A stretch of 64,000 bases of DNA, from contig NZ_AP024702.1 in assembly GCF_037076345.1 (NCBI RefSeq), positions 1,240,001 through 1,304,000 of the forward strand, given 5' to 3'. This document shows positions 1 to 64,000 of the stretch, piece after piece. The notes under the pieces were generated by a model. It made no database searches and was not told the DNA's origin. It worked only from the letters and a program-made list of their open reading frames with translations. The position numbers and the translations under genes are program-made. This DNA is from Haloferula helveola. GTDB taxonomy: Bacteria > Verrucomicrobiota > Verrucomicrobiia > Verrucomicrobiales > Akkermansiaceae. Within the stretch, counting starts at the first letter, position 1, and every line of letters starts with the position of its first letter.

Positions 1-1145
1 TCGCCCTGCGCATCGCGTCGAACATCGCCCGCGAGCACGACTGGATGGCCGAGCACATGCTCATTCTCGGCCTCACCGCTCCATCCGGCGAGAAGACCTA
101 CGTCACCGCGGCCTTCCCGAGCGCCTGCGGCAAGACGAACCTGGCGATGATCGTTCCGCCGAAGTCGTACGCCGAGGCCGGCTGGAAAACGACGATCGTC
201 GGCGACGACATCGCATGGCTGTGGCCGCACGAGGACGGCAAGCTGCACGCGATCAATCCCGAGACCGGCTACTTCGGTGTCGCACCCGGAACGTCCTACG
301 ACACGAACCCGATCGCGATGGATTCGATGACCGAGAACACCATCTTCACCAATGTCGCACTGACCGACGACGGCGACGTCTGGTGGGAAGGCCTGACCAA
401 GGATCCGCCGGCCCACGTCATCGATTGGCAGGGCAACGACTGGACGCCCGCGGATGGTGAGGCCGGCAAGAAGGCCGCGCACCCGAACGCGCGCTTCACC
501 GCCCCCGCCGCCCAATGTCCGACCATCGACCCCGAATGGCAGAACCCGGACGGCGTGCCGGTTTCCGCGGTCATCTTCGGTGGCCGCCGTCCGACCACCA
601 TGCCGCTTGTCTATCAGGCCTTTAACTGGTCGCACGGCGTTTATGTCGGTGCGACCATGGGCTCGGAAGTCACCGCCGCGGCGATCGGCCTGAAGGCCGG
701 GGTGCGTCGCGACCCGATGGCGATGCTGCCGTTCTGCGGCTACAACATGGCCGAGTACTTCCACCACTGGCTCGACATGCGCGGGTTGGTGAAGCACCTG
801 CCGCGTTTCTTCCACGTCAACTGGTTCCGCAAGGATGCCGAGGGCAATTTCCTGTGGCCCGGCTTCGGTGAGAACATGCGCGTTCTCGAGTGGATCGTGA
901 ACCGCTGCAACGGCAAGGTCGCCGGCCACGAAACGCCGATCGGCTGGACGCCCGAGTGGCAGGACTTCAATGCCGAAGGACTCGACGGCTTCGACAAGGA
1001 AACCTTCGCCGCCTGCATGGCCTACAATCCCGAAGAGTGGAAAGAGGAGATCCTCAGCCAGGGCGAGATGTTCCTGAAACTCTACGACCTGCTGCCGAAG
1101 GAAATCGTGTTCCAACGCGAACTCCTCGCCGCGCGCCTGGCGTAG
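1..1145 (+). CDS. pckG: Phosphoenolpyruvate carboxykinase (GTP), 5'-truncated by the window edge
   Basis: Cytosolic gluconeogenic enzyme that converts oxaloacetate and GTP to phosphoenolpyruvate, GDP and CO2. The open frame is already running at the left edge ([19 protein letters not shown] precedes the first ATG at 45), so the start lies outside the window and about the last 380 of roughly 600 residues are present. Visible family features are the P-loop-like [12 protein letters not shown], the kinase-2 metal site VGDDIAWL and the conserved [12 protein letters not shown] and [19 protein letters not shown] blocks. These distinguish the GTP-type from the ATP-type enzyme. The gene converges on the giant gene at 1236-7205 with a strong hairpin between them. 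The family assignment is very secure. Confidence 0.97.
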
Positions 1146-1200
1146 TCTCCGGTTCGCGGGCTGCCCCCGTTCCTCGCGTCCTAAATGGGCGCATCCTTAC

Positions 1201-1225
1201 CAGCCCGGCACGAAGTGCCGGGCTG
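1201..1225. terminator. Intergenic stem-loop, probable bidirectional terminator
   Basis: A perfect 11-bp inverted repeat (CAGCCCGGCAC, loop GAA, GTGCCGGGCTG) sits between the convergent stops of the PEP carboxykinase gene and the giant minus-strand gene. There is no clear T-tract, so the terminator role rests on position and stem strength. Confidence 0.5.
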
Positions 1226-1235
1226 ACAAGCGGCC

Positions 1236-4200
1236 TCACTTGAGAACCGTCACGTGCCCGTAGAACGCCCGGGTCTGGCTGCCCAAAGGCGCGAGAACTT
1301 CCCACTCCCAGCGCCACCGGCCATCCGGCTGGAGGTTGTTGGAGATGAGCCGGAACTGCGAGGGATCCTCGTTCCAAATCTGCAGGTCGCTGGTCGAGCG
1401 GAGAATGACATCGGCCCCCTCGACATCCGCCGTGTGATAGACCAAGCGGATCAGCTCGGAACCCGGCGGACCCGCAACGGTGCTGAAGGCCACGCCCTGC
1501 CCCGCCGTGTTGTCGGGGACCCGGGGATCCGTCCCTTCGATGAACTCGCAGACGTCCGGGCAGCCGTCGCCATCGAAGTCTCCTTGGAAATTCTGCGAGG
1601 CCATCACCTCGATCTCCGCAGGAGTGAAATGCAGCTGCAGCCAGGTGATGAAGTCGTTCTTCGGAAGTCCCGTCATGACCAGCGATGGCAACGACGACAG
1701 CGAAGGATTGTCGCGCACCGTGAGGTCGAACTGGTAGGTTCCCGCGGTCTGCGGAACCACGCTTACCGCATCGCCTTCGGGGTAGATCAGGATCTGGTTC
1801 CCAACAAACCCGCTGCCGGGAGCAGCTCCGGGCGGTATGCAGTCGATCGGCACTTCCCATATATCCGACCAGTGGGCTCCTTGGCTCCCGCGGCTGGCGT
1901 GATATCCGCAACCGGTCAGCACCACGGGACCGCCCGCCGAACGCACACGGCCGACAACTACCGGATGCACGGGATCGCCATGGATGAACTCTCCGACAAA
2001 CTGGCCGTCCTGCAAGACCACCACCCGGGCGTTCGGCACGCCAAGCGCCGAGAAGTCGACCTCGATCGGGACCGAGTCGCCGTCGCTGTCGACATCGATC
2101 GCACAGGTTCCCAGTGGCACTCCAGGCCCTCCGTTCGGATCGAAGCTGCCGCTGGCATCCATCGTGATTCTGCCGGCATTCGGTCCACCTCCGCCCGGGA
2201 CATTCAGCCGGATCGGTATCGGTTGGAAGTTGAGTGAAACGTTCTCGGTCAGCTTGTCTTCGCCCCCCGAACCCCCGGTGCTGAAGCTCGCGGCGTGCTC
2301 GAGGTCGATGGACACTCCGTCCTGTCCGCTCGAGCCGATGTTCGAGATCACGAGCTGGTCGGGCGATGCACCGGGCTTCAGCCGCGCCTGTCCGAGGCCG
2401 AGATGCGGGTGGCCTCGGAAGTGGCATACATGGGTGGAGATGATTTTCACGTCCGGCAGGTTCGACGCCGTGATGAGGAAGTCCCAGTCGGTCTCCCGGT
2501 ACTGCACGCACACCGCATCACCGCAATGGATGTGGAGGCTGGAGCACTGGACCGAAACTCCGCTCGACGCCGCGAAACTGACCGGCTCGCTGAAGCGCAG
2601 GTAAGGGCCAGGATCGGTCGCGCCGAGCGAGGTGACCAAGGGCGGATTCCAGCCGCATTCGCTGACCGAAAGGAACGGCCCGACGGTCGGCGTGCAGACT
2701 CCCAGGTCATCGCTCGGAAGGCTGAAGTCGCCGACCGCATTGCCAAAGGAATCGCGACACACGACCCGCACGACGATCGGAGGACTTTCGGGGCTCACCG
2801 AGCAGTGGCCGTTGTAGCGGAGCACGACGTCGTTGCGATCCTCGTCACTGGTTCCCGCGAGGTCTTCCATGACTCCGCAGCGCAGCACCGAGGAGGGATC
2901 GGCCAGCTCGATCGGCTCGAATTCAACCCGTACACCCTCTCCCTCCTGAAGGTCGATGCTCACCCCGTCCTGACCGCTGGATCCGAGGTTGGAAACCACC
3001 AGCCCGTCGGAGCCGTCGAGCACACCGTCGCGCAGGTCCGCCGAACCCCGCGACCGGTGCGACAGTCCGGTGCTCCAGTGCGGTCCGGTGAAGATCTCAT
3101 CGACCGAGAGCCCGGTCCGACCGGTGAATCGCGCGGTGACGTCGTTCAGATCACCGACCTCCGGCAGCGCCGGATCCTCCGGAATGAGGATCACCTCGCG
3201 TGCCAGATAAGGCAGTCCGTCCGGAGCGATGACGAGCACCGGATCAACGAATGAGAAATTCAGGTAGGCAGGCCGGTTCAGGGGATTTCCCGGACTCGGA
3301 GCGGCGCCGAAGGTGCTGATCACCACGGGAGCGGCACCATCGACAAGGACCGGCGATCCGCCGGGAGGCGCGACGCCCTCATACAGCGGACTGCTCCCGG
3401 TATTTCCGGACTCTTCGTGAAGCGGCGTTTCCCGGATCTGAACCCGGGTCTGGGCACTGAGCTTGTACGGCCACTGCACCGATGTGAGCAGTTGGAATCC
3501 GTCGTGAACCACCTCGAGTTCGCCGATCGACTGATTCGGAAGCCCACCGGCGGTGCCGGAGGTGGAAACACGGAAAGTATCGCCCGGGTGAGCCATCAGC
3601 GCTCCGGAAACGGAAACACTCAGAGGCCGGTGCTGTCGCTTGCCGGTAGCGAGGCCGCTGGCGGCATCGCGCGGGCTGACGACAGCGGAAATCTCGTTGT
3701 CGGGCCAAGTCGCGGCCGGACAGGCGTTCCTCGAGATCTGGCAGGTTCCGTCGACGCAGCGGAAAGGCCGGTCATTTGGACAACCGATGACCGAGAGCCG
3801 GCAAGTACCATCCCAGCAGCGGAACACCGAACCATCATCACAGGACAGTAGCCGGCCATGCATGATCACCGAGGTCCGCCGGATCTCACACGCGGGCACA
3901 TTGGCCACACCGCACGTGATGCGCGACAGACGCCCGAGCTCGACTCCGGTGCAAACCAGCCGGACCTGGTCACCGACAAGCGGCCCCCCGCCCCCGGCCG
4001 TCACCGAAACCGGGCTGGCGAAAGAAACCGACTGGCAGGGTCCGATGTAGATCGCGCCCCCCCCGCCGCCGCTCGACCGATAGGTACTGCAGGCAACCAC
4101 GGGAGGCGGATCGATGCCCGGTTGGGTCGATGCGGCCTGCAACGAACCGATGTCCGCACCCGGCACCTCGCCGACAAGTATGGGGCCGTTGTAGACCTGA

Positions 4201-7200
4201 ACGGCGGTCGTAGCCGGAGCGAGGGCCGAGCAATCGTAGGTGATGTCGAAGAACGAATCGACGGCGTGCCGCTGCACGGTGATGTCGAAATTCACCGACG
4301 AGTGGGGCGAGTTCGAAGCATCACCGGTCGTGGTGACGCGGATCGATCCGCCGGGCAGAATTGCGAGCGGCTCCCATTCCACCGTGCCGCCATGAGCGCC
4401 GGCGAGGTCGATCGAAACGCCGTCCTGACCGCTGGATCCAAGGTTGGAAACCGTAAGTCCGCCGGTGGGCGAGCGGCCGAACACGGCGCCGCCGCGCTCC
4501 TCGTGGACCAACCCCCAGCGGATGAACTGCGGCTGGTACATGTACCACCGCGAGTTGAAGGTGTCACCGCCGGCCACTCCCGCGAACGGGCTTCCCGGAC
4601 CTCCCTGGAAGTCGATCCGGTACTCGATGTCGAAAAACGAATCGACGTTGAAGTTGCCACTCGGCAGCCGCGTCCGGGTGACCTGTCCGGGGCAGGGTGT
4701 GAGTCCGAGTCCGCTTCCGCACTGGATCCGTAGTAGATCAAAGTCGGGATCGCCCACGATCGTCAGCTCCAGGCTCACCATCTCGGTGTCGAACTGCTGC
4801 ACGTCCTTTCCGGCAAACGGATTGGTTCCCGTGTCGATCACGCACCGGGCCCCGAGCGCCTTGTAGTAGTCGTAGCCCTTCTTGCCACCGAGCCCCTGCG
4901 CGGCGATCTCGACCGTGCAATCGAAGAGATTGCCGGCGCCGCCGGCCGGGTCGGGTCCGAGATCCACGAGGTCGCTGATCTGGACCCGGAACTCGAGCCC
5001 TTCACTCCCGGGCGGAAGCCCTCCTCCGGAGCTGGTGTCGAATTTCGCGGTCACCGGGCAGATCGTATGGAGCGTCGGCGGAAACACCGGCGCGCCGGTC
5101 GCCCACACCCAGACCGGTTGTTGCTCCGAGATGTGGCTCACCTCCCCGAGAATGAGGTCGCTCGTTTCATCCGTAAGGATTTCGAAGAAGCGCAGCGGAT
5201 TCGGTGTTCCGCTGACCGCATTGGCCAGAATCTCGATCCGGTTACCGGTGAACGGGCCCGGAAGACCGGTTGGCGTGATCAGCACCGGCCGGTCGAACTC
5301 GGCGAAAAAGCACGGCAACTGGAAGGGCGGCGCGAGCTCGTTCTTGCCGCAGGCCGTGATCAGAGAGGCCTCACCCGGCACGTCATCGATCTCCGCCACC
5401 GGCGTCAAACCGCCAAGACCGACCGTCCCCTCGCCCACCAGAGCGTCGTCCTGATAGACTCGGACCAGGGCCGTGGGCGAACCGACCGAGCTGAAGTCCG
5501 CCAAGGCGACCCTTCCGCCACCGCCCGACCCGCTGCTGTCGGAGAGCCGGAGCTGGCCCAGCGGATTGCCGAAGGCATCGCGCGCATTCAGCCAGATCGA
5601 TCCTCCCGAACCGCCGCCGGTCGGCTGGTAGGTGAAGATTTCCTCGATCTCGACCCGCACCGGGGGCCGGCCGTCGTCACCCAAATCGACCGATACCCCG
5701 TCCTGCCCGCTCGATCCGAGATTGGACACCCTGAGGCCTTCGAGCGCCCGCTTCGAATCGGCCTTGCTCAGACCTCCGCCGCCGAGCGCCCGCAGCCTCG
5801 GAGGTGAGCCCTCGCGGTCGTAAATCCGAACGCTGTTGTCATCGATCACGCATGACACCGACGAGCCGTGATCGACATGCCCGATCGTGTCGCAGCGGAG
5901 GGTCGCGCCGACGGGTACGAATCGCAGCTCGCTGCCGAGGAAGTCACCACCGGGAGTGCTGCAGAGTTTGGGCGAGGACTTGTCGAGCTCCTTGACGAAA
6001 ACGAGATCTCCGGGCGTGCCGGCCCTGCACTGCCGGGCCGCGGTCTGAACGGTCGCGCCGTAGATCGGAGTCCGGCACACCGTGACGTCCCGGAGCTGGA
6101 AATCGCGGGCCGGCACACTGCACGCCACCGTCCCGGCAGGCGCGAAGGCGGATCCGACCAGCCGACCGTCGTGCCACACCTGGACCTGGGTGCCCACCGC
6201 GCCGAGCGGGCTGAAATCCGGAGTGACCTCAACGTTGCCACCGACGTTGGTGCAGGCGGCCTCGATCTTGTACTTGTAGAACTTATTGATCTCCAGATCC
6301 CGGACATGGACCGCGAGTGCGAGCGAGTCACCGTCGGTTGGCAGCTCCAAGCCATTCGAAGTCGGGCTGGCAAGGTAGCTCCAGTGGAGTTCGTCGTAGA
6401 TCGGGTCGAGGGCCGGCGCGCCGAGCCGGATGACTCCGCCACCTCCACCTCCGCCAACCCCGGAGACGCGGATTCCGTCGGGTGCGCGCACGGCCCGGAC
6501 ATCACCCGTTACCTCGAAGGGCACGCCATTCGCCATCTTCAACGGCTGCTCGCAGCGGGCCGACTCGGTGACCTGGCCGCCGGTGGGAGGGATCGCGCCG
6601 CCGGGCGCCCCCTGGAAGTCGATGCGATACTCGATGTCGAAAAACGAATCGACCGCGAAGTCACTGCCGGGCGGCCCGAGCCGGGTCAGGGTCGTGCGAC
6701 CCGGCGAGGGAAGTCCGAACTCCGAGCCGCCCTCGATCCGCAGCAGGTCGAAATCCGGGTCACCGAAGAGCTGCCCCTCGAGCCGGACCATGTCGCAGTC
6801 GTAGTCCTGGTTGTCAGCGCCCGGGCTTCCCGCGGCGGTATCGGTCACCACGGTCACCGGCACCGAGACCACGTGATGCAGACCGGAGTCGTTTTCAAAT
6901 ACGACAACCGCCGTACCGTCGCAGGTCTGTCGGCCGCCGCCGAGATTGCCTCCCGGACCGCTGCTCGTGACGGCGGTGCACCGGAGCGACTGGATCTCGA
7001 CACGGATTCCTCCGGAGAGTGTCTTCAGCTCCTGCATTCCCTTGCGGACGCGGGTGCTGTTTCCGAACGGGGCATTCAGCACCGGAAAGGCGATGCTGCC
7101 GGTACCGTCGTCCGGCGCGATGACCGGTTCGACAGCGTGGAGGGGAGAGAACGAAACGAGGAACGCGGCAACGGCGCCCCCACGGAGGGTGCGGCTCAAT

Positions 7201-7205
7201 TTCAT
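1236..7205 (-). CDS. Giant secreted repeat protein (1989 aa), function unknown
   Basis: The protein starts with a signal peptide (MKLSRTLRGGAVAAFLVSFSPLHAVEP), so export is expected. The body is repetitive. A 16-residue motif VSNLGSSGQDGVSIDL (variants V/I) occurs four times (nt about 2305-2355, 2953-3003, 4408-4455, 5685-5733), each followed by a short acidic/aliphatic strand such as VRVEFEPIEL. A longer module (GDPDFDLLRI ... VDSFFDIEYRIDFQG) occurs twice, with a third partial VDSFFDITY. A cysteine-rich stretch holds two copies of FRCxDGTCxxSxxxCP (nt about 3725-3860). Near the C-terminus GDFDGDGCPDVCEFIEGTDP resembles a thrombospondin-3-like calcium loop, and the protein ends in a W...RAFYGHV tail. 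No enzyme domain is recognisable; it is probably a surface or matrix protein. Confidence 0.85.
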   Translation of the reverse strand: MKLSRTLRGGAVAAFLVSFSPLHAVEPVIAPDDGTGSIAFPVLNAPFGNSTRVRKGMQELKTLSGGIRVEIQSLRCTAVTSSGPGGNLGGGRQTCDGTAVVVFENDSGLHHVVSVPVTVVTDTAAGSPGADNQDYDCDMVRLEGQLFGDPDFDLLRIEGGSEFGLPSPGRTTLTRLGPPGSDFAVDSFFDIEYRIDFQGAPGGAIPPTGGQVTESARCEQPLKMANGVPFEVTGDVRAVRAPDGIRVSGVGGGGGGGVIRLGAPALDPIYDELHWSYLASPTSNGLELPTDGDSLALAVHVRDLEINKFYKYKIEAACTNVGGNVEVTPDFSPLGAVGTQVQVWHDGRLVGSAFAPAGTVACSVPARDFQLRDVTVCRTPIYGATVQTAARQCRAGTPGDLVFVKELDKSSPKLCSTPGGDFLGSELRFVPVGATLRCDTIGHVDHGSSVSCVIDDNSVRIYDREGSPPRLRALGGGGLSKADSKRALEGLRVSNLGSSGQDGVSVDLGDDGRPPVRVEIEEIFTYQPTGGGSGGSIWLNARDAFGNPLGQLRLSDSSGSGGGGRVALADFSSVGSPTALVRVYQDDALVGEGTVGLGGLTPVAEIDDVPGEASLITACGKNELAPPFQLPCFFAEFDRPVLITPTGLPGPFTGNRIEILANAVSGTPNPLRFFEILTDETSDLILGEVSHISEQQPVWVWATGAPVFPPTLHTICPVTAKFDTSSGGGLPPGSEGLEFRVQISDLVDLGPDPAGGAGNLFDCTVEIAAQGLGGKKGYDYYKALGARCVIDTGTNPFAGKDVQQFDTEMVSLELTIVGDPDFDLLRIQCGSGLGLTPCPGQVTRTRLPSGNFNVDSFFDIEYRIDFQGGPGSPFAGVAGGDTFNSRWYMYQPQFIRWGLVHEERGGAVFGRSPTGGLTVSNLGSSGQDGVSIDLAGAHGGTVEWEPLAILPGGSIRVTTTGDASNSPHSSVNFDITVQRHAVDSFFDITYDCSALAPATTAVQVYNGPILVGEVPGADIGSLQAASTQPGIDPPPVVACSTYRSSGGGGGAIYIGPCQSVSFASPVSVTAGGGGPLVGDQVRLVCTGVELGRLSRITCGVANVPACEIRRTSVIMHGRLLSCDDGSVFRCWDGTCRLSVIGCPNDRPFRCVDGTCQISRNACPAATWPDNEISAVVSPRDAASGLATGKRQHRPLSVSVSGALMAHPGDTFRVSTSGTAGGLPNQSIGELEVVHDGFQLLTSVQWPYKLSAQTRVQIRETPLHEESGNTGSSPLYEGVAPPGGSPVLVDGAAPVVISTFGAAPSPGNPLNRPAYLNFSFVDPVLVIAPDGLPYLAREVILIPEDPALPEVGDLNDVTARFTGRTGLSVDEIFTGPHWSTGLSHRSRGSADLRDGVLDGSDGLVVSNLGSSGQDGVSIDLQEGEGVRVEFEPIELADPSSVLRCGVMEDLAGTSDEDRNDVVLRYNGHCSVSPESPPIVVRVVCRDSFGNAVGDFSLPSDDLGVCTPTVGPFLSVSECGWNPPLVTSLGATDPGPYLRFSEPVSFAASSGVSVQCSSLHIHCGDAVCVQYRETDWDFLITASNLPDVKIISTHVCHFRGHPHLGLGQARLKPGASPDQLVISNIGSSGQDGVSIDLEHAASFSTGGSGGEDKLTENVSLNFQPIPIRLNVPGGGGPNAGRITMDASGSFDPNGGPGVPLGTCAIDVDSDGDSVPIEVDFSALGVPNARVVVLQDGQFVGEFIHGDPVHPVVVGRVRSAGGPVVLTGCGYHASRGSQGAHWSDIWEVPIDCIPPGAAPGSGFVGNQILIYPEGDAVSVVPQTAGTYQFDLTVRDNPSLSSLPSLVMTGLPKNDFITWLQLHFTPAEIEVMASQNFQGDFDGDGCPDVCEFIEGTDPRVPDNTAGQGVAFSTVAGPPGSELIRLVYHTADVEGADVILRSTSDLQIWNEDPSQFRLISNNLQPDGRWRWEWEVLAPLGSQTRAFYGHVTVLK

Positions 7206-7301
7206 GGATTTCAGGGGGTTAAGGTACAGACTGCACCGACCCTCCGAATGGTGTCACGCGGGAATTGCCCGATCGGCTTGCTTCCCCCGCTTCAGCGCGA
7301 T

Positions 7302-8090
7302 TCAGCCTTCGTTCTTTGCTGCAGCGATCTTAAGCAACTTCTCCGCGGTGCCGTCCGGCTGCAATCCGCCGTCATAGGAGACCTTCGCCGGATCGCGACC
7401 GGTGATCGCGCGGTAAAACATCGCGCCGGTCAGGTAGGCTCCGGCTTTCGACGGGTGTGAATTGTCCGGACGGTGCAGGCTCGGCATGCCCTCCTCCTTA
7501 CCATCTCCCGCATACCACGCGGCGAAGGCCTGCCCGACGGGAACGATCGAGACCTCCTTGCTGTAGTCCCAGGCATCCGGACGACGGACCAGATACTCAT
7601 ACCCCTTCGTCAGCGCTTCCTGCATCTTCTCCGGATCTCCGTCGAAATGCCGGAGGGTGTTGGCCTTGTCGTTGCCGGAGTGGCGGGCCCAGGTTTCGAA
7701 CATCATCACGCGGGCCTGCGGCTGGGCCTTGAGGATCTTCGGGATCAGCACCGGGGCACCGCCCTCGAGGCGTTCGAGCGAACCCTTGTCGCCCTTCATC
7801 GCGAATGCCGGAAGCTGGCTCTGCTCCTGCAGCACGATCACATCCCACTTGCCCGAACCTTCCAGCAGCTTGGCGACCTTCGGATCCTTGGCGTGCTGTT
7901 CGAGGAATCGGCCGCCCGGGTTGTGCGTCACCAATTCCAACTTCACCTCCGGATCGGCATCGAGAAACGCCTTCACCTCCGCTTTCGTCTGGGCCGTATA
8001 GCTGTTCCCGATCATCAGCATCCGCAGCGGCTTCGGAGCGCCGAAGACGATGGCAGGCAGAAACAGAAGGCACAGGACGACACGAATCAT
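7302..8090 (-). CDS. Secreted SGNH/GDSL-type hydrolase (DUF4886-like)
   Basis: The protein has 262 residues. The start at 8090 was chosen because it opens directly on a signal peptide (MIRVVLCLLFLPAIVFG) and GAGGAG lies about 9 nt upstream; an upstream in-frame ATG at 8126 adds only a polar leader. The mature N-terminus carries the SGNH block I LMIGNSYT (Ser30), followed by WDVIVLQEQSQLP, and the C-terminal PDNSHPSKAGAY fits the Asp-x-x-His of the triad. SGNH enzymes with this layout deacylate or deacetylate glycans, but the substrate is not visible here. It lies downstream of the small membrane protein gene in the same orientation. Confidence 0.75.
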   Translation of the reverse strand: MIRVVLCLLFLPAIVFGAPKPLRMLMIGNSYTAQTKAEVKAFLDADPEVKLELVTHNPGGRFLEQHAKDPKVAKLLEGSGKWDVIVLQEQSQLPAFAMKGDKGSLERLEGGAPVLIPKILKAQPQARVMMFETWARHSGNDKANTLRHFDGDPEKMQEALTKGYEYLVRRPDAWDYSKEVSIVPVGQAFAAWYAGDGKEEGMPSLHRPDNSHPSKAGAYLTGAMFYRAITGRDPAKVSYDGGLQPDGTAEKLLKIAAAKNEG

Positions 8091-8152
8091 GCCACTACTA
8101 CTCCTCATCCTCCGCTGCCTGTTCAATGGTTTCCCGGAATCGGGCCATTCGA

Positions 8153-8491
8153 TCAGGCGTCATTCCGGGCGGAGCCGGGTCCGCGTCTCGTCCGGCGCAG
8201 GGCATCGAAAGTTCCGGCGAGCAGCAACAGCGCGAGCACGACTGCCCCGATCACCAGAGCCCAGGCATAACCGGCCGGGCCGTTGACCGATACCGAGCCC
8301 CAGCCGTACATGATGTACGAGAAGTCACCGAAACTCACGATGCCGAAGTTGGCGGAACCGACTTGGAAAGTGAAGCTGTAGGTCGGCGTCTGGGCCGCCG
8401 CAGGCCCGGTCAGAAAGACCAGAAACAGAATCACCCGGAGTAACCGCCAACCTCTCACGCCCTGCCGGAATACACCCGAGGCGCGTTCCAA
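8153..8491 (-). CDS. Small membrane protein with signal peptide and C-terminal TM helix
   Basis: The 112 residues contain a hydrophobic signal segment (LLRVILFLVFLTGPAAAQ), a Tyr/Phe/Gly-rich stretch of about 40 residues outside, and one membrane helix (WALVIGAVVLALLLLAG) followed by a basic tail (RRTRRG). This is type-I topology with the short domain on the periplasmic side. I do not recognise the family. The signal peptide and TM pattern make a chance frame unlikely. It is divergent from the NRPS-like gene and precedes the SGNH hydrolase on the same strand. Confidence 0.6.
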   Translation of the reverse strand: MERASGVFRQGVRGWRLLRVILFLVFLTGPAAAQTPTYSFTFQVGSANFGIVSFGDFSYIMYGWGSVSVNGPAGYAWALVIGAVVLALLLLAGTFDALRRTRRGPGSARNDA

Positions 8492-8605
8492 TCCATTTCG
8501 AACTCACCGCAGCGAGTGGAACATCGACTTTGGACTCCACTTGTCCGTGAGGTTGCCGGTATCCAAGGGACATCGCCTGATAGGCACCCCAAAAAGCTCG
8601 CAGCG

Positions 8606-11272
8606 ATGGATGAACCGGCCGACACACGAGATGGGATTCTGGAAATCTGGAAACAGTTCTTTCCCGATCACCCCGTGGATGCGGCTTCCCACTTCTTCGA
8701 GTTGGGAGGCGACTCCCTCGCAGCCATCAACCTTTGCCTCGCGGTGGAGCGGAAGACGGGCGGACTGGTGCCGATCGGCACCATCTACAAGGCACCCGTC
8801 CTCCGGGACTTCTCGGAAATGGTTTCCGGGTTCTCGTCGGAGACGAAGCGGCACATCGTCACGCCGCTGAGGACGGACGGCAGTCGACTCCCGCTGTTCG
8901 CCATCGCGCCGGCAGTCGGCGGCGTCTTCCACTACCACGACTTCGCGCGGCATCTCGATGCCGACCGACCGTGCTTTTGCCTCGAGCCGAGAATCTCTGC
9001 CGATGGCGGGCATGACTACTCCTCGGTCGGGGAAATCGCGGAGTGGGCGATCAAGTCGATCAAATCGATCCAGGCCGAGGGTCCTTACCACCTGTGCGGC
9101 TACTCCTTCGGCGGAACGGTCGCTTGGGAAATCGCGAAGCAGCTCAGAGCGGAAGGCAGCACGATCGCGCTGCTTCTGTCATTCGACTCGATGGCGATTG
9201 GCAACGGCTTCGCTCCGATCCGTCTGGAGAATGAATTCCTCGACAAGCTCCCTCCCCATCTCAAGCGGTATGCCCACTTCCGGGATACCTACAAACGCCA
9301 TAGCTCACGGTTTCATTTCGGCCGGGTGCTTCCCCTGCTCGCAAGCGAGATCGGCGACCGTTTCGTGGATGCGTGGAAAGCCCTGAAGAAACGCCAGGCT
9401 GCCCGGAACGGCCCCGAAGATGCGGCGGTGATCGCCGTCCGAATTCAGGAGGACCTCAGTCGCGAGTACGACTACGGCAACTACGACGGCAGACTGATCC
9501 TGCTGAGGGCAAAAACCCAGTTGGCCTACTGGCGACACCTCGACTACGAACTCGGCTGGACCCACCGCCCCCTCGGCGGTCTTGAAATCATCGATGTGCC
9601 CGGATGCCACCGTACACTGATGCATGGGGAACCTGCCCAGGAGGTTGCCCGCCAGACGAGCCGGATCCTCAACGACCTGCCGGAGCAACAGGAAGTTCTC
9701 GAAGAGTTCGAAGACCTGCCAGCCTCCGCGGCTGGACTCCGCTCGCCGCTCGACCGGTTCCGTGAGGTCGTCGCGAGTTGCGGTGAACGTCCGGCGATGC
9801 TCGAAGACGGGGGGGGCACCAGCTACCGGGAACTCGACCGGATCTCGGACACCCTCGCAGCCCGGCTTCTCGATGTCCTCGACTCCGAGGCGGAAGGCGT
9901 TGCCGTTCACATGACGACCGGCCCCCTGATGTGCGCTGCGTTCCTCGCCGTGCTGAAGACAGGGCGTTACTACGTTCCCCTCGAGCCTGACCAACCGACG
10001 GAGCGAACCGGGTCCGTCCTCAACAATTCAAAAGCATCACTTCTGATCTCGGACGGACCCTTGCCGACCGAGTTGAAAAAGTGGGTCGATACCGCAGGGC
10101 CTCCCGTACTGCGGATCACCCGCGAGGACCTTCGCGAAACACTGGTCCCCCGGGGAGTCCAAATCGAAAGCTCAACCCCAGCCGTCATCCTCTACACCTC
10201 GGGATCCACCGGAGTCCCCAAAGGCGTGCTGCACACCCATCGGAGCGTCGCCGACATCGGACGCCGGCGGGGCACGGCCATCGGGTTGAAGGGGAGCGAC
10301 CGCTACCTGAGCATCTACTCCGGAGCCTTCATGGGATTCCTGAACGGATTCTACGCGTCGATCCAGTTCGGCAGCTGCTTCTGCTTCTACCCGCTGCGGA
10401 CCTTCGGCATCGATGTGCTGGCCAGCTGGCTGAACGCCAACCGGATCACCGTTTTCCACTCGGTCACGTCCGTCTACCGGCGCTTCGTCAACAGTCTGTC
10501 CGACACCTCGGTTCTCGGCACGATCCGTTGCGTGGTCCCCGGCGGCGAACCTTCCCGGATGAGCGATGTCGACGCTTTCAAGATACACTTCCGAAAAGGT
10601 ACGGTATACTACTCGAACCTCGGCTCGTCGGAGGCCGGGTCGATCGCCTTCGATCCCATCGATCACGATACCGAGCTGAATGGTGAAATCCCGGTGGGGA
10701 AGCCGTTCGAGCATCTGGGTGTGACCATTCGTGATGAAGCCGGAAACCTCTGCCCGGACGGCCATGAGGGCGAGATCTGCCTGGGCGCCGGCGACGTCTT
10801 CTCCGGCTATTGGCAGGATCCCGGGAAGACCGCCGAGGCCTTCAGCGGGTCATCGGATGGTTCCCGGTTCTTCCGGAGTGGCGACTTCGGCGTTCTGCTT
10901 GAAGACGGCCGCCTGGTGAACCGGGGACGGAAGGATCACCAGATCAAGATCAACGGCTACCGGATCGAGATTCCCGAGGTGGAGAGCGCCTTGGTAGGAC
11001 TCGACGAGGTCGAGGAGGCCGCGGTGGTCGCCCGCATCGATCCGGCGGCCCGCGACGACCTCAGGCTCTACGCGTTCTACAAACTCCACAAGGCCCATAC
11101 GGACACCGGGAAGGAGACGATCCGCGAGCTGCTGCTCAAGCATCTGCCGACGCCGATGATTCCGAACTATCTGTTCGAGGTTTCCGAACTTCCCGTGAAC
11201 CCGACGGGAAAAGTGGACCGCAAGCGACTGCGGGAAGTTCCGCAGGACGAGATTCCCGCGCATTTTGGCTAA
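8606..11272 (+). CDS. NRPS-like protein: carrier - thioesterase - adenylation
   Basis: The protein has 888 residues from the ATG at 8606 (an in-frame ATG at 8516 would add 30 residues). Domain order is unusual. First comes a peptidyl-carrier domain with ELGGDSLAAIN (phosphopantetheine Ser37, residues about 10-75). Next is an alpha/beta-hydrolase thioesterase (about 90-350) with GYSFGG (nucleophile Ser167) and a late His in GCHRTLMHG. Last is a complete adenylation domain (about 380-880) with LYTSGSTGVPKG, SNLGSSEAG, FRSGDFGVLLEDGRL, GRKDHQIKINGYRIE and NPTGKVDRKRL. It should activate an amino or aryl acid as AMP ester and load its own carrier. No condensation domain, second module or phosphopantetheinyl transferase is nearby, so it may make a simple ester, amide or dimer. 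Cytosolic; the product is unknown. Confidence 0.88.
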   Translation: MDEPADTRDGILEIWKQFFPDHPVDAASHFFELGGDSLAAINLCLAVERKTGGLVPIGTIYKAPVLRDFSEMVSGFSSETKRHIVTPLRTDGSRLPLFAIAPAVGGVFHYHDFARHLDADRPCFCLEPRISADGGHDYSSVGEIAEWAIKSIKSIQAEGPYHLCGYSFGGTVAWEIAKQLRAEGSTIALLLSFDSMAIGNGFAPIRLENEFLDKLPPHLKRYAHFRDTYKRHSSRFHFGRVLPLLASEIGDRFVDAWKALKKRQAARNGPEDAAVIAVRIQEDLSREYDYGNYDGRLILLRAKTQLAYWRHLDYELGWTHRPLGGLEIIDVPGCHRTLMHGEPAQEVARQTSRILNDLPEQQEVLEEFEDLPASAAGLRSPLDRFREVVASCGERPAMLEDGGGTSYRELDRISDTLAARLLDVLDSEAEGVAVHMTTGPLMCAAFLAVLKTGRYYVPLEPDQPTERTGSVLNNSKASLLISDGPLPTELKKWVDTAGPPVLRITREDLRETLVPRGVQIESSTPAVILYTSGSTGVPKGVLHTHRSVADIGRRRGTAIGLKGSDRYLSIYSGAFMGFLNGFYASIQFGSCFCFYPLRTFGIDVLASWLNANRITVFHSVTSVYRRFVNSLSDTSVLGTIRCVVPGGEPSRMSDVDAFKIHFRKGTVYYSNLGSSEAGSIAFDPIDHDTELNGEIPVGKPFEHLGVTIRDEAGNLCPDGHEGEICLGAGDVFSGYWQDPGKTAEAFSGSSDGSRFFRSGDFGVLLEDGRLVNRGRKDHQIKINGYRIEIPEVESALVGLDEVEEAAVVARIDPAARDDLRLYAFYKLHKAHTDTGKETIRELLLKHLPTPMIPNYLFEVSELPVNPTGKVDRKRLREVPQDEIPAHFG

Positions 11273-11365
11273 CGAAAGGCACAGGAGGGTCATTGGGATT
11301 CCTCAGGCTCACGCAGTCTGAAAGACTCCCCGTTCCGACTCCGTCGAAGACCTCACGACCCAGAC

Positions 11366-12868
11366 ATGAAACCGCCGAAATTTCTCCTCACGACCCTGCT
11401 TGCCCTGCCCCTCTGCCACGCTGCGGACCAACCGAACGTGCTTCTGATCTACGGCGACGACGTCGGCTGGGGCGACCTCGGCGTTCAGGGATCAGTGAAG
11501 AACCCGACGCCGCACCTCGACAAGCTTGCGTCCGAGAGCCTGCGTTTCACCGACGGCCACTGCAGCGCCGCGACTTGCACGCCTTCCCGATTCTCGATGC
11601 TGACCGGCATCCACGGGTTTCGCCACAATGTCCGCATCCTGCCGCCCGACGCCCCGCTCTCGATCCCGGTCGATGCCTTCACCCTGCCCGACCTCTTCAA
11701 GAAGGCCGGCTACCAGACGGCGATCGTCGGCAAGTGGCACCTCGGGATCGGCGAGAAGGGCAAAAAGGTCAATTGGAACGCCGAGGTGAAGCCCGGCCCG
11801 CTCGAACTCGGCTTCGACTACTCGTTCCTTCTCCCTTCGACCAACGACCGCGTGCCCTGCGTTTACGTCGTTGATCACAAGGTGCTCAACCTCGACCCGA
11901 AGGACCCGCTTTTTGTCGGACCGAAGAAGCCCGACGTCGACTGCACGGAGTATCCCAACGGCAAGAAGAACCCGGAGGCGATGACCTACTACAAGAGCAC
12001 CCACGGCCACAACAACTCGGTCATCAACGGCATCGGCCGGATCGGCGTGCAGTGGGGCGGCAAGTCGGCGCTGTGGGACGATGAGACGATGACCGACACC
12101 TTCGTCGCGCGGACCAAGGAGTGGATCGAGAACCGCGACACCTCGAAGCCGTTCTTCCTCTACTACGCAGCGCAGGACATCCACGTCCCCCGAGCCCCGC
12201 ATCCGCGATTCCACGGCAAGAGCGAGACCGGCTACCGCGGCGACGCGATCGTGCAGTTCGACTGGGCCGTGGGCGAAATGATGAAGGTGCTCGAGGAGCA
12301 AGGCATCGCCGACAACACGATCGTCATCTTCTCCAGCGACAACGGGCCGGTCTACGACGACGGCTACGACGACGGCACCAAGACCCACACTTCCAGCAAG
12401 GAAACCGACCAAGGTCACGACGGCTCCGGTCCGTATCGCGGTGGCAAATACCAGATCTATGAAGGCGGCACCCGCGTTCCCTTCCTAGTCCGCTGGCCGG
12501 CCAAGATCAAGCCGGGCGTTTCCGAAGCTCTGGTCAACCAGATCGACTTCCTCGGCTCGTTCGCCAACTTGCTTGGCGAGGAACTGCCGAAGGATCACGC
12601 CATCGACAGCCGCGACACGCTCAAGGCGCTGCTCGGTGAGGACGAGAGCGGCCTTCCCTACATGGTCGAGGAAGCGAAAGGCCTCGCCCTGCGGGAAGGA
12701 CCGTGGAAGTTCATTCTCGGAGGCAAGAAGGACGAACTCTACAACCTCGACAAGGATGTCGGCGAGCAGACCAACGTGGTCGACCAGCACCCGGACCGCG
12801 CGAAAAGCATGCGCGAGCGCCTGGTGAAGATCCGCGACACCAAGTCCGGCATCCGCTCGCTGAACTGA
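11366..12868 (+). CDS. Secreted S1-family sulfatase (arylsulfatase A-like)
   Basis: The protein has 500 residues with a signal peptide (MKPPKFLLTTLLALPLCHA). The metal-binding block YGDDVGWGDLG is followed by the sulfatase signature CTPSRFSMLTG. Cys71 is the residue that a formylglycine-generating enzyme would convert to the catalytic formylglycine. Other family blocks are AIVGKWHLG, FSSDNGP and YEGGTRVPFLVRWP. It hydrolyses sulfate esters in the periplasm or outside, with carbohydrate substrates most likely from the genus-level context. It lies alone on the plus strand after the NRPS-like gene. No formylglycine-generating enzyme is in the window. Confidence 0.93.
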   Translation: MKPPKFLLTTLLALPLCHAADQPNVLLIYGDDVGWGDLGVQGSVKNPTPHLDKLASESLRFTDGHCSAATCTPSRFSMLTGIHGFRHNVRILPPDAPLSIPVDAFTLPDLFKKAGYQTAIVGKWHLGIGEKGKKVNWNAEVKPGPLELGFDYSFLLPSTNDRVPCVYVVDHKVLNLDPKDPLFVGPKKPDVDCTEYPNGKKNPEAMTYYKSTHGHNNSVINGIGRIGVQWGGKSALWDDETMTDTFVARTKEWIENRDTSKPFFLYYAAQDIHVPRAPHPRFHGKSETGYRGDAIVQFDWAVGEMMKVLEEQGIADNTIVIFSSDNGPVYDDGYDDGTKTHTSSKETDQGHDGSGPYRGGKYQIYEGGTRVPFLVRWPAKIKPGVSEALVNQIDFLGSFANLLGEELPKDHAIDSRDTLKALLGEDESGLPYMVEEAKGLALREGPWKFILGGKKDELYNLDKDVGEQTNVVDQHPDRAKSMRERLVKIRDTKSGIRSLN

Positions 12869-12886
12869 GCGTAAAAACACCGGCAA

Positions 12887-13022
12887 GGACCGCGCGAGCC
12901 CACTCGCGCCCCGTCGGTCCGGCATCCGTTCGCTAGGCTGACCTTCAGGTTCCGCCAAGGACCGCGCGGATCCACTCGCGCCCCGTCGGTCCGGCAGATG
13001 CGCGAGTGGGCTCGCGCGGTCC
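12887..13022. repeat. Palindromic intergenic repeat (family B), three copies
   Basis: Two direct copies of GGACCGCGCGA..CCACTCGCG followed by CCCCGTCGGTCCGGCA start at about 12887 and 12959, and an inverted copy (GCGCGAGTGGGCTCGCGCGG) at about 12999. The same unit recurs at 13958-14025. This is REP-like, with strong hairpin potential. Confidence 0.75.
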
Positions 13023-13057
13023 GCTCCGCATTGGTCTTACGCCTCTACGGCCCGGGT

Positions 13058-13891
13058 CTACTTGGCCTCCGCGTAGACCCACCTCATCGTCTCCGGGCGC
13101 CATTCGGCGAGCATCTCGTAGCGCTCCCCGAACTCGAAGCCGTCGAGTTCGGGGAAGTCGTAGCCGGAAGCCTTGTCGAGATCGTCGACGCTCTCGATGA
13201 CGCGACAGTCGTGGGTCGCGTCAAATGCCTCCAACATCCGCTCGGTCGTCCCCGGCTCGATGAAGTCGTGGGCTTCGATGAGGAAATCATGCACCGCCAT
13301 GCGCTCGGCGACACTCCGGTCGAAAAGTTTGTTCTCGTAGCCTTCGCAGTCACTGAAGACCAGGCCGCGCTCACCGAGATCGAGACCAAGCAGTGTTTCG
13401 CGGTCGCAGAATTCGCCCGTCCGCACCTCGACCCCGTTGAGTTGAGCCATTGCCTCGCAGCAAGCGCGCGCGACGTCGTTGTTATCGAAGGCGAAGATCC
13501 GCGTGTCCGGACACCTCATTCCGAATCCGACCGCGTAGTATCCTTCGGCGCAGCCGATGTCGACGATCGCCGAGGGCTGGCGTGCGATCACGGACTCGAT
13601 CACCTCGCCCAGCTCCCGCTCGTAGGAACCCAGTAGTTTCGGATACACCGTCCTTCCGGATTCATCCTCTTCGGGATACCTCATGCCCGCGAAAGGTCCG
13701 TGACAGACCGCTCGCTGCGGAAACGCCTTCCCGAACTTGGCCACGAACGCCTCCCGCTCCGGTCCGTAGCCCGGCAATCGGGAACGCGACCGCAGCAGCT
13801 TCCGGTGCAGAGGGCCACCCGAGCCGAGGGCGCGATCGATGCACCGCCAGACCGTGTCGTTCCGGATCGCCTGTTGAACGAGTTTCTTCAT
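13058..13891 (-). CDS. Class I SAM-dependent methyltransferase (FkbM-like)
   Basis: The protein has 277 residues from the ATG at 13891; an open frame extends upstream, but that part lies in the repeat and looks non-coding. The Rossmann motif I VDIGCAEGYYAVGF is preceded by a helix (ELGEVIESVIARQP), and motif II-like RIFAFDNND and LVFSDCEGYE follow. This matches the FkbM-type layout in which the acidic residue after strand 4 sits in a D-x-E-G-x-E context. These enzymes often methylate sugars or polysaccharide ends, but the substrate is unknown. The gene is flanked on both sides by copies of the same palindromic repeat, which suggests it may have moved as a unit. Confidence 0.72.
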   Translation of the reverse strand: MKKLVQQAIRNDTVWRCIDRALGSGGPLHRKLLRSRSRLPGYGPEREAFVAKFGKAFPQRAVCHGPFAGMRYPEEDESGRTVYPKLLGSYERELGEVIESVIARQPSAIVDIGCAEGYYAVGFGMRCPDTRIFAFDNNDVARACCEAMAQLNGVEVRTGEFCDRETLLGLDLGERGLVFSDCEGYENKLFDRSVAERMAVHDFLIEAHDFIEPGTTERMLEAFDATHDCRVIESVDDLDKASGYDFPELDGFEFGERYEMLAEWRPETMRWVYAEAK

Positions 13892-13957
13892 CCAGCCCTG
13901 CAGCCCGCAGGCTACCGGCAGCAATCGACGAGTCAAACTCGACGACCCATCAGCAGC

Positions 13958-14025
13958 GGACCGCGCGAATCCACTCGCGCATCTGCCGGACCGACGGGGC
14001 GCGAGTGGATTCGCGCGGTCCGCTC
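13958..14025. repeat. Palindromic repeat (family B), inverted pair
   Basis: An almost perfect inverted repeat: the left arm GGACCGCGCGAATCCACTCG and its reverse complement are separated by about 24 bases containing TGCCGGACCGACGGG. It is the same element as at 12887-13022 and lies between the methyltransferase and the DUF6288-like gene. Confidence 0.75.
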
Positions 14026-14030
14026 CGCCC

Positions 14031-16298
14031 TTACTCCGCCGGCAGGCCGGTGAGGTGCAGGTTCCGCTTGGGAGCCTGCAGCACGAGCGCATAGCAGACG
14101 TTGAAGAGGTCGTCGGCCCCCATGTAGGGCGCACCCATGTGGGGCTGCGTGAACTTCAGTCCGTAGCCCGGCTCCCACGCCATCGAGAACCACCACGCGT
14201 ATTCCTTGAGCACCCGCTCGAAGCGCTCGGGCGCGGCAAGATTGAGGCCGAGCAAGCCGAGCGATCCGCCGGGCTCGCCGTAGGCATGGCTGTTGCGGAT
14301 CCACGGGTGGCGTTCCTCCATGATCTTGGTCATGGCATCGCGCATGTCGCTGCGGTCGCCACGCAGGTGGGCCGCCATCGCGAAAAGACCGCTGCGCGAC
14401 CAGAACTCGCCAAGGTCCTTGTAGGAGCGGTTGTAACCCATCGCGCCGTGGCCGCCGTCCTTCGGGTCGGACCACGACATCTCCATGTACGGCATCAATA
14501 GTTCCCAGAGCTTCGAGTCCATGCCGCAGCGTCCCGCCAAGGCCTCGAACACCAACAGATGGCAGGCCGGAGCGACGAGCGCCTTCTGGCCGTATGGAAT
14601 GCCGTTGGGACCGTGACCAAGCGAAGGAACCTCCCACTTGCACTCGTGCTGGCCGTCGAAGGCCCAGTCGCGCATCAGGTCGAGGTGCGGAAGCACGCGT
14701 TCGTCGCCGGTGTGGAGATACCACTCGCTGTAGAGGATGCCCATGTAGGCACCCGACCAGAAGCCGAGGTTACCGTGTTTCTCGGGAGCCGGATACTTCT
14801 TCAGACTCCAGCCAATCGCCCGCTTCACCGCCGCCTTGTGCTCCTCCTTTCCGGTCGCCAGCAGTGCCAATGCGCCGAAAGTGGTGCGCTTCATGTCGCC
14901 CGACCACGAACCGTCCTTGGCCTGGTTGTTGACCACCCACGCGAGCATGTCATCGAGCAACGCCGCCGCTTCCGGGTCACTGGCCGGATCGAGTGTGGTG
15001 AAGGCACGGGTCCTGGGAAGCTCGACGCTCAGTGGCACGATCTTGCCGTCGCGCAGCACACCGAGTTCCAGCGACTTCTCTCCGGCCGACAGCGCTCGCT
15101 CCGACTCGCGTCCGAGGATCGCCTCGTGGCTTTGCCGGAACCAGTTCCAGCCCGGGTTGACGTCGTTGACCGGCAAAGGCTTTCCACCGACGGAAAGGAT
15201 CGCGTCTCCCGCGACGAGCCCGGCATTGGCGGACGGCCCACCCTCACGCACGGCGACGATCGGGAGCACCGTCTGCTGGTGCTCGGTCATCGCGGTGAAG
15301 CCGAGCAGCCCGGCACCGAGCACGTCGGGACCGGCGCCGCCGTTCGAGCGGCCGTAGAGCTTGCCACCCGGCTTGGTGCTGACCTGGCACCAGTGCGGCT
15401 GCGCCACGACGACCCGTCCTTCGGCAGCCGAGACGCGGAGGCCGAACGACTTTCCGCGGACCGCCTCCATCACGGACTCGGGAATCTCAAGCCAGGTGCG
15501 CGTCGAAGCCTCAACCGGTTCTTCCTCCGCCAGCGTCACTCCGATCGGCGTGACCTCTCCGGCAGTGCCGAAACCACCACCGCTCCAATCGCTCTCGATG
15601 ACGAAGCGGAACGCCTCGACGGTGAGCTTTTCATCGAACCGGATCTCTACCGCCTCGCGGGCCTCGCCGACCTTCTTGCCGTCGGACTCGCCACCGGCCA
15701 CCTTCTCCCAGTCACCACCCGGCTTGCGCACTTCGAGGTGCCACTTGCGCGCGACGCCATTCGAAAAGCCTTCCTGCCGCGGCAGATAGCTCACTCCCTC
15801 CATCGCCTGCGGCTTGCCGAACTCGAGTCCGATCCAGTGCGGCGGGTTCTCCTTCTTTCCTCCGTAGCGCGAGTGCCACGAAGTTTTCGGGTCACCATCG
15901 AAGGCGGCCATCGCCAACGAGCCGCCTTGCTCCGATGAGGCGATCACGGTCCATGCCGCGCGGGGGGCTTCACCGGAAACCTTGGTGGCCGAACTTGCGA
16001 AGACCTCGCCCGTCGCGGGATCAAGCGCCTCAAGCCGGAGCTCGCCCGCTTTGCCATCGGCGGTGCCGAAAAGATCGAAGCCCAGAACCCCGCGCCAAGC
16101 GTCGCCCGCCGACTTCTCCTTGTCGGTCAACTCGGGCACTTCGACGGTGGCGGTCCACGGCGTCTCCGCATCGACCGCGGCGGCCTTGCGCTGGGCCGGC
16201 AAATGCCACTCGACGGTGGGGTCGACGGAGGGTGGAGAAAGCACCGCCGCGGAGAGCGGCAGGCTGATCAGACCGAGAAAGGTGGATCGGAGAATCAT
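14031..16298 (-). CDS. Secreted protein with discoidin-type domain, PDZ domain and DUF6288-like region
   Basis: The protein has 755 residues from the ATG at 16298, which opens a signal peptide (MILRSTFLGLISLPLSAA). Residues about 110-260 resemble an F5/8-type C (discoidin) carbohydrate-binding fold (MAAFDGDPKTSWHSRYG ... HWIGLEFGKPQ ... FRFVIESDWSG). A PDZ-like segment follows (GPSANAGLVAGDAILSVGGK). The C-terminal half is helical and rich in conserved W/G/H blocks (KDGSWSGDMKRTTFGALALL, GHGAMGYNRS, QPHMGAPYMGADDL), like the all-alpha terpenoid-cyclase-type fold assigned to DUF6288. The enzymatic role is unknown. It is divergent from the sulfatase at 16478 with a 179-bp shared upstream region. 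Confidence 0.72.
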   Translation of the reverse strand: MILRSTFLGLISLPLSAAVLSPPSVDPTVEWHLPAQRKAAAVDAETPWTATVEVPELTDKEKSAGDAWRGVLGFDLFGTADGKAGELRLEALDPATGEVFASSATKVSGEAPRAAWTVIASSEQGGSLAMAAFDGDPKTSWHSRYGGKKENPPHWIGLEFGKPQAMEGVSYLPRQEGFSNGVARKWHLEVRKPGGDWEKVAGGESDGKKVGEAREAVEIRFDEKLTVEAFRFVIESDWSGGGFGTAGEVTPIGVTLAEEEPVEASTRTWLEIPESVMEAVRGKSFGLRVSAAEGRVVVAQPHWCQVSTKPGGKLYGRSNGGAGPDVLGAGLLGFTAMTEHQQTVLPIVAVREGGPSANAGLVAGDAILSVGGKPLPVNDVNPGWNWFRQSHEAILGRESERALSAGEKSLELGVLRDGKIVPLSVELPRTRAFTTLDPASDPEAAALLDDMLAWVVNNQAKDGSWSGDMKRTTFGALALLATGKEEHKAAVKRAIGWSLKKYPAPEKHGNLGFWSGAYMGILYSEWYLHTGDERVLPHLDLMRDWAFDGQHECKWEVPSLGHGPNGIPYGQKALVAPACHLLVFEALAGRCGMDSKLWELLMPYMEMSWSDPKDGGHGAMGYNRSYKDLGEFWSRSGLFAMAAHLRGDRSDMRDAMTKIMEERHPWIRNSHAYGEPGGSLGLLGLNLAAPERFERVLKEYAWWFSMAWEPGYGLKFTQPHMGAPYMGADDLFNVCYALVLQAPKRNLHLTGLPAE

Positions 16299-16477
16299 GG
16301 GCAGATGAACGGCGTAAACAGCACTTTGCTTTCCCGAATACGACATAAATCGCCGGATAACTCCGGCAATTCGGCGCACCGTGGAATCTCACGACACATT
16401 TTCGCAATTTCCGAAATCCGGAATCGCAAGGGGATGCTAGGCTAACGAATCCGCGATTCGATCATTCGCTTTCCGGC

Positions 16478-19400
16478 ATGCCCAAAACCCAGATCCCCTG
16501 CCTCCTCCTCGTCCTCACTGCCTCCGCTTCGGCCGCCGTCTTCGACTTCTCCCTGACCGGCAGCTCCAGCGGCAACAACAGCCAGGGTGGAGGGAGCGGC
16601 AACGTTCAGGTCGACGACGCGACCGTTGCCATCATCACGCCGGCCATCGATGGCATCCAGCTCACGCTCGAAGCGCTCTCCGGATCCGGCACGCCAACGA
16701 TCGGAGCCAACAGCCAGGGCGTGGGTGTCAGCACCGATGGTGAAAGCGATGCCAACAACACCCGGATCGAAGGCGACAAGACCGAGGCCTTCCGCATCAG
16801 CTTCGACAAGGCGGTGTCGCTCGACTCGATGCGCTTCGGCAACTTCACCAACACCGAGGTCGTCACGCTGACCTTCATCTCCGGCAGCAATCCCTTCACC
16901 TCCGGCACCTCGCTCACCATCAATGCCGACGGCAACCAGGGACCCGCCGATGACATCCTGCTCGCCAGCGACGCGATCGTGACCGGTGGCATCGGCGTGA
17001 TCCAGGCCGGCACGGTGATCGAGATGACGGTCTCCGCTGACTGCCTTCTCAACGAGTTCACCGTCTCCCCCGCCCTGCCCACCGCGATCGTCGGCTCGGT
17101 GCCAGCGCCCGTGATCACCGAAAACCCGAATCCGGGACCGAACCTAGGCAGCACGGTGATCGCCGACGGCAACCTCAAGGGCCAGAGCTTTTCGGTGGCC
17201 ACCGAGACCACGATCGAAAGCTTCGTCTTCGAGTGCGACGGCGTCACGACCCCCGGCAACTTCAGTGTCGAACTGTACCACGCGATGGATGATGTGCCGT
17301 GGCTGCTCAACCCGATCGCGACGGGCATCGCATCGCTTCCGGCCGGACTGGCCGATGGCGACCTGTTCGAGATCGAACTGCTTGACCCGGTCGTCGTCGA
17401 GCGCGGCTCGTACGTCGTCACGCTCGGTGGCGTCGGCGCGACCGAGTTCGCCATTCCGATCAGCAATGATCCGCTCTACCCGACCGGTGGCGGTGTGCGG
17501 AACAACAGTGCGGAGGGTTGGAGGCCGTTGATCAATGCCGACTCCGATCTCGTCTTCGCGGTCACCGGCACGCAGGCGGCCGACCCGTTTCCCGCCGCTC
17601 CGGCCGGCGCCCCGAACATCGTCTTCATCCTCGCCGACGACCTCGGCTGGACCGACCTGAACATCGGAGGAAACGGACCGAACGTGCTCGGCGGCACCGA
17701 CTACGGCAGTGGCTACTATGAAACTCCGAATTTGGCGCAGCTCGCCGCCGAAGGGCTTTCGTTCACGCACTGCTACGCCCAACCGAACTGCGCACCGACC
17801 CGTGCCGCGATCCTTTCCGGCCAGTATGCCTGCCGCGACGGCAATGGCGTTTATCACGTCGACGGGCTCAACCGCGGCCGCAACAGCCCGAACTTCGGGT
17901 CGGCCCCGCAGTTCACCGGTCCGTCGCAGAACGAGGACATCCCCGCCAGCCACTTGATCTCCGCCGAGGTCCTGCAGGCCGGCGGCTACGTCACCGCCCA
18001 CGTCGGGAAGTACCACGTCGGCAACCACGAAGGAGGCTCGGCGACGCTGCCCGAGAACCAGGGTTTCGACTTCAACTTCGGCGGCAAACAGAACGGCAAC
18101 CCGGGCAACTACTTCTCCAACAACGAGAGCTTCAACGGCGCGCTCGGCGACGGACTGCAGAGCTACGCGAAGAACTACACGAGCGGCTACATCACCGACA
18201 ACCTGGTATCGGTCGCCAACGGCAACGACCCGACCACGCTGCTGCCATCGACACCCGACAAATTCGTGCAGGATGGCATCGGCGACGCCGCCGTGGCCTT
18301 CCTCCGCGACCACGCCAAGGGCAACCTGTCGGCGAGGCCGTTCTACCTCCAGGTCCACAGCTACGCGGTCCACACGCCGATCGGCAACTCGCAGTCGCGA
18401 CCGGATCTGCTTTCGAAGTTCCAGGCGATCACCAGCACCGACCCTCGCCACGGCAGCGCTCCCTACGCCGCGATCCTCGAAAACCTCGACCAGTCGGTCG
18501 GCCGCATCCTTGCCTTCCTCGACGACAGCGGTCTCGCCTCGAACACCATCGTCGTTTTCACCTCCGACAACGGCGGCCACATCGGCCCGACCGACAACGA
18601 TCCGGTCCGCTTCCGCAAGGGCAGCTTCTACGAAGGCGGCCTGCGGGTTCCGCTGATCGTGCGCTGGCCGGATGGCGGCATCCCGGCCGGCGAGCAGACC
18701 GACGCGCTCGTCCACTCGGTCGACTTCTTCCCGACCTTCGTCGACGCCGCCCAGCTTTCCATGCCGACTCAGAACGCCATCGGCGATCCGGTGAACTACG
18801 ACGGCGCGTCATTCCTCTCGCACGCCGCCGATCCCGACACCGTCCCGGACGCGCGCGACACGGTCTTCTATCACTTCCCCGGCTACCTCGACGAGCGGGC
18901 CCGTCCGTGCGAGGTGGCGGTGAAGAAGATCGACGGCAAGGACTACAAGCTGATCTACACCTACGACACCGGTTACGTCGGCAACTCGAATCCAAACGGC
19001 AGTGACGAAGACGGCACCGAAGGGCTCGATGTGCTCACCGACAACTGGGAGCTGTACTGCCTCACCGACGACCTTTCGGAAACCACCGACCTGCTCGATG
19101 GCAGCTCTTACTCGAACTGGCTGCTCTACGGTGAAATCGCCGAAGGGATGGCGCAGGACATCGTTAACTGGCTCGGCCAAACCGACAGCGACTGGGCCCC
19201 CTCGCAGATCACCGACGGCGGAACACCGGTGCCTTTCCTGTCCGCCTCGACCTTGCCGGCGGTGAGCGTGCCGTTCGAGCAGACGTTCCGCATCACATCG
19301 TCGGTTCCGAATCTCGGGACCGATGAGATCAGTCTGACGTGGAACAGCGAGTCAGGCTTCTCCTACGACATCGAGGTGTCCGACGGACTGACCGGTTGGA

Positions 19401-19513
19401 GCACGCTCGCGACGGGGATCGCGGCCACCGGCACCAGCACTTCGGCCACGGTTCCCGACCCCGACATCGCCACCTCGGACCGGAGGTTCTACCGCGTGGT
19501 CCTGACGCCGTGA
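16478..19513 (+). CDS. Multi-domain secreted sulfatase (1011 aa)
   Basis: A signal peptide (MPKTQIPCLLLVLTASASA) is followed by about 350 residues of two beta-rich domains (residues about 20-200 and 205-365) absent from ordinary sulfatases. Then comes a full S1 sulfatase domain: FILADDLGW metal site near 385, signature CAPTRAAILSG with the formylglycine precursor Cys438, VFTSDNGGH and YEGGLRVPLIVRWP. The last about 60 residues form a beta module ending in RRFYRVV, shared with the 2974-residue protein. The Thr in CxPTR is an accepted variant of the usual Ser. The N-terminal domains may bind substrate or anchor the enzyme at the surface. Confidence 0.92.
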   Translation: MPKTQIPCLLLVLTASASAAVFDFSLTGSSSGNNSQGGGSGNVQVDDATVAIITPAIDGIQLTLEALSGSGTPTIGANSQGVGVSTDGESDANNTRIEGDKTEAFRISFDKAVSLDSMRFGNFTNTEVVTLTFISGSNPFTSGTSLTINADGNQGPADDILLASDAIVTGGIGVIQAGTVIEMTVSADCLLNEFTVSPALPTAIVGSVPAPVITENPNPGPNLGSTVIADGNLKGQSFSVATETTIESFVFECDGVTTPGNFSVELYHAMDDVPWLLNPIATGIASLPAGLADGDLFEIELLDPVVVERGSYVVTLGGVGATEFAIPISNDPLYPTGGGVRNNSAEGWRPLINADSDLVFAVTGTQAADPFPAAPAGAPNIVFILADDLGWTDLNIGGNGPNVLGGTDYGSGYYETPNLAQLAAEGLSFTHCYAQPNCAPTRAAILSGQYACRDGNGVYHVDGLNRGRNSPNFGSAPQFTGPSQNEDIPASHLISAEVLQAGGYVTAHVGKYHVGNHEGGSATLPENQGFDFNFGGKQNGNPGNYFSNNESFNGALGDGLQSYAKNYTSGYITDNLVSVANGNDPTTLLPSTPDKFVQDGIGDAAVAFLRDHAKGNLSARPFYLQVHSYAVHTPIGNSQSRPDLLSKFQAITSTDPRHGSAPYAAILENLDQSVGRILAFLDDSGLASNTIVVFTSDNGGHIGPTDNDPVRFRKGSFYEGGLRVPLIVRWPDGGIPAGEQTDALVHSVDFFPTFVDAAQLSMPTQNAIGDPVNYDGASFLSHAADPDTVPDARDTVFYHFPGYLDERARPCEVAVKKIDGKDYKLIYTYDTGYVGNSNPNGSDEDGTEGLDVLTDNWELYCLTDDLSETTDLLDGSSYSNWLLYGEIAEGMAQDIVNWLGQTDSDWAPSQITDGGTPVPFLSASTLPAVSVPFEQTFRITSSVPNLGTDEISLTWNSESGFSYDIEVSDGLTGWSTLATGIAATGTSTSATVPDPDIATSDRRFYRVVLTP

Positions 19514-19574
19514 CGTGCCAATTTGCAGCTCCGACAATGCGGCGCGAAACATGAAGGCCCAACGCGCCGGCGGC

Positions 19575-19900
19575 GGTTGGTCACAGGGTTCACCCCGTGT
19601 TTCGGCAGACGACAAGGCATTCAAGCCCCGAAGGGGCGATGGCGTTTAGCCACGGGGCTTGCCCCGTGGTTCCGTACAGGCGGAAACATTGGAGCCCCGG
19701 GAGGGGCGAAGGCGATGCGGGACAAACCGATTGCTCACGACTCCGCCTGCGCCCCTCACGGGGCTTGATGAATTTCCCATCGGTCATTCCACGGGGTGAA
19801 CCCCGTGGCTAACTGCCTGCGTCCCTCCGGGACTTCTTCGTGGCCTACTGCCGATGTCTCTTCGGGACTTCCACACACCCTCCGGGACTTCGTGCGCTTT
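19575..19900. repeat. GC-rich palindromic intergenic repeat block (family C)
   Basis: This 426-bp gap between the sulfatase and upp has no credible gene. It is built from short inverted units: CCCCGAAGGGGCGATGGCG, CACGGGGCTTGCCCCGTGG, GCCCCGGGAGGGGCGAAGG, CACGGGGTGAACCCCGTGG and several CTCCGGGACTTC repeats. Such blocks are strong hairpin formers and often yield spurious ORFs. Confidence 0.75.
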
Positions 19901-19939
19901 GGAGTTCCCGTGGCAGCGCGACCATCCTAAACACTGGTC

Positions 19940-20557
19940 ATGCTAGAGGTCATCGATCACCCCGTCATCCAGACCGAACTGAGCGGCCTGCGCGACCGGG
20001 ACTGCCCGTCCCGTGAATTCCGCGCACGGGTCCGCCGCGTCGCTTCCCTGATGGTTCCCGCGGTCACCGCCGGCCTTGAGACCCGACCGATCGCCTGCGA
20101 GACGCCGCTCGAAGTCACCAGCGGCGTCGAACTCGCGCGCCCCGTCGTCCTCGCCCCCATCCTGCGGGCCGGCATCGGCTTCCTCGACGGTTTCCTCGAC
20201 CTCCTGCCCGACGCATCGATCGCCCACATCGGACTCGCCCGGAACGAGGAAACGCTGCAACCCGAACCTTACTACTTCAAGACCCCGCCCGACCTCGGCG
20301 ACGCCGAGGTCATCGTGCTCGATCCGATGCTCGCCACCGGCGGCTCGGTTTCGGAAGCGATCCGGCAACTCCGGGACTCGGGCGCCACGCGACTGCGATT
20401 CGCCTGCTTGGTCGCCGCGCCCGAAGGCGTGAAGGCGATCGAAAGCGAACACCCCGACCTCCCCATCTTCACCGCCGCCCTCGACCGTTGCCTGAATGCC
20501 AAGGGATACATCCTCCCCGGCCTCGGCGACGCGGGTGACCGGATTTTCGGTACCTGA
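19940..20557 (+). CDS. upp: Uracil phosphoribosyltransferase
   Basis: The protein has 205 residues, close to the usual 208. It makes UMP from uracil and PRPP (pyrimidine salvage) in the cytosol. Diagnostic blocks are the PRPP loop VIVLDPMLATGGS, the PILRAGIGFLDG segment, the ACLVAAPEGVKAIE region and the uracil-binding C-terminus YILPGLGDAGDRIFGT. Neighbours are unrelated, and a GC stem-loop follows at about 20559-20587. Confidence 0.96.
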   Translation: MLEVIDHPVIQTELSGLRDRDCPSREFRARVRRVASLMVPAVTAGLETRPIACETPLEVTSGVELARPVVLAPILRAGIGFLDGFLDLLPDASIAHIGLARNEETLQPEPYYFKTPPDLGDAEVIVLDPMLATGGSVSEAIRQLRDSGATRLRFACLVAAPEGVKAIESEHPDLPIFTAALDRCLNAKGYILPGLGDAGDRIFGT

Positions 20558-20558
20558 A

Positions 20559-20587
20559 GCTTCCCCGGCTTCCGTTTGCCGGGAAGC
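20559..20587. terminator. Stem-loop after upp, possible terminator
   Basis: GCTTCCCCGGC and GCCGGGAAGC pair around a short loop immediately after the upp stop codon. No T-tract follows, so this is positional inference. Confidence 0.4.
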
Positions 20588-20712
20588 CCACAGCGCAAGC
20601 GGGCGCCCACCCTCCAGGAAGCCGGACCTCCGGGTTCCCTGGAAAACTAAGAATTGCCGCGCCCTAACCGTTTGCAGAGCCTCGCCGGAAGCCCCCCCTT
20701 TTCCCGATCCAG

Positions 20713-23700
20713 ATGAAACACGCCCTTCCCTTCGCCGCGCTCCTCATCTCCAGCACTGTTTCCGGCTTCGCAGTACAGCCCGGAGTGAGCCCGCCTCCCG
20801 GCGAACTTGATCTCGAACTGCCACTGGGAAGTCGGCAGGTCGTGTCGGTCGACATCGAGAACCCTCAGGCGGCCTCCGCACTGTCATGGGAAGTCATCTT
20901 CCGGAACAGCCCGGCGGATCCGATCGAGCGACTCCTCTCGGACCTCGGGGAGACGCCGGAGCCACTGCTATCGGTGCTTCCGGACCGCTACGAGTTCCCA
21001 GGCGGCACCAGCGGTTACCAGTTGACCCTCAGCGGAGGATTCAGCGACACCGGCAACCGCATCTTCCTCAATGGCTCGCGGATCAACTACTCGGACTTCG
21101 TTCCGATCACCGTGACCGCGGGTGCCGGCAGCGCCCGCTACACGACCGCCAAACTACCCGGACTGTTCATCTTCTCCGGCGAGCTTTCCGGGGTCACCGA
21201 GTTCGCCATCGAAGGCCGCCCGGACCAAGGCTCCGCGGCGGAAGTCTCGGTCGACGATTTCACTGTCGAGGTCGCCGGAACCCCATGGAGGGCATTCGTC
21301 AAAAGAATCACGGACTCGGCATCTCCCTCGGCGTTGTTTCGACGTGCGTCGGTCCACCAGCTGATTCTGCTTCCCGACTCGCCGGGGCTGACGCGGACCT
21401 TCGACGCCGGGAACGAGTCCGACGGTCACATCATCTCCAACCTGCCGCCGTCGACGCCGCTCCACTACTTCTACTTTTCCCGGCCTGAGGGCTCCGCCTA
21501 CAACCGGTCCGTCCTCTCGGAATTCGCCGAGACCTACCTCCGTCGCCTCCTTCCCGGTCCGGAGTGGTGCCAACCAGCACCGACCGACGGGACGCTTCCG
21601 CCGCTCGGCTCCGGCCAGCTCGATTTCGTCATCGATGCGGGACTCTCCGGCATCGGGTCTCACGCCGCCGAGTTTGCGATCGTGGAAACCGGCACCGACC
21701 CCGACACCCTCCCGGCGACGGACTGGAAACCCTTCACCCTCGAGGTGAGCCCGCCGCCCTTCCGGCTCGGGTCCGAAAACCTCGAATTCTCCACACTCGA
21801 GGGCTACAACCCCGCAACCGGGGAACTCGAAGTGCTGCCAGCCGAGGGGGAAAGCAACCTCCCCTTGCTGAGCGTCACGGCGACGGCCGATTGGCTGACC
21901 ATGACTCCAACGGGCGACGGCCGGTGGCAGGTCGAAGCGCAGACCGACGGACTCGCCCCGGGCACGCATCTCGAGCACCTTGCCGTCAGCGACGGCACGT
22001 CCACCGCCAGCGTGCCGGTGTGGATCGAGGTCGAGTCTCGAAACATCATCTCGTTCCTCGCCGACCCGATCCGGCCCCGGCTTTACGCCCTCAGCAAGCT
22101 CGCGGAGCGCCCTGGGTTCCTCCTCGTTTTCGATCCCGCCACACAGTCCGAGACCACCGCGATCCCGCTGGGCCTCGAGCCGATCGACTTCGACCTGAAC
22201 GAAACCGCCAGCGAGTTGATCGTTCTCAACAACAGCGACCCGTCGATTTCGCGGGTCGACCTCGAGACCCTGTCGGTCACCCAAACGATTCCGCTCGGAG
22301 AATTCGTGACGTCCCCGGATTCCTTTGACGGGCGGATCGCCGACGGTCCCGGATCGATCCTCTACTACGTCGACGAGGACCGGCAGCCGAAGCTCCATGT
22401 CTTCGACCTCGCCTCCGGAACCGTGCTGCAGAAGTTTTCCGCGGATCTCGTTCCCCAGACGGACCCCGGCACCAGTTATGGATTCGGTGACATCGCGGTC
22501 GACTCCGGCCGGAGTCGCCTGTTCGCGTGGACGCGTCAGGATACGACCGGCTCGTCCACGGGATCGCACGCCGTGAGCTTCGACATCGCCCCGGACGGCA
22601 CGCTTTCCAATTTCACGCGATCGGTGATCCGCAACCGAGGGACCTTCCGCCGGGATCCCGACAACACCCCAACCCTCTTGAGCGAGGATGGCAGAACCCT
22701 TGTGATCAAGGACAGCCGGCTTGATCCGGATGCACTGGATGCCGAGCTCGCCCGCTTTCCCGCTGTGGCCTACGCCCTGACCCGGGGCGGCGAGCTCGCG
22801 GGACTTTCCAACCGCATTTACAACCTCCGGGAGGATACCACCACGACCCTCACCGGATACGCACCCAACCAGTTCACTCCGGACTACGCATGGTTCACCT
22901 CGATCGGAAGCGACGGCGAGGTGGTTTGGACCGATCTCCACAGCGTGGTCACTCCGGCCGAACTCGGAATGCGCTTCGAGCCGGCCGATGACGGAGGAGC
23001 AGTCCTTCCCGGCGAACTCCGATGGCCACCCGCGCGGGAGGTGCGGAGCTACGAGGTCTATGTCGGCACGGATCCCGACGCGGTCGCGGCAGCAGTTTCC
23101 GGATCGCCGGAATACCTCGGCAGCTTCAGCGGAAATTCGGCACCTTTTCCCCCGGGCCTCGTCGCCGGTACCGTTTACTACTGGAAGGTCATCCCCGTGG
23201 GTGGCAGCGATCCGGACTTTGATCCGGTCCGTTCCTTCACGGTGCTGCCGGTCAGCCTGCCGCGGAGGGACCTGATCGCCGGTTCTGTCGCAGGTGCCTC
23301 CAGACGGCTCGAGACCTTTCCGATCGACTGCGACGCGTCGACCGGATGGGAGTTGGGCTCGACCGTACCATGGATCTCCGCGGAACCGGCATCGGGCGCC
23401 GGCAGTGCGACTCCAACCGTCGTTCTCGACGCCAGCGCGCTCGACACCGGCGTGCATCGCGGCGACCTGCTGCTGACCGTGAATGGCGTGACCACCGTCA
23501 TCCCGGTGGAGTTGACCGTCTTCGGAATGCAGGTGCGGGAGATGGACGTCGTGCCGGGCGAAGACACGATCTGGGTCTACTCGCAGGGAACTGACGAACT
23601 CGGTTTTCTGGTCGCCTACAACACCTCGTCATCAGGCTTCGAAACAGTCATCCCGACCGGTCTGGCGGCCAGTCCGTTGGCGGTGCACGCCCGGGAGGAC

Positions 23701-26700
23701 CGGATCTACGTCGCGCAAACGAACCCCGGCATTATCTACGGCTTCGACCGTAGCACGCTCGAGCAGGTCTTCACCTACCGGTTCGAGCCACGTCAGCCGC
23801 CCACCCAGACCTCGCACGGAATCCGGAGTCTCGCTCCTGGACCCGACGGACGGATCGTTGTCGAAATTCTCGAACCGAACCGGTCCGCACTGCTTCTGGT
23901 CGACACAACGAACGGTGATCTCCTCGATGAATTCGAACTCGGAGACATCCCCGCCGGCAGCGGTGTCAGCAGCGCCGACGGAAACTTCTACTTCCACGCC
24001 GACGCCAACTTCTCGAACGCCGACATCTCGAAATTCGACCTCGCGGGCGACCGCTTCACCGAGCTGGCCAGTTACCGCTTCGCCGGCTACAGCAGCAGTG
24101 GCGGATTCCCGGTGCGGCTCAGCGCCGACGGGACGCGGATCGCGTGGAACGGCGGAATCCTCGACACCGATCTCAATCTCCTCAACGTGGTGCCCCAGCA
24201 GCTCCATGCCATCAGCGGCAACGGGGCATTCGTCGCCTCCAACCGCGACCTTTACAATGCCGCCAACGGGCTCGTCGTCGGACGGCTTCCGGCCTTCAGC
24301 AACCGCAGGATTTTCGACGGCTCCGGCGAGGTGCTCTATACCTTCGACAGCCAGGTCTGGGTGACCCCGCTCTCCGAATTCGCGGCGCTCCCGGACCGTG
24401 ATGTGGTTCCCACCGTATCCGACGGATCCACGATCCGGATCAACGACGTCGAACTTGCGTGGGCGCCCGAAGCCACCGCCGCTTCCTACAAGGTCTTCTT
24501 CGGCACGGATCGCGACCTCGTGGCGGCGGCGGATTCGGACAGCTCCGAGTTCCTCGGAACGATGACCTCATCCAGGTGGACGGGAGACCTGCCCGACATC
24601 GGGATCGGTGGGACTTACTACTGGCGGATCGACATGCAGGGAGTCGACGGCACCCGGACCGGCTCCGTGTGGGAATTCAGCGTCGCCCCGATCGAAACGA
24701 TCCCGAGCCAATTCACCATTCCGACACTGACCGGCCGTCCGATCGAGCGACAAATCATGAGTTTCCGGTCGGCGGGATCCACCGACTGGGAAGCATCCAC
24801 CTCGGACGCCTGGATCCGACTGGAAAGCACCTCCGGCACGGTCTCTCAGGAACTTGCGTTCGAAATCGACACGACCGGGCTTCCGGTCGGCACCCGGATC
24901 GGCAGCATCGCCATCACGTCGGGCGGTGAAACCATCGCGGTTCCCGTCGAGGTCGATGTCGTCCAGCTGGACATCGAACGCCTCGCCATCGATCCGAGCC
25001 GGGCACGGGTTTACGGACTCAACGACCAACTGCCGAGCAACGGCTGGAACCACCTGCTGGCAATCGATCCCGAATCTGCAGAGGTACTTGATCTGATCCG
25101 GATCGGCCGCAACGTCACCGATCTGGTCATTGATCCGGTGACCGATCGCCTGATCGCATCCAATGACGGCTACCCGGTGACCCGGGTGGTGGATCTCGCG
25201 AGTTTCGCGGAGCTTGCCCCTCTCGAACTTGGCGACGATGTCTTCACGCTAGAGATCGACCCGGACCGCCGGCTTCTCATCGCCGAAACCGAGCGCAGCC
25301 AGGTCAGCGTGCGGGCCCTCGATCTCGACACACTGGCGCAGGTGACCTCGTTCAGCGGTTCGGCCGGCGTGACCCGCATCGACCCGGCACGGAACGTCTA
25401 CTACCGCGCCGAGAACTTCTCGGGCGCTTCCCGTCTCAAGAAGTATGATCTCAATCTCTCCCCTCCGGTTCAGATCGGTGAGGTGACCCATAGCGCGTCG
25501 CTCAACGAAATCCTGATGACCAACGACGGAAGCCTGCTCGTTTGCCGGGACACGGTCTACAACCCGGATCTGGAGATCGTGAACGCGCTCCCCGCGGAAC
25601 CCGTCTGCCTGTCACCGTCCGGTCAACTCGCGGTCAGCACCTCCTCGATCTACTGGCTCGACGATGGCACTTTCGTTGACGACCTGCCGTTCATCGCCGA
25701 TGAGGCCACCTTCACCGCCGACGGCGGGCGACTGATTCTCTTCAACCGGACCGACCGCCGTCTGGAATCGATCCCGCTCGACCCGATCATCCAACTTCCG
25801 GGTCCCACCCCGCGCGACGGCCGGTGGCTCGGCGCCAGCCCGGAAACTCTGAGCTGGCAGCCGGTCGATGGCGCGAATGCCTACACCGTCACGCTCCGCA
25901 GCCCGTCCCGGGGAACCCTTGTATTCAGTGGACTGACCGTGCCGCAGCTCGGAATTCCGTTTCAGTTCATCCGCGGCGAAATCGTCGACTGGTCGGTCCG
26001 CGCCGAGTTCTCCGATCGTGGACCGGTCGACCTGCCTGAGTATCAGTTCGGCATCCGCATCCCGCAGCACTCCACGCTCGAAGGTGCCATTCCCTACGAT
26101 CCGGGATTCGGACCCGGTCACCTGCTGGCGCGATCGGGTTCCAACTCCTATGTGCTGCGGACCTTCGACCATGACTCGGGCGAGTCCGTGGTAATCGAGG
26201 ACAACCCGGTCGTACCACCCGCAGGCATTCCCACCTCCGGCCAGCGCACCCTCATCGACCGGTTCCGTTGCTACCACACGCTTCCCGGCCAGACCGCGGA
26301 AGACAGCTCCACGGGCGTGGTCTTTTCTTTCGACGCCAGCCTCTACAACCGCGCCCACACCTCGCTGCTGCCGAGGCCCGACGGAATCAATCGTGACCTC
26401 GGTACCGGCCTCGCGGTTTCCGGAGGCCTGCTGCTGACGGGAGGCAACGCTTCGAACTCCAACCGCTCCCGGGTGATCGCCTACACCACTCAGCCCGCGA
26501 TGGTCCAAACCCAAGCGCTTGTACCTTCGGAGGAACGCGAATTCGATCGTTTCGGCTCGGCGATCGCCCTTCACGGCAACGCAGCGGCCATCACTTCCGG
26601 CGGCCGGTTCAGCTTCAGCAACCCGGTCCTCCCGGCAATCTTCATGTTCGACCGCGATCCCGTCTCGGGCCGGTGGCAGGAGACGCAGAAGCTCGAAGTC

Positions 26701-29637
26701 CCCGACGCCGGCAGCCGGGACTTCATCCGCCAACTCGCCATGAACGACCGCTTCCTTGTCGTAGTGAACTCCAACCGCGACGAGGTGCATATTTTCGAGC
26801 GAGCCGACGGCGGAGCATGGGCATTCCAGACAACGTTCTCGGCCGCCAACCAGCGGGGAGCCACCGCGAGCTTCGGGTCGGCGATCGCGCTCGCTGGAAA
26901 CCGCCTCTTCGTCGGCGACGCTGAAGCAAGAGTCGACGGCGAATCAGGAGCGGTCTTCACCTTCATCTTTGACGGTTCGGCATGGTCACCCGGCGTGCCC
27001 GTCCTGCCACCCGATCCTTCAGTCCGCCGCAGGAACTTCGGCCTCTCCCTCGCCGCACGCGACCGATGGCTGTTCGTCGGGGCCGGCATCGCCAACACCG
27101 GAGCCTTCACCGACACCACGGGACATCTGTTCGACCTCGACCCGGCACCCAATCACACGCCGTATTTCCAACCCGCCGCGGTGACGCAGGTTGTCGCGGG
27201 CAGCTTTCTCAATCTCGAAGTCTCCGCCGGGGACGCCGATGGCACGGACGGGCTCGTGATGGGTGCGACCCAGCTCCCGGACTGGATCGAGTTCACCGAT
27301 CTCGGAAATGGAACGGGCACCTTGACGGGCACCGCGAATGCCCCGGCGGGCAGCCAGCACGAATTGCAGTTGGTGGTCACCGATCCGAGCGGCGCGAGGT
27401 CGTACGACACGTTCCGGTTGACGGTCGTCGAGAAGGCGAATCGGCCGATCATTACCCAAGGGCCGGACGACCTTGCTCTAGAAGACGGACAGGACATCGT
27501 TCTACGGGCGGAGGCGGCTGGCATCGAACCGCTCGCATGGCAGTGGTTCCACAACAGCCAACCGATCCAAGGAGCGACCCGGCCGACGCTCGAGATCGCC
27601 GAGGCCGGCACCGGGAACCAAGGCGCCTACCACGTGGAAGTGAGCAACGCCGCAGGGGGCGCGACCTCTCGCACCAGCACCGTCACCGTCGGACCTGCCG
27701 ACCGGTTCAACGGTCCATGGGCTGCCACCGGCAACTCGATGCGCCGCTCCGGATTCCATCCGGCACGACTCAAGCGGCACACCTTCGTGCCGGTCTGGTC
27801 GCGACGGCTCCCGGCGAACTCGCTCACCCAAGCCGCCATCGCCGATGGCAGGGTCGTGGTCAGCGGCATCGGCACTCCCGGGTCGCTCGTCTTCGCTCTC
27901 GACTTCAACAGCGGTGAAGTCCTGTGGTCGACGCCTTTCGATTCGACCCGCTCCGCGAATCCTCCATCCATCCACCGCGACCGTATCTATTATCAGGAGA
28001 GTGACATCTCCAACAGCCGGTTGTGGTCCCTCGCCGCCGACACCGGTTCCGTCATCTGGGAAGGGAACTGGATTACCCAGTTCGAGTCCTACGACTCGCC
28101 GGCCGTCAGCGATTCAGGAGTCTGGATTGGCGGCGGCTATGGCGACGGGCTATATGGCTTCGATCTCGACGGGACATCCCGATTCTACGAAGTCCTGCCG
28201 CAGGAGTCCGACAGGTGGACACCGATCCTCAGCGGCGACCGGTTGTTCAGCTGGGTCGAGGGCACCCTGCGCGAACACGATCCGGAAACCGGCAAACTGC
28301 TCTGGAGTTGCATCGGCACCGGCGGGAAGAACATTTTCTCTGGAACCATTCGCGGCGACCGAGCCTTCGTCTCAACCGGGGACGGGCTTTCCTGCGTCGA
28401 CCTGATCGGGCAGAAACGTCTTTGGACCGTGCCCGGGTTGCCCTACTGCAATCCGGCCGTCTTCGGCAGCCTGATCTATGCGGTCGCAGGGAGCACCGTG
28501 CGTTCTTTCAGCACCGAAGACGGCACTGAGCAGCCGGAGTTCGTGCTGCCGTCCGAGGACCCCATCGCCATCGCCCAGCCTGTGCTGCTTCATGGTCATC
28601 TTATCGTTTCCACCCAGACTCGGACTTACATCTTCGACCGGGAAACCATCGAGCTTCTCCAGGTCATCGAGGTGGGAGGGAATCTCAGCTACTCGGAAGG
28701 CAAGCTGATCATCGTTGATGCCGCCGGCGAGGTTCACGCATGGTTCGCCAATGGCGCACCGGAATTTTCGCCGGACCTTCCGGATCAGGTGAACAGCGGC
28801 GTCGCTGCCCCGCCTTTCGCTCTCGCTGTCGGCGCGTTCACCGGAGATCCCGATCCCGCCGACGCCTTGGTATGGGCGATCGTGGACGTGACCCGGCCGG
28901 AAATCTTCAACACCCTTGCCATCGACCCGGGCAGTGGCGACCTGACCGTGATCTACAACCCTTGGGAATCGGGTTCGTCCGATGTGACCGTTTCGGCCAG
29001 CGACCCGGTCGGCAACGTGACTGAAAGCACCATCACTTTCACCGTTCCTCCACACCCGCTCCCCGCACTCGAAATCGAGGAATCGATGATCTTGAACCGG
29101 CAGACGGGACTCTACGAGCACACGATCACGGTGACCAACCCCGCACTGCGGGAGATCGCCGGATTCGATCTCACCATCACGGGGCTCCCCGTGGGAGTCG
29201 AGGTTCACAACGCTTCCGGCGAAGCTGAAGGCGCGTGGTCCGTCCAGCACCGGCAGCCGCTGGCACCTGGAGCTTCGATCACCCTGATTCTTGAATACTA
29301 CGCTCCGGTCCGCGGAACGGTTCTTGAACCCCAAGTCGCTGCCTCAATCGTCACCTTACCGGAACAGGATCCAGCCGCCGAAGTGCCGGGCTTGGCTGTC
29401 GACCGCTGCGAGTTGGTCGACGACGGCTTGCTGATCGAATTCATCTCCGTGCCCGGAGCACTCTACGAGATTCAGTACTCTGACGACTTCACGCTGTGGA
29501 AGACCTCGCCCACCCGCATCCGGGCGGCTGGCAACCGCGTCCAATGGATCGACAGGGGCCCTCCCAGAACCGACTCCTCACCCGGCGACAAGTCCTCGCG
29601 ATTCTACCGTGTCCGCGAACTCCCCGAAACCGAATGA
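20713..29637 (+). CDS. Giant secreted multi-domain protein (2974 aa): beta-propellers, Ig, PQQ propeller
   Basis: A signal peptide (MKHALPFAALLISSTVSGFA) is followed by a modular body. A unit of beta-propeller (YVTN-like repeats) plus fibronectin-like strand (VYVGTDPDAVAAA..., VFFGTDRDLVAAA...) plus BACON-like domain (WISAEPASGAG, WIRLESTSGTV) recurs, with propellers at residues about 440-750, 940-1230 and 1420-1690. Next are an FG-GAP-like region (FGSAIALHGN, FGSAIALAGN; about 1790-2140), a cadherin-like domain (2146-2240), an Ig domain (2243-2330, LAWQWFHNSQPIQGATR), a PQQ-type propeller (2334-2680), another cadherin-like domain and a C-terminal beta tail ending RFYRVRELPETE. No catalytic motif is visible; it is probably a surface adhesin. 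The stop codon overlaps the start of the barrel gene (ATGA), implying coupled translation. Confidence 0.88.
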   Translation: MKHALPFAALLISSTVSGFAVQPGVSPPPGELDLELPLGSRQVVSVDIENPQAASALSWEVIFRNSPADPIERLLSDLGETPEPLLSVLPDRYEFPGGTSGYQLTLSGGFSDTGNRIFLNGSRINYSDFVPITVTAGAGSARYTTAKLPGLFIFSGELSGVTEFAIEGRPDQGSAAEVSVDDFTVEVAGTPWRAFVKRITDSASPSALFRRASVHQLILLPDSPGLTRTFDAGNESDGHIISNLPPSTPLHYFYFSRPEGSAYNRSVLSEFAETYLRRLLPGPEWCQPAPTDGTLPPLGSGQLDFVIDAGLSGIGSHAAEFAIVETGTDPDTLPATDWKPFTLEVSPPPFRLGSENLEFSTLEGYNPATGELEVLPAEGESNLPLLSVTATADWLTMTPTGDGRWQVEAQTDGLAPGTHLEHLAVSDGTSTASVPVWIEVESRNIISFLADPIRPRLYALSKLAERPGFLLVFDPATQSETTAIPLGLEPIDFDLNETASELIVLNNSDPSISRVDLETLSVTQTIPLGEFVTSPDSFDGRIADGPGSILYYVDEDRQPKLHVFDLASGTVLQKFSADLVPQTDPGTSYGFGDIAVDSGRSRLFAWTRQDTTGSSTGSHAVSFDIAPDGTLSNFTRSVIRNRGTFRRDPDNTPTLLSEDGRTLVIKDSRLDPDALDAELARFPAVAYALTRGGELAGLSNRIYNLREDTTTTLTGYAPNQFTPDYAWFTSIGSDGEVVWTDLHSVVTPAELGMRFEPADDGGAVLPGELRWPPAREVRSYEVYVGTDPDAVAAAVSGSPEYLGSFSGNSAPFPPGLVAGTVYYWKVIPVGGSDPDFDPVRSFTVLPVSLPRRDLIAGSVAGASRRLETFPIDCDASTGWELGSTVPWISAEPASGAGSATPTVVLDASALDTGVHRGDLLLTVNGVTTVIPVELTVFGMQVREMDVVPGEDTIWVYSQGTDELGFLVAYNTSSSGFETVIPTGLAASPLAVHAREDRIYVAQTNPGIIYGFDRSTLEQVFTYRFEPRQPPTQTSHGIRSLAPGPDGRIVVEILEPNRSALLLVDTTNGDLLDEFELGDIPAGSGVSSADGNFYFHADANFSNADISKFDLAGDRFTELASYRFAGYSSSGGFPVRLSADGTRIAWNGGILDTDLNLLNVVPQQLHAISGNGAFVASNRDLYNAANGLVVGRLPAFSNRRIFDGSGEVLYTFDSQVWVTPLSEFAALPDRDVVPTVSDGSTIRINDVELAWAPEATAASYKVFFGTDRDLVAAADSDSSEFLGTMTSSRWTGDLPDIGIGGTYYWRIDMQGVDGTRTGSVWEFSVAPIETIPSQFTIPTLTGRPIERQIMSFRSAGSTDWEASTSDAWIRLESTSGTVSQELAFEIDTTGLPVGTRIGSIAITSGGETIAVPVEVDVVQLDIERLAIDPSRARVYGLNDQLPSNGWNHLLAIDPESAEVLDLIRIGRNVTDLVIDPVTDRLIASNDGYPVTRVVDLASFAELAPLELGDDVFTLEIDPDRRLLIAETERSQVSVRALDLDTLAQVTSFSGSAGVTRIDPARNVYYRAENFSGASRLKKYDLNLSPPVQIGEVTHSASLNEILMTNDGSLLVCRDTVYNPDLEIVNALPAEPVCLSPSGQLAVSTSSIYWLDDGTFVDDLPFIADEATFTADGGRLILFNRTDRRLESIPLDPIIQLPGPTPRDGRWLGASPETLSWQPVDGANAYTVTLRSPSRGTLVFSGLTVPQLGIPFQFIRGEIVDWSVRAEFSDRGPVDLPEYQFGIRIPQHSTLEGAIPYDPGFGPGHLLARSGSNSYVLRTFDHDSGESVVIEDNPVVPPAGIPTSGQRTLIDRFRCYHTLPGQTAEDSSTGVVFSFDASLYNRAHTSLLPRPDGINRDLGTGLAVSGGLLLTGGNASNSNRSRVIAYTTQPAMVQTQALVPSEEREFDRFGSAIALHGNAAAITSGGRFSFSNPVLPAIFMFDRDPVSGRWQETQKLEVPDAGSRDFIRQLAMNDRFLVVVNSNRDEVHIFERADGGAWAFQTTFSAANQRGATASFGSAIALAGNRLFVGDAEARVDGESGAVFTFIFDGSAWSPGVPVLPPDPSVRRRNFGLSLAARDRWLFVGAGIANTGAFTDTTGHLFDLDPAPNHTPYFQPAAVTQVVAGSFLNLEVSAGDADGTDGLVMGATQLPDWIEFTDLGNGTGTLTGTANAPAGSQHELQLVVTDPSGARSYDTFRLTVVEKANRPIITQGPDDLALEDGQDIVLRAEAAGIEPLAWQWFHNSQPIQGATRPTLEIAEAGTGNQGAYHVEVSNAAGGATSRTSTVTVGPADRFNGPWAATGNSMRRSGFHPARLKRHTFVPVWSRRLPANSLTQAAIADGRVVVSGIGTPGSLVFALDFNSGEVLWSTPFDSTRSANPPSIHRDRIYYQESDISNSRLWSLAADTGSVIWEGNWITQFESYDSPAVSDSGVWIGGGYGDGLYGFDLDGTSRFYEVLPQESDRWTPILSGDRLFSWVEGTLREHDPETGKLLWSCIGTGGKNIFSGTIRGDRAFVSTGDGLSCVDLIGQKRLWTVPGLPYCNPAVFGSLIYAVAGSTVRSFSTEDGTEQPEFVLPSEDPIAIAQPVLLHGHLIVSTQTRTYIFDRETIELLQVIEVGGNLSYSEGKLIIVDAAGEVHAWFANGAPEFSPDLPDQVNSGVAAPPFALAVGAFTGDPDPADALVWAIVDVTRPEIFNTLAIDPGSGDLTVIYNPWESGSSDVTVSASDPVGNVTESTITFTVPPHPLPALEIEESMILNRQTGLYEHTITVTNPALREIAGFDLTITGLPVGVEVHNASGEAEGAWSVQHRQPLAPGASITLILEYYAPVRGTVLEPQVAASIVTLPEQDPAAEVPGLAVDRCELVDDGLLIEFISVPGALYEIQYSDDFTLWKTSPTRIRAAGNRVQWIDRGPPRTDSSPGDKSSRFYRVRELPETE

Positions 29638-30800
29638 AATCTTCCCTCAGGCATGGCCCGGGCACTTTGGTGCTGTCGTCGTTGCTGATTCTCCCGGCCT
29701 TCGCCGGCAGCGCGAAGTCTCCCGTCGAATCATCCGGCGATTGGGAATGGTCGATCTCCACCGGCCCGGCGATCCGCAACGTCGGCAAGCTCAAGGTCAA
29801 CGCGGGCTACCGCAGCAGCATCGGCATCATTCCGTCCTTTGTCGGAAATGACTCGCTGACGGTTCCTCCAATCGGTGACGAGGGCGCTTACGCCGATCGA
29901 TTCTACAATGACGGCTATGTCCGACAGGATGCCGGAACGGGCATCGACGGCTCCACTTGGTTCTGGGGCTATGACAATGCCTCGCAGGTGCAGGGCGACC
30001 AGTTGGGCTATTCCGCCACGGGCGCCCAGAGCATCCGGCGCGATGCCTACAACGTGCCCTCTTCCGGCCCCTTCAGCCGGGACAGCCTCCGGGGTTTCGC
30101 CCCGCACATCCAAGTCGACGCGCGCAGCCCCTACCAGGTGGCCGGCTTTCGTTTCGGCCTGAGTGCGGGCTTCGATTTCACGCAGGTCGACCACGCCTCG
30201 ACCTTCACGAATTTCACCGGCACCCAGTTTCGGGACGACTACCGGTTGGACTATGTCGACCGGTTCGAACTCGGCGGAGTCATTCCTCCTTCGCCCGGCT
30301 ATGCCGGAAGTCTCGCCGGTCCGGGACCTCTGATTCCCAACCAACCGGGATCACGCTCGCTCACTCCGGTGCTCCTCTTCACGGACACCGGATCGATTTC
30401 CAACCGCGTCTGGAACTCGATCGACATCGACGTCTTCAGCCTGACCTTCGGTCCGACCTTCCAGCGCTCCTTCGGCCCGGTCGACCTGAGCCTGCAAGCC
30501 GGTCTGATTCTCAACGTGTATCACTGGCAGGCACGCCAGGCGGAGCGGCTGTCGGCGACCAACCGGTCGGGCACCACCGTGGTGGCCCGATGGGCCGAGG
30601 GTGACTCGGGGACAAAGTTCCGGCCGGGAATCTACGCCCAGGCGGAGATCTCTTACGACGTCGGCAACAACCTCGCGGTCGGCACCTACCTGCGGCTGGA
30701 CACGGCGAGCGAGTTCAGGGCTCAGGCAGGCCCGAGCATCTACCGGATCGACCCCACGGGATTCATGACGGGGTTCTCGGTAACCTACACCTTCCCCTGA
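29634..30800 (+). CDS. Outer-membrane beta-barrel protein, coupled to the giant protein
   Basis: The protein has 388 residues. The ATG at 29634 overlaps the upstream stop (ATGA) and opens a signal peptide (MKSSLRHGPGTLVLSSLLILPAFAGSA), so it is preferred over an upstream in-frame start at 29496. Alternating hydrophobic/polar strands rich in Gly and Tyr (FRFGLSAGFDFTQVDH, VDLSLQAGLILNVYHW, NNLAVGTYLRLDTASEF) run to the C-terminus SVTYTFP, with an aromatic near the end as in outer-membrane barrels. The family is not recognised. The coupling suggests it anchors or surface-exposes the 2974-residue protein, but this is inference. Confidence 0.75.
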   Translation: MKSSLRHGPGTLVLSSLLILPAFAGSAKSPVESSGDWEWSISTGPAIRNVGKLKVNAGYRSSIGIIPSFVGNDSLTVPPIGDEGAYADRFYNDGYVRQDAGTGIDGSTWFWGYDNASQVQGDQLGYSATGAQSIRRDAYNVPSSGPFSRDSLRGFAPHIQVDARSPYQVAGFRFGLSAGFDFTQVDHASTFTNFTGTQFRDDYRLDYVDRFELGGVIPPSPGYAGSLAGPGPLIPNQPGSRSLTPVLLFTDTGSISNRVWNSIDIDVFSLTFGPTFQRSFGPVDLSLQAGLILNVYHWQARQAERLSATNRSGTTVVARWAEGDSGTKFRPGIYAQAEISYDVGNNLAVGTYLRLDTASEFRAQAGPSIYRIDPTGFMTGFSVTYTFP

Positions 30801-30861
30801 TCTCCGGCGGGCTCACGAATCAGCGCGACATCCTCCGCCTGAAACTCTTGGATGGGACGTC

Positions 30862-32664
30862 GTGAGCATCCGCTGGAAGCTGTTCCTCGCTCTCTTCCTC
30901 CTCACCGCAGGAGCGAGCGCGCTTGTGCTGTTCCTCGCCGAGCAGGAGTTCCGCACCTCGACGCGCGAGGAGGTTTCCAAGCGGTTCGATAGCCAGATCA
31001 GCGGTCTGCTAGAGGCCCGCAGCGAGCGACTCGCACAAGTCCGCGAGCTCTGCTCGAAGCTCGCCGGCCAGGATGTGCTCCGGCAACGCTTGCGCGATCC
31101 GGACACCACTCCGGAGCGCGGGTTTCTTGAGAAGTTCGAAGAGCTCCGCGGCGGACGAGAAACGGAATCGAGGGTCCGCAACCCGCAGCAGGGACGAACT
31201 GCAAGGCCGGGCCGCGCGGCGGAGCTTCCGCTGATGGGCGTGATCACGCTGGAAGGCGAGATGCTGCCGCTCGGACGACCCCTTCCGGCACAGCGGAGAC
31301 GGCGGCCGCCACAGCAGCTCCGCGAACTCGCCCGCCAGCCGTCGCAGGAAGTCGCCTACGTGGTGGTGGAGAACGAGCGCGAAGGCGAAACGCGCAGCCG
31401 GGTGCAGGAGGTCGTCGTCACGCCCGTGCGGGAGGACGACGGCACGATGCTCGGCTGGTTCTTCATGGGAATGGACGCGCAAACCCGCGACGAGCAGGTC
31501 TTCCAAAGGGCCGAAGCGATCTCCGGACGGGAAGCACGCACCGGCGTGGTCGTGGAAGACGAGTGGTTCGTTTCGGGCCTGACGGAGGCCGACAAGGAAA
31601 CGCTGGCCGCGACGAGAGCGGACAGCGGATGGGACGATCCCGAACCCGAACTCGTCGAGCTCGACAACGAACGCTACCTGCTCGCCACCGCACCGCTCAA
31701 TCCCGACTCGCCGCTCGGCCGCGGATACCAAGTCACGCTCTTCCCGATCGGCTCGCTCATCGACGCCGTCGAAGACCTGCGCTGGAAGGTGGCCGGCCTC
31801 GCGCTGATCGCCGCGGTCGTCGCGGGCATCGTGGCGCTGGTGCTGTCCGCGCGATTCAGCCGCCCAATCGCCGCGTTGGTCGCCGGAACCGAACGCGTTC
31901 GGCGCGGTCAATTCGACGAGCAGGTTCAGGTGCGGTCGAAGGACGAACTGGGCAAACTCTCGGACGCCTTCAACCTGATGACCCGCGACCTCGCGCTGAA
32001 GGAGCGCTACCACGAGGTGCTCGGAAAGGTCAGCGACCCGACCGTCGCCCGGCGCCTGATGGAAGGCGAACTCGAGCTCGGTGGTGAAGTCGTCGAGGCC
32101 GCCGTCCTGTTCTGCGACATCCGTGGCTTTACCGCGATGACCGACGGCATGCCGCCATCCGAGGTGATCGATCTTCTCAACGAACACATGACCGCACTGA
32201 CACGCGTCGTCTACGAGCACGGCGGCGTGGTCGACAAGTTCGTCGGCGATCTTGTGATGGCGGTCTTCGGCACTCCGCAATCCCACGGCGACGACGCGCT
32301 GCGGGCTGCGCGATGTGCGGTGGCGATGCTTGAGGAACGTCGCTCGCTCGATGCGGCGACCTCCCGCGAGGTCGCCGTCGGCATCGGCGTGGCATTCGGC
32401 CCGCTGGTCGCGGGCTGCATGGGTTCGAGCGACCGCCTCAACTACACCGTGCTCGGAGACCGCGTGAATCTCGCGGCACGCCTTTGCAGCGCCGCCGGCG
32501 CCGGTGAGGTGCTCGTCGACAGCGCCGTAGCCGGAGCCGCCAAGGACGAGTTCCACGTCGACACCCGCGGCACCGCCAGCCTGAAAGGCTTCGCCGAACG
32601 CGTGCCGATGTTCGCCATTCAGCGGGGCAACATGTCCAGCCCGCAGACCCTCGGAACGGACTGA
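30862..32664 (+). CDS. Membrane adenylate cyclase with periplasmic sensor, HAMP and class III catalytic domain
   Basis: The 600-residue protein starts at GTG. An N-terminal TM helix (LFLALFLLTAGASALVLFL) precedes a periplasmic sensor of about 280 residues, then a second TM (LALIAAVVAGIVALVLSA), a HAMP linker (RPIAALVAGTERVRRGQFDE) and a class III cyclase domain. Metal-binding Asp419 (FCDIRGF) and Asp463 (DKFVGD) are present. The base-recognition pair Lys459/Thr529 fits ATP rather than GTP, and Asn536/Arg540 (VNLAAR) supply the transition-state residues, so the enzyme should be active. It makes cAMP in response to an extracytoplasmic signal that I cannot identify. Confidence 0.92.
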   Translation: MSIRWKLFLALFLLTAGASALVLFLAEQEFRTSTREEVSKRFDSQISGLLEARSERLAQVRELCSKLAGQDVLRQRLRDPDTTPERGFLEKFEELRGGRETESRVRNPQQGRTARPGRAAELPLMGVITLEGEMLPLGRPLPAQRRRRPPQQLRELARQPSQEVAYVVVENEREGETRSRVQEVVVTPVREDDGTMLGWFFMGMDAQTRDEQVFQRAEAISGREARTGVVVEDEWFVSGLTEADKETLAATRADSGWDDPEPELVELDNERYLLATAPLNPDSPLGRGYQVTLFPIGSLIDAVEDLRWKVAGLALIAAVVAGIVALVLSARFSRPIAALVAGTERVRRGQFDEQVQVRSKDELGKLSDAFNLMTRDLALKERYHEVLGKVSDPTVARRLMEGELELGGEVVEAAVLFCDIRGFTAMTDGMPPSEVIDLLNEHMTALTRVVYEHGGVVDKFVGDLVMAVFGTPQSHGDDALRAARCAVAMLEERRSLDAATSREVAVGIGVAFGPLVAGCMGSSDRLNYTVLGDRVNLAARLCSAAGAGEVLVDSAVAGAAKDEFHVDTRGTASLKGFAERVPMFAIQRGNMSSPQTLGTD

Positions 32665-32756
32665 ACTACAAGAGTGTTGGAGCTTTTTCCGAAATGTCGT
32701 AGCCGCCCGGAAGCGAATGGCGATCACCGATTTCAGGCAACAATGGAAATACAAGT

Positions 32757-32841
32757 GAACCGCGAAAATCGCGAAAAGCCGCTAAATCCAGAGATAGGAA
32801 GTCATTTCAGATTTCGTGGCCTTTCGCGATTTTCGCGGTTC
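32757..32841. repeat. Long inverted intergenic repeat (family A), copy 1
   Basis: The left arm begins GAACCGCGAAAATCGCGAAA and the right arm ends TTTCGCGATTTTCGCGGTTC, with a spacer of about 40 nt. The gap 32665-32943 holds nothing else recognisable. Related copies lie at 38374-38460 and 55788-55875. Confidence 0.8.
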
Positions 32842-32943
32842 GATCTCTTCATTGAGATCATAGAAACGGCTACAGAATAAAGCAAAGCGCTGTAGTCGCC
32901 TCGTCGTACCGGTGCCGACAATAGAATTCGATCATCCTATGAG

Positions 32944-34371
32944 ATGGGGTTAACGATCACCTTAATGACAGCCACACCCCATCGGTCGCGAAACGGAGCA
33001 CCCAACTGCTCAGGCCGACCGTGGCTTCGCCGCTGGCTGCAGTTCGTGGCGGTCCTCATTCTTGGCCTTCCGCTCCTGCGCGCTCAGAACCCTGCGGAGG
33101 AACTGGCTACCGGAGATTCCAAGCCCCCCATCCCGGAGGACCTCGTGATCCCGACCGACATCGAGGTCACGGACAAGGCGATCCGCGAGCGACTGCTCTC
33201 GATCTATTCGCAGATGGATGAATTGAAGACGCTGGAGGTCGACGCTCTCGCAGGCGTGGTCACGCTGCGCGGCACGGCGCGGGAAGCGGAGGATATCGAG
33301 GTCGCCGTGGCACTCGCTGAAAAGACCGAAGGCGTCGTCTTCGTGCGCAACCGCATCGAACGACAGCTCGATGTCGAGTCGCGGCTCTCACCGGCGATGG
33401 AAAAGGCCCACTCGCTGTGGCGAGCGGGAGTGCGCGCCGCCCCGCTTTTCCTGATCGCCGTCATCAGTGCGCTCGTGATGTGGGCCATCGGTCGCTGGCT
33501 GGCGGGCCGGAAGTCGTTCTGGTCACGATTCGGTCTCAGCCCCCTCGGTCTCGGACTGCTCCAACGCACCATCCGGATGGCCTTCCTGCTGATCGGCATC
33601 ACGATCGGCCTCGAGATCCTCGACGCCACCGCCCTCGCGGGGGCGCTGCTCGGGGTGGCAGGGGTCGTCGGGATTGCCTTGGGCTTCGCCTTCCGCAACA
33701 TTGTGGAGAACTACCTCGCCGGCGTGCTGCTCAGCATGCGCAACCCGTTTTCCCCCGGCGACGTGGTCGAGGTCGGTGGCAGCAAGGGGAAGGTCATCCG
33801 ATTGACTTCGCGGGACACCGTGCTGATGACCCCCGACGGCAATCACCTGCGGATTCCGAACCGCCTCTTCATGGATTCCGAACTCCTGAACCTGACCCGC
33901 AACCCGCGCCGCAGGTTCGACTTCGCCGTCGGTGTCTCGGTCGAACAGGACCTCGTCGCGACGCGCGAGCTCGGCCTTGAAACCGTCAGCTCGGTGACCG
34001 GTGTCCTCGATGATCCCGCGCCGTGGGCGGTCGTCGAGGAACTCGGGGACAGCACGGTGAATCTCCGTTTCTTCGCGTGGCTCGATCAAAGGGACTCGGA
34101 CTTCCTGAAGACCCGCAGCGAGGCGATCCGTCGGATCAAGGAGACCTTCGACGACGCCGGGATCGAAATGCCGGAGCCGATCTACCGGGTCCATCTCACC
34201 GAGAAGAAAAACGAGCCCGCCCAAGCGGCAGCAAAAGGTCCGATGAGAAGCTCGACTTCCGCAGCGGCGCGGACGGCGACCGACACGGGGGCCGACGACA
34301 CCCTCGACCGCCAGATCGAGTTGTCCGAAGCCGGAGCGAAGGAAGAGAACCTGCTCAGCGACAAGGAATAG
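32944..34371 (+). CDS. Small-conductance mechanosensitive channel with N-terminal BON domain
   Basis: The protein has 475 residues. After a hydrophobic leader (FVAVLILGLPLLRAQ) a BON domain (residues about 65-140, ITVTDKAIR-like start, VVTLRGTAREAEDIEVAVALA, VRNRIE) would lie in the periplasm. Three TM helices follow, then the pore-lining MscS segment (GALLGVAGVVGIALGFAFRN) and the beta domain (NPFSPGDVVEVGG, VLMTPDGNHLRIPN). The C-terminal about 50 residues are polar and low-complexity. It relieves hypo-osmotic pressure at the inner membrane. The BON-MscS fusion occurs in several phyla. Confidence 0.9.
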   Translation: MGLTITLMTATPHRSRNGAPNCSGRPWLRRWLQFVAVLILGLPLLRAQNPAEELATGDSKPPIPEDLVIPTDIEVTDKAIRERLLSIYSQMDELKTLEVDALAGVVTLRGTAREAEDIEVAVALAEKTEGVVFVRNRIERQLDVESRLSPAMEKAHSLWRAGVRAAPLFLIAVISALVMWAIGRWLAGRKSFWSRFGLSPLGLGLLQRTIRMAFLLIGITIGLEILDATALAGALLGVAGVVGIALGFAFRNIVENYLAGVLLSMRNPFSPGDVVEVGGSKGKVIRLTSRDTVLMTPDGNHLRIPNRLFMDSELLNLTRNPRRRFDFAVGVSVEQDLVATRELGLETVSSVTGVLDDPAPWAVVEELGDSTVNLRFFAWLDQRDSDFLKTRSEAIRRIKETFDDAGIEMPEPIYRVHLTEKKNEPAQAAAKGPMRSSTSAAARTATDTGADDTLDRQIELSEAGAKEENLLSDKE

Positions 34372-34504
34372 CACCCGTCGTCCGATCGTGCGTTCGGCGC
34401 GGCGGGCGGTGAGTTTTGCACGATCTCCGTGGTTTGCGGGAGCGGCCAATCCTCGCAATTCCGGGGGATCGGGCGTTTGCACGCGCCTTGCTGGAAAGGT
34501 CGGC

Positions 34505-35308
34505 ATGAACACGACCGAGCAGAAAGGATGGATCTCCAAGTTGGCGACTACGGGCTATGCCTCGAAGGGCATCGTTTATGGAGCGGTCGGTGTTCTTGCC
34601 GCGATGGCCGCATTCGGAACCGGCGGCTCGGTTGAAGGTCCGAAGGGCGCGCTTTCGGAAATCGGGTCGACGGCATGGGGTGGAATTCTGCTCGTGCTGA
34701 TCGGGGTCGGCCTTCTCGCCTACGGCATCTACCGGCTGCTCGGCGCCTTCGCCGACATCCATTCGGAAGGTCAGGACGGCAGCGGCATTGCGAAAAGGCT
34801 CGGCTACTTCGGCAGCGGACTCGTTCACTGCGGACTGGCCGCCTACGCACTCATGGGAGTCGGCGGTAGCGGATCGGGGACCGAAGAATCCCTGACCGCC
34901 AAGGCTCTCTCGATGCCCGGCGGCGCCCTGCTCGTCGGCGCGGTCGGCTTGGGAATCATCGGCGCCGGCATTTACCAATGGGTGAAAGCGCTCACCGGGA
35001 AATACGCGAACCGCTTCACGCTGGACCGCTACACCGCGACCAAGCGCAAGTGGATCGAACGCATCGCGAAGATGGGACTGATCGCCCGGGGCGTGATCTT
35101 TCCGCTCATCGGTTTCTTCCTGATCGTCGCCGCGACGAACAGCGATCCCAGCCAGACCAAGGGAATGGGTGAAGCCCTCCAGACGCTCTCGGGCTGGGAG
35201 TCGGGACCGTGGTTGCTCGGTCTCACGGCCATCGGACTGGTCTGCTACGGTATCTACTGCGAGGTCCTGGCGATCTACGGTCGCTGGCGGCACTCGGCGG
35301 TCCGCTGA
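34505..35308 (+). CDS. DUF1206-family integral membrane protein
   Basis: The protein has 267 residues. The ATG at 34505 is preceded by GGAAAGG at a good distance, so the longer frame from 34388 is rejected. Three repeats of a two-helix unit start with G-Y-x-x-(K/R)-G motifs: TTGYASKGIVYGAVGVLAAM, RLGYFGSGLVHCGLAAYALMG and KMGLIARGVIFPLIGFFLI. This is the triplicated DUF1206 architecture of about six TM helices. No biochemical function is established for the family. Confidence 0.88.
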   Translation: MNTTEQKGWISKLATTGYASKGIVYGAVGVLAAMAAFGTGGSVEGPKGALSEIGSTAWGGILLVLIGVGLLAYGIYRLLGAFADIHSEGQDGSGIAKRLGYFGSGLVHCGLAAYALMGVGGSGSGTEESLTAKALSMPGGALLVGAVGLGIIGAGIYQWVKALTGKYANRFTLDRYTATKRKWIERIAKMGLIARGVIFPLIGFFLIVAATNSDPSQTKGMGEALQTLSGWESGPWLLGLTAIGLVCYGIYCEVLAIYGRWRHSAVR

Positions 35309-35392
35309 CCGCCCGACTTGATCGATCCTGTCGATCACTGACAAAGGATTTTCGATACCTCCCCCGCCCCCGTCGGTGTTTCAATCGGCGGA

Positions 35393-36166
35393 ATGTCCGA
35401 TTCCGAAACTCCGATGCCCGCCCGCCGTTCCGGCGCGGTGGTGTCGGACCTGCATCTCTTCGCCCGGCGCTCGCGGGGCGACCGCTTGTTCGCGGAGTTC
35501 GAAGCGGAAGCCGGAGACATCGACTCGCTCGTCCTCAACGGCGACACCTTCGATTTTCGCTGGTCGCAGCTGCCGTCCGAAAGCGCCACGGTCGACGCGG
35601 CGCTCGAATGGCTAACTTCGCTTCTCGAAAGGCAGCCGCGCTGGGACGTTCACTTCGTCCTCGGCAACCACGATTGCGTGATCTCGTTTCACGAGGGTCT
35701 CGAACGGTTGGCCGGAGATCACCCGCGCCTTCACTGCCATGAGCACCGGCTGCGGCTCGGCGAGTTGCTTTTCCTCCACGGCGATTGCGCCAACCAGAAG
35801 ATGGACGCCCGCAAGCTGGCGCGCTTCCGCAAGTCATGGAGCCGCGACCACCAGCGCGGACCGACGGCCGCAAGGCTCTACGACGTTGCTGACGCCCTCG
35901 GCCTGAGCCACCGCTTTCACGATCTCTACTTCCGCCAGGCGATCACCACGGCGCGCGTCGCCCATCACCTCGATCAGGTGACCCCCGGATGGACCGAGGA
36001 AATCCGTCACTGCTACTTCGGCCACACCCACCGACCCTTCCGCGATCTCGTCCACCGCGGCGTACTCTTTTCCAACACCGGCTCGGCCATCCGCAACATG
36101 GGCTTCCAACCGCTGCGCTTCGAGTGGTCGCTCTCCTCCCCTCGACAATCCGCCCTGCGACCATGA
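35393..36166 (+). CDS. Metallophosphoesterase, LpxH-like (UDP-2,3-diacylglucosamine diphosphatase type)
   Basis: The protein has 257 residues with the full calcineurin-like set: SDLHL (D-x-H), NGDTFDF (G-D), GNHD, LHGD and FGHTHRPF. Spacing and the cytosolic, signal-less form resemble LpxH, which cleaves UDP-2,3-diacylglucosamine to lipid X in lipid A synthesis; general phosphatase activity cannot be excluded. The stop overlaps the next start (ATGA), and that gene encodes a phosphatidyltransferase. The pair is likely co-translated and acts in envelope lipid metabolism. Confidence 0.78.
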   Translation: MSDSETPMPARRSGAVVSDLHLFARRSRGDRLFAEFEAEAGDIDSLVLNGDTFDFRWSQLPSESATVDAALEWLTSLLERQPRWDVHFVLGNHDCVISFHEGLERLAGDHPRLHCHEHRLRLGELLFLHGDCANQKMDARKLARFRKSWSRDHQRGPTAARLYDVADALGLSHRFHDLYFRQAITTARVAHHLDQVTPGWTEEIRHCYFGHTHRPFRDLVHRGVLFSNTGSAIRNMGFQPLRFEWSLSSPRQSALRP

Positions 36167-36765
36167 AACCGAAAGTCACCTGCTACTCCGGCGGCGAAGG
36201 CCGCTTCATGGAATGGTCGCAGCAATGCCGGGCCAAGCTGCTCGGCCCGATGCTCGCACGCTGCGCCGAAGCCGGCCTGCACGCCAATCACATCACGCTC
36301 TCGTCCCTGCTCGCCGGGCTGGCATTCGTGCCGGCGGTGATGTTCGGCCTGCCCGGACTTGCCCTGGCGATGCTCGCACTCCACGTCATGCTCGATGGTC
36401 TCGATGGACCGCTCGCGCGATTCCGCGGGCAGGCGTCGAACCGCGGTTCGTTCACCGACACGATGGCCGACCAGCTCGTCGTGACAGCCAGCACGCTGGC
36501 GATGGTCCAGAGCGGCCACGCTGCGGCATGGCCGGGCGGGCTCTACGTTTTCCTCTACGCACTCGTTGTCGGCTTCGCCCTCGTCCGCAATGCCCTCAAC
36601 GAACCCTACAGCTGGCTGTTCCGGCCACGCTTCGTGATCTTCGGTTGGTTCGCAGTCGAATTCTACTTCCTGCCCGGCAGTCTCGACACCGCACTGTGGA
36701 TCGCCTCCGCCGCGCTCGGGATCAAGGCGATCACCGGCTTCATCCGGATCCGCAGGCGGATGTGA
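36163..36765 (+). CDS. CDP-alcohol phosphatidyltransferase family protein
   Basis: The protein has 200 residues. The ATG overlaps the stop of the phosphoesterase gene, which decides the start over a longer frame from 35989. The signature D-x2-DG-x2-AR-x8-G-x3-D-x3-D is intact (DGLDGPLARFRGQASNRG then SFTDTMAD). Hydrophobic helices flank it, as in the inner-membrane enzymes that transfer a phosphatidyl or similar group from a CDP-activated donor to an alcohol. The acceptor is not predictable. It converges on the sulfatase at 36775. Confidence 0.85.
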   Translation: MKPKVTCYSGGEGRFMEWSQQCRAKLLGPMLARCAEAGLHANHITLSSLLAGLAFVPAVMFGLPGLALAMLALHVMLDGLDGPLARFRGQASNRGSFTDTMADQLVVTASTLAMVQSGHAAAWPGGLYVFLYALVVGFALVRNALNEPYSWLFRPRFVIFGWFAVEFYFLPGSLDTALWIASAALGIKAITGFIRIRRRM

Positions 36766-36774
36766 GATCATCCA

Positions 36775-38340
36775 TCACTGCTTCAGATTGATCCAACCGA
36801 TCCGAGGTCCTTTCGGAACCATCGCACGGTAGCGCTTCAGGATCGTCTCCAACTCCGCGACCACCTCCGGGTGATCCGCGATGACATTCGTGCTCTGAGC
36901 CGGGTCCTCCTCAAGGTTGTAGAGCTGGGCCATCGGCGCGTCGGCACGATACTTGCCGTCGACGATGTCGGAGTTCGGCCTGCCGGCGAAAGCCAGACCC
37001 GGCGGTCCGGCGAGCAGATGCTCGCCCGGCTTCCTACCTTGGAACCCGCCCGACCCGCGCTGCGGGATGTAGACCCATTGCCGGTGGCGGATGCCCAGGT
37101 GCTTCGGGCTGTTCGGGCTGATCACGAGCGTTTCACGCAGCGGCTTCGGGCTGGCCCCGGTCAGATTCTCCAGTTGGCCGATGCTGTCGGGCCCCTCGCC
37201 CTCCTTCAGCTTGCGGCCGGTGATCTCGGCAAAGGTCGCCAGCAGGTCGATCTGGCTGATCAGGGTGTCCGATGTGGTCCCGGCGGGAACCTTTCCCGGC
37301 CACCTGACGACCATCGGCACCCGGTGGCCGCCTTCCCACGCACCAAACTTGAATCCCAGCAGGTCGCCATTGATCCTGTGCCCCGCCTTCCACGCCTTCT
37401 GCGCCGTGACGTTGAGCATGCCGCCGTTGTCGCTGGTGAAAACGACCAGCGTGTTGTCGGTCGCCCCGCGCGCCTCGACCGCGGCAAGCACCTCGCCGAC
37501 GATCCAGTCCAATTCATGAACGAAGTCGCCGTATCGGCCGCACTCGCTGGTACCGACGAACCGGTCGGCCGGCGTGAACGGGTGATGGATGTTGGTGGTC
37601 GCGAGATAGAGGAAAAACGGGCGCTCGTCGGACCGTCCCTTCAGCCAATCGACCGCGCGTTCCTTCAGCGTGGTTCCGATCCGCTTGTCGACGTAGAGCT
37701 TGTGCGCCGCCTCGCCACCACCGATCGCACCGTAGCCGCCCTTCTCCGGCATCCGCTTGGCGACCGACGGCTTGCCGTATTGGAAAGGGTCCTCGGGGTC
37801 CGCTCCGAAAACCCGGTGGTTCTCGACGTACACGAACGGCGGTCCGCTGTTCACCGAGGGGATGCCGAAGTAGGTATCGAAGCCCAGCTCGAGCGGCCCC
37901 GGCTTCAGTTCGCCATTCCAGTCCGGCTCCTTCTCCCCGAACCCGATGTGCCACTTGCCGAAGCACGCGGTGTCGTAGCCCGCCTCCTTCAGCAATGACG
38001 CCAAGGTCATGCTGCCAACCTCGACCGTCAGCGGCTCACGAAGCGGAACCGGCCCCCACAGGTTCTTGCGCAGCGGGTAGCTGCCGGTCAGCAGTCCGTA
38101 GCGCGACGGCGAACACACTGCCGATGGCGAATGCGCATCCGTGAATCGCCGGCCCTCCGTCGCGAGCCGGTCGATGTTCGGCGTCTTGAGTTTGGTCGCG
38201 CCATAGCAACCGAGATCTCCGTAGCCGAGGTCATCCGCATTGATCAGGACGATGTTGGGCTTCTCGGCAGCGAAGGCTGAACCCAGCGACAGGATGATCG
38301 AACCGAGGATCGCGGTAACCATGCGTGGCGGGCGACTCAT
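36775..38340 (-). CDS. Secreted S1-family sulfatase
   Basis: The protein has 521 residues from the ATG at 38340 (38322 is an alternative; an upstream frame to 38463 lies in a repeat). A signal peptide (MVTAILGSIILSLGSAFA) is followed by LINADDLGYGDLGCYG, the signature CSPSRYGLLTG with formylglycine-precursor Cys76, ACFGKWHIG, VFTSDNGGM and WEGGHRVPMVVRWPG. The C-terminal YNLEEDPAQSTNVIADHPEV block is typical. It is a periplasmic or extracellular sulfate-ester hydrolase with unknown glycan target. It sits in tandem with the sulfatase at 38485, separated by a family A repeat. Confidence 0.94.
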   Translation of the reverse strand: MSRPPRMVTAILGSIILSLGSAFAAEKPNIVLINADDLGYGDLGCYGATKLKTPNIDRLATEGRRFTDAHSPSAVCSPSRYGLLTGSYPLRKNLWGPVPLREPLTVEVGSMTLASLLKEAGYDTACFGKWHIGFGEKEPDWNGELKPGPLELGFDTYFGIPSVNSGPPFVYVENHRVFGADPEDPFQYGKPSVAKRMPEKGGYGAIGGGEAAHKLYVDKRIGTTLKERAVDWLKGRSDERPFFLYLATTNIHHPFTPADRFVGTSECGRYGDFVHELDWIVGEVLAAVEARGATDNTLVVFTSDNGGMLNVTAQKAWKAGHRINGDLLGFKFGAWEGGHRVPMVVRWPGKVPAGTTSDTLISQIDLLATFAEITGRKLKEGEGPDSIGQLENLTGASPKPLRETLVISPNSPKHLGIRHRQWVYIPQRGSGGFQGRKPGEHLLAGPPGLAFAGRPNSDIVDGKYRADAPMAQLYNLEEDPAQSTNVIADHPEVVAELETILKRYRAMVPKGPRIGWINLKQ

Positions 38341-38373
38341 ACCGACAGTTACAAATCGTCTGCCGCGATTGGG

Positions 38374-38460
38374 TTCACCGCGAACACGCCAAGGACGCAA
38401 AGCCTCGACCCACGAACTTTGGATTTCCTCTTCTTTGCGATCTTGGCGTCTTTGCGGTTC
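38374..38460. repeat. Long inverted intergenic repeat (family A), copy 2
   Basis: CACCGCGAACACGCCAAGGA ... CTTGGCGTCTTTGCGGTTC form an imperfect inverted repeat in the gap between two sulfatase genes. It is the same family as 32757-32841. Confidence 0.75.
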
Positions 38461-38484
38461 CATTCTCTAGCCTTGGAAATCGAT

Positions 38485-39873
38485 TCATTCGCCTCCCGCC
38501 TTCTCAGCCTTCGGATAGTCCCCGCCCTGGTCGGAGTGCTTGCAACTCGCACGCCAGTCGTCCAGCGCTTCGGTCATCGCCTTGACCTTCTCCGGATGCT
38601 CGGCGGCGATGTCGGTCTTCTCCGACGGATCCTTGCCAAGATCATACAGCTCCCACTTCTTCCCGTCGTTGGTGGTGATCAGTTTGAGGTCTCCGTCCAT
38701 CCACACCCGCTGGCGACTCGACTGGAATCCGATCGGTTCCGATCGCGGCGCATCGTTGCCCTCAAACACGGAGAGCAGCGAGATGCCGTCGATCGGCCGG
38801 TCCTCGGGCACCGGCAAGTCGACGATGTCCAACAGCGTCGGCAGATAGTCGCTGGTCACGGCCGTCGACTTCGTGCGACTGCCCGCCTCGATCTTCCCCG
38901 GCCACTCGATCACCGCCGGGACACGCACCCCGCCTTCCCACAAGGTCGTCTTGAATCCGCGGAACGGCCCCGGGGATCCGACATGCTCGGCATCCCCCTG
39001 CCGCGCCGGACCATTGTCGGAACAGAAGGTCACCAGCGTGTTGTCGGCCACGCCGAGATCCCGCAACGTCTTCCTCAGTCTCCCGATCTGCTCGTCCATC
39101 GCGGTCACACAGGCGTAGTAGTGCTGGTTCGGCACCGGGTGCTCGGCGTAGCGCTTGCGATACTCCGGACCGCCGACCACCGGACTGTGCGGCGCGTGGA
39201 ACCAGATGACCGTGAAGAACGGCTTCTCCGCCTTCACCGCCTTCTCGATGAACGGCACCGCGCGGTCCATCACGATCCGGGCGCTGTCACCCTTCTGCGG
39301 CTCGGTGACGTTCTCGCCGTTGTGCCAGAACAAACGGCGGGTATCGTACTCGCCGCCTCCGTGTTTGTTCTTCGGGTCGTAGGGATCCCAGGTCGCGACC
39401 GAATACTCGGTGGAAAACCATTGGTCGAAGCCCGCCATGCCGGGAGTCATGTGATTCTTCTCCGGTGCCCGCCCTTTCCCTTTTCCGGAGAACTCGGCGG
39501 AGAGCGTGCCGAGGTGCCACTTGCCGAAGTGCCCTGTCGCGTAGCCGAGCTTGCCCAGCAACTCGGGCAGCGTGATCTCCGGCGCCCTCAGGTGACCCTT
39601 GTTGGCGAAATAGACCCCGTAGCGGAAAGGATGCCGCCCGGTCAGGCACGAGCCGCGCGTCGGCGAACACACCGGCGCCGCCGAATAGAACCGCTCGAAC
39701 ACCATCCCGCTTTCCGCCATCGCGTCGAGCGACGGTGTCTCGATGATCTTCCCGCCATTGAAACCGACATCGCCCCAGCCGAGGTCGTCCGCCATCAGCA
39801 GCACGACATTCGGCCGCTCGGCCGCGGCGGCAAGGTGAAGGCAGGCGAGATAAAAGATCGTCAGCAATCGCAT
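38485..39873 (-). CDS. Secreted S1-family sulfatase
   Basis: The protein has 462 residues with a short signal peptide (MRLLTIFYLACLHLAAAA). Blocks seen are LLMADDLGWGDVGFNG, the signature CSPTRGSCLTG (formylglycine-precursor Cys69), GHFGKWHLG, TFCSDNGPA and LWEGGVRVPAVIEWPG. The C-terminal YDLGKDPSEKTDIAAEHPEK is usual for the family. It is exported and acts on sulfated substrates, probably polysaccharides. It lies just upstream in transcription order of the sulfatase at 36775, so they may share a transcript despite the hairpin between them. Confidence 0.94.
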   Translation of the reverse strand: MRLLTIFYLACLHLAAAAERPNVVLLMADDLGWGDVGFNGGKIIETPSLDAMAESGMVFERFYSAAPVCSPTRGSCLTGRHPFRYGVYFANKGHLRAPEITLPELLGKLGYATGHFGKWHLGTLSAEFSGKGKGRAPEKNHMTPGMAGFDQWFSTEYSVATWDPYDPKNKHGGGEYDTRRLFWHNGENVTEPQKGDSARIVMDRAVPFIEKAVKAEKPFFTVIWFHAPHSPVVGGPEYRKRYAEHPVPNQHYYACVTAMDEQIGRLRKTLRDLGVADNTLVTFCSDNGPARQGDAEHVGSPGPFRGFKTTLWEGGVRVPAVIEWPGKIEAGSRTKSTAVTSDYLPTLLDIVDLPVPEDRPIDGISLLSVFEGNDAPRSEPIGFQSSRQRVWMDGDLKLITTNDGKKWELYDLGKDPSEKTDIAAEHPEKVKAMTEALDDWRASCKHSDQGGDYPKAEKAGGE

Positions 39874-39988
39874 CCCGCCGATACGGGACCCGGGGAGCGG
39901 CGCCTTTCAGGCGCCGGAAACAACCCCCGACACCCCGCGCCGCGACATCCCTCCTTCCCTTCGCTCGGGACTACCGCTATTCTGCCGG

Positions 39989-40492
39989 ATGATGAACGAT
40001 GCCCCCGACCATCTCGGCCGATTCCTGGTCCTCGCGGTCCTGATCGGCTGGCCGGTGGCGATGCTTCTCGCCTGGTGGATGCGCCGGGTCTGCTCCCGAC
40101 GCCTCGACCGCCTTGGCGAGGCGAGTTCCGAGGAAATGCTGTCGGAGCTGGAGTCCGAGTACGCCCCGCGCCCCGCGATCCGGATCCGTACGCAGACCGA
40201 ATACCTGCCGTTCCTCGTCGAGTGCATCCGCGAACAGGTCGACAGCGGTCTCGATGACGACAAGGTCCGCTGCCTTCAGGAGCGTGCCGAGGGCAGCAAG
40301 CCGAACGAGGAACGCGTCGCCACCTTCACCGTCGAAACCGCAGGGACCACCGACACGCTTTCGATCGCCTGGACCCGCGACGAGTCCGACCGCATCGACC
40401 TCCGCATCCGCGCCGCCCCGCGGATCATCAAGGCCCTCCGCGAGCACAAGAAGAAGGTCCCCCGAGCCAAGCCGGTCACCCCGGCGGGTTGA
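39989..40492 (+). CDS. Membrane-anchored hypothetical protein
   Basis: The 167 residues include one N-terminal TM helix (FLVLAVLIGWPVAMLLAWWM) followed by a basic stretch and a cytosolic alpha/beta domain (LRRLDRLGE-like helix; VATFTVETAGTTDTLSIAWT; RIDLRIRAAPRIIKALREHKKK). The family is not recognised. The coding character is supported by the clean TM-plus-domain layout. It is divergent from the sulfatase at 38485. Confidence 0.6.
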   Translation: MMNDAPDHLGRFLVLAVLIGWPVAMLLAWWMRRVCSRRLDRLGEASSEEMLSELESEYAPRPAIRIRTQTEYLPFLVECIREQVDSGLDDDKVRCLQERAEGSKPNEERVATFTVETAGTTDTLSIAWTRDESDRIDLRIRAAPRIIKALREHKKKVPRAKPVTPAG

Positions 40493-40546
40493 GCGAAAAC
40501 CGGCATCCGCCGGGGGTCAGGGCCGAGGGGCCAGTGGTCGGGAAAT

Positions 40547-40810
40547 GGAGCGCCGGTTATGAAACCGGCATCTTCCGTCAGGCCGAGCCGGTGATCAGTG
40601 GTCGGTGGCCAGTGGTCAGTAGCCGCGAAAAGAGCGCCGGTTAATGAAATCGGCATTATTCGGCTGAACCCACGTCGACGCCGAAGAACCGAGGGGTCAG
40701 GGGTGAGGAGCCAGGGGCTGGAAGTGGAGCGCCGGTTGTGAAACCGGCATGTGCAAGTAGGAGGACATCGGGAACCAAGAACGGAGCGACCGCGATGATA
40801 CCGGTATCCT
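40547..40810. repeat. Tandem-like array of a GAGCGCCGGTT...ACCGGCAT repeat (family D)
   Basis: Four copies of GGAGCGCCGGTT(A/G)TGAAACC followed by GGCAT, at about 40547, 40632, 40726 and 40783 (the last degenerate: CGGAGCGACCGCGATGATAC). They are spaced 57-94 bp apart with GGGGTCAGGG..AGGAGCCAG-type sequence between. Each core can fold as CCGGTT/AACCGG. There is no spacer regularity, so this is not CRISPR. Confidence 0.75.
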
Positions 40811-40857
40811 CCGTGTGACGAAGCGACCGAGATCCGAAGGCACACCGACTCCAACTG

Positions 40858-41180
40858 CCCCATCGGGGCTTCATCCTATAGCCCAGGGTAAGCGCAGCGC
40901 ACCCTGGGTCATTCATCTTCCGGCACAGCCGCACTTCTCAGATCAAGGCGCAGCCTTGATTCGCATCCCAGGCCGTCAGCCGCACCCCGAGGATCAGATT
41001 CCCCCATCCCAGGACCAGGTGATATCAGCAAGGACCGTCCCGCCGAAATCCCACCCACTCCCCAACCCTGATATCACCCCTCCGAGCTCAGGAATTCCTT
41101 GAAACATCAGGACCTCCAAGCCCACCCTCCCTCAAATCACCTCCCGGATATCAACCCTCGGGTGGGTATGAATAAATACT
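40858..41180. other. Non-coding stretch with small hairpins upstream of the cassette array
   Basis: No credible gene. Palindromes include CCCAGGGTAAGCGCAGCGCA then CCCTGGG (about 40881-40908) and ATCAAGGCGCAGCCTTGAT (about 40943). The stretch just before 41181 (CGGATATCAACCCTCGGGTG..., AATAAATACT) occupies the place of an attI or an eroded attC. No integrase gene is present in it. Confidence 0.5.
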
Positions 41181-41181
41181 G

Positions 41182-41618
41182 TTGTGCAGCATATAGGACC
41201 TCCGTGTTCCGGGGTCGATGATCCTGTTGGGGGACGGATCGAGGTGGATCGGAAGTGGCATCGGGCTCGGGCACTTTACCGACGCAGGCCGAGATCGTTC
41301 GGAGCATCACCGGCATACCGCTGACCGGGCGGCGTCGTGGTTCTGCCGTTCGATTTCGCGGCGGACGGATTTCATCATTCGCCAGCGCAGCCCGGGGCGT
41401 CGCATCAGCTTCGGGAGGCCATCCCCGTGTGGGCATCGGCGACGCGGCGTGGACACTTCGCGAGCGTTGCGGAGCGGTCCGGCAAGGCACCAAACCGTCC
41501 AAGCACAACAAGCCGTGGGTGGCGACGCCTCGCAGCGTCCGAGCCGGATTCCATCTGCCACATGAGAGCGGACCGGGGCTGGCATTCCAGCTTGTAGGGG
41601 CGCGTCACCACTTTATCG
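41182..41618 (+). other. Cassette 0: cassette without a recognisable gene
   Basis: It is bounded by GTTGTGC at 41181-41187 and the matching R'' GCACAAC at 41503-41509. The 315-bp interior has open frames on both strands, but none shows a protein-like composition or a start placed as in the other cassettes. It could be a decayed gene, a promoter cassette or an RNA. Confidence 0.65.
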
Positions 41619-41624
41619 TTGGGC
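41503..41624 (+). other. attC site (attC0)
   Basis: R'' GCACAAC (41503-41509) and R' GTTGGGC (41618-41624), total 122 bp. The inner arms GTGGGTGGCGACGC / GCGCGTCACCAC can pair imperfectly. It is nearly identical to attC2. Confidence 0.85.
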
Positions 41625-41629
41625 AGAAT

Positions 41630-42058
41630 ATGAGAGGACCAGTATTCGGGATCGTAGCGTGGGGCGTGCTGGCAAGCTGGGCTGGCGCCGTTGAGCCCTC
41701 AGTGGTCGAGATCTATCAGGCCACGGGTAGCACTCAGGATACTCGGACAACGGATCCCGGAATCTTATGTTGGGGTCATGAGGGGGTATACCACCTTGAG
41801 TTTCGAGGGTCGGCTGCGACCGACGTCAACTTCGAGAGTGCTAGGATCTACCTCCGGGACGGCTCGGGTCTGGATCTCGCCGATGCTCCGCTACTTCCGA
41901 AAACCAATGACAAGGAGGGAGTGGCGTCGCAGCACTTCGAGTTCTACGTAGCGGCTTCAGTTGCTCCTGCCAGCTACGTGATGCTCGAACGAGGGGACGC
42001 AACATACCGAATCTGGATCGGACGCCCGAAAGAGGAAGCGCCCAAGCAATCTGAATAA
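41630..42058 (+). CDS. Cassette 1: small secreted protein, unknown function
   Basis: The protein has 142 residues from the ATG at 41630, six bases after the R' box of attC0. A longer open frame from 41255 runs backwards through the attC and is rejected. A signal peptide (MRGPVFGIVAWGVLASWAGAVE) is followed by a compact beta-rich domain (GVYHLEFRGSAATDVNFES, SYVMLERGDATYRIWIG). The stop codon abuts the R'' box of attC1 directly. The family is not recognised; export and beta structure suggest a periplasmic role. Confidence 0.75.
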   Translation: MRGPVFGIVAWGVLASWAGAVEPSVVEIYQATGSTQDTRTTDPGILCWGHEGVYHLEFRGSAATDVNFESARIYLRDGSGLDLADAPLLPKTNDKEGVASQHFEFYVAASVAPASYVMLERGDATYRIWIGRPKEEAPKQSE

Positions 42059-42183
42059 GCCCAACAAGCCGGTGGAGGATCGACGCCGGTCAGCGGCCGT
42101 GTTGAATCGGAATCGCCAGACGCGGCTGGATCTGATTGATTTCTCGCAGGCGCGGCTAGCGCGTCTCACCTTCGACGTTCTGC
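42059..42183 (+). other. attC site (attC1)
   Basis: R'' GCCCAAC (42059-42065) and R' GTTCTGC (42177-42183), 125 bp. R'' is complementary to the GTTGGGC that opens cassette 1. The inner sequence (GGAGGATCGACGCCGGTCAG, GGATCTGATTGATT) is shared with attC9. Confidence 0.87.
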
Positions 42184-42198
42184 TGGAAAGACGCACCC

Positions 42199-42471
42199 AT
42201 GAAGAAGACCATTGGAGGTATTGGAGCGGGCCTTAAAGCCGTAGCCAAGTCGCTAGTAACCCCAGCGACGCGATTTCAGGTGGGAGACAATCCTCTCCTC
42301 TGTCCGATCTGTCGACATGACGAGTTTGATCGTCGAGAGATGCTTATGAACACCAGTGGCATGAGCTTCATGAATATGGATTGGCTCAACAGTTCCGCTT
42401 GCGCCTTAGTCTGTCAGAAGTGCAAGCACATCGAATTGTTCGCTGAAACGCCTTCCGAACGGTCGGTCTAG
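42199..42471 (+). CDS. Cassette 2: zinc-ribbon protein (YpzJ-like)
   Basis: The protein has 90 residues. Two Cys pairs, CPIC and CQKC, are separated by about 40 residues in the layout C-x2-C ... NMDWLNSSACALVCQKC ... IELFAE. This resembles the small zinc-ribbon family (zinc_ribbon_13/YpzJ type) thought to bind nucleic acid. The N-terminus (MKKTIGGIGAGLKAVAKSLV) is a short amphipathic helix, not a clear signal peptide. It is the only gene of its cassette. No experimental function is known for this family. Confidence 0.75.
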   Translation: MKKTIGGIGAGLKAVAKSLVTPATRFQVGDNPLLCPICRHDEFDRREMLMNTSGMSFMNMDWLNSSACALVCQKCKHIELFAETPSERSV

Positions 42472-42499
42472 CAACACTGGAGCCGACGAAGAAAAATTT

Positions 42500-42621
42500 G
42501 CAGAACAAGCCGTGGGTGGCGACGCCTCACAGCGTCCGAGTCGAACTCCATCCGCCACACGAGAGCGAACCTGGGCCGGCATTCCAGCTTGTAGGGGCGC
42601 GTCACCACTTTATCGTTCTGC
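42500..42621 (+). other. attC site (attC2)
   Basis: R'' GCAGAAC (42500-42506) and R' GTTCTGC (42615-42621), 122 bp. The body matches attC0 almost base for base (AACAAGCCGTGGGTGGCGAC..., CAGCTTGTAGGGGCGCGTCA). Confidence 0.87.
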
Positions 42622-42626
42622 CGGGA

Positions 42627-43091
42627 ATGCGGATTCTAAAGCCATTGCTGGTTCTCTTAGCCACCACCCTGTCGTTGATGACGGCAGGCATTGCCACACC
42701 GCTCGGCGGGCGAGCTGACGACGAGATCACCGTCCTCAAGATTGAGTTCACGGAGAAGCAGGGCGATTCGCGGTTTTACGAACTGAAGGGCTCAAGAACC
42801 CTCGATGCCGAGAGCGCGGGCTTAGTTCGTCAGGCGTTTTCGACTCCGGGTGTGAAGCCGCCAGCCCTCCTGGATGTCATCGTCGATTACTTCGCGGTCC
42901 GGATTGGCGACGAGCTCTTCTACGTCGTGGAGATGCAGGAGCGAGGATTTCAGATTACCCGTGCACGTATGAGCGGAGACGCCCTTGAACGAGTGGAGGG
43001 CCCGTCCCGAGTCATCGGGAAGCATCCGAAGCTTAAGGAGCTGCTGCAAGACGCTCTCGATGGCATCGAAGACTCAACCGACGAAGAATAG
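42627..43091 (+). CDS. Cassette 3: secreted hypothetical protein
   Basis: The protein has 154 residues from the ATG at 42627, six bases after the R' box; the in-frame extension to 42498 is attC2 read through. A signal peptide (MRILKPLLVLLATTLSLMTAG) is followed by an alpha/beta domain with an aliphatic strand pair (ALLDVIVDYFAVRIGDELFY, VVEMQERGFQITRARMSG) and an acidic helical C-terminus (LKELLQDALDGIEDSTDEE). The family is not recognised. Confidence 0.72.
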   Translation: MRILKPLLVLLATTLSLMTAGIATPLGGRADDEITVLKIEFTEKQGDSRFYELKGSRTLDAESAGLVRQAFSTPGVKPPALLDVIVDYFAVRIGDELFYVVEMQERGFQITRARMSGDALERVEGPSRVIGKHPKLKELLQDALDGIEDSTDEE

Positions 43092-43094
43092 ATG

Positions 43095-43221
43095 GCAGAA
43101 CAAGGCATGGAAGATCGACGCTCAACCGCCGTCTTGTTGAACGCCTCACCGGCGACTAGCACCGTTTCCAATTCCTCGGCGCGCGGCCTTGCCTTCGCGC
43201 GTCTTCACTGAGACGTTCGAT
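43095..43221 (+). other. attC site (attC3)
   Basis: R'' GCAGAAC (43095-43101) complements the GTTCTGC that opens cassette 3; R' GTTCGAT is at 43215-43221. Length 127 bp. Confidence 0.85.
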
Positions 43222-43226
43222 CGAAA

Positions 43227-43583
43227 ATGAAGACCCCGCAATCGGATCTCAGTCCCGAAGAGACGGCTGATTTCGGAGGTCGAACCGCACCAGCCCCAGC
43301 TAGCCAAGGATTTCGATGGCGACGACTCTGGGTTTGGTTTTCGATTCTAGCACCCGTTTCGATCCTTACATCGGACTGGATGCTGTTTCACGCGATCATC
43401 CTTTTCTCGGTCGGGCCTTCACTCATCGGTGGCTCGATGAGCAGGCGCGGAGCTTTCATGTGGCCCTTCACCATTGCCTTCTGCACATCGCTATCGATTG
43501 CAGTGTTCGGGCACGGTTTCCTGCACGATATTGGCGTAGCAGAGTTGTTGCCTAGAATGCTCGGACAGGGCACGAAGGACTAA
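43227..43583 (+). CDS. Cassette 4: small membrane protein
   Basis: The protein has 118 residues. After a polar 30-residue N-terminus come three hydrophobic helices (LWVWFSILAPVSILTSDWML, FHAIILFSVGPSLIGGSM, FMWPFTIAFCTSLSIAVFGH) and a short tail. It starts six bases after the R' box of attC3 and ends four bases before the next R''. The family is not recognised. Confidence 0.72.
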   Translation: MKTPQSDLSPEETADFGGRTAPAPASQGFRWRRLWVWFSILAPVSILTSDWMLFHAIILFSVGPSLIGGSMSRRGAFMWPFTIAFCTSLSIAVFGHGFLHDIGVAELLPRMLGQGTKD

Positions 43584-43586
43584 AAA

Positions 43587-43715
43587 ATCGAACAAGCCGA
43601 AGATGGCGACCCCTCTCAGCGGCCTTGTTGAATTTCCGTTTTGGTGGTTCAATCCGTCAACGAGAATCGGAGCCCCGCCATGAGGGTCGGGATCGCCATT
43701 TCTCAGACGTTGGCC
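43587..43715 (+). other. attC site (attC4)
   Basis: R'' ATCGAAC (43587-43593) complements GTTCGAT of cassette 4; R' GTTGGCC is at 43709-43715. Length 129 bp. It shares CAGCGGCCTTGTTGAA and TTTTGGTG with attC5. Confidence 0.87.
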
Positions 43716-43736
43716 CAAAAATTAGACTCCCCTGCG

Positions 43737-44231
43737 ATGCGCCTTTGCACCTTGGCCGCGATTCTCTCATCGGGCCTGATCACTTCATGCACCAAGAGCG
43801 AGCTGCGATACGAATCGGCGAGCATGGAGCCGTCAATCACGCGAGGCGAACTGATTACGATCGAGCCAGCAGCATACCGTGGCTCGAAGCCTGCACGATG
43901 GGACGTTGTGTTGTTCGAGGCACCCACCGGAAGTGGTGGTAGTTGGGCGTCGAGGATTGCCGGCTTGCCGGGAGAGACTGTCAACTTCCGCGACGGATCC
44001 CTTTTGATCGACGGAGAGCTTGTGGAGCGTCCAGCCCACGTAGCGATAGCAGGTTTCCACGCCCCTGATGGTGACTTGAGTCCTGCAGCACCGGGTCCGG
44101 TGTCGTTCCCATTCAAGATCCCTGCCGGGAGCTACTTTGTCCTCGGCGACAACGTTGATAACGCTCTGGACAGTCGCTACTGGGGCGGGCTCGATGAAGC
44201 CAAGATCCTGGGCAAGGTTGCGGGCAAGTAG
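43737..44231 (+). CDS. Cassette 5: signal-peptidase-I-like (S26) lipoprotein lacking the catalytic Lys
   Basis: The protein has 164 residues from the ATG at 43737; the upstream frame is attC4. The N-terminus ends in a lipobox (ITSC, Cys18), so it is a predicted lipoprotein, unlike true signal peptidases, which are TM-anchored. S26 boxes are present: SASMEPS with nucleophile Ser29, an RWDVVLFEAP strand, RIAGLPGETV, and FVLGDNVDNALDSRYWG. The general-base Lys that normally precedes R-x-x-G-L-P-G is Ser72 here (WASRIAGLPGE). Either activity is lost or another residue substitutes. It could be a decoy, binding protein or divergent protease. Confidence 0.82.
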   Translation: MRLCTLAAILSSGLITSCTKSELRYESASMEPSITRGELITIEPAAYRGSKPARWDVVLFEAPTGSGGSWASRIAGLPGETVNFRDGSLLIDGELVERPAHVAIAGFHAPDGDLSPAAPGPVSFPFKIPAGSYFVLGDNVDNALDSRYWGGLDEAKILGKVAGK

Positions 44232-44244
44232 CTAGACCAACCAA

Positions 44245-44376
44245 GGCCAACAAGTCGGAGCAGGACGACGCCTACCAGCGGCCTTGTTGAAAATCGGTTT
44301 TGGTGATTCATTGCCTTCAACAGAGTTCGGGAGCGCCGCTTTAAGGCCCGGCGCCGCCTGTCCTCAAACGTTAGCC
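44245..44376 (+). other. attC site (attC5)
   Basis: R'' GGCCAAC (44245-44251) complements GTTGGCC of cassette 5; R' GTTAGCC is at 44370-44376. Length 132 bp. Confidence 0.87.
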
Positions 44377-44384
44377 CAAAGAAT

Positions 44385-44954
44385 ATGCCCGTTGCGGTCA
44401 CAGCTCTCACCAATTGGGGCTTCTCGGAGTTACGAAGCCAGATCGAGCACCGAGCTTGGCCTGATTTCCGGCATGGATCGTTCTACCTCGACATGATCCA
44501 GTTCGCGGATCAAGCGACGGCATCAGGGCGGCGGGAGGATCAGATCGCCGCGATTTTGATTTATCAGCAATTGGTCGAGGAGTGGCTTCATGTGATCGAC
44601 TATTGGTGCCACTTTGAATGTGCACTCGGAATCTTCCCGACTGAGATCGCCTACTCTACACCCGAGAGGATCACTTTTGGGCAGTTGATCGATCGGGTAG
44701 CCCGCCTCCAAGAATTCAACCACAAGGAGGAGCTGCTGAGCGCCTGTCGTCGCCTCAATGCCGAGGTCCGTAACAAGACCGTTCACAGGCTACTGCTCGA
44801 TAACAATCTAGACGGTCTTCCGGGCATGACCCGAATTGCGAGAGAGTGCTGCGAGCAGATGACTGAACTCGTTCAGGGCATCCAGGAATCCTTCTTTGAC
44901 GAGTTCGAGCGCTTGGCGAATCAATTGGCCATCCCGGACAAACGACAAGGCTAA
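44385..44954 (+). CDS. Cassette 6: soluble helical protein, unknown function
   Basis: The protein has 189 residues with no signal peptide. It is strongly alpha-helical and charged (DQIAAILIYQQLVEEWLHVIDY, ELLSACRRLNAEVRNKTVH, ECCEQMTELVQGIQESFFDE). The family is not recognised; the layout recalls small helical proteins of accessory genomes. The TAA stop lies inside the R'' box (GGCTAA), and its last base is the first base of the inserted group II intron; the intact site GGCTAAC would also give TAA. Base composition is lower in GC than in the flanking chromosome. Confidence 0.75.
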   Translation: MPVAVTALTNWGFSELRSQIEHRAWPDFRHGSFYLDMIQFADQATASGRREDQIAAILIYQQLVEEWLHVIDYWCHFECALGIFPTEIAYSTPERITFGQLIDRVARLQEFNHKEELLSACRRLNAEVRNKTVHRLLLDNNLDGLPGMTRIARECCEQMTELVQGIQESFFDEFERLANQLAIPDKRQG

Positions 44955-45980
44955 TCGGGTCCCGGGGAGTGATTAGCTCCCCGGTCCCACACCACCCTGC
45001 GTACGGGTCCGTACAGGGCGGTTCCGATCAGACCCGGGCCAGTGGCCCGTAGTGGAGCTTGATCCATGTCGCCCTCATGTCGGGCACCCCTTGTTCCTCA
45101 AGCCAACGATTGTTGAGTGCGTGTCGCACCAGTGACATCTGGCTCATCCGCCAGTAGCCTTTCCGGCTCCGCGACGCCTTGTGCACCTCCGCCGGGTCAA
45201 TGCCCAGAGCGAGAAGCTGTCGACGCCGCGTGCGCGGCTGCTTCCACTGTTTCCAGTAGTACAACCTCACCCTTCGCCTGACCCATTCCGCAAGCCGTTC
45301 GATCACCGTGTAGGTGTTACTTAGCTTGTAGTAGTTGAGCCAGCCGAGGACATACCGGCGCAGTTCGCCGATGACGTCCCGCACGGCGTGGCCCCGGTTG
45401 CGTCGGGTGATCCCGCGCACGCGCTCCTTGAAGCGGTGCAGCGCCTTGTCCGTCCACACCAGCCGGCCCTTGCGGTCCATGGCATAGCCGAGGAATTCGC
45501 AGAAGCCCAGCCGGGTGCAGCGGCTCTTGGCGCGGTTGACCACCAGTTTGAGCCGTCCTTCGCAGAAGCGGGCCAGGCTTGCCATCACCCGGCCCGCCGC
45601 CTTCGCGCTCCTCACCATGACAAGGAAGTCGTCGGCGTATCTCGCGAACTTGTGGCCGCGTGCCTCCAGTTCCTTGTCGAGCGGGTCGAGCACGATGTTG
45701 GCGAGCAAAGGCGACAGCGGCCCGCCTTGAGGCACCCCGAGGGGCGTGGCCTCCCGCGTGCCGTCCGGCAGCACCACCCCGGCGGTCAGGTAGCGACGGA
45801 TCAGCCCGAGCGTCACGCGACACCCGACCTTCTCCCGCAGCGCTTCCATCAACCGGTCGTGGTTGACCGTGTCGAAGAACGATTTCAGGTCGCAGTCCAC
45901 GACGTGGCGGCGGCCTTCCGTCCAGCCGGACTCCATCTCGGCCACCGCGTCGTGCGCGGAATGGCCGGGCCGGTAGCCGT

Positions 45981-46068
45981 GGCAAAAGCGCCGAAGGCCT
46001 GTAGGCGCTTTGGACGGAGCGAAGCGCAGCCCCGAAGGGGTGAGGGGGCGGGCGGAGCCCCCGAATCA
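45981..46068. repeat. Palindromic insertion 2 in the intron RT
   Basis: About 88 bp separating the conserved RT residues FSEH and GYRPGHSAH. It contains inverted pairs AAAGCGCC/GGCGCTTT and CCCCTTCGGGG and a GC-rich tail (GGGGGCTCCGCCCGCCCCCT). It brings the in-frame TGA stop at 46066-46068. Confidence 0.72.
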
Positions 46069-46275
46069 ATGTTCGCTGAAGTCCGCTTCAAAGCGCGGAC
46101 CCAGCACTTGCGCGACGGCCTGCTGGATCACCCGATCCAGTACCGTCGGGATCCCGAGGGGACGCCTCGTCCCATCGGGTTTGGGGATCCACACCCGTCG
46201 GACGGGTGCGGGATGGTAGGTGCCATCCCTGATGGCTTCGGCGATCCTCGGCCACTCCGCCCGCGCGAACGCGGA

Positions 46276-46363
46276 ATGCGGCGGTCGGCTTGCCGACCTT
46301 TTCCCTCGCTGGTTTCCGGAGGAGGAAACCACTGACCGGCATGGCGTGAGTGGAACGAGGGCA
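46276..46363. repeat. Palindromic insertion 1 in the intron RT
   Basis: About 88 bp between TVDDF and AFARAEWP of the RT, a position where the family is continuous. It contains the hairpins GGTTTCCTCCTCCGGAAACC and GTCGGCAAGCCGAC. Its length is not a multiple of three, so it shifts the frame. Confidence 0.72.
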
Positions 46364-47170
46364 AAAGTCGTCGACGGTCATTCCGTCGATCCCCGGCGCA
46401 CCCTTGTTCACCTTCACGCGTCGCCACGCTCCGGCCAGGTTCTCCGGGTCGAGGACCGCTTCGGTCATGTCTCTTGCTTGAGGGTCTCCATGCTTCCCTC
46501 CGCGGCGGCTCCCGTCCATGCCTCGCCTACCGGCGTCGTCGGCTGGGGCGTCCGCCACGGGGTCGAAACCCTCCTCATCGGTTCGGTCCTTCATCGGCCG
46601 AGACTTCCGGCAACTTTGCCGCGCTTCATCACGCTCCGGCTCGTTCTCCGACTACTACGACCTCTGCTGACTTCTCACCCACTGATGCGGATGAGATCTC
46701 CCCAGGTAATGGCACGTTGCTCTGCTGCACTGCCGCCGCATTTACCTCCACGGGCATACCAGACGCCTTCGGTGTGTTGTGCCACCTCGGCGCGCCGTGT
46801 CGGCCTTCTATGCGGTTCTTGTCCATCGACTCACAGCTTTCCCATAGCCTTCCTTCATGCGTCCGGTCGCCCTCGCGCACTTGGCCTCTGGTAGTAGTTT
46901 CGTTTCATGTTCTGGTATTCCTACAGGGGACTTGAACCCCATTTACAACGTGCCCATGCTGGGCACACACAAGTCGGAGCACAGAACCCCTGACCCGCCG
47001 CGAGTTCTAGCCGTCATGCCCACCACAACCTCAACCCGCAGTCGAAGCCGCGCCCCCGGTCAGGGGTTCTGTGTCCTTTAACGTTCTGCCACATAAAAAA
47101 AGTGGGAGGGACTGAGCAGATTTGACGAACTCCTTACAGACAGCGCTGCGGGTTATCCTATCCTAGGATC

Positions 47171-47695
47171 ATGAAGCGAATAGCCCTGCTTCCCATTCTG
47201 CTGGCATCAGTTGCATTTGCCTCGGAGTCACTGCCACTTGCCTCGACGGAATACACCCTGATTCTGACGCATGAAGCCAAGCGTCCGGAGGTGCGCCTCC
47301 CCGGCGACGCGATCCCCGAGAAAGAGTATCGGGCGGTAAAGGAGCGCAGCATCCTACACGTCCGATTTACCGAGGACCGGAAGGCGGTCGAGATCATGCC
47401 GGCCGGTATCGTCGGAAAGGTTGCGAATGCTGATGCCAAGAAGCGCGTCTACCGACTGACCAAGGGGCTTTTTGCGGGCGGTCAGTTGATCATCGAGTCC
47501 ACAGCGAATGGATTGACTGCGACTTTGACTGAATATGGCTCCGGCGTTCCTGTGATTTCGAGCGTCCGAGGCGAATTCAAACCAAAAGCTCCAGAGGCAG
47601 AACCAGGCGGCGCTGGACGACCTGCTACCAGCCCCCAGTCGGATTTGGAGGGTGGTGAGAAACCTCAACCCAAGGCGGAGACTTCTTCCCGGTAG
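47171..47695 (+). CDS. Cassette 7: secreted hypothetical protein
   Basis: The protein has 174 residues with a signal peptide (MKRIALLPILLASVAFASES). A beta-rich domain follows (YTLILTHEAKRPEVRLPGDA, SILHVRFTEDRKAVEIMPAG, GGQLIIESTANGLTATLTEY), then a Pro/Glu/Gly-rich low-complexity tail (KAPEAEPGGAGRPATSPQS). The family is not recognised. It is the first gene after the intron-split attC6. The 81 bp between R' and the ATG are longer than in the other cassettes and could hold a promoter. Confidence 0.7.
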   Translation: MKRIALLPILLASVAFASESLPLASTEYTLILTHEAKRPEVRLPGDAIPEKEYRAVKERSILHVRFTEDRKAVEIMPAGIVGKVANADAKKRVYRLTKGLFAGGQLIIESTANGLTATLTEYGSGVPVISSVRGEFKPKAPEAEPGGAGRPATSPQSDLEGGEKPQPKAETSSR

Positions 47696-47718
47696 CGGTC
47701 GCCTGTCCTTCGCCGTTC

Positions 47719-47754
47719 GGCAGAAGAATCGAAGCTTCGGCTTTCCCGTTTAGG
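47719..47754 (+). other. Degenerate attC remnant (attC7)
   Basis: GGCAGAAG (47719) matches seven of the eight bases expected for the R'' complementary to GTTCTGCC of cassette 7, and GTTTAGG (47748-47754) could be R'. Only 36 bp separate the ends, so the site looks internally deleted. Confidence 0.45.
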
Positions 47755-47756
47755 TC

Positions 47757-48041
47757 ATGAAGGATGAGCAAAACGACAGGGTTTACACCCATTGCCCGAT
47801 CTGTGGCCACCTTCTTACGGACGAGGGGATCGTTGGGAGTGAGTTGAGGGGCTCATTCTGGATCTGCGAGTGTTGTGGTTGCGAGTTCGGTTACGACGAT
47901 ACTCCAGCCTACCGGGAGAAGTGGATTGAGAGTGGATGCGCGTGGTTCAACCCCAAAGCCCGGCCGCAGGAATGGTCACTCGATGACCAGCTCACACGTG
48001 CAGACCTCACGTGGGTTAATCCTTCGTCGACTTCGGTCTGA
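47757..48041 (+). CDS. Cassette 8: CPCC-type zinc-binding protein
   Basis: The protein has 94 residues. The cysteine pattern CPICGHLL ... WICECCGCEFGYDD, followed by W-x-x-x-G-x-x-WF-x-P and an acidic EWSLDDQL helix, matches the small cysteine-rich CPCC family of accessory genomes. It has four to five potential metal ligands, no signal peptide and unknown function. It starts three bases after a putative R' box. Confidence 0.68.
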   Translation: MKDEQNDRVYTHCPICGHLLTDEGIVGSELRGSFWICECCGCEFGYDDTPAYREKWIESGCAWFNPKARPQEWSLDDQLTRADLTWVNPSSTSV

Positions 48042-48053
48042 CCCTGCGCGCGA

Positions 48054-48179
48054 AACAAACAAGGACAGCTTCAAGTTAGAAGTGCATCGCCAAGGTTCCT
48101 CGTTGCACACTTGCGCTGGGGCACGGAATCCGTGCCACCGGCGTAAGCCGGTCACCTCGCTTGCCCTTCAACGTTCGCT
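48054..48179 (+). other. attC site (attC8)
   Basis: R''-like AACAAAC followed by AAG, and R' GTTCGCT (48173-48179). Only the GTTT/AAAC half matches the start of cassette 8. The inner hairpin GGCACGGAATCCGTGCC and the pair ACCGGCGTAAGCCGGT are clear. Confidence 0.6.
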
Positions 48180-48220
48180 CCAAAATTGACACCGCCTGAG
48201 GTTTCGCTGAGACTGATCGC

Positions 48221-48427
48221 ATGAAGACCTTGGCTGAGGTGCTCCCAGAAGTTGATCGGCTCTCCGAAGAGGACCAATCCGGCTTGGTCGCGCACATTCT
48301 CGCGAATCTCCGGGGTGCTCCTCTTGGCCCCGATGATAAAGAGGTCGCCAGACGAGAAGCCGAGATCGACGCCGGCACCGCAGAGTTCATTACCTTTGAC
48401 GAACTCCGCGATGCCGTCGGGCGATGA
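48221..48427 (+). CDS. Cassette 9: antitoxin of a RelE/ParE-type module
   Basis: The protein has 68 residues and resembles the small 'addiction module component' antitoxins: an N-terminal helix (TLAEVLPEVDRLSEEDQSGL), a basic/acidic linker and the C-terminal segment FITFDELRDAVGR. It should neutralise the toxin by binding. The last four bases overlap the toxin start (ATGA), so the pair is translationally coupled. Toxin-antitoxin pairs are frequent passengers of large cassette arrays and are thought to limit their loss. Confidence 0.8.
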   Translation: MKTLAEVLPEVDRLSEEDQSGLVAHILANLRGAPLGPDDKEVARREAEIDAGTAEFITFDELRDAVGR

Positions 48428-48720
48428 GTAGGGAAATCCTCTTCCACTCCGCCGTTCAAAAGGAGATTCGCGAGATTCTTGATTACTACGAAGCGATTTC
48501 TGAAGCACTCGCTGACGATTTCTGGACAGAGCTGACCGAGGCATTCGACTACGCCCGAAGTTTTCCAAAGCGCCACCATTTTGATCCGAGTGGACGGCGC
48601 CGCTCCAACCTGAAGAAGTTCCCTTACCACTTCCTGTTTCGGACGACTGACTCCCAGGTCAAGGTAACCGTCGTGCGACACCATTCACGCAGTCCAATCT
48701 ATGGGAGCCGCCGACAATAG
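48424..48720 (+). CDS. Cassette 9: RelE/ParE-family toxin
   Basis: The protein has 98 residues. The RelE/ParE fold is recognisable from a helical N-terminus (SAVQKEIREILDYYEAISEA), the helix ADDFWTELTEAFDYARSFP, and the strand series YHFLFRTTDSQVKVTVVRHH then RSPIYGSRR. Members either cut mRNA at the ribosome (RelE) or poison gyrase (ParE); the sequence does not decide between them. It is coupled to the upstream antitoxin by a 4-bp overlap. Confidence 0.88.
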   Translation: MSREILFHSAVQKEIREILDYYEAISEALADDFWTELTEAFDYARSFPKRHHFDPSGRRRSNLKKFPYHFLFRTTDSQVKVTVVRHHSRSPIYGSRRQ

Positions 48721-48729
48721 ACCAAGCGG

Positions 48730-48847
48730 CCAGAATGCTGCATGGGAGGATCGACGCCGATCAGCGGCCGTGTTGGACCGGACTCGCTGAACGCAGCCGG
48801 ATCTGATTGATTCCCAAAAGGCGTGGCTCGCGCGTCTAACGCTCAGT
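48730..48847 (+). other. Degenerate attC site (attC9)
   Basis: The body is clearly homologous to attC1 (GGGAGGATCGACGCCGATCA, GCCGGATCTGATTGATTCCC), but the R''-like CCAGAAT and R'-like GCTCAGT have drifted. The segment to 49016 contains another faint R'-like CGCTAGCCC (about 48991) and no gene. Confidence 0.6.
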
Positions 48848-49016
48848 GTGTGCGAAGGCCGGATGACGCGGCGATTTTCACCCGGACTTCGCGGACAAGG
48901 TCAGGATACCATCCAAGCTGTCCCCCGTGAAAAACTCTCATCATCATAGGTTGCAGCCTGCTTACAGGCACGGCGTGACCGGCCCTCGACGCTAGCCCAG
49001 CAAACATGGCTGATGT

Positions 49017-49355
49017 ATGAAACCCGCTAGGACCGAGAAGCAAGCCGAGTCCGACCGGATGCTGCGGGGACGCAGGTTCTCACGCTTCGGCCTGTTGGCT
49101 TACGCCGCTGCCATTGTTCTGGCATTCTATCCCGGCGGCGCGATCGCTGCAGAAGACTTTCTCGGCGGCGGAGGTGTGGCGGAAACCATTCTGCCGATCA
49201 CGTTCATCGCCATCGGTCTCGGCCTGCATCTCGGAGCCATCCGATACGGCCCGAAGTCGGTAGGGATCTGGGGATTCGTTGCGGGGCTGACGCTTGTGCC
49301 AATCCTGGCGTTCGGGGCGCTGCTCCTGTCTTTGTCCTTTTTCCTGAATCGCTAG
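49017..49355 (+). CDS. Small membrane protein
   Basis: The protein has 112 residues. A basic N-terminus precedes three hydrophobic helices (LLAYAAAIVLAFYPGGAIAA, ILPITFIAIGLGLHLGAI, GFVAGLTLVPILAFGALLLS) and a short SFFLNR end. The family is not recognised. It follows the last faint attC-like sequence and may be an eroded cassette; no attC could be recognised after it. Confidence 0.65.
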   Translation: MKPARTEKQAESDRMLRGRRFSRFGLLAYAAAIVLAFYPGGAIAAEDFLGGGGVAETILPITFIAIGLGLHLGAIRYGPKSVGIWGFVAGLTLVPILAFGALLLSLSFFLNR

Positions 49356-49522
49356 GCAAACCAACCGCGGCGCGGCAGCGATCGAACCGTTCAGTGATTG
49401 ATCCGGCACGCCCGTGGGGCACCTGCACTGGCAGCACCCGGAGCGAATCGGGATCGTCATGGGCAAGCTTCTCTGGTTTCTTTTTAGGAGGCGTGACCGG
49501 CACGTCTCAACTCGCACAACCC

Positions 49523-49924
49523 ATGAAAGGACCCCTCATTGCTGCGTTCTCCCTAATCGCGTTGCTCGGAGGATCCGTCTACCTGATCCCGCGATGGGTT
49601 GCCGCATCCCGGGCTCGGCCGCTCTACGGGAACTTCGACATCGGTTTACGCTGCATGGGTGGTCACGAGATCTTTCTCTTTCTCGCCGAGACCCGCGCCT
49701 ACGACAATTGCCCCGGACATCGCTCATTGGATTCTCCCGCCGAAGTCATCAGGACCGAGACGTCGGTCACGATTCTCAATTCCCGGGATCAAACGCCCCG
49801 GCTGCGCATCGACTACGACGGTTCGCGGCATACCATCACCAGCATCGAGCGCGGCTGGACCGAGGACCTTCCCCAGGTGTCCAACCCTTGGAGAACCTGG
49901 TTACCGAAGATTTTGCCCGAGTAG
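49523..49924 (+). CDS. Membrane-anchored hypothetical protein
   Basis: The protein has 133 residues from the ATG at 49523, which opens a TM or signal helix (MKGPLIAAFSLIALLGGSVYL); the in-frame extension upstream is compositionally unlike protein. The rest is a small domain with two Cys (GLRCMGGHEIF, YDNCPGHRSL) that could form a disulfide in the periplasm. The family is not recognised. Confidence 0.65.
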   Translation: MKGPLIAAFSLIALLGGSVYLIPRWVAASRARPLYGNFDIGLRCMGGHEIFLFLAETRAYDNCPGHRSLDSPAEVIRTETSVTILNSRDQTPRLRIDYDGSRHTITSIERGWTEDLPQVSNPWRTWLPKILPE

Positions 49925-50238
49925 CGGCCTCCATCGAAGAGCCCGCATGCACGACAGGAAGCAGCGGCGATGAATCCCATGCGGTCCACATGGTCAGCAT
50001 GAAACCCCTCGTCAGCCACCGATACTGGCCTGTCTGGTGTTTTCCCTTAATGTCATCGACGAGGACGTTTGCCTCCAAACCCTGGAAGCGGAGTTCCCCG
50101 CCGCAGGGGAGAAGCATTTTTACCGGGTGGAGTATTCCGACTGACGGAATGCGCCGAAAGCATCATGGCCGTTCACCCGGAGCGGAATTTACATGTTCTT
50201 TTCCCAAGCAGCGAACTTCGTCAGTGTAGAGAAAGCCT
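49925..50238 (+). other. Gap with a possible gene remnant
   Basis: No complete gene. One plus frame carries protein-like sequence (VIDEDVCLQTLEAEFPAAGE then KHFYRVEYSD, stop near 50144) but has no start. A neighbouring frame begins at an ATG near 50000, so a frameshifted remnant is possible. Confidence 0.35.
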
Positions 50239-50859
50239 ATGAGCAAGACCGCAACCCGTGGAATCATCGTCGCAAGCGGCATGGGGACCCTCCTGTTGGT
50301 TGGATCCGTTTTCGCCGGTGATCCCCTTCCATCCGAAGGCGAGGGACTGACCGCAACGCCACGCGGAGTGGCACCTCTTGCCGGGCTCGCGGCGTTCGTG
50401 CCCAAAGACGCGGATGACTCGAGGGACTATGCATGGTCGGTCCGATTGAGCGCCCCGAAGGTGGTTTGGGAGATCGTCGGGAAAGAGCGACCGAAGATCG
50501 AATGGACGAAGATCGAGGCGGAGGTCGAGATGGTCACGATGGACATCGCCATGGGATACTCCGAGGCGACCCAGTTGAGCGAACGGAGTCAGAACCGGGT
50601 GGTCGATCTGGGTGGCAAGCGGCTCGATCGCGAAGAAGCCATGAAGCGTCTTGAAGAGGACACCCCGGTGATGGTGTCGGTTTCGGGAGAAATGCCGGAC
50701 CCGTTCTATCTGCGCTGCATGAAGCCGGGCACGCTGGTGATCCTGATCGGCCTGCCTTCCGCCAGGGAATACGACCTGCTGCCGAGGCCCCGAGACACAG
50801 ACCGGGGAGCCAGCCCAACCGGAGATGATCCGCCGACCGACCGGCCCGAGGCAGATTGA
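50239..50859 (+). CDS. Secreted hypothetical protein
   Basis: The protein has 206 residues with a signal peptide (ATRGIIVASGMGTLLLVGSVFA). The middle is a mixed alpha/beta domain with alternating charge (PKIEWTKIEAEVEMVTMDIA, EEAMKRLEEDTPVMVSVSGE), ending in a hydrophobic strand (GTLVILIGLPSA) and an acidic, Pro-rich tail. The family is not recognised. It is one of several small exported proteins between the cassette array and mgtE. Confidence 0.65.
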   Translation: MSKTATRGIIVASGMGTLLLVGSVFAGDPLPSEGEGLTATPRGVAPLAGLAAFVPKDADDSRDYAWSVRLSAPKVVWEIVGKERPKIEWTKIEAEVEMVTMDIAMGYSEATQLSERSQNRVVDLGGKRLDREEAMKRLEEDTPVMVSVSGEMPDPFYLRCMKPGTLVILIGLPSAREYDLLPRPRDTDRGASPTGDDPPTDRPEAD

Positions 50860-50945
50860 CACCCGTGACCGCGATCCTTAGGGCTGCTTCGGATGGGTGC
50901 CCGCGGTAGCGGGTGCCAACACTCCGACCTTTGCCACAGAGTTCC

Positions 50946-51323
50946 ATGCCGATACGAGAATCCGTCACCCTACTGGCCGCGTCCGGACTGCTCCTTGTGG
51001 CGGCCGCGGTCACCAGCGATTTCAGCCTTTGGAGCGATCCTGCAAACGAGACGGTTCCGTGGTTCTGTGGTGCCCTCGCCATCGCGCTCCTCATCGTGAC
51101 GCTCACGTCCGCCTTGACCGGATGCCGGGTCGGCGAACTCCCCCGCTCTCGTGTGCTTGGAGTCGCCATCGGCGTTCCCCTGATTCTCGGTATCGGCCTG
51201 GTGGTGGACGCCATTTCGTACGGCTTCACGGACGACAGGGTGACGATCATCGGGGAATGGCTCGGATTCACCGTCATCCTGATCGGCCTGCTTTGGCTGC
51301 CGAGACTCCGGCCGAGAGACTGA
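50946..51323 (+). CDS. Small integral membrane protein
   Basis: The protein has 125 residues from the ATG at 50946 (alternative start at 50913). Four hydrophobic helices (VTLLAASGLLLVAAAVTSDF, FCGALAIALLIVTLTSALTG, VLGVAIGVPLILGIGLVVDA, GEWLGFTVILIGLLWLP) and a basic C-terminus are visible. The family is not recognised. Confidence 0.65.
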   Translation: MPIRESVTLLAASGLLLVAAAVTSDFSLWSDPANETVPWFCGALAIALLIVTLTSALTGCRVGELPRSRVLGVAIGVPLILGIGLVVDAISYGFTDDRVTIIGEWLGFTVILIGLLWLPRLRPRD

Positions 51324-51459
51324 ACGTTGATCAGGGCGGCGACAGGCTTTTCAGCGCGTTCTTGTTGCCGCGCGGCCGGGTTGGTAGGAAACGAGGTGTG
51401 CTGCCGGAGTCACAGGGGTTCGAGCCACCAAGATCCTCACATTCCCGAGAAACCCAACG

Positions 51460-52248
51460 ATGTATCGACCATTCCTTCTCCTACTCACTGCGGTCGCCCA
51501 GCTTGCCGCCAGCCCGATCCCCGACTTTCCGTTCACGGCGGTCCGTGGCTCGGCCACCGAAGAGGTCGCACCCGACGAGGCCACGATTCGCTTCACCGTG
51601 CTCTGCCATGACGCGAGTTCGGAAGTGGCCGTCGCGACCGTGAACAAGGTTCTGACGAAGCTCGTGGACGGCATCGTCGAACTCGGTGTCGGCAAGGACG
51701 ACCTCGTGGCGGCGGACCTCTCGAAGGAGGCCGTCCGCGAAAAGGGAGAAGACTACAAGCGGCTCAAGATTATCGGCTACGATGCTTCCCGGGAGGTGAA
51801 GGTCACCGTCTCCGAAATCGCCCGCTATACCGCGGTGGTCCGGTTGATCATGGCGACCGACCATGTCACGAGAGTCTCGAGCGACTTCGATACCACCAAG
51901 CGGGACGAACTTGAAGCGACCTTGATGGCGAAGGCCTGCGCGGATGCAAAGCGGAAGGCGGAGTTGTTGTGCGAGGGTGTCGGCACGGAGCTCGGGGATG
52001 TGTTTGCCGTCTCCGACCAGAATCTGACGACCCTGTCCGATCAGTTCGGCTTCGGATACTACGGTTCGGTCAGCGCCGGGTCGGCCCTCCTTCCGCCGAT
52101 CGGCTCCGGCGACGAAGTCCCGGTGTTCGTGCCGACCACGATCGAAGTTCGGGCCTCGGTCCACGTGCTCTACCGTCTGGGTTCCGCAGCAGGTCCCGGG
52201 CAGGGTGGCGGGAAACCCGCAGCGAATTCCGAGACACCGACCCGCTAG
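51460..52248 (+). CDS. Secreted SIMPL-domain (DUF541) protein
   Basis: The protein has 262 residues with a signal peptide (MYRPFLLLLTAVAQLAASPI). The SIMPL pattern is clear: an N-terminal VRGSATEEVAPDEATIRFTV strand, long helix AVATVNKVLTKLVDGIVELG, a YDASREVKVTVSEIARYTAV strand, AKACADAKRKAELLCEGVGT helix and the final TTIEVRASVHVLYRL. SIMPL proteins are periplasmic or surface proteins that form oligomeric rings in some species; the function is mostly unknown. The last residues are Gly/Pro-rich. Confidence 0.85.
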   Translation: MYRPFLLLLTAVAQLAASPIPDFPFTAVRGSATEEVAPDEATIRFTVLCHDASSEVAVATVNKVLTKLVDGIVELGVGKDDLVAADLSKEAVREKGEDYKRLKIIGYDASREVKVTVSEIARYTAVVRLIMATDHVTRVSSDFDTTKRDELEATLMAKACADAKRKAELLCEGVGTELGDVFAVSDQNLTTLSDQFGFGYYGSVSAGSALLPPIGSGDEVPVFVPTTIEVRASVHVLYRLGSAAGPGQGGGKPAANSETPTR

Positions 52249-52280
52249 CGGATCCCGCACTTCCGGTAACCCTTGGAGAG

Positions 52281-52634
52281 ATGAACATTGCTTCAGAGAT
52301 CGAAAAGCTGACCTCGCTCAGAGATCGCGGTGATCTGTCCCCTGCGGAGTTCGAGCAGGCAAAGGCGCTGGTGCTGTCCGGGAAAGATCCCGACGCCCAA
52401 CTTCCTCCCCATCCAATTCGGGAAGAGTCGGAGAAGATCCGCAAGAAGGCGAAGACCCAGCTGCTCGGTGGAATTCTCGCATCCACGGCCGCAGTGCTGA
52501 GCGGATGTTCCGTGCTCCTCAACCCCTCCACTCTCAAACTCGTCATCATGACCCTCTGGGTCATCGCCTCGGTCTTCTGGTGGATTTCCTACTTCAAGCT
52601 GAGAACCCAACGCGGAAAACTTGGGCGCTCATGA
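52281..52634 (+). CDS. SHOCT-like membrane protein
   Basis: The protein has 117 residues from the ATG at 52281 with GGAGAG upstream; an upstream in-frame extension overlaps the SIMPL gene and is rejected. The N-terminus EIEKLTSLRDRGDLSPAEFE QAKALVL fits the SHOCT short helical motif (L-x-x-L-x-x-x-G-x-[IL]-[ST]-x-x-E-[FY]-x-x-x-K). Two hydrophobic segments follow (GGILASTAAVLSGCSVLL, LVIMTLWVIASVFWWISYF). SHOCT motifs are usually oligomerisation or tethering elements. Confidence 0.68.
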   Translation: MNIASEIEKLTSLRDRGDLSPAEFEQAKALVLSGKDPDAQLPPHPIREESEKIRKKAKTQLLGGILASTAAVLSGCSVLLNPSTLKLVIMTLWVIASVFWWISYFKLRTQRGKLGRS

Positions 52635-52678
52635 CGCATGCGGCGCCGCCGCTCCCCTGACATCAACCTTGATCAATC

Positions 52679-53485
52679 GTGAACGAAGTCGTTGCCGACA
52701 CTTGGACCAAATTCAACACGGCGGTATTCAAGAACTCATTGGATAAATCGCTCGACCGGTACAGATCTCCCTATGTCTTCCGAGGGCTTTCAGACTCAAG
52801 TTTCCAGCTTCTCACGTCGCTGCAGCGCTTGAGGCATTCCAGAGAAACACTTGAAACCGTCGAGCAGGCGCTGCTGCGGAATTTCGAGAAGTATTCGAAG
52901 CGTGACGATTTGGGCTCCGAGTGGCGTCGAATCACCATTGGTCAGCACTTCGGGCTTCCGACCCGACTGCTGGATTGGAGTTTCTCCCCGTTGGTCGCCC
53001 TACATTTCGCGACATGCGATCTGTCCCAGATGGATCGGGACGCAGCGGTTTGGTGTCTCAATGTTCCGCTGATCCATAGCTTCCTTCCCTCTCGGCTTGG
53101 CGATTCCCTCGCAGCATTGCGGGCGAACGTGTTTCCAATTGGAACTTTGGAGGAATCATTTCCGAAGTTGGACGAGTTCCATCGAAAGGAAGGAGATCAA
53201 GATCCATTCGTGCTATTCTTCGAGCCTCCTTCGGTGGATGAGAGGATCGTCAATCAGGTCGCCCTATTCTCTCTCCTCTCGGACGTGTCCAAGCCACTTG
53301 ATGTGTGGCTCCAGAACTGGACATCAAAAAAGCGGGGACTAGCCACAAAGATCATCATTCCGGCAGCCAAGAAGTGGGAGTATCGAGACCGACTCGACCA
53401 ACTCAACATCACGGAGCGAGTCCTTTTCCCGGGACTCGACGGGCTCTCGGACTGGTTGCGTCGGTGGTATTCCCCAAAAAGGTGA
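52679..53485 (+). CDS. FRG-domain protein
   Basis: The protein has 268 residues, from a GTG start. The FRG family features are the YVFRGLSDSSFQLLTSLQR block (Phe-Arg-Gly) and, about 65 residues later, IGQHFGLPTRLLDWSFSPL VALHFA, followed by an acidic and hydrophobic second half ending DGLSDWLRRWY. It is cytosolic, with no signal peptide. FRG domains have unknown biochemistry and are common in accessory and mobile regions. The gene is noticeably AT-richer than its neighbours, which suggests recent transfer. Confidence 0.85.
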   Translation: MNEVVADTWTKFNTAVFKNSLDKSLDRYRSPYVFRGLSDSSFQLLTSLQRLRHSRETLETVEQALLRNFEKYSKRDDLGSEWRRITIGQHFGLPTRLLDWSFSPLVALHFATCDLSQMDRDAAVWCLNVPLIHSFLPSRLGDSLAALRANVFPIGTLEESFPKLDEFHRKEGDQDPFVLFFEPPSVDERIVNQVALFSLLSDVSKPLDVWLQNWTSKKRGLATKIIIPAAKKWEYRDRLDQLNITERVLFPGLDGLSDWLRRWYSPKR

Positions 53486-53567
53486 ACGGGCAAATGCCGC
53501 CCAAAGCCGAGCCCTTTCAGAGACAAGAGCAACTGGCTCAAACATTGACGCTTACCGGAACAAGACC

Positions 53568-54287
53568 ATGCCCATCAAACGTGTCGGCAGGTTTCTCGAA
53601 ACCGAGGACCTCGGAATCACCCACTCGCTCGGAATCGAGTCCGGGATGGTCGATGAGTGCGTTGACGAGGTCGCGAGGCGCGGACTGAAAGGCGTGTTCG
53701 GAAGCCGGTGCTTCAGCTTCTTCGAGGACAACCTCGATTTCCTGCAGCGGATTCCCGCAACCGAGCAGGTCTGGTTCTGGGCGATCGACCTGAAGAACAT
53801 CGATGGGCTTTATGCTTTGGAGCGCCTCCGCCACTTCGGTGTTCACGAAAGGCGGGCTCCGATCGACTTCTCGAAATTCCCCGAACTGGAGCGAATGTCG
53901 TGGCATACGCGAACAAGGGATTCGGGCATCGAGAAACTGACCAAGCTCGTCAAACTCGACCTCTGGCGGTTCAAGCCGAAGAGCAAAAGCTACGCGGATC
54001 TGCACCTGCCCACGTCGCTCGAAAGGCTCGAAATCAACTGGTCGAACCCGGCGGACCTGAGCGGTTTCCCGGCTCTGCCGAATCTCCGCGAGCTGCAGCT
54101 CCATTGTTGCCGCAACCTGACGAGTCTCGAAGGCATCGCGGAAATCGCTCCCAACCTGAAGAAGCTGATCGTGACCCGGTGCGCGAACCTCGCGGAATAC
54201 GAATCGGCACGGGATCTCGATCTCGACCACCTCTATATCAACATCCGGGGCAAGGCGGTGGCCGCCAAACGTCCGGGGCGCGACTGA
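53568..54287 (+). CDS. Leucine-rich-repeat-like cytosolic protein
   Basis: The protein has 239 residues with no signal peptide. From residue about 70 onwards irregular LRR-type strands appear: VWFWAIDLKNIDGLYALERL, LTKLVKLDLWRF, LPTSLERLEINWSNPADLSG, LPNLRELQLHCCRNLTSLEG, APNLKKLIVTRCANLAEYES. These form a short solenoid likely to bind a protein partner. The partner is unknown. It follows the FRG gene by 82 bp on the same strand. Confidence 0.72.
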   Translation: MPIKRVGRFLETEDLGITHSLGIESGMVDECVDEVARRGLKGVFGSRCFSFFEDNLDFLQRIPATEQVWFWAIDLKNIDGLYALERLRHFGVHERRAPIDFSKFPELERMSWHTRTRDSGIEKLTKLVKLDLWRFKPKSKSYADLHLPTSLERLEINWSNPADLSGFPALPNLRELQLHCCRNLTSLEGIAEIAPNLKKLIVTRCANLAEYESARDLDLDHLYINIRGKAVAAKRPGRD

Positions 54288-54353
54288 GTCCGTCACTCTG
54301 CCGCCACCTTACCGGGCTTGCGCGGGACCGAGGGTCGCAGGCATGCTCGGGGC

Positions 54354-55754
54354 ATGCCGGACGAAACCATCACCCCCCCTGCCGAAGAGCTCGTCCGGGC
54401 TCTCGAGGCCGAGGACCAGAGCGCGATCCTCTCGATCGCGGGGGCGATGCACTATGCCGACCTCTCGCAGGTCTATCAGGAGCTGGAAAGCGAACGGCAT
54501 GAGGTTTTCCTGAAGTCGATCGGCCCCGAGATCGCGGCCGACATGATCGTCCAGCTCCCCGATTCGATGATCGAGGAGGCCCTTGACCACTTCGGCCCCG
54601 GCCAGCTGAAGATCCTCTTCCGCGAACTGTCCGACGATGACCGCGTCGACATCCTGCAGGCCGTCGGTGACGAGCCGCGGCTGCGGTTTCTCGGACTGCT
54701 CGGACCCGAAGACGAGGAACTGACCCGCAGCCTGTTGCGCTACGAGCACGACACCGCGGGCGGGCGGATGACGACCCGCTTCGGCCGGATCTTCGCCTCG
54801 ATGACGGTCAAGCAGGCGATCGACCACCTGCGCCGCGACCAAGAGAACACCGAGACGCTCGCGCGGCTGTTTGTGGTCGATGCGCGCGGCCACCTGATCG
54901 GCCGCGTCCGGCTCCGCGATCTGGCCTTCAACACGTGGGACACCCCGATCCGAGACATCATGGCGGAGGTCGGACCCGAGCAGCGCGTGCTGGCGACCGC
55001 CGACCAGGAAGAAGCGGCCAACCTGTTGCTGCGCTACGACCTGATCGTGCTTCCGGTGGTTGACGAGTTCGACCACCTGCTCGGGATGATCACGCACGAC
55101 GATGCGATGGAGATTCTCCAGGAGGAGAGCACCGAGGACATCGAGAAGCAGGCGGGTATCGTCGGCGAGCAGGCCGAGGAAAGCTACCTGCAAAGCACCG
55201 TGCTCACGCACTTCAAACGGCGCTTCGTCTGGCTGTTCGGCCTGGCTCTGTTGGCGATCGCGTCGGGCTACGTCATGATGCGTTTCGAGGACACGCTGAT
55301 GCAGGTGTTCCTGCTCTCGCTTTATCTGCCGATGGTGGTCGCATCCGGCGGCAACACCGGCGGGCAGGCATCGACGATGGTCATCCGCGCGATGTCCCTC
55401 GGCGAGCTCGGGCCGGGCAGCGCGAGCCGGGTTTTGTGGAAGGAACTCCGGCTCGGTGCGATGCTCGGCCTGCTCCTCGGCCTGACCATCGCCACCATCA
55501 CCGTGCTGATCCTACCGGCATTCCGGCCGCAGCTTCCGGAGGGCGTCAGCTATCTTCTCTTCGGCGCCACGGTGGCGGCAGCGCTTTCGGCCCAGGTCGT
55601 CACCTCGACCTGCATCGGCGCCCTGCTACCGATCGGCGCGCGGGCCATCCGGCTCGATCCCGCGGCCGTCGCCGCACCTGCCATCACAACCTTGGTGGAC
55701 GTCTCCGGCATGGTCATTTACTTTACCGTCGCCCAAGCGCTGCTGGGGCTTTGA
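54354..55754 (+). CDS. mgtE: Magnesium transporter MgtE
   Basis: The protein has 466 residues from the ATG at 54354. The domain order is that of MgtE: an N-terminal superhelical domain (HYADLSQVYQELESERHEVF, HFGPGQLKILFRELSDDDRV), two CBS domains (RLFVVDARGHLIGRVRLRDL; LPVVDEFDHLLGMITHDDAM), a connecting helix and five TM helices with the pore motif SLYLPMVVASGGNTGGQAST. Cytosolic Mg2+ bound between the N-terminal and CBS domains normally closes the channel, so it is self-regulated. A family A repeat follows the stop. Confidence 0.94.
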   Translation: MPDETITPPAEELVRALEAEDQSAILSIAGAMHYADLSQVYQELESERHEVFLKSIGPEIAADMIVQLPDSMIEEALDHFGPGQLKILFRELSDDDRVDILQAVGDEPRLRFLGLLGPEDEELTRSLLRYEHDTAGGRMTTRFGRIFASMTVKQAIDHLRRDQENTETLARLFVVDARGHLIGRVRLRDLAFNTWDTPIRDIMAEVGPEQRVLATADQEEAANLLLRYDLIVLPVVDEFDHLLGMITHDDAMEILQEESTEDIEKQAGIVGEQAEESYLQSTVLTHFKRRFVWLFGLALLAIASGYVMMRFEDTLMQVFLLSLYLPMVVASGGNTGGQASTMVIRAMSLGELGPGSASRVLWKELRLGAMLGLLLGLTIATITVLILPAFRPQLPEGVSYLLFGATVAAALSAQVVTSTCIGALLPIGARAIRLDPAAVAAPAITTLVDVSGMVIYFTVAQALLGL

Positions 55755-55787
55755 AAACGCCCCCAACTGTCGGAAATCTTGAACTCC

Positions 55788-55875
55788 GGAACCGCAAAGG
55801 CCCCAAGACGCAAAGGACAGACGAATCTCGAAGTCCTTGATGGAGAACTTCGCGCCTTTGCGTCTTTGCGGTTCA
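55788..55875. repeat. Long inverted intergenic repeat (family A), copy 3
   Basis: GGAACCGCAAAGGCCCCAAG ... and GCCTTTGCGTCTTTGCGGTT form an imperfect inverted repeat between mgtE and the small kinase gene. It is the same family as 32757-32841 and 38374-38460. Confidence 0.75.
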
Positions 55876-55924
55876 CCCCCCACCATGGGAAAGTCGGTTC
55901 CGCCACACGAGCAAGCTGCCGATC

Positions 55925-56344
55925 ATGAGGGAACTGAAAGATGGAATCCGCGCCGAGGTCCGGCTCGACTGGACCGGGCGCGTTCACAAGCGCTTCCGGG
56001 GGACCGACGCCGACCAGCGCTACGCGACCGAAGTCAAGGTGCTGAAGGTGCTGGAGGAACGCGGCTGCCCGTACGTCCCACGGCTGCTTGAAGAGCACCC
56101 GGAGGAGAACTACTTCGTCAGCACTTCTTGTGGCGAGACTGCTGGAAGCATCAGCAAGGAACGCGCGCTGCAACTCTTCGCCGATCTCGAGAACCACTAC
56201 GGCGTGCGCCACCTCGATGCCGAGCGGCGCAACATCACCTACGACGCCAAGTCTGGCCGGTTCTGCATCATCGATTTCGAACTCGCCGACATCCTGCCGG
56301 ACCCGGCCAACCCGCCGGAGCCCGGGACGATCCCTTCCGAGTGA
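55925..56344 (+). CDS. Miniature protein-kinase-like protein (139 aa)
   Basis: About half the size of a normal kinase domain, yet it keeps the catalytic core of the kinase/APH superfamily: a short beta-lobe (RLDWTGRVHKRFRGTDADQR then YATEVKVLKVLEERG), the catalytic loop GVRHLDAERRNITYD (H-x-D-x4-N) and the metal-binding FCIIDFELAD (DFE in place of DFG). The Lys in VHKRF may be the ATP-contacting lysine. The reduced size resembles lipopolysaccharide- or RIO-type minimal kinases. The substrate is unknown. It converges on the sulfatase at 56345 with one base between them. Confidence 0.7.
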   Translation: MRELKDGIRAEVRLDWTGRVHKRFRGTDADQRYATEVKVLKVLEERGCPYVPRLLEEHPEENYFVSTSCGETAGSISKERALQLFADLENHYGVRHLDAERRNITYDAKSGRFCIIDFELADILPDPANPPEPGTIPSE

Positions 56345-57658
56345 TCACTTCATCGGCCAAGCCGGGTCGTCGACCCGCGCCTTCGCCATCAGCTTGACCG
56401 CCTTCTTCACGAGGTCCGGCTTGTCCCCGGCGAGGTCGTTCTTTTCACCGGGATCCTTGGCGAGATCGTAGAGTTCGACCTTGGCCTTCGATCCGTTCTT
56501 CACCGCCTTCCAGTCGCCGAAGCGGATTGCCTGGATGGCATTCGGCTTCCGGCCTTCGTGGAGCTCCCAGTAGAAGTAGTCGCGCTCAGGTGCATCCCCG
56601 CCCTCGAGAAACGAGACCAGCGAGTGGCCGTCGGTTTCGAAACCGTCGGGAAGCTTGCCGCCCGCCAGCTCGACCGCCGTCGGCAGGAAGTCCCAGAACG
56701 CCCACGGCTCGTCGGTGTCCCGGCCCGCCGGAACCTTGCCCGGCCACCACGCCACGGCGGCCTGACGCAGCGCGCCCTCATACATCCCGCGTTTGAAGCC
56801 GCGCAGCTTGCCGTCCATCGTCTGGTTGAAGCGCTTGCCGATGTCCGACGACGGAGCGAAGGACGAACCGTTATCACCGGCCGTGATCACCAGCGTGTTG
56901 TCGGCGATCTTCAGCTCCTCGAGCAACTCGAGGACTTCACCGAGATCATGGTCGAGGCGCGTCACCATCGCGGCGTAGTTCTTCTCCTTCTCGCTCCAGT
57001 CCTTGTCCTTGTAGATCCCTTGGTCGTCGATCTCGTAGCGGCCGTGCGGCAGGGTCATCGCGTAGAAGAGGAAGAACGGTCCCTCCTTGTTGTCGCGGAT
57101 GAAATCGAGGGCGGCCTTCTGGACGAGGTCCTGCGCATAGGTCTTGCCATCGAGCGGCACGCGCTTGTCGTTGTCGTAGATGTACTTCGGAAAATAGCTG
57201 TGGGCGTGACGCTGGCAGTTGTATCCGAAGAACCGGTCGAAGCCCTTCTTGAACGGGCTGCCGGTGGTGTCGAACATCCCCATCCCCCACTTGCCGGTGC
57301 AGGCGGTCGCGTAGCCTTCCTTCTTCAGTAGTTGCGCGACCGTCACCGTCTCGGCCGGCAGAGGCTTTTGGCCTTCCGGCTGGATCTCGCGATTGGCGCG
57401 GATCGGACAATGCCCCATGTGCAGGCCGGTCATCAGAGAGCTGCGGGATGGCGCGCAGACACTCGTGCCGGAGTAGGCCTGCTGGTAGAGCGTCCCTTCC
57501 TTCGCCATCCGGTCGAGGGTCGGCGTCAGGATCAGCTCCTGCCCATAGGCGCCGACGTCCCCCTGCGCGAGGTCGTCGGAGAGCATGAAAATGATGTTCG
57601 GCTTGGCGGTGGCGAGAACGGGCAGGCTGAGGAGCAAAAGCAACGGACGCATGACCAC
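56345..57658 (-). CDS. Secreted S1-family sulfatase
   Basis: The protein has 437 residues with a signal peptide ([18 protein letters not shown]). Blocks are [16 protein letters not shown], the signature [11 protein letters not shown] with formylglycine-precursor Cys68, [21 protein letters not shown] (the usual SDNG is altered to AGDNG) and [15 protein letters not shown]. Its short size and the divergent metal-site strands mark a different subfamily from the other four sulfatases. It is divergent from the esterase at 57765 with 106 bp between, so the two may be co-regulated. Confidence 0.92.
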
Positions 57659-57764
57659 AGTATGGCACCCCGAGCCGGAATATTACACCTCGCGGCGCAA
57701 ATAAGGGGAACTTCGACGCATTTCCCCGATCGGGCCCGACTCCGTCCGGCGTATCCGACGCGAT

Positions 57765-58793
57765 ATGAAGCCCACCATTCTGCTCTCCCTTCTCCTCGCG
57801 CTTCCCGTCCTCGGGAAGCCGGTGAAGGTGTTCATCCTCGCCGGCCAGTCGAACATGGAAGGCAAGGTCCAACGGAAACTGATCGACCATCAGGCGACGG
57901 ATCCGAAGACCGCCGACCTGTTCAAGCAACTCCGCAAGGATGACGGGTGGGCCGTGCGCGACGACGTTTTCATCGACTACCTAGGACGGCATGGCGGGCT
58001 GACCGTCGGCTACGGTTCGGGCGACCGTACGGGCGTCGAACTCGAACTCGGCACGGTGCTCGGCGAATATTTCGACGAACCCGTCCTGCTCATCAAGACG
58101 GCGTGGGGCGGACGCTCGATCCAGAAGCCGTTCCGTCCGCCGTCGGCCGGGCTACCGGACACCGCAAAGCTCGAAGAGGAACTCAAGAACGCCCAAGAGA
58201 AGGTCCGGAAGAACAACGAGAAGCGGAAGCGCGAGGATCCGCTTCCGACGATGGAAGACATCAAGAAGGGTTATGGCGCCGACTACCGCAACATGCTGGA
58301 GAACATCCAGCGGGTGCTCGACGAGAAGGACTCCCTGTTTCCCGAACTGAAGGGACACGAACCGGAACTCGCGGGCTTCGTCTGGTTCCAAGGGTGGAAC
58401 GACCAGTACGGCGGTGCCGAGCTCGAGTATGAGTCGAACATGAAGCACTTCATCCTAGACGTCCGGAAGGACCTCAAGTCCCCCGAACTGCCGTTTGTGA
58501 TCGGCGTGATGGGCCAGAACGGATCCAAGGAACCGAAGGGCGCGATGCTGACGATCCAAGAGGCCCAGCTCGCGATGGAGAAGGTTTCCGAATTCAAGGG
58601 CAACGTGAAGGCGGTCCGCACCGACGTGCTCGTCGACAAGGCCGCCGAGGCGCTCTACCCGACATGGAAAGACAACTTCGAGGAGTGGGAGAAGACCGGC
58701 TCCGACCACGGCTACCACTACCTCGGCAGCGCCATCTGGCACGTCCGCATGGGCAAGGCCTTCGCCGAGGCCTTGCTGGAAATGCAGCCGTAG
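57765..58793 (+). CDS. Secreted sialate O-acetylesterase-type carbohydrate esterase (SGNH)
   Basis: The protein has 342 residues with a signal peptide (MKPTILLSLLLALPVLG). The nucleophile block FILAGQSNMEG, the LIKTAWGGRSIQKPF oxyanion block, the LAGFVWFQGWND block and the C-terminal SDHGYHYLGSAIW (Asp-x-x-His-like) form the SGNH active site of the sialate O-acetylesterase/CE6-like group. It removes acetyl groups from glycans, which would help the neighbouring sulfatase expose a polysaccharide. A charged insert (EELKNAQEKVRKNNEKRKRE) lies in the middle. Confidence 0.88.
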   Translation: MKPTILLSLLLALPVLGKPVKVFILAGQSNMEGKVQRKLIDHQATDPKTADLFKQLRKDDGWAVRDDVFIDYLGRHGGLTVGYGSGDRTGVELELGTVLGEYFDEPVLLIKTAWGGRSIQKPFRPPSAGLPDTAKLEEELKNAQEKVRKNNEKRKREDPLPTMEDIKKGYGADYRNMLENIQRVLDEKDSLFPELKGHEPELAGFVWFQGWNDQYGGAELEYESNMKHFILDVRKDLKSPELPFVIGVMGQNGSKEPKGAMLTIQEAQLAMEKVSEFKGNVKAVRTDVLVDKAAEALYPTWKDNFEEWEKTGSDHGYHYLGSAIWHVRMGKAFAEALLEMQP

Positions 58794-58803
58794 CGGTTGC
58801 CAA

Positions 58804-61800
58804 TCAGGGCGTGACGCTCACCGAATCGAATTCCGACGCGTTGAGCACCGCCTCATCGCCACTCGCGACCACGAGACCGAGGTAGCAGGTCGACGGCAGG
58901 TTGGCGGTCAGCGAGCCGAGCCGGATCCAGTTGGTTCCGTCGAGGCTCTTGTAGGCCGTCACCATTCCACCGACACGCTGGAGTCGCAGCCACGGATCAC
59001 CACCCGCGCTGTTGCCGCTGCGGGACGTGGCGGTCCGCGCGCCGGGACTCGTCCGGCGGACCCAACGGAAGCCGCCGGAACCCTCGACACCGAGGAAGAC
59101 ATGGCGCGAGTTCCCGCCGAGCGTGTCGCGCACCATGATGCCGACCCTCGCATCCGGGCCGGTATCCTGCAGTGAGCTCACCCGCGCGGTGATCGTGAAG
59201 TCATCCTCGAGCGTCTGCCACACATACTGGAACTTGTCCTGCCGGTCATCGAGGTAGCCCGCTCCCGAAACGCTGAATACTCCCCCGCTGTCGGAGGCCG
59301 ACCCGGCCAGCCCGGGCGAGCCGATGTCGGTGCTTTCCCATGGCAGAGAGAGGGACGTTCCGGTGACCTCGATCTCCAGCGAGGCATCGGTCTCCGCGGC
59401 TTCACCATCGGTCGCGCGAACGACGAAGACATTCGTTCCGGCACTTCCCGGAGGAGGCGTGCCGCCGAGCGCGCCGTCCGGCGCCACCGTCAACCATGCG
59501 GGACCGCTGACCTTGGAGAACGTCACCGTGTCACCGACATCCGGGTCATCGCCGTAGGTCGCCAGCGTCTCGCCCGAGAAAGCGACATCCTCGTCGGCTC
59601 CTGCCAACAGGATCGGATCGGCGGAGAAGACCGGCGGGTCGTTGGTGTTGATCACCGTCACGGCCAAGGTCGCTTCGGCGAACTCACCGGCGAGGTCGGT
59701 GACCCGCACGGTGAAGACATTGCTTCCGACGTCATCATTGAGCGGCGTACCCGACAGGGAGCCGTCGCCCCCGACGGATAGCCACGCCGGACCACCGGTC
59801 TTGCTGAAGGTGAGCGTGTCGCCCGTGTCCGGGTCATCGGCGAAGGATGCGAGACCGCCGGAGTAGGCCGAGTCCTCGGTGGCATCCGCGCCATTGATCG
59901 GGTCGGCGGTGAAGGTCGGCGGGTCGTTCACGTTGCTGACCTCGATGGTGAGCGTGGCGGTGTCGGTCAGACCTCCGCCGTCGGTCACCTGAACGGTGAA
60001 AGCATTCGACCCGACATCACCGCTCCCAGGAGTGCCGGACAGACTGCCGTTCGGTGCCACCGTGAGCCATCCCGGGCCCCCGGTTTTTGCGAAAGTCTGG
60101 GTGTCTCCTGCGTCGGGATCCGTGGCCGTTCCCGCGAGAGTGCCGCTGTACGGAGCGTCCTGCGTCGCGGCAGCCCCGACGATCGGGTCAGCGGTGAAGA
60201 CCGGCGGGTCGTTGACGTTGGTGACGAAGATCTCAAGCGTCGCCGTGTCCTGGAGGCCGAGGGCATCTTCGACCTGCACCACGAACACGTTGTTGCCCAC
60301 GTCTCCGCCGTGCGGTGTTCCCGTGAGTGTGCCATTTCCAGCCACCGAAAGCCACGGCGGCCCGGAGACCTTCGAGTAGGTAAGCACATCGCCGGCGTCC
60401 GGATCGGATGCGCTGCCGTCCAAGGTGCCGGAATACGGTGAGTTCTGAGTGCCGCCGGTGCCGGTGATCGGATCGGTCGCGAAGGCGGGCGGGTCGTTGA
60501 CGTTCGCCACCGTGATCTCAAGCGTCGCGGTGTCGGTCTCGCCGAGGGGATCGCTGACCTCGACCGAAAAGGCATTGAGGCCGACGTCCGCATTCGACGG
60601 TGTTCCGGACAGGCTTCCGTCCGGATCGACGGTCAGCCAGCCCGGACCGGAAAGCTTCTGGTAGGTCAGGACGTCCCCCGGATTCGGGTCGGTCGCCGTG
60701 CCATCGAGCGTGCCGGCATATGGCGAGTCTTCGGTGGCACCCGCGCCGACCACGGGATCGGAGTCGAAAGTCGGAGGCAGGTTGCCGGCAACCACGGAAA
60801 GTTGCAGTCCGGGAGTCCCTACCGGATCCTCGGTCACCTGCCACAGCCGACCCGAGGGAAGCGTCGGCAGATCGATCGTGCCGAACGAACCGACGCGTGC
60901 GCCGGCCACGAGGACATCGAAGCTGTCGCCGACGTCGGGCACGAATCCATCCACCAGCAGCACATCGAGCACGCCCGCCAGAGTGGCGGTCCCGGTGACG
61001 GCTAGCTGGTCGTATCCGCTTCCAGCCGTCGTTCCTCCGAGTTCGACGATCGTCACGGCCGCCGGGTCCTGGTTCAGGGTACCGATACTGAACACCGCGG
61101 TGCCTTCCACACCGGGCTCGAGCCCGCCTTCGAGAGTCACGATTCCGGGGACCGATCCCGTTCCTTCGAGAGTCGCGCCGCCTTCGACCAGCACATCATC
61201 GGCCGCGTCGAGCGAGCCGGTGACCGCCAACCGGCCGATCATGATGTCGATGTCGCCGGTGTGGGTGTTCACACCGGAAAGGGTCATGCGGCCGTCGCCA
61301 TCCTTGGTGATCTTGCCGGAGTTTGTCAGGGCGCCGGTGACCAGCAGGTCGCTGAATGCGGCCCCGTCCTCGACGAGATAGGTGGTCGCGCCGACGTGGC
61401 TGAAGCTCGCCGCGATGACCGACGACTCGTCCGAGGCGCGCACGGTCACGGTCGAACCACCCGAACGCGAGCGGATGTCGCCACCTCCGCCGACCGTGTT
61501 GTCGATCAATCCGCCGGTCAGTTCGGCGTTCCTGAAGTAAGTCTCGGCCGCGAGCAGGAAGGAACCCCCGTCGAGAACGAAGTCCCGCGCCGCTCCGTTC
61601 GAGCTTCCGAACGAGTGCGAGTTGACGTTCACCACGGTCGCGCCGTCGGCTACGGTGATTGTCGTGTTTCCGCCGACGTACCCCTGATACCATCCGCCAC
61701 CGCTCAGGCGCAGCGTTCCCTCCGCCACGACCACGCTTCCGGAAAACGGGCTGGTGCCGTTCAGCGTGAGTTCGCCGGGACCGGACTTGGTAAGCACGTT

Positions 61801-64000
61801 CGATCCACCCAGCTGCCCGCTGACCGTCAGGCTGCCGCCGTTTCCGACCGCCCAGGCCTGGTCGCCGCCCAGTGTCAGCGGCGCCGAAACCGTCAGGTCC
61901 TCGACCGCCGCCAGCATTTCGATGCCATCGGCAAGCGTCAGCGTTCCACCGGCAATCGAAACCGCACCGATCGGGTCGATCAGCACGATCCTTTCGACGC
62001 TGGAGCCGGCACCGGTATCGGTCGCGAGATTGGAAACCGAGTTGGTATCGAAAAGCACCGCGTCACCAACGCCGGGAGAAGCACCACCGATCCAGTTCGA
62101 TCCCGCCGCCCAGGTCGCGTCGGTCAGACCTTCCCAGGTCTTGAGACTGCTGCCGGACTCGGGGACCAGCGTGATCGTAACCTCAGCCGGGGTCGATGTG
62201 TTGACGCCATCGCTCACTTCGAAGGTCAAAACGTCGGTGCCCGATGCGCCACCATTGGGGGTGTAGGTGAGATTGGGAGCGGTTCCGCTCAAAACGCCCT
62301 TCGACGGGCTGTCGACGACCGTGAAGGTCAGTACCCCGGGTTCGAAGTCGCTTCCGGTCAGCGTGATCGGTGTCGCGGCTCCGCCGAAAATGGTCAGGCT
62401 CTGAGGATCGGCGACCGGCACGTAGTTCGCCGGCGGAACCGCGGTGTCACTGACCGTGCCGCCGACCTGGTATTCAAGCACCGCGCCCGGCAAGGGAGCA
62501 GCGCCACCCGTCGGGGCGGCCCACACTCCCGGCGACTGCCAGTTCCAGGTGAAGCTGCAGTGGTCGCCGCCACCGCCTTCCTTGTGGAGAACCTCGACGT
62601 AGTAGCGTTGGCCGCCAACAAGGGTGATCGGAGCGGAAGCGGGTGCTCCCGACCAAGCGCGATACCCACGATAGCTCGGCTCCGACGCGATCAGCACCCG
62701 GTTCGCCCGTGTGGCGTCGGTCGAGAGCCAGAGTTCCGAAGCATCGTCGGTCGCGAGGTAGAATGTGTAGTCGCCATTCTCCGGCGGTGTGATCCAGCCG
62801 GCGATCCGTTGCCCGTAGTTGTCGGCGTAGTTCTGCGGAGCCTCACCGCCGGCAATGAACTCACCCACGTCCGGGAAGTTCGGATAGGAAGCGGCACCGG
62901 TCAGGGAAGCGACCGAGGCCCCGGAAATGCCCGTGTAGACGTCGCGCCAAAGCCCACCCCAACCGAAGCTGCCGACCCCATCGACGCTCAGCGTCGCCAC
63001 GTCGCTGGTGGTCGTCCCGTAGGCATTGGAGATCACGCAGTCGTAGTCTCCCGCGGAAGCCGCGGCCACGTTTGGAATGCTCAGCAACGGCGAGGTGCTG
63101 GCGGAGCCGATCGGCGATCCGTCGAGACGCCATTGGTAGACGAGTGGCGTGGTGCCTTGGGCATCGACGGTGAAACTCACGGACTCGCCTTGGGAAGCGG
63201 TGCGCGACGATGGCTCCGTCACCACGTAAGGTGCGATGCCCGCGGGAGGCGCCACCGTATCGACCAGCAAATCGATCGGCTCGGTCAGCGTGTAGCCCGC
63301 GGTCGTCACTTCCAGCTGCACCCGGTAGGTGCCGTCCGAGGGAACCGTGACATCGGTCGTCGCGGCGGCAGGGCTGCCGAAGGTGGCCGTTCCGGGTCCG
63401 GAAACATGCGTCCAACTCGCGGTGTAGCTTGCCGGGGCGAGCACGTTGCCGTCGATGTCGGTGATGTCGACCTCGAGCGATTTCGTCAGCGAGTCCACCC
63501 GTGCCTGACGCGCCTCGAGCGCCGGCCAGGAGTTCACCGGAGCCTTCATGTGGAACACGAGCTGGTCGGGATCGGGAACCGGGAAACCGGGCAGGTTGCC
63601 CGACCGGATCGCGGTCGCGATCGCCCCGTTCACCAGCGCGACGTTGCCCTTGTTCAGATAGCTGTCGCCACCGTTGTTCTGGCGACCGGGGAAGTAGGCG
63701 ACCGAACCGCTCGGGCCGCGCGACAGCACGGTGTAAAAGCGCGAGTTCTCCTGATAGTGGCGGCGGCCGCGGTCACCGACCCACGGCATCGCCATTTGCG
63801 ACAGCGCGACACCGCCAAGGGTGTAGGCGTGCGCGTGCTGCTGCCGGAACCAACGCCGCACGAGATAGTCCTCCTGGCGCGCCGCCTTGTCGTTGTCGTC
63901 CGCCGTTCCGGCCAGGCCGTAGAGATTCCATCCGGCGAAGGCTCCGCCGGTGCGGCCGGAACTGTCGCCACCGCCCTGCTGGCCGACGTAGCCGACATTG
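58804..64000 (-). CDS. Giant secreted protein, 5'-truncated: DUF6288-like, Ig, PA14, autotransporter-type beta strands, cadherin-like repeats
   Basis: The frame is open to the window edge (NVGYVGQQGGGDSSGRTGGA precedes the first start codon), so the N-terminus is missing. In order: the end of a helical DUF6288-like region (WFRQQHAHAYTLGGVALSQM, to about 63590), an Ig domain (about 63230-62990), a PA14-type domain (about 62960-62480, NGDYTFYLATDDASELW), a cadherin-like domain, an autotransporter-type beta-strand region (about 62150-61140), five tandem 94-97-residue cadherin-like (He_PIG) repeats (about 60790-59370, each with NDPPxF...GTPxxxDVG), and a C-terminal lectin-like sandwich (about 59340-58810). 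It is likely an exported surface or carbohydrate-binding protein. Confidence 0.87.
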   Translation of the reverse strand, partial: NVGYVGQQGGGDSSGRTGGAFAGWNLYGLAGTADDNDKAARQEDYLVRRWFRQQHAHAYTLGGVALSQMAMPWVGDRGRRHYQENSRFYTVLSRGPSGSVAYFPGRQNNGGDSYLNKGNVALVNGAIATAIRSGNLPGFPVPDPDQLVFHMKAPVNSWPALEARQARVDSLTKSLEVDITDIDGNVLAPASYTASWTHVSGPGTATFGSPAAATTDVTVPSDGTYRVQLEVTTAGYTLTEPIDLLVDTVAPPAGIAPYVVTEPSSRTASQGESVSFTVDAQGTTPLVYQWRLDGSPIGSASTSPLLSIPNVAAASAGDYDCVISNAYGTTTSDVATLSVDGVGSFGWGGLWRDVYTGISGASVASLTGAASYPNFPDVGEFIAGGEAPQNYADNYGQRIAGWITPPENGDYTFYLATDDASELWLSTDATRANRVLIASEPSYRGYRAWSGAPASAPITLVGGQRYYVEVLHKEGGGGDHCSFTWNWQSPGVWAAPTGGAAPLPGAVLEYQVGGTVSDTAVPPANYVPVADPQSLTIFGGAATPITLTGSDFEPGVLTFTVVDSPSKGVLSGTAPNLTYTPNGGASGTDVLTFEVSDGVNTSTPAEVTITLVPESGSSLKTWEGLTDATWAAGSNWIGGASPGVGDAVLFDTNSVSNLATDTGAGSSVERIVLIDPIGAVSIAGGTLTLADGIEMLAAVEDLTVSAPLTLGGDQAWAVGNGGSLTVSGQLGGSNVLTKSGPGELTLNGTSPFSGSVVVAEGTLRLSGGGWYQGYVGGNTTITVADGATVVNVNSHSFGSSNGAARDFVLDGGSFLLAAETYFRNAELTGGLIDNTVGGGGDIRSRSGGSTVTVRASDESSVIAASFSHVGATTYLVEDGAAFSDLLVTGALTNSGKITKDGDGRMTLSGVNTHTGDIDIMIGRLAVTGSLDAADDVLVEGGATLEGTGSVPGIVTLEGGLEPGVEGTAVFSIGTLNQDPAAVTIVELGGTTAGSGYDQLAVTGTATLAGVLDVLLVDGFVPDVGDSFDVLVAGARVGSFGTIDLPTLPSGRLWQVTEDPVGTPGLQLSVVAGNLPPTFDSDPVVGAGATEDSPYAGTLDGTATDPNPGDVLTYQKLSGPGWLTVDPDGSLSGTPSNADVGLNAFSVEVSDPLGETDTATLEITVANVNDPPAFATDPITGTGGTQNSPYSGTLDGSASDPDAGDVLTYSKVSGPPWLSVAGNGTLTGTPHGGDVGNNVFVVQVEDALGLQDTATLEIFVTNVNDPPVFTADPIVGAAATQDAPYSGTLAGTATDPDAGDTQTFAKTGGPGWLTVAPNGSLSGTPGSGDVGSNAFTVQVTDGGGLTDTATLTIEVSNVNDPPTFTADPINGADATEDSAYSGGLASFADDPDTGDTLTFSKTGGPAWLSVGGDGSLSGTPLNDDVGSNVFTVRVTDLAGEFAEATLAVTVINTNDPPVFSADPILLAGADEDVAFSGETLATYGDDPDVGDTVTFSKVSGPAWLTVAPDGALGGTPPPGSAGTNVFVVRATDGEAAETDASLEIEVTGTSLSLPWESTDIGSPGLAGSASDSGGVFSVSGAGYLDDRQDKFQYVWQTLEDDFTITARVSSLQDTGPDARVGIMVRDTLGGNSRHVFLGVEGSGGFRWVRRTSPGARTATSRSGNSAGGDPWLRLQRVGGMVTAYKSLDGTNWIRLGSLTANLPSTCYLGLVVASGDEAVLNASEFDSVSVTP

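Follow-up and report, generated by a model that had tools for sequence, protein, structure and literature searches.

The very large, putatively secreted protein encoded in a 64,000-nucleotide stretch of Haloferula helveola DNA (the window; GCF_037076345.1, contig NZ_AP024702.1, positions 1,240,001 to 1,304,000 of the forward strand) ends in a domain that, in many species of the phylum Verrucomicrobiota, is usually encoded right beside the same kind of small predicted outer-membrane barrel. This suggests a way of fixing quite different proteins onto the cell surface, in which the barrel would serve as a dedicated receptor or anchor for the C-terminal domain (CTD) of its cargo. Literature searches for such a pair in Verrucomicrobiota listed no paper whose title or opening abstract lines describe it, although most subscription journals lay outside their reach. 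How large secreted proteins of this phylum reach and hold on to the cell surface is, as far as we know, largely open; a portable tag with a genetically linked receptor would let one predict which proteins are displayed, would offer a directly testable anchoring mechanism, and would suggest that the cargo-plus-dedicated-barrel arrangement of Bacteroidota arose a second time from different parts.

Features of the cargo-barrel locus, in window positions.
Position	Strand	Feature	Evidence
20713..29637	+	Cargo: 2974-aa secreted multidomain protein (signal-peptide-like start, residues ~1-20, by reading)	Open reading frame, translation and Pfam scan
21745..26097	+	Three BACON-propeller-FN-like units (residues ~345-850, 850-1340, 1340-1795)	Whole units align at Z 25-34 against shuffles; BACON_2 in Pfam; boundaries set by hand
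26110..28782	+	FG-GAP propeller, He_PIG-like, Ig and PQQ propeller region (residues ~1800-2690)	Pfam scan
29071..29634	+	Conserved two-part CTD: Ig-like part plus 'NRxQWIDxGPPkTxSHPSxxxxRFYRV' part; proposed recognition tag	Part of the cargo matched beside the paralogous barrel in the own genome; CTD alignment; profile hits; model pLDDT 91.9
29634..30800	+	Cognate outer-membrane barrel, 388 aa, read as 8 membrane strands with long conserved extramembrane segments; proposed CTD receptor/anchor	Alignment, family scans, structure model, fold comparison and conservation
29706..29708	+	Codon of Gly25, predicted first residue of the mature barrel	Conserved in 42 of 43 aligned barrels

The sequence-only reading, which reported a giant propeller protein overlapping a barrel gene, was correct in what it observed: the barrel frame starts with an ATG that lies inside the stop codon of the cargo (ATGA). 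Translational coupling of the two genes is inferred from this overlap only. Elsewhere the estimated gaps run from about -28 to about +380 nt and the gene order is sometimes reversed, so tight overlap is not the conserved feature. Pfam finds PQQ_2, BACON_2, FG-GAP_2, I-set and, just under its cut-off, He_PIG in the cargo. The triplication is also real. It was not seen by self-BLAST, but a shuffle test aligns the three ~450-500-residue units to each other, while the FG-GAP and PQQ regions do not align to propeller 1 (Z 1.7 and 1.3). The repeat order reads as BACON-propeller-FN rather than propeller-FN-BACON as first proposed; the third FN-like domain is not detectably similar to the other two (Z 0.8, 2.4), and BACON 1 against 2 is weak (Z 2.5).

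What the cargoes share is not the propellers but the ~185-residue CTD, which the earlier reading did not see. In the host genome there are two barrels and two strong CTDs (E 3.5e-84 and 2.1e-80; the other nine matches have E 1.3e-4 or worse), and each pair is adjacent. In 195 genomes of the family (Akkermansiaceae), 57 of 64 barrels have a CTD gene (E<=1e-30) within 6.5 kb. Five of the other seven sit at contig ends (judged for genome G057 from match coordinates), and two lie inside contigs without an adjacent CTD (genome:contig G125:C63, and G020:C188 on a 5.6-kb contig). Conversely, 58 of 66 strong CTDs (E<=1e-50) lie within 6.5 kb of a barrel. Of the eight others, three end at or within 200 nt of a contig end, one (locus L207) runs into a weak barrel-start match (E 6.6e-6) at a contig end, and four have no barrel nearby but lie in genomes with a barrel elsewhere. 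Six less similar CTDs (E 1e-28 to 1e-47; L209-L214) and that of genome G374 (L215) have no barrel beside them. At the genome level, both parts occur in 50 genomes, the CTD only in 2, the barrel only in 3, and neither in 140 (Fisher p 2.8e-40, not corrected for shared ancestry).

From one set of matches, 60 places were read, leaving out the window itself, G040:C207, G057:C58, G020:C455 and extra fragments of genes already covered. From the profile search behind the barrel count, nine rows were left out to give 64: five fragments of counted genes and four short or weak matches (G066:C176, G051:C3, G157:C27, G033:C44). The CTD profile was built from CTDs found beside barrels, so diverged or unpaired CTDs are under-detected, and the family and phylum searches scored only the best 5-15 candidates per genome, making their counts lower bounds.

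The possibility that the genes are linked only by shared regulation or descent, with products that do not touch, must be considered, since related genomes inherit gene order, raw counts overstate independence, and a few pairs are broken up. However, linkage is kept when the order is rearranged: of 79 pairs, 74 are CTD before barrel, 4 are barrel before CTD, and 1 is on opposite strands. Barrel and CTD distances correlate (Mantel r 0.80 over 68 non-redundant pairs; best of 5000 permutations 0.13), although this may reflect species history. Two or three diverged pairs in one genome are each adjacent, and in genomes with several pairs the true assignment fits best in 8 of 11, against about 4.5 expected by chance, and fails in 3. 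Linkage also holds in several other families of the phylum, where 13 of the 14 CTD matches at E<=1e-28 lie beside a barrel. Mere linkage is thus considered unlikely, but many distant barrel relatives show no CTD partner: 27 of 40 loci read outside the family, mostly the strongest matches, have no CTD by this profile, and L171, L172 and L174-L177 have no such protein among the two ORFs listed on each side.

Neither part matches a specific curated family. The window's barrel matches no Pfam family at E<=1, but 13 of 43 aligned homologues match the generic OMP_b-brl model at E<=0.1 (best 1.2e-5). Its structure model (pLDDT 91.4) is a barrel, best matched by the 8-stranded OmpA, OmpW and NspA (VIA Z 16-19, 134-171 residues aligned at 2.0-2.8 A), with FadL and autotransporter barrels near Z 7. 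OmpA gives Z 19.0 at 2.7 A over 170 residues, against the best FadL at Z 7.1 and 4.3 A over 148. The count of eight strands is a reading of the strand list and these matches; Foldseek rows had query-normalised TM-scores of 0.27 or less and were not used. The CTD fold search hit common Ig/CBM-like folds over residues ~37-141 (Z up to 9.9 over 99 residues), barely touching its second part. Profile searches of solved-structure sequences gave no match for the barrel and eight weak ones (E 0.2-0.38) for the CTD.

The earlier interpretation, that the barrel exports or anchors the giant protein in a possible undescribed display system, is only partly supported. It would have failed had barrel homologues never neighboured such proteins, and within the family the outcome is in its favor. 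Display is well supported by the pairing, on genomic and model evidence alone, but export by the barrel is not. Constant pairing of one cargo with one barrel is what two-partner secretion (type Vb), with its large exoprotein and outer-membrane barrel encoded side by side, also shows. However, an 8-stranded barrel is an unlikely export pore, no POTRA or Omp85 match is found in Pfam (at E<=1 for the window's barrel and E<=0.1 for the 43 aligned barrels), the barrel is small, and the shared cargo element is C-terminal, so the export-pore reading is rejected as improbable. The arrangement also differs from a classical autotransporter, since cargo and barrel are separate ORFs in the window.

The best explanation, held with moderate confidence, is that the two genes are a matched cargo-anchor pair. 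In this view, the cargo crosses the inner membrane by its signal peptide, reaches the outside by a separate outer-membrane export machine not identified here, and is held on the surface by its CTD, which docks on the long conserved outer segments of the barrel. The analysis itself establishes the conserved gene pair, the modular tag and a confident model that reads as an 8-stranded barrel, whereas passage by the signal peptide, surface location (and any need of the barrel for it) and the export route are inferred, and direct binding of the CTD to the barrel is inferred from linkage, co-divergence and conservation. The conservation argument is modest: 28 of the 45 most conserved barrel residues lie in extramembrane segments, but these hold about twice as many residues as the membrane strands, and their mean conservation is slightly lower (0.428 against 0.448).

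The tag and the barrel are the constant parts, while the cargo domains vary. The ten partners scanned are varied, from ice-binding-like to HYR and fibronectin-type proteins. This variety speaks against a substrate-capture or uptake complex, in which the cargo binds a polymer and the barrel admits products, as does the little lumen of an 8-stranded barrel. The five sulfatase genes in the window make polymer use nearby plausible, but such a complex remains the least likely of the alternatives.

The closest known system is that of type B CTD proteins with PorP/SprF-like barrels in the type IX secretion of Bacteroidota. There too, a large surface protein has a conserved CTD, the cognate barrel gene commonly lies directly downstream, and some orphan cargoes have no linked barrel (PMC9143113, PMC12618676). 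In Flavobacterium johnsoniae, two type B cargoes rely on their cognate SprF-like protein for secretion, and three orphan cargoes share one orphan shuttle (PMC12618676). The barrel described here could likewise be a shuttle that takes the cargo from an unrecognised translocon and is needed for secretion as well as anchoring; G125, for example, has one lone barrel and two lone CTDs. This remains an unlikely reading, as the barrel fold differs: PorP-like barrels are 14-stranded and of the FadL family (PMC9143113). The phylum is also different. None of the 43 barrels matches PorP_SprF in Pfam (which holds PF11751) or NCBIfam at E<=0.1, and one touches another T9SS barrel model, PorT/SprT, at a chance-level E of 0.064. 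None of 41 CTDs matches a T9SS C-terminal model among the families listed at E<=0.1 in NCBIfam, which holds such models, or Pfam. Searches for SprA in the host genome and for PorP_SprF in 16 genomes also gave no match, but neither search gave a match in any control, so neither shows absence. Another C-terminal signal on surface proteins in the same phylum is PEP-CTERM/exosortase sorting (PMC4960237). The CTD, in contrast, is a predicted folded unit without a C-terminal transmembrane stretch by reading, and no PEP-CTERM model is among the cargo's hits.

The predicted N-terminal glycine of the mature barrel hints at a peptidoglycan tether. In Coxiella, the barrel BbpA is tethered to peptidoglycan by LD-transpeptidases, and its muropeptide is written GM-AEJGGPDYVPAPS (PMC11841132), which we read as attachment through an N-terminal Gly, the mature N-terminal residue that would accept meso-diaminopimelate; as far as consulted, that work does not describe BbpA as a cargo anchor. 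Here, the Gly at the aligned predicted cleavage site is followed by Asp/Glu in 30 of the 42 barrels that have it; in the window's barrel the predicted mature N-terminus reads Gly-Ser-Ala-Lys. As background, 24 of 168 other putative secreted ORFs have Gly there by a crude scan, which recovers the Gly in only 20 of 40 barrels. LD-transpeptidases are encoded in the genome, with 12 YkuD matches, and at least one is found in each of 16 genomes searched; 6 of 14 controls match. The family is not specific to tethering. A more speculative, rather doubtful possibility is a surface-display system spread through Verrucomicrobiota and unrelated by sequence and fold to the type IX system, in which the barrel would be tied to peptidoglycan by its N-terminal glycine on the inside and would hold varied cargo by the folded tag on the outside, so that one small protein bridges cell wall, outer membrane and surface. 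In distant genomes (L181, L184, L195), a suspected passenger-barrel fusion turned out to be a long Ala/Lys/Glu-rich repeat extension before the barrel.

The window lies in a genome assembled as one contig of 5.68 Mb, in which a very large ORF with a signal-peptide-like start is followed by a barrel reading frame that overlaps it by ATGA. The observation made in the sequence-only reading, a giant propeller protein whose gene overlaps that of an outer-membrane barrel, is confirmed. In one scan, from which records near the own genome may have been left out, the closest named barrel relatives are in Haloferula rosea (59%), Luteolibacter marinus (56%), a MAG labelled Akkermansia muciniphila (56%), and other Verrucomicrobiota. 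The pair is flanked by genes for a uracil phosphoribosyltransferase upstream and a HAMP-adenylate/guanylate cyclase downstream.

Coordinates of the pair, of other features of the window, and of three distant loci from other genomes
Location	Coordinates	Strand	Feature
Window	20713-29637		Cargo ORF, 2974 residues, signal-peptide-like start
Window	29634-30800		Barrel reading frame from ATG, 388 residues
Window	29706-29708		Predicted first mature residue of the barrel (Gly)
Window	11366-12868		Sulfatase gene
Window	16478-19513		Sulfatase gene
Window	36775-38463		Sulfatase gene
Window	38485-39873		Sulfatase gene
Window	56345-57658		Sulfatase gene
Window	58804-63861	-	1685-aa protein with Big_9, cadherin-like, Ig, PA14, and PATR matches
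Window	1236-7205	-	1989-aa ORF, no Pfam match at E<=1e-5
Locus L181	2923-7971		Repeat stretch followed by barrel in one ORF
Locus L184	2921-8530		Repeat stretch followed by barrel in one ORF
Locus L195	10127-12625		Repeat stretch followed by barrel in one ORF

In the cargo, Pfam recognizes PQQ, BACON, FG-GAP, I-set, and He_PIG-like domains. The triplication described in the sequence-only reading is real, since whole units align to each other at Z 25-34. When the own genome was searched with the whole cargo, the search returned the cargo itself and two further places: residues 2756-2967 (40%) matched directly beside a paralogous barrel, and residues 1186-1323 gave a weak match elsewhere. This means that the C-terminal ~185 residues (the C-terminal domain, CTD), and not the propellers, are shared with the second pair. 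The barrel has one paralogue in the genome (38%), and a barrel profile likewise finds two barrels. A CTD profile built from 41 sequences finds two strong places, at E 3.5e-84 and 2.1e-80, each of them adjacent to a barrel. Of nine further matches (E 1.3e-4 to 6.1e-3), one is an internal stretch of the second pair's cargo, and eight lie elsewhere, where there is no barrel. Distant relatives of the tag thus exist without a barrel, but the full tag occurs in this genome only with one.

The pairing recurs in the family. Of 60 barrel loci that were retrieved (numbered with L), 52 have an ORF ending in the W[IVL]DxGxP-type motif within 700 nt, and L079, with a variant motif, and L083, with a distance of 872 nt and a split barrel, bring the number to 54. 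Of the six others, four barrels lie at contig ends (L049, L056, L061, and L062), and two (L040 and L046) have no partner beside them. The barrel gene is also split in L051, where there are stops inside it, while in L083 it is in two pieces with undetermined bases nearby; in both cases, the CTD ORF beside it is open. In L052, one barrel gene stands between two CTD genes. Profile searches of the same 195 genomes give 64 barrels, 57 of them with a CTD (E<=1e-30) within 6.5 kb, and 66 CTDs at E<=1e-50, 58 of them that near to a barrel. Of the other eight CTDs, three (L201, L202, and L203) end at or within 200 nt of a contig end, and one (L207) runs into a weak barrel-start match (E 6.6e-6) at a contig end. 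The remaining four (L204, L205, L206, and L208) have no barrel nearby, though their genomes have one elsewhere. Less similar CTDs (E 1e-28 to 1e-47) in L209-L214 stand alone as well.

Beyond the family, among 387 genomes of the phylum, the barrel profile matches in at least 66 (E<=1e-8) and the CTD profile in at least 27 (E<=1e-10), both lower bounds since few candidates per genome were scored. Of 40 outside-family barrel loci that were read, 13 have an adjacent CTD (L166, L170, L179, L186-L189, L193, L194, L196, L197, L199, and L200) and 27 do not. Seen from the other side, 13 of 14 outside-family CTD matches at E<=1e-28 lie beside a barrel, and one, at locus L215 of genome G374, does not. 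Of 25 loci from a collection of named genomes, several of which are the same genomes as those already counted, 17 have the pair. Among the loci without a recognized CTD, some have another large ORF next door with an FYxV- or YYxI-like end (L161, L165, and L167), and others have only unrelated genes nearby (L171, L172, and L174-L177). In a distant group (L181, L184, and L195), with no recognized CTD partner, the barrel follows, in one ORF, a long Ala/Lys/Glu-rich repeat stretch of several hundred to over a thousand residues.

The linkage does not look like just a matter of shared descent. Of 79 pairs, 74 are in the order CTD then barrel, 4 are in the order barrel then CTD, and 1 is on opposite strands. 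The distances between barrels and those between CTDs correlate with a Mantel r of 0.80 over 68 non-redundant pairs (the maximum of 5000 permutations was 0.13), which alone could reflect species history. Within genomes that have several diverged pairs, the true assignment is the best one in 8 of 11 (7 of 8 with two pairs, 1 of 3 with three), compared to about 4.5 expected by chance. In the genomes G019 and G108, a barrel close to the window's type (57% and 56%) has a much more distant CTD (31% and 25%) in reversed order, which looks like partner exchange.

The cargoes themselves are diverse. Ten partners were scanned, and their domains include HYR with DUF7933/DUF11, an FGE-sulfatase-like domain with cadherin-like repeats, FG-GAP with Calx-beta or DUF11, fibronectin with reelin-like, an ice-binding-like domain, Calx-beta alone, and DUF11 with CARDB, or there was no hit at all; DUF11 recurs in five of the ten. 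The partner ORFs run from 263 codons (truncated by a contig end) to 4090, with a median of 1659, so not every cargo is giant.

The AlphaFold2 model of the barrel, made with 43 sequences, has a pLDDT of 91.4, and that of the CTD has a pLDDT of 91.9. Structural comparison of the barrel model with VIA-align puts OmpA, OmpW, and NspA in front (Z 16-19, with 134-171 residues aligned at 2.0-2.8 A), with FadL and autotransporter barrels near Z 7. The rest of the chain forms long strand extensions and loops in the model. With segment borders set by hand, these hold 28 of the 45 most conserved residues, but they also hold about twice as many residues as the membrane strands, and mean conservation is slightly lower outside.

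The sequence-only reading proposed that the barrel exports or anchors the large protein at the cell surface, and this interpretation is only partly supported. A barrel this narrow is, by inference, unlikely to pass a folded giant, so anchoring is preferred, and export by the barrel is not supported. What the analysis shows is the pair and its genetics; display is supported by these, without physical proof, and anchoring remains an inference. In Bacteroidota, PorP and SprF were found bound to type B CTD proteins, and the authors suggest that they anchor them (PMC9143113), while two type B substrates were shown to rely on their cognate shuttle for secretion (PMC12618676). The pair described here would work like PorP/SprF plus type B CTD but fails the tests of membership in that family that could be applied. 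All 16 pair-bearing genomes searched have matches to the GspD secretin model, over its curated cut-off in 7 and not in the own genome, so a type II route is possible but unproven.

The predicted first mature residue of the barrel is Gly in 42 of 43 aligned sequences and is followed by Asp or Glu in 30 of those 42, which may mean a peptidoglycan tether. Gly is likewise read as the N-terminal residue of the tethered peptide of Coxiella BbpA (PMC11841132), and the own genome has twelve YkuD-type LD-transpeptidase matches. A background scan, which was crude, gave Gly in 24 of 168 other ORFs. In the barrels of L059, L060, L063, L065-L070, L072, L073, and L075-L078, SAKGxx- or SAKDxx-type repeats lie between the signal peptide and the barrel, and a short SAKSP follows the signal peptide in the window's barrel.
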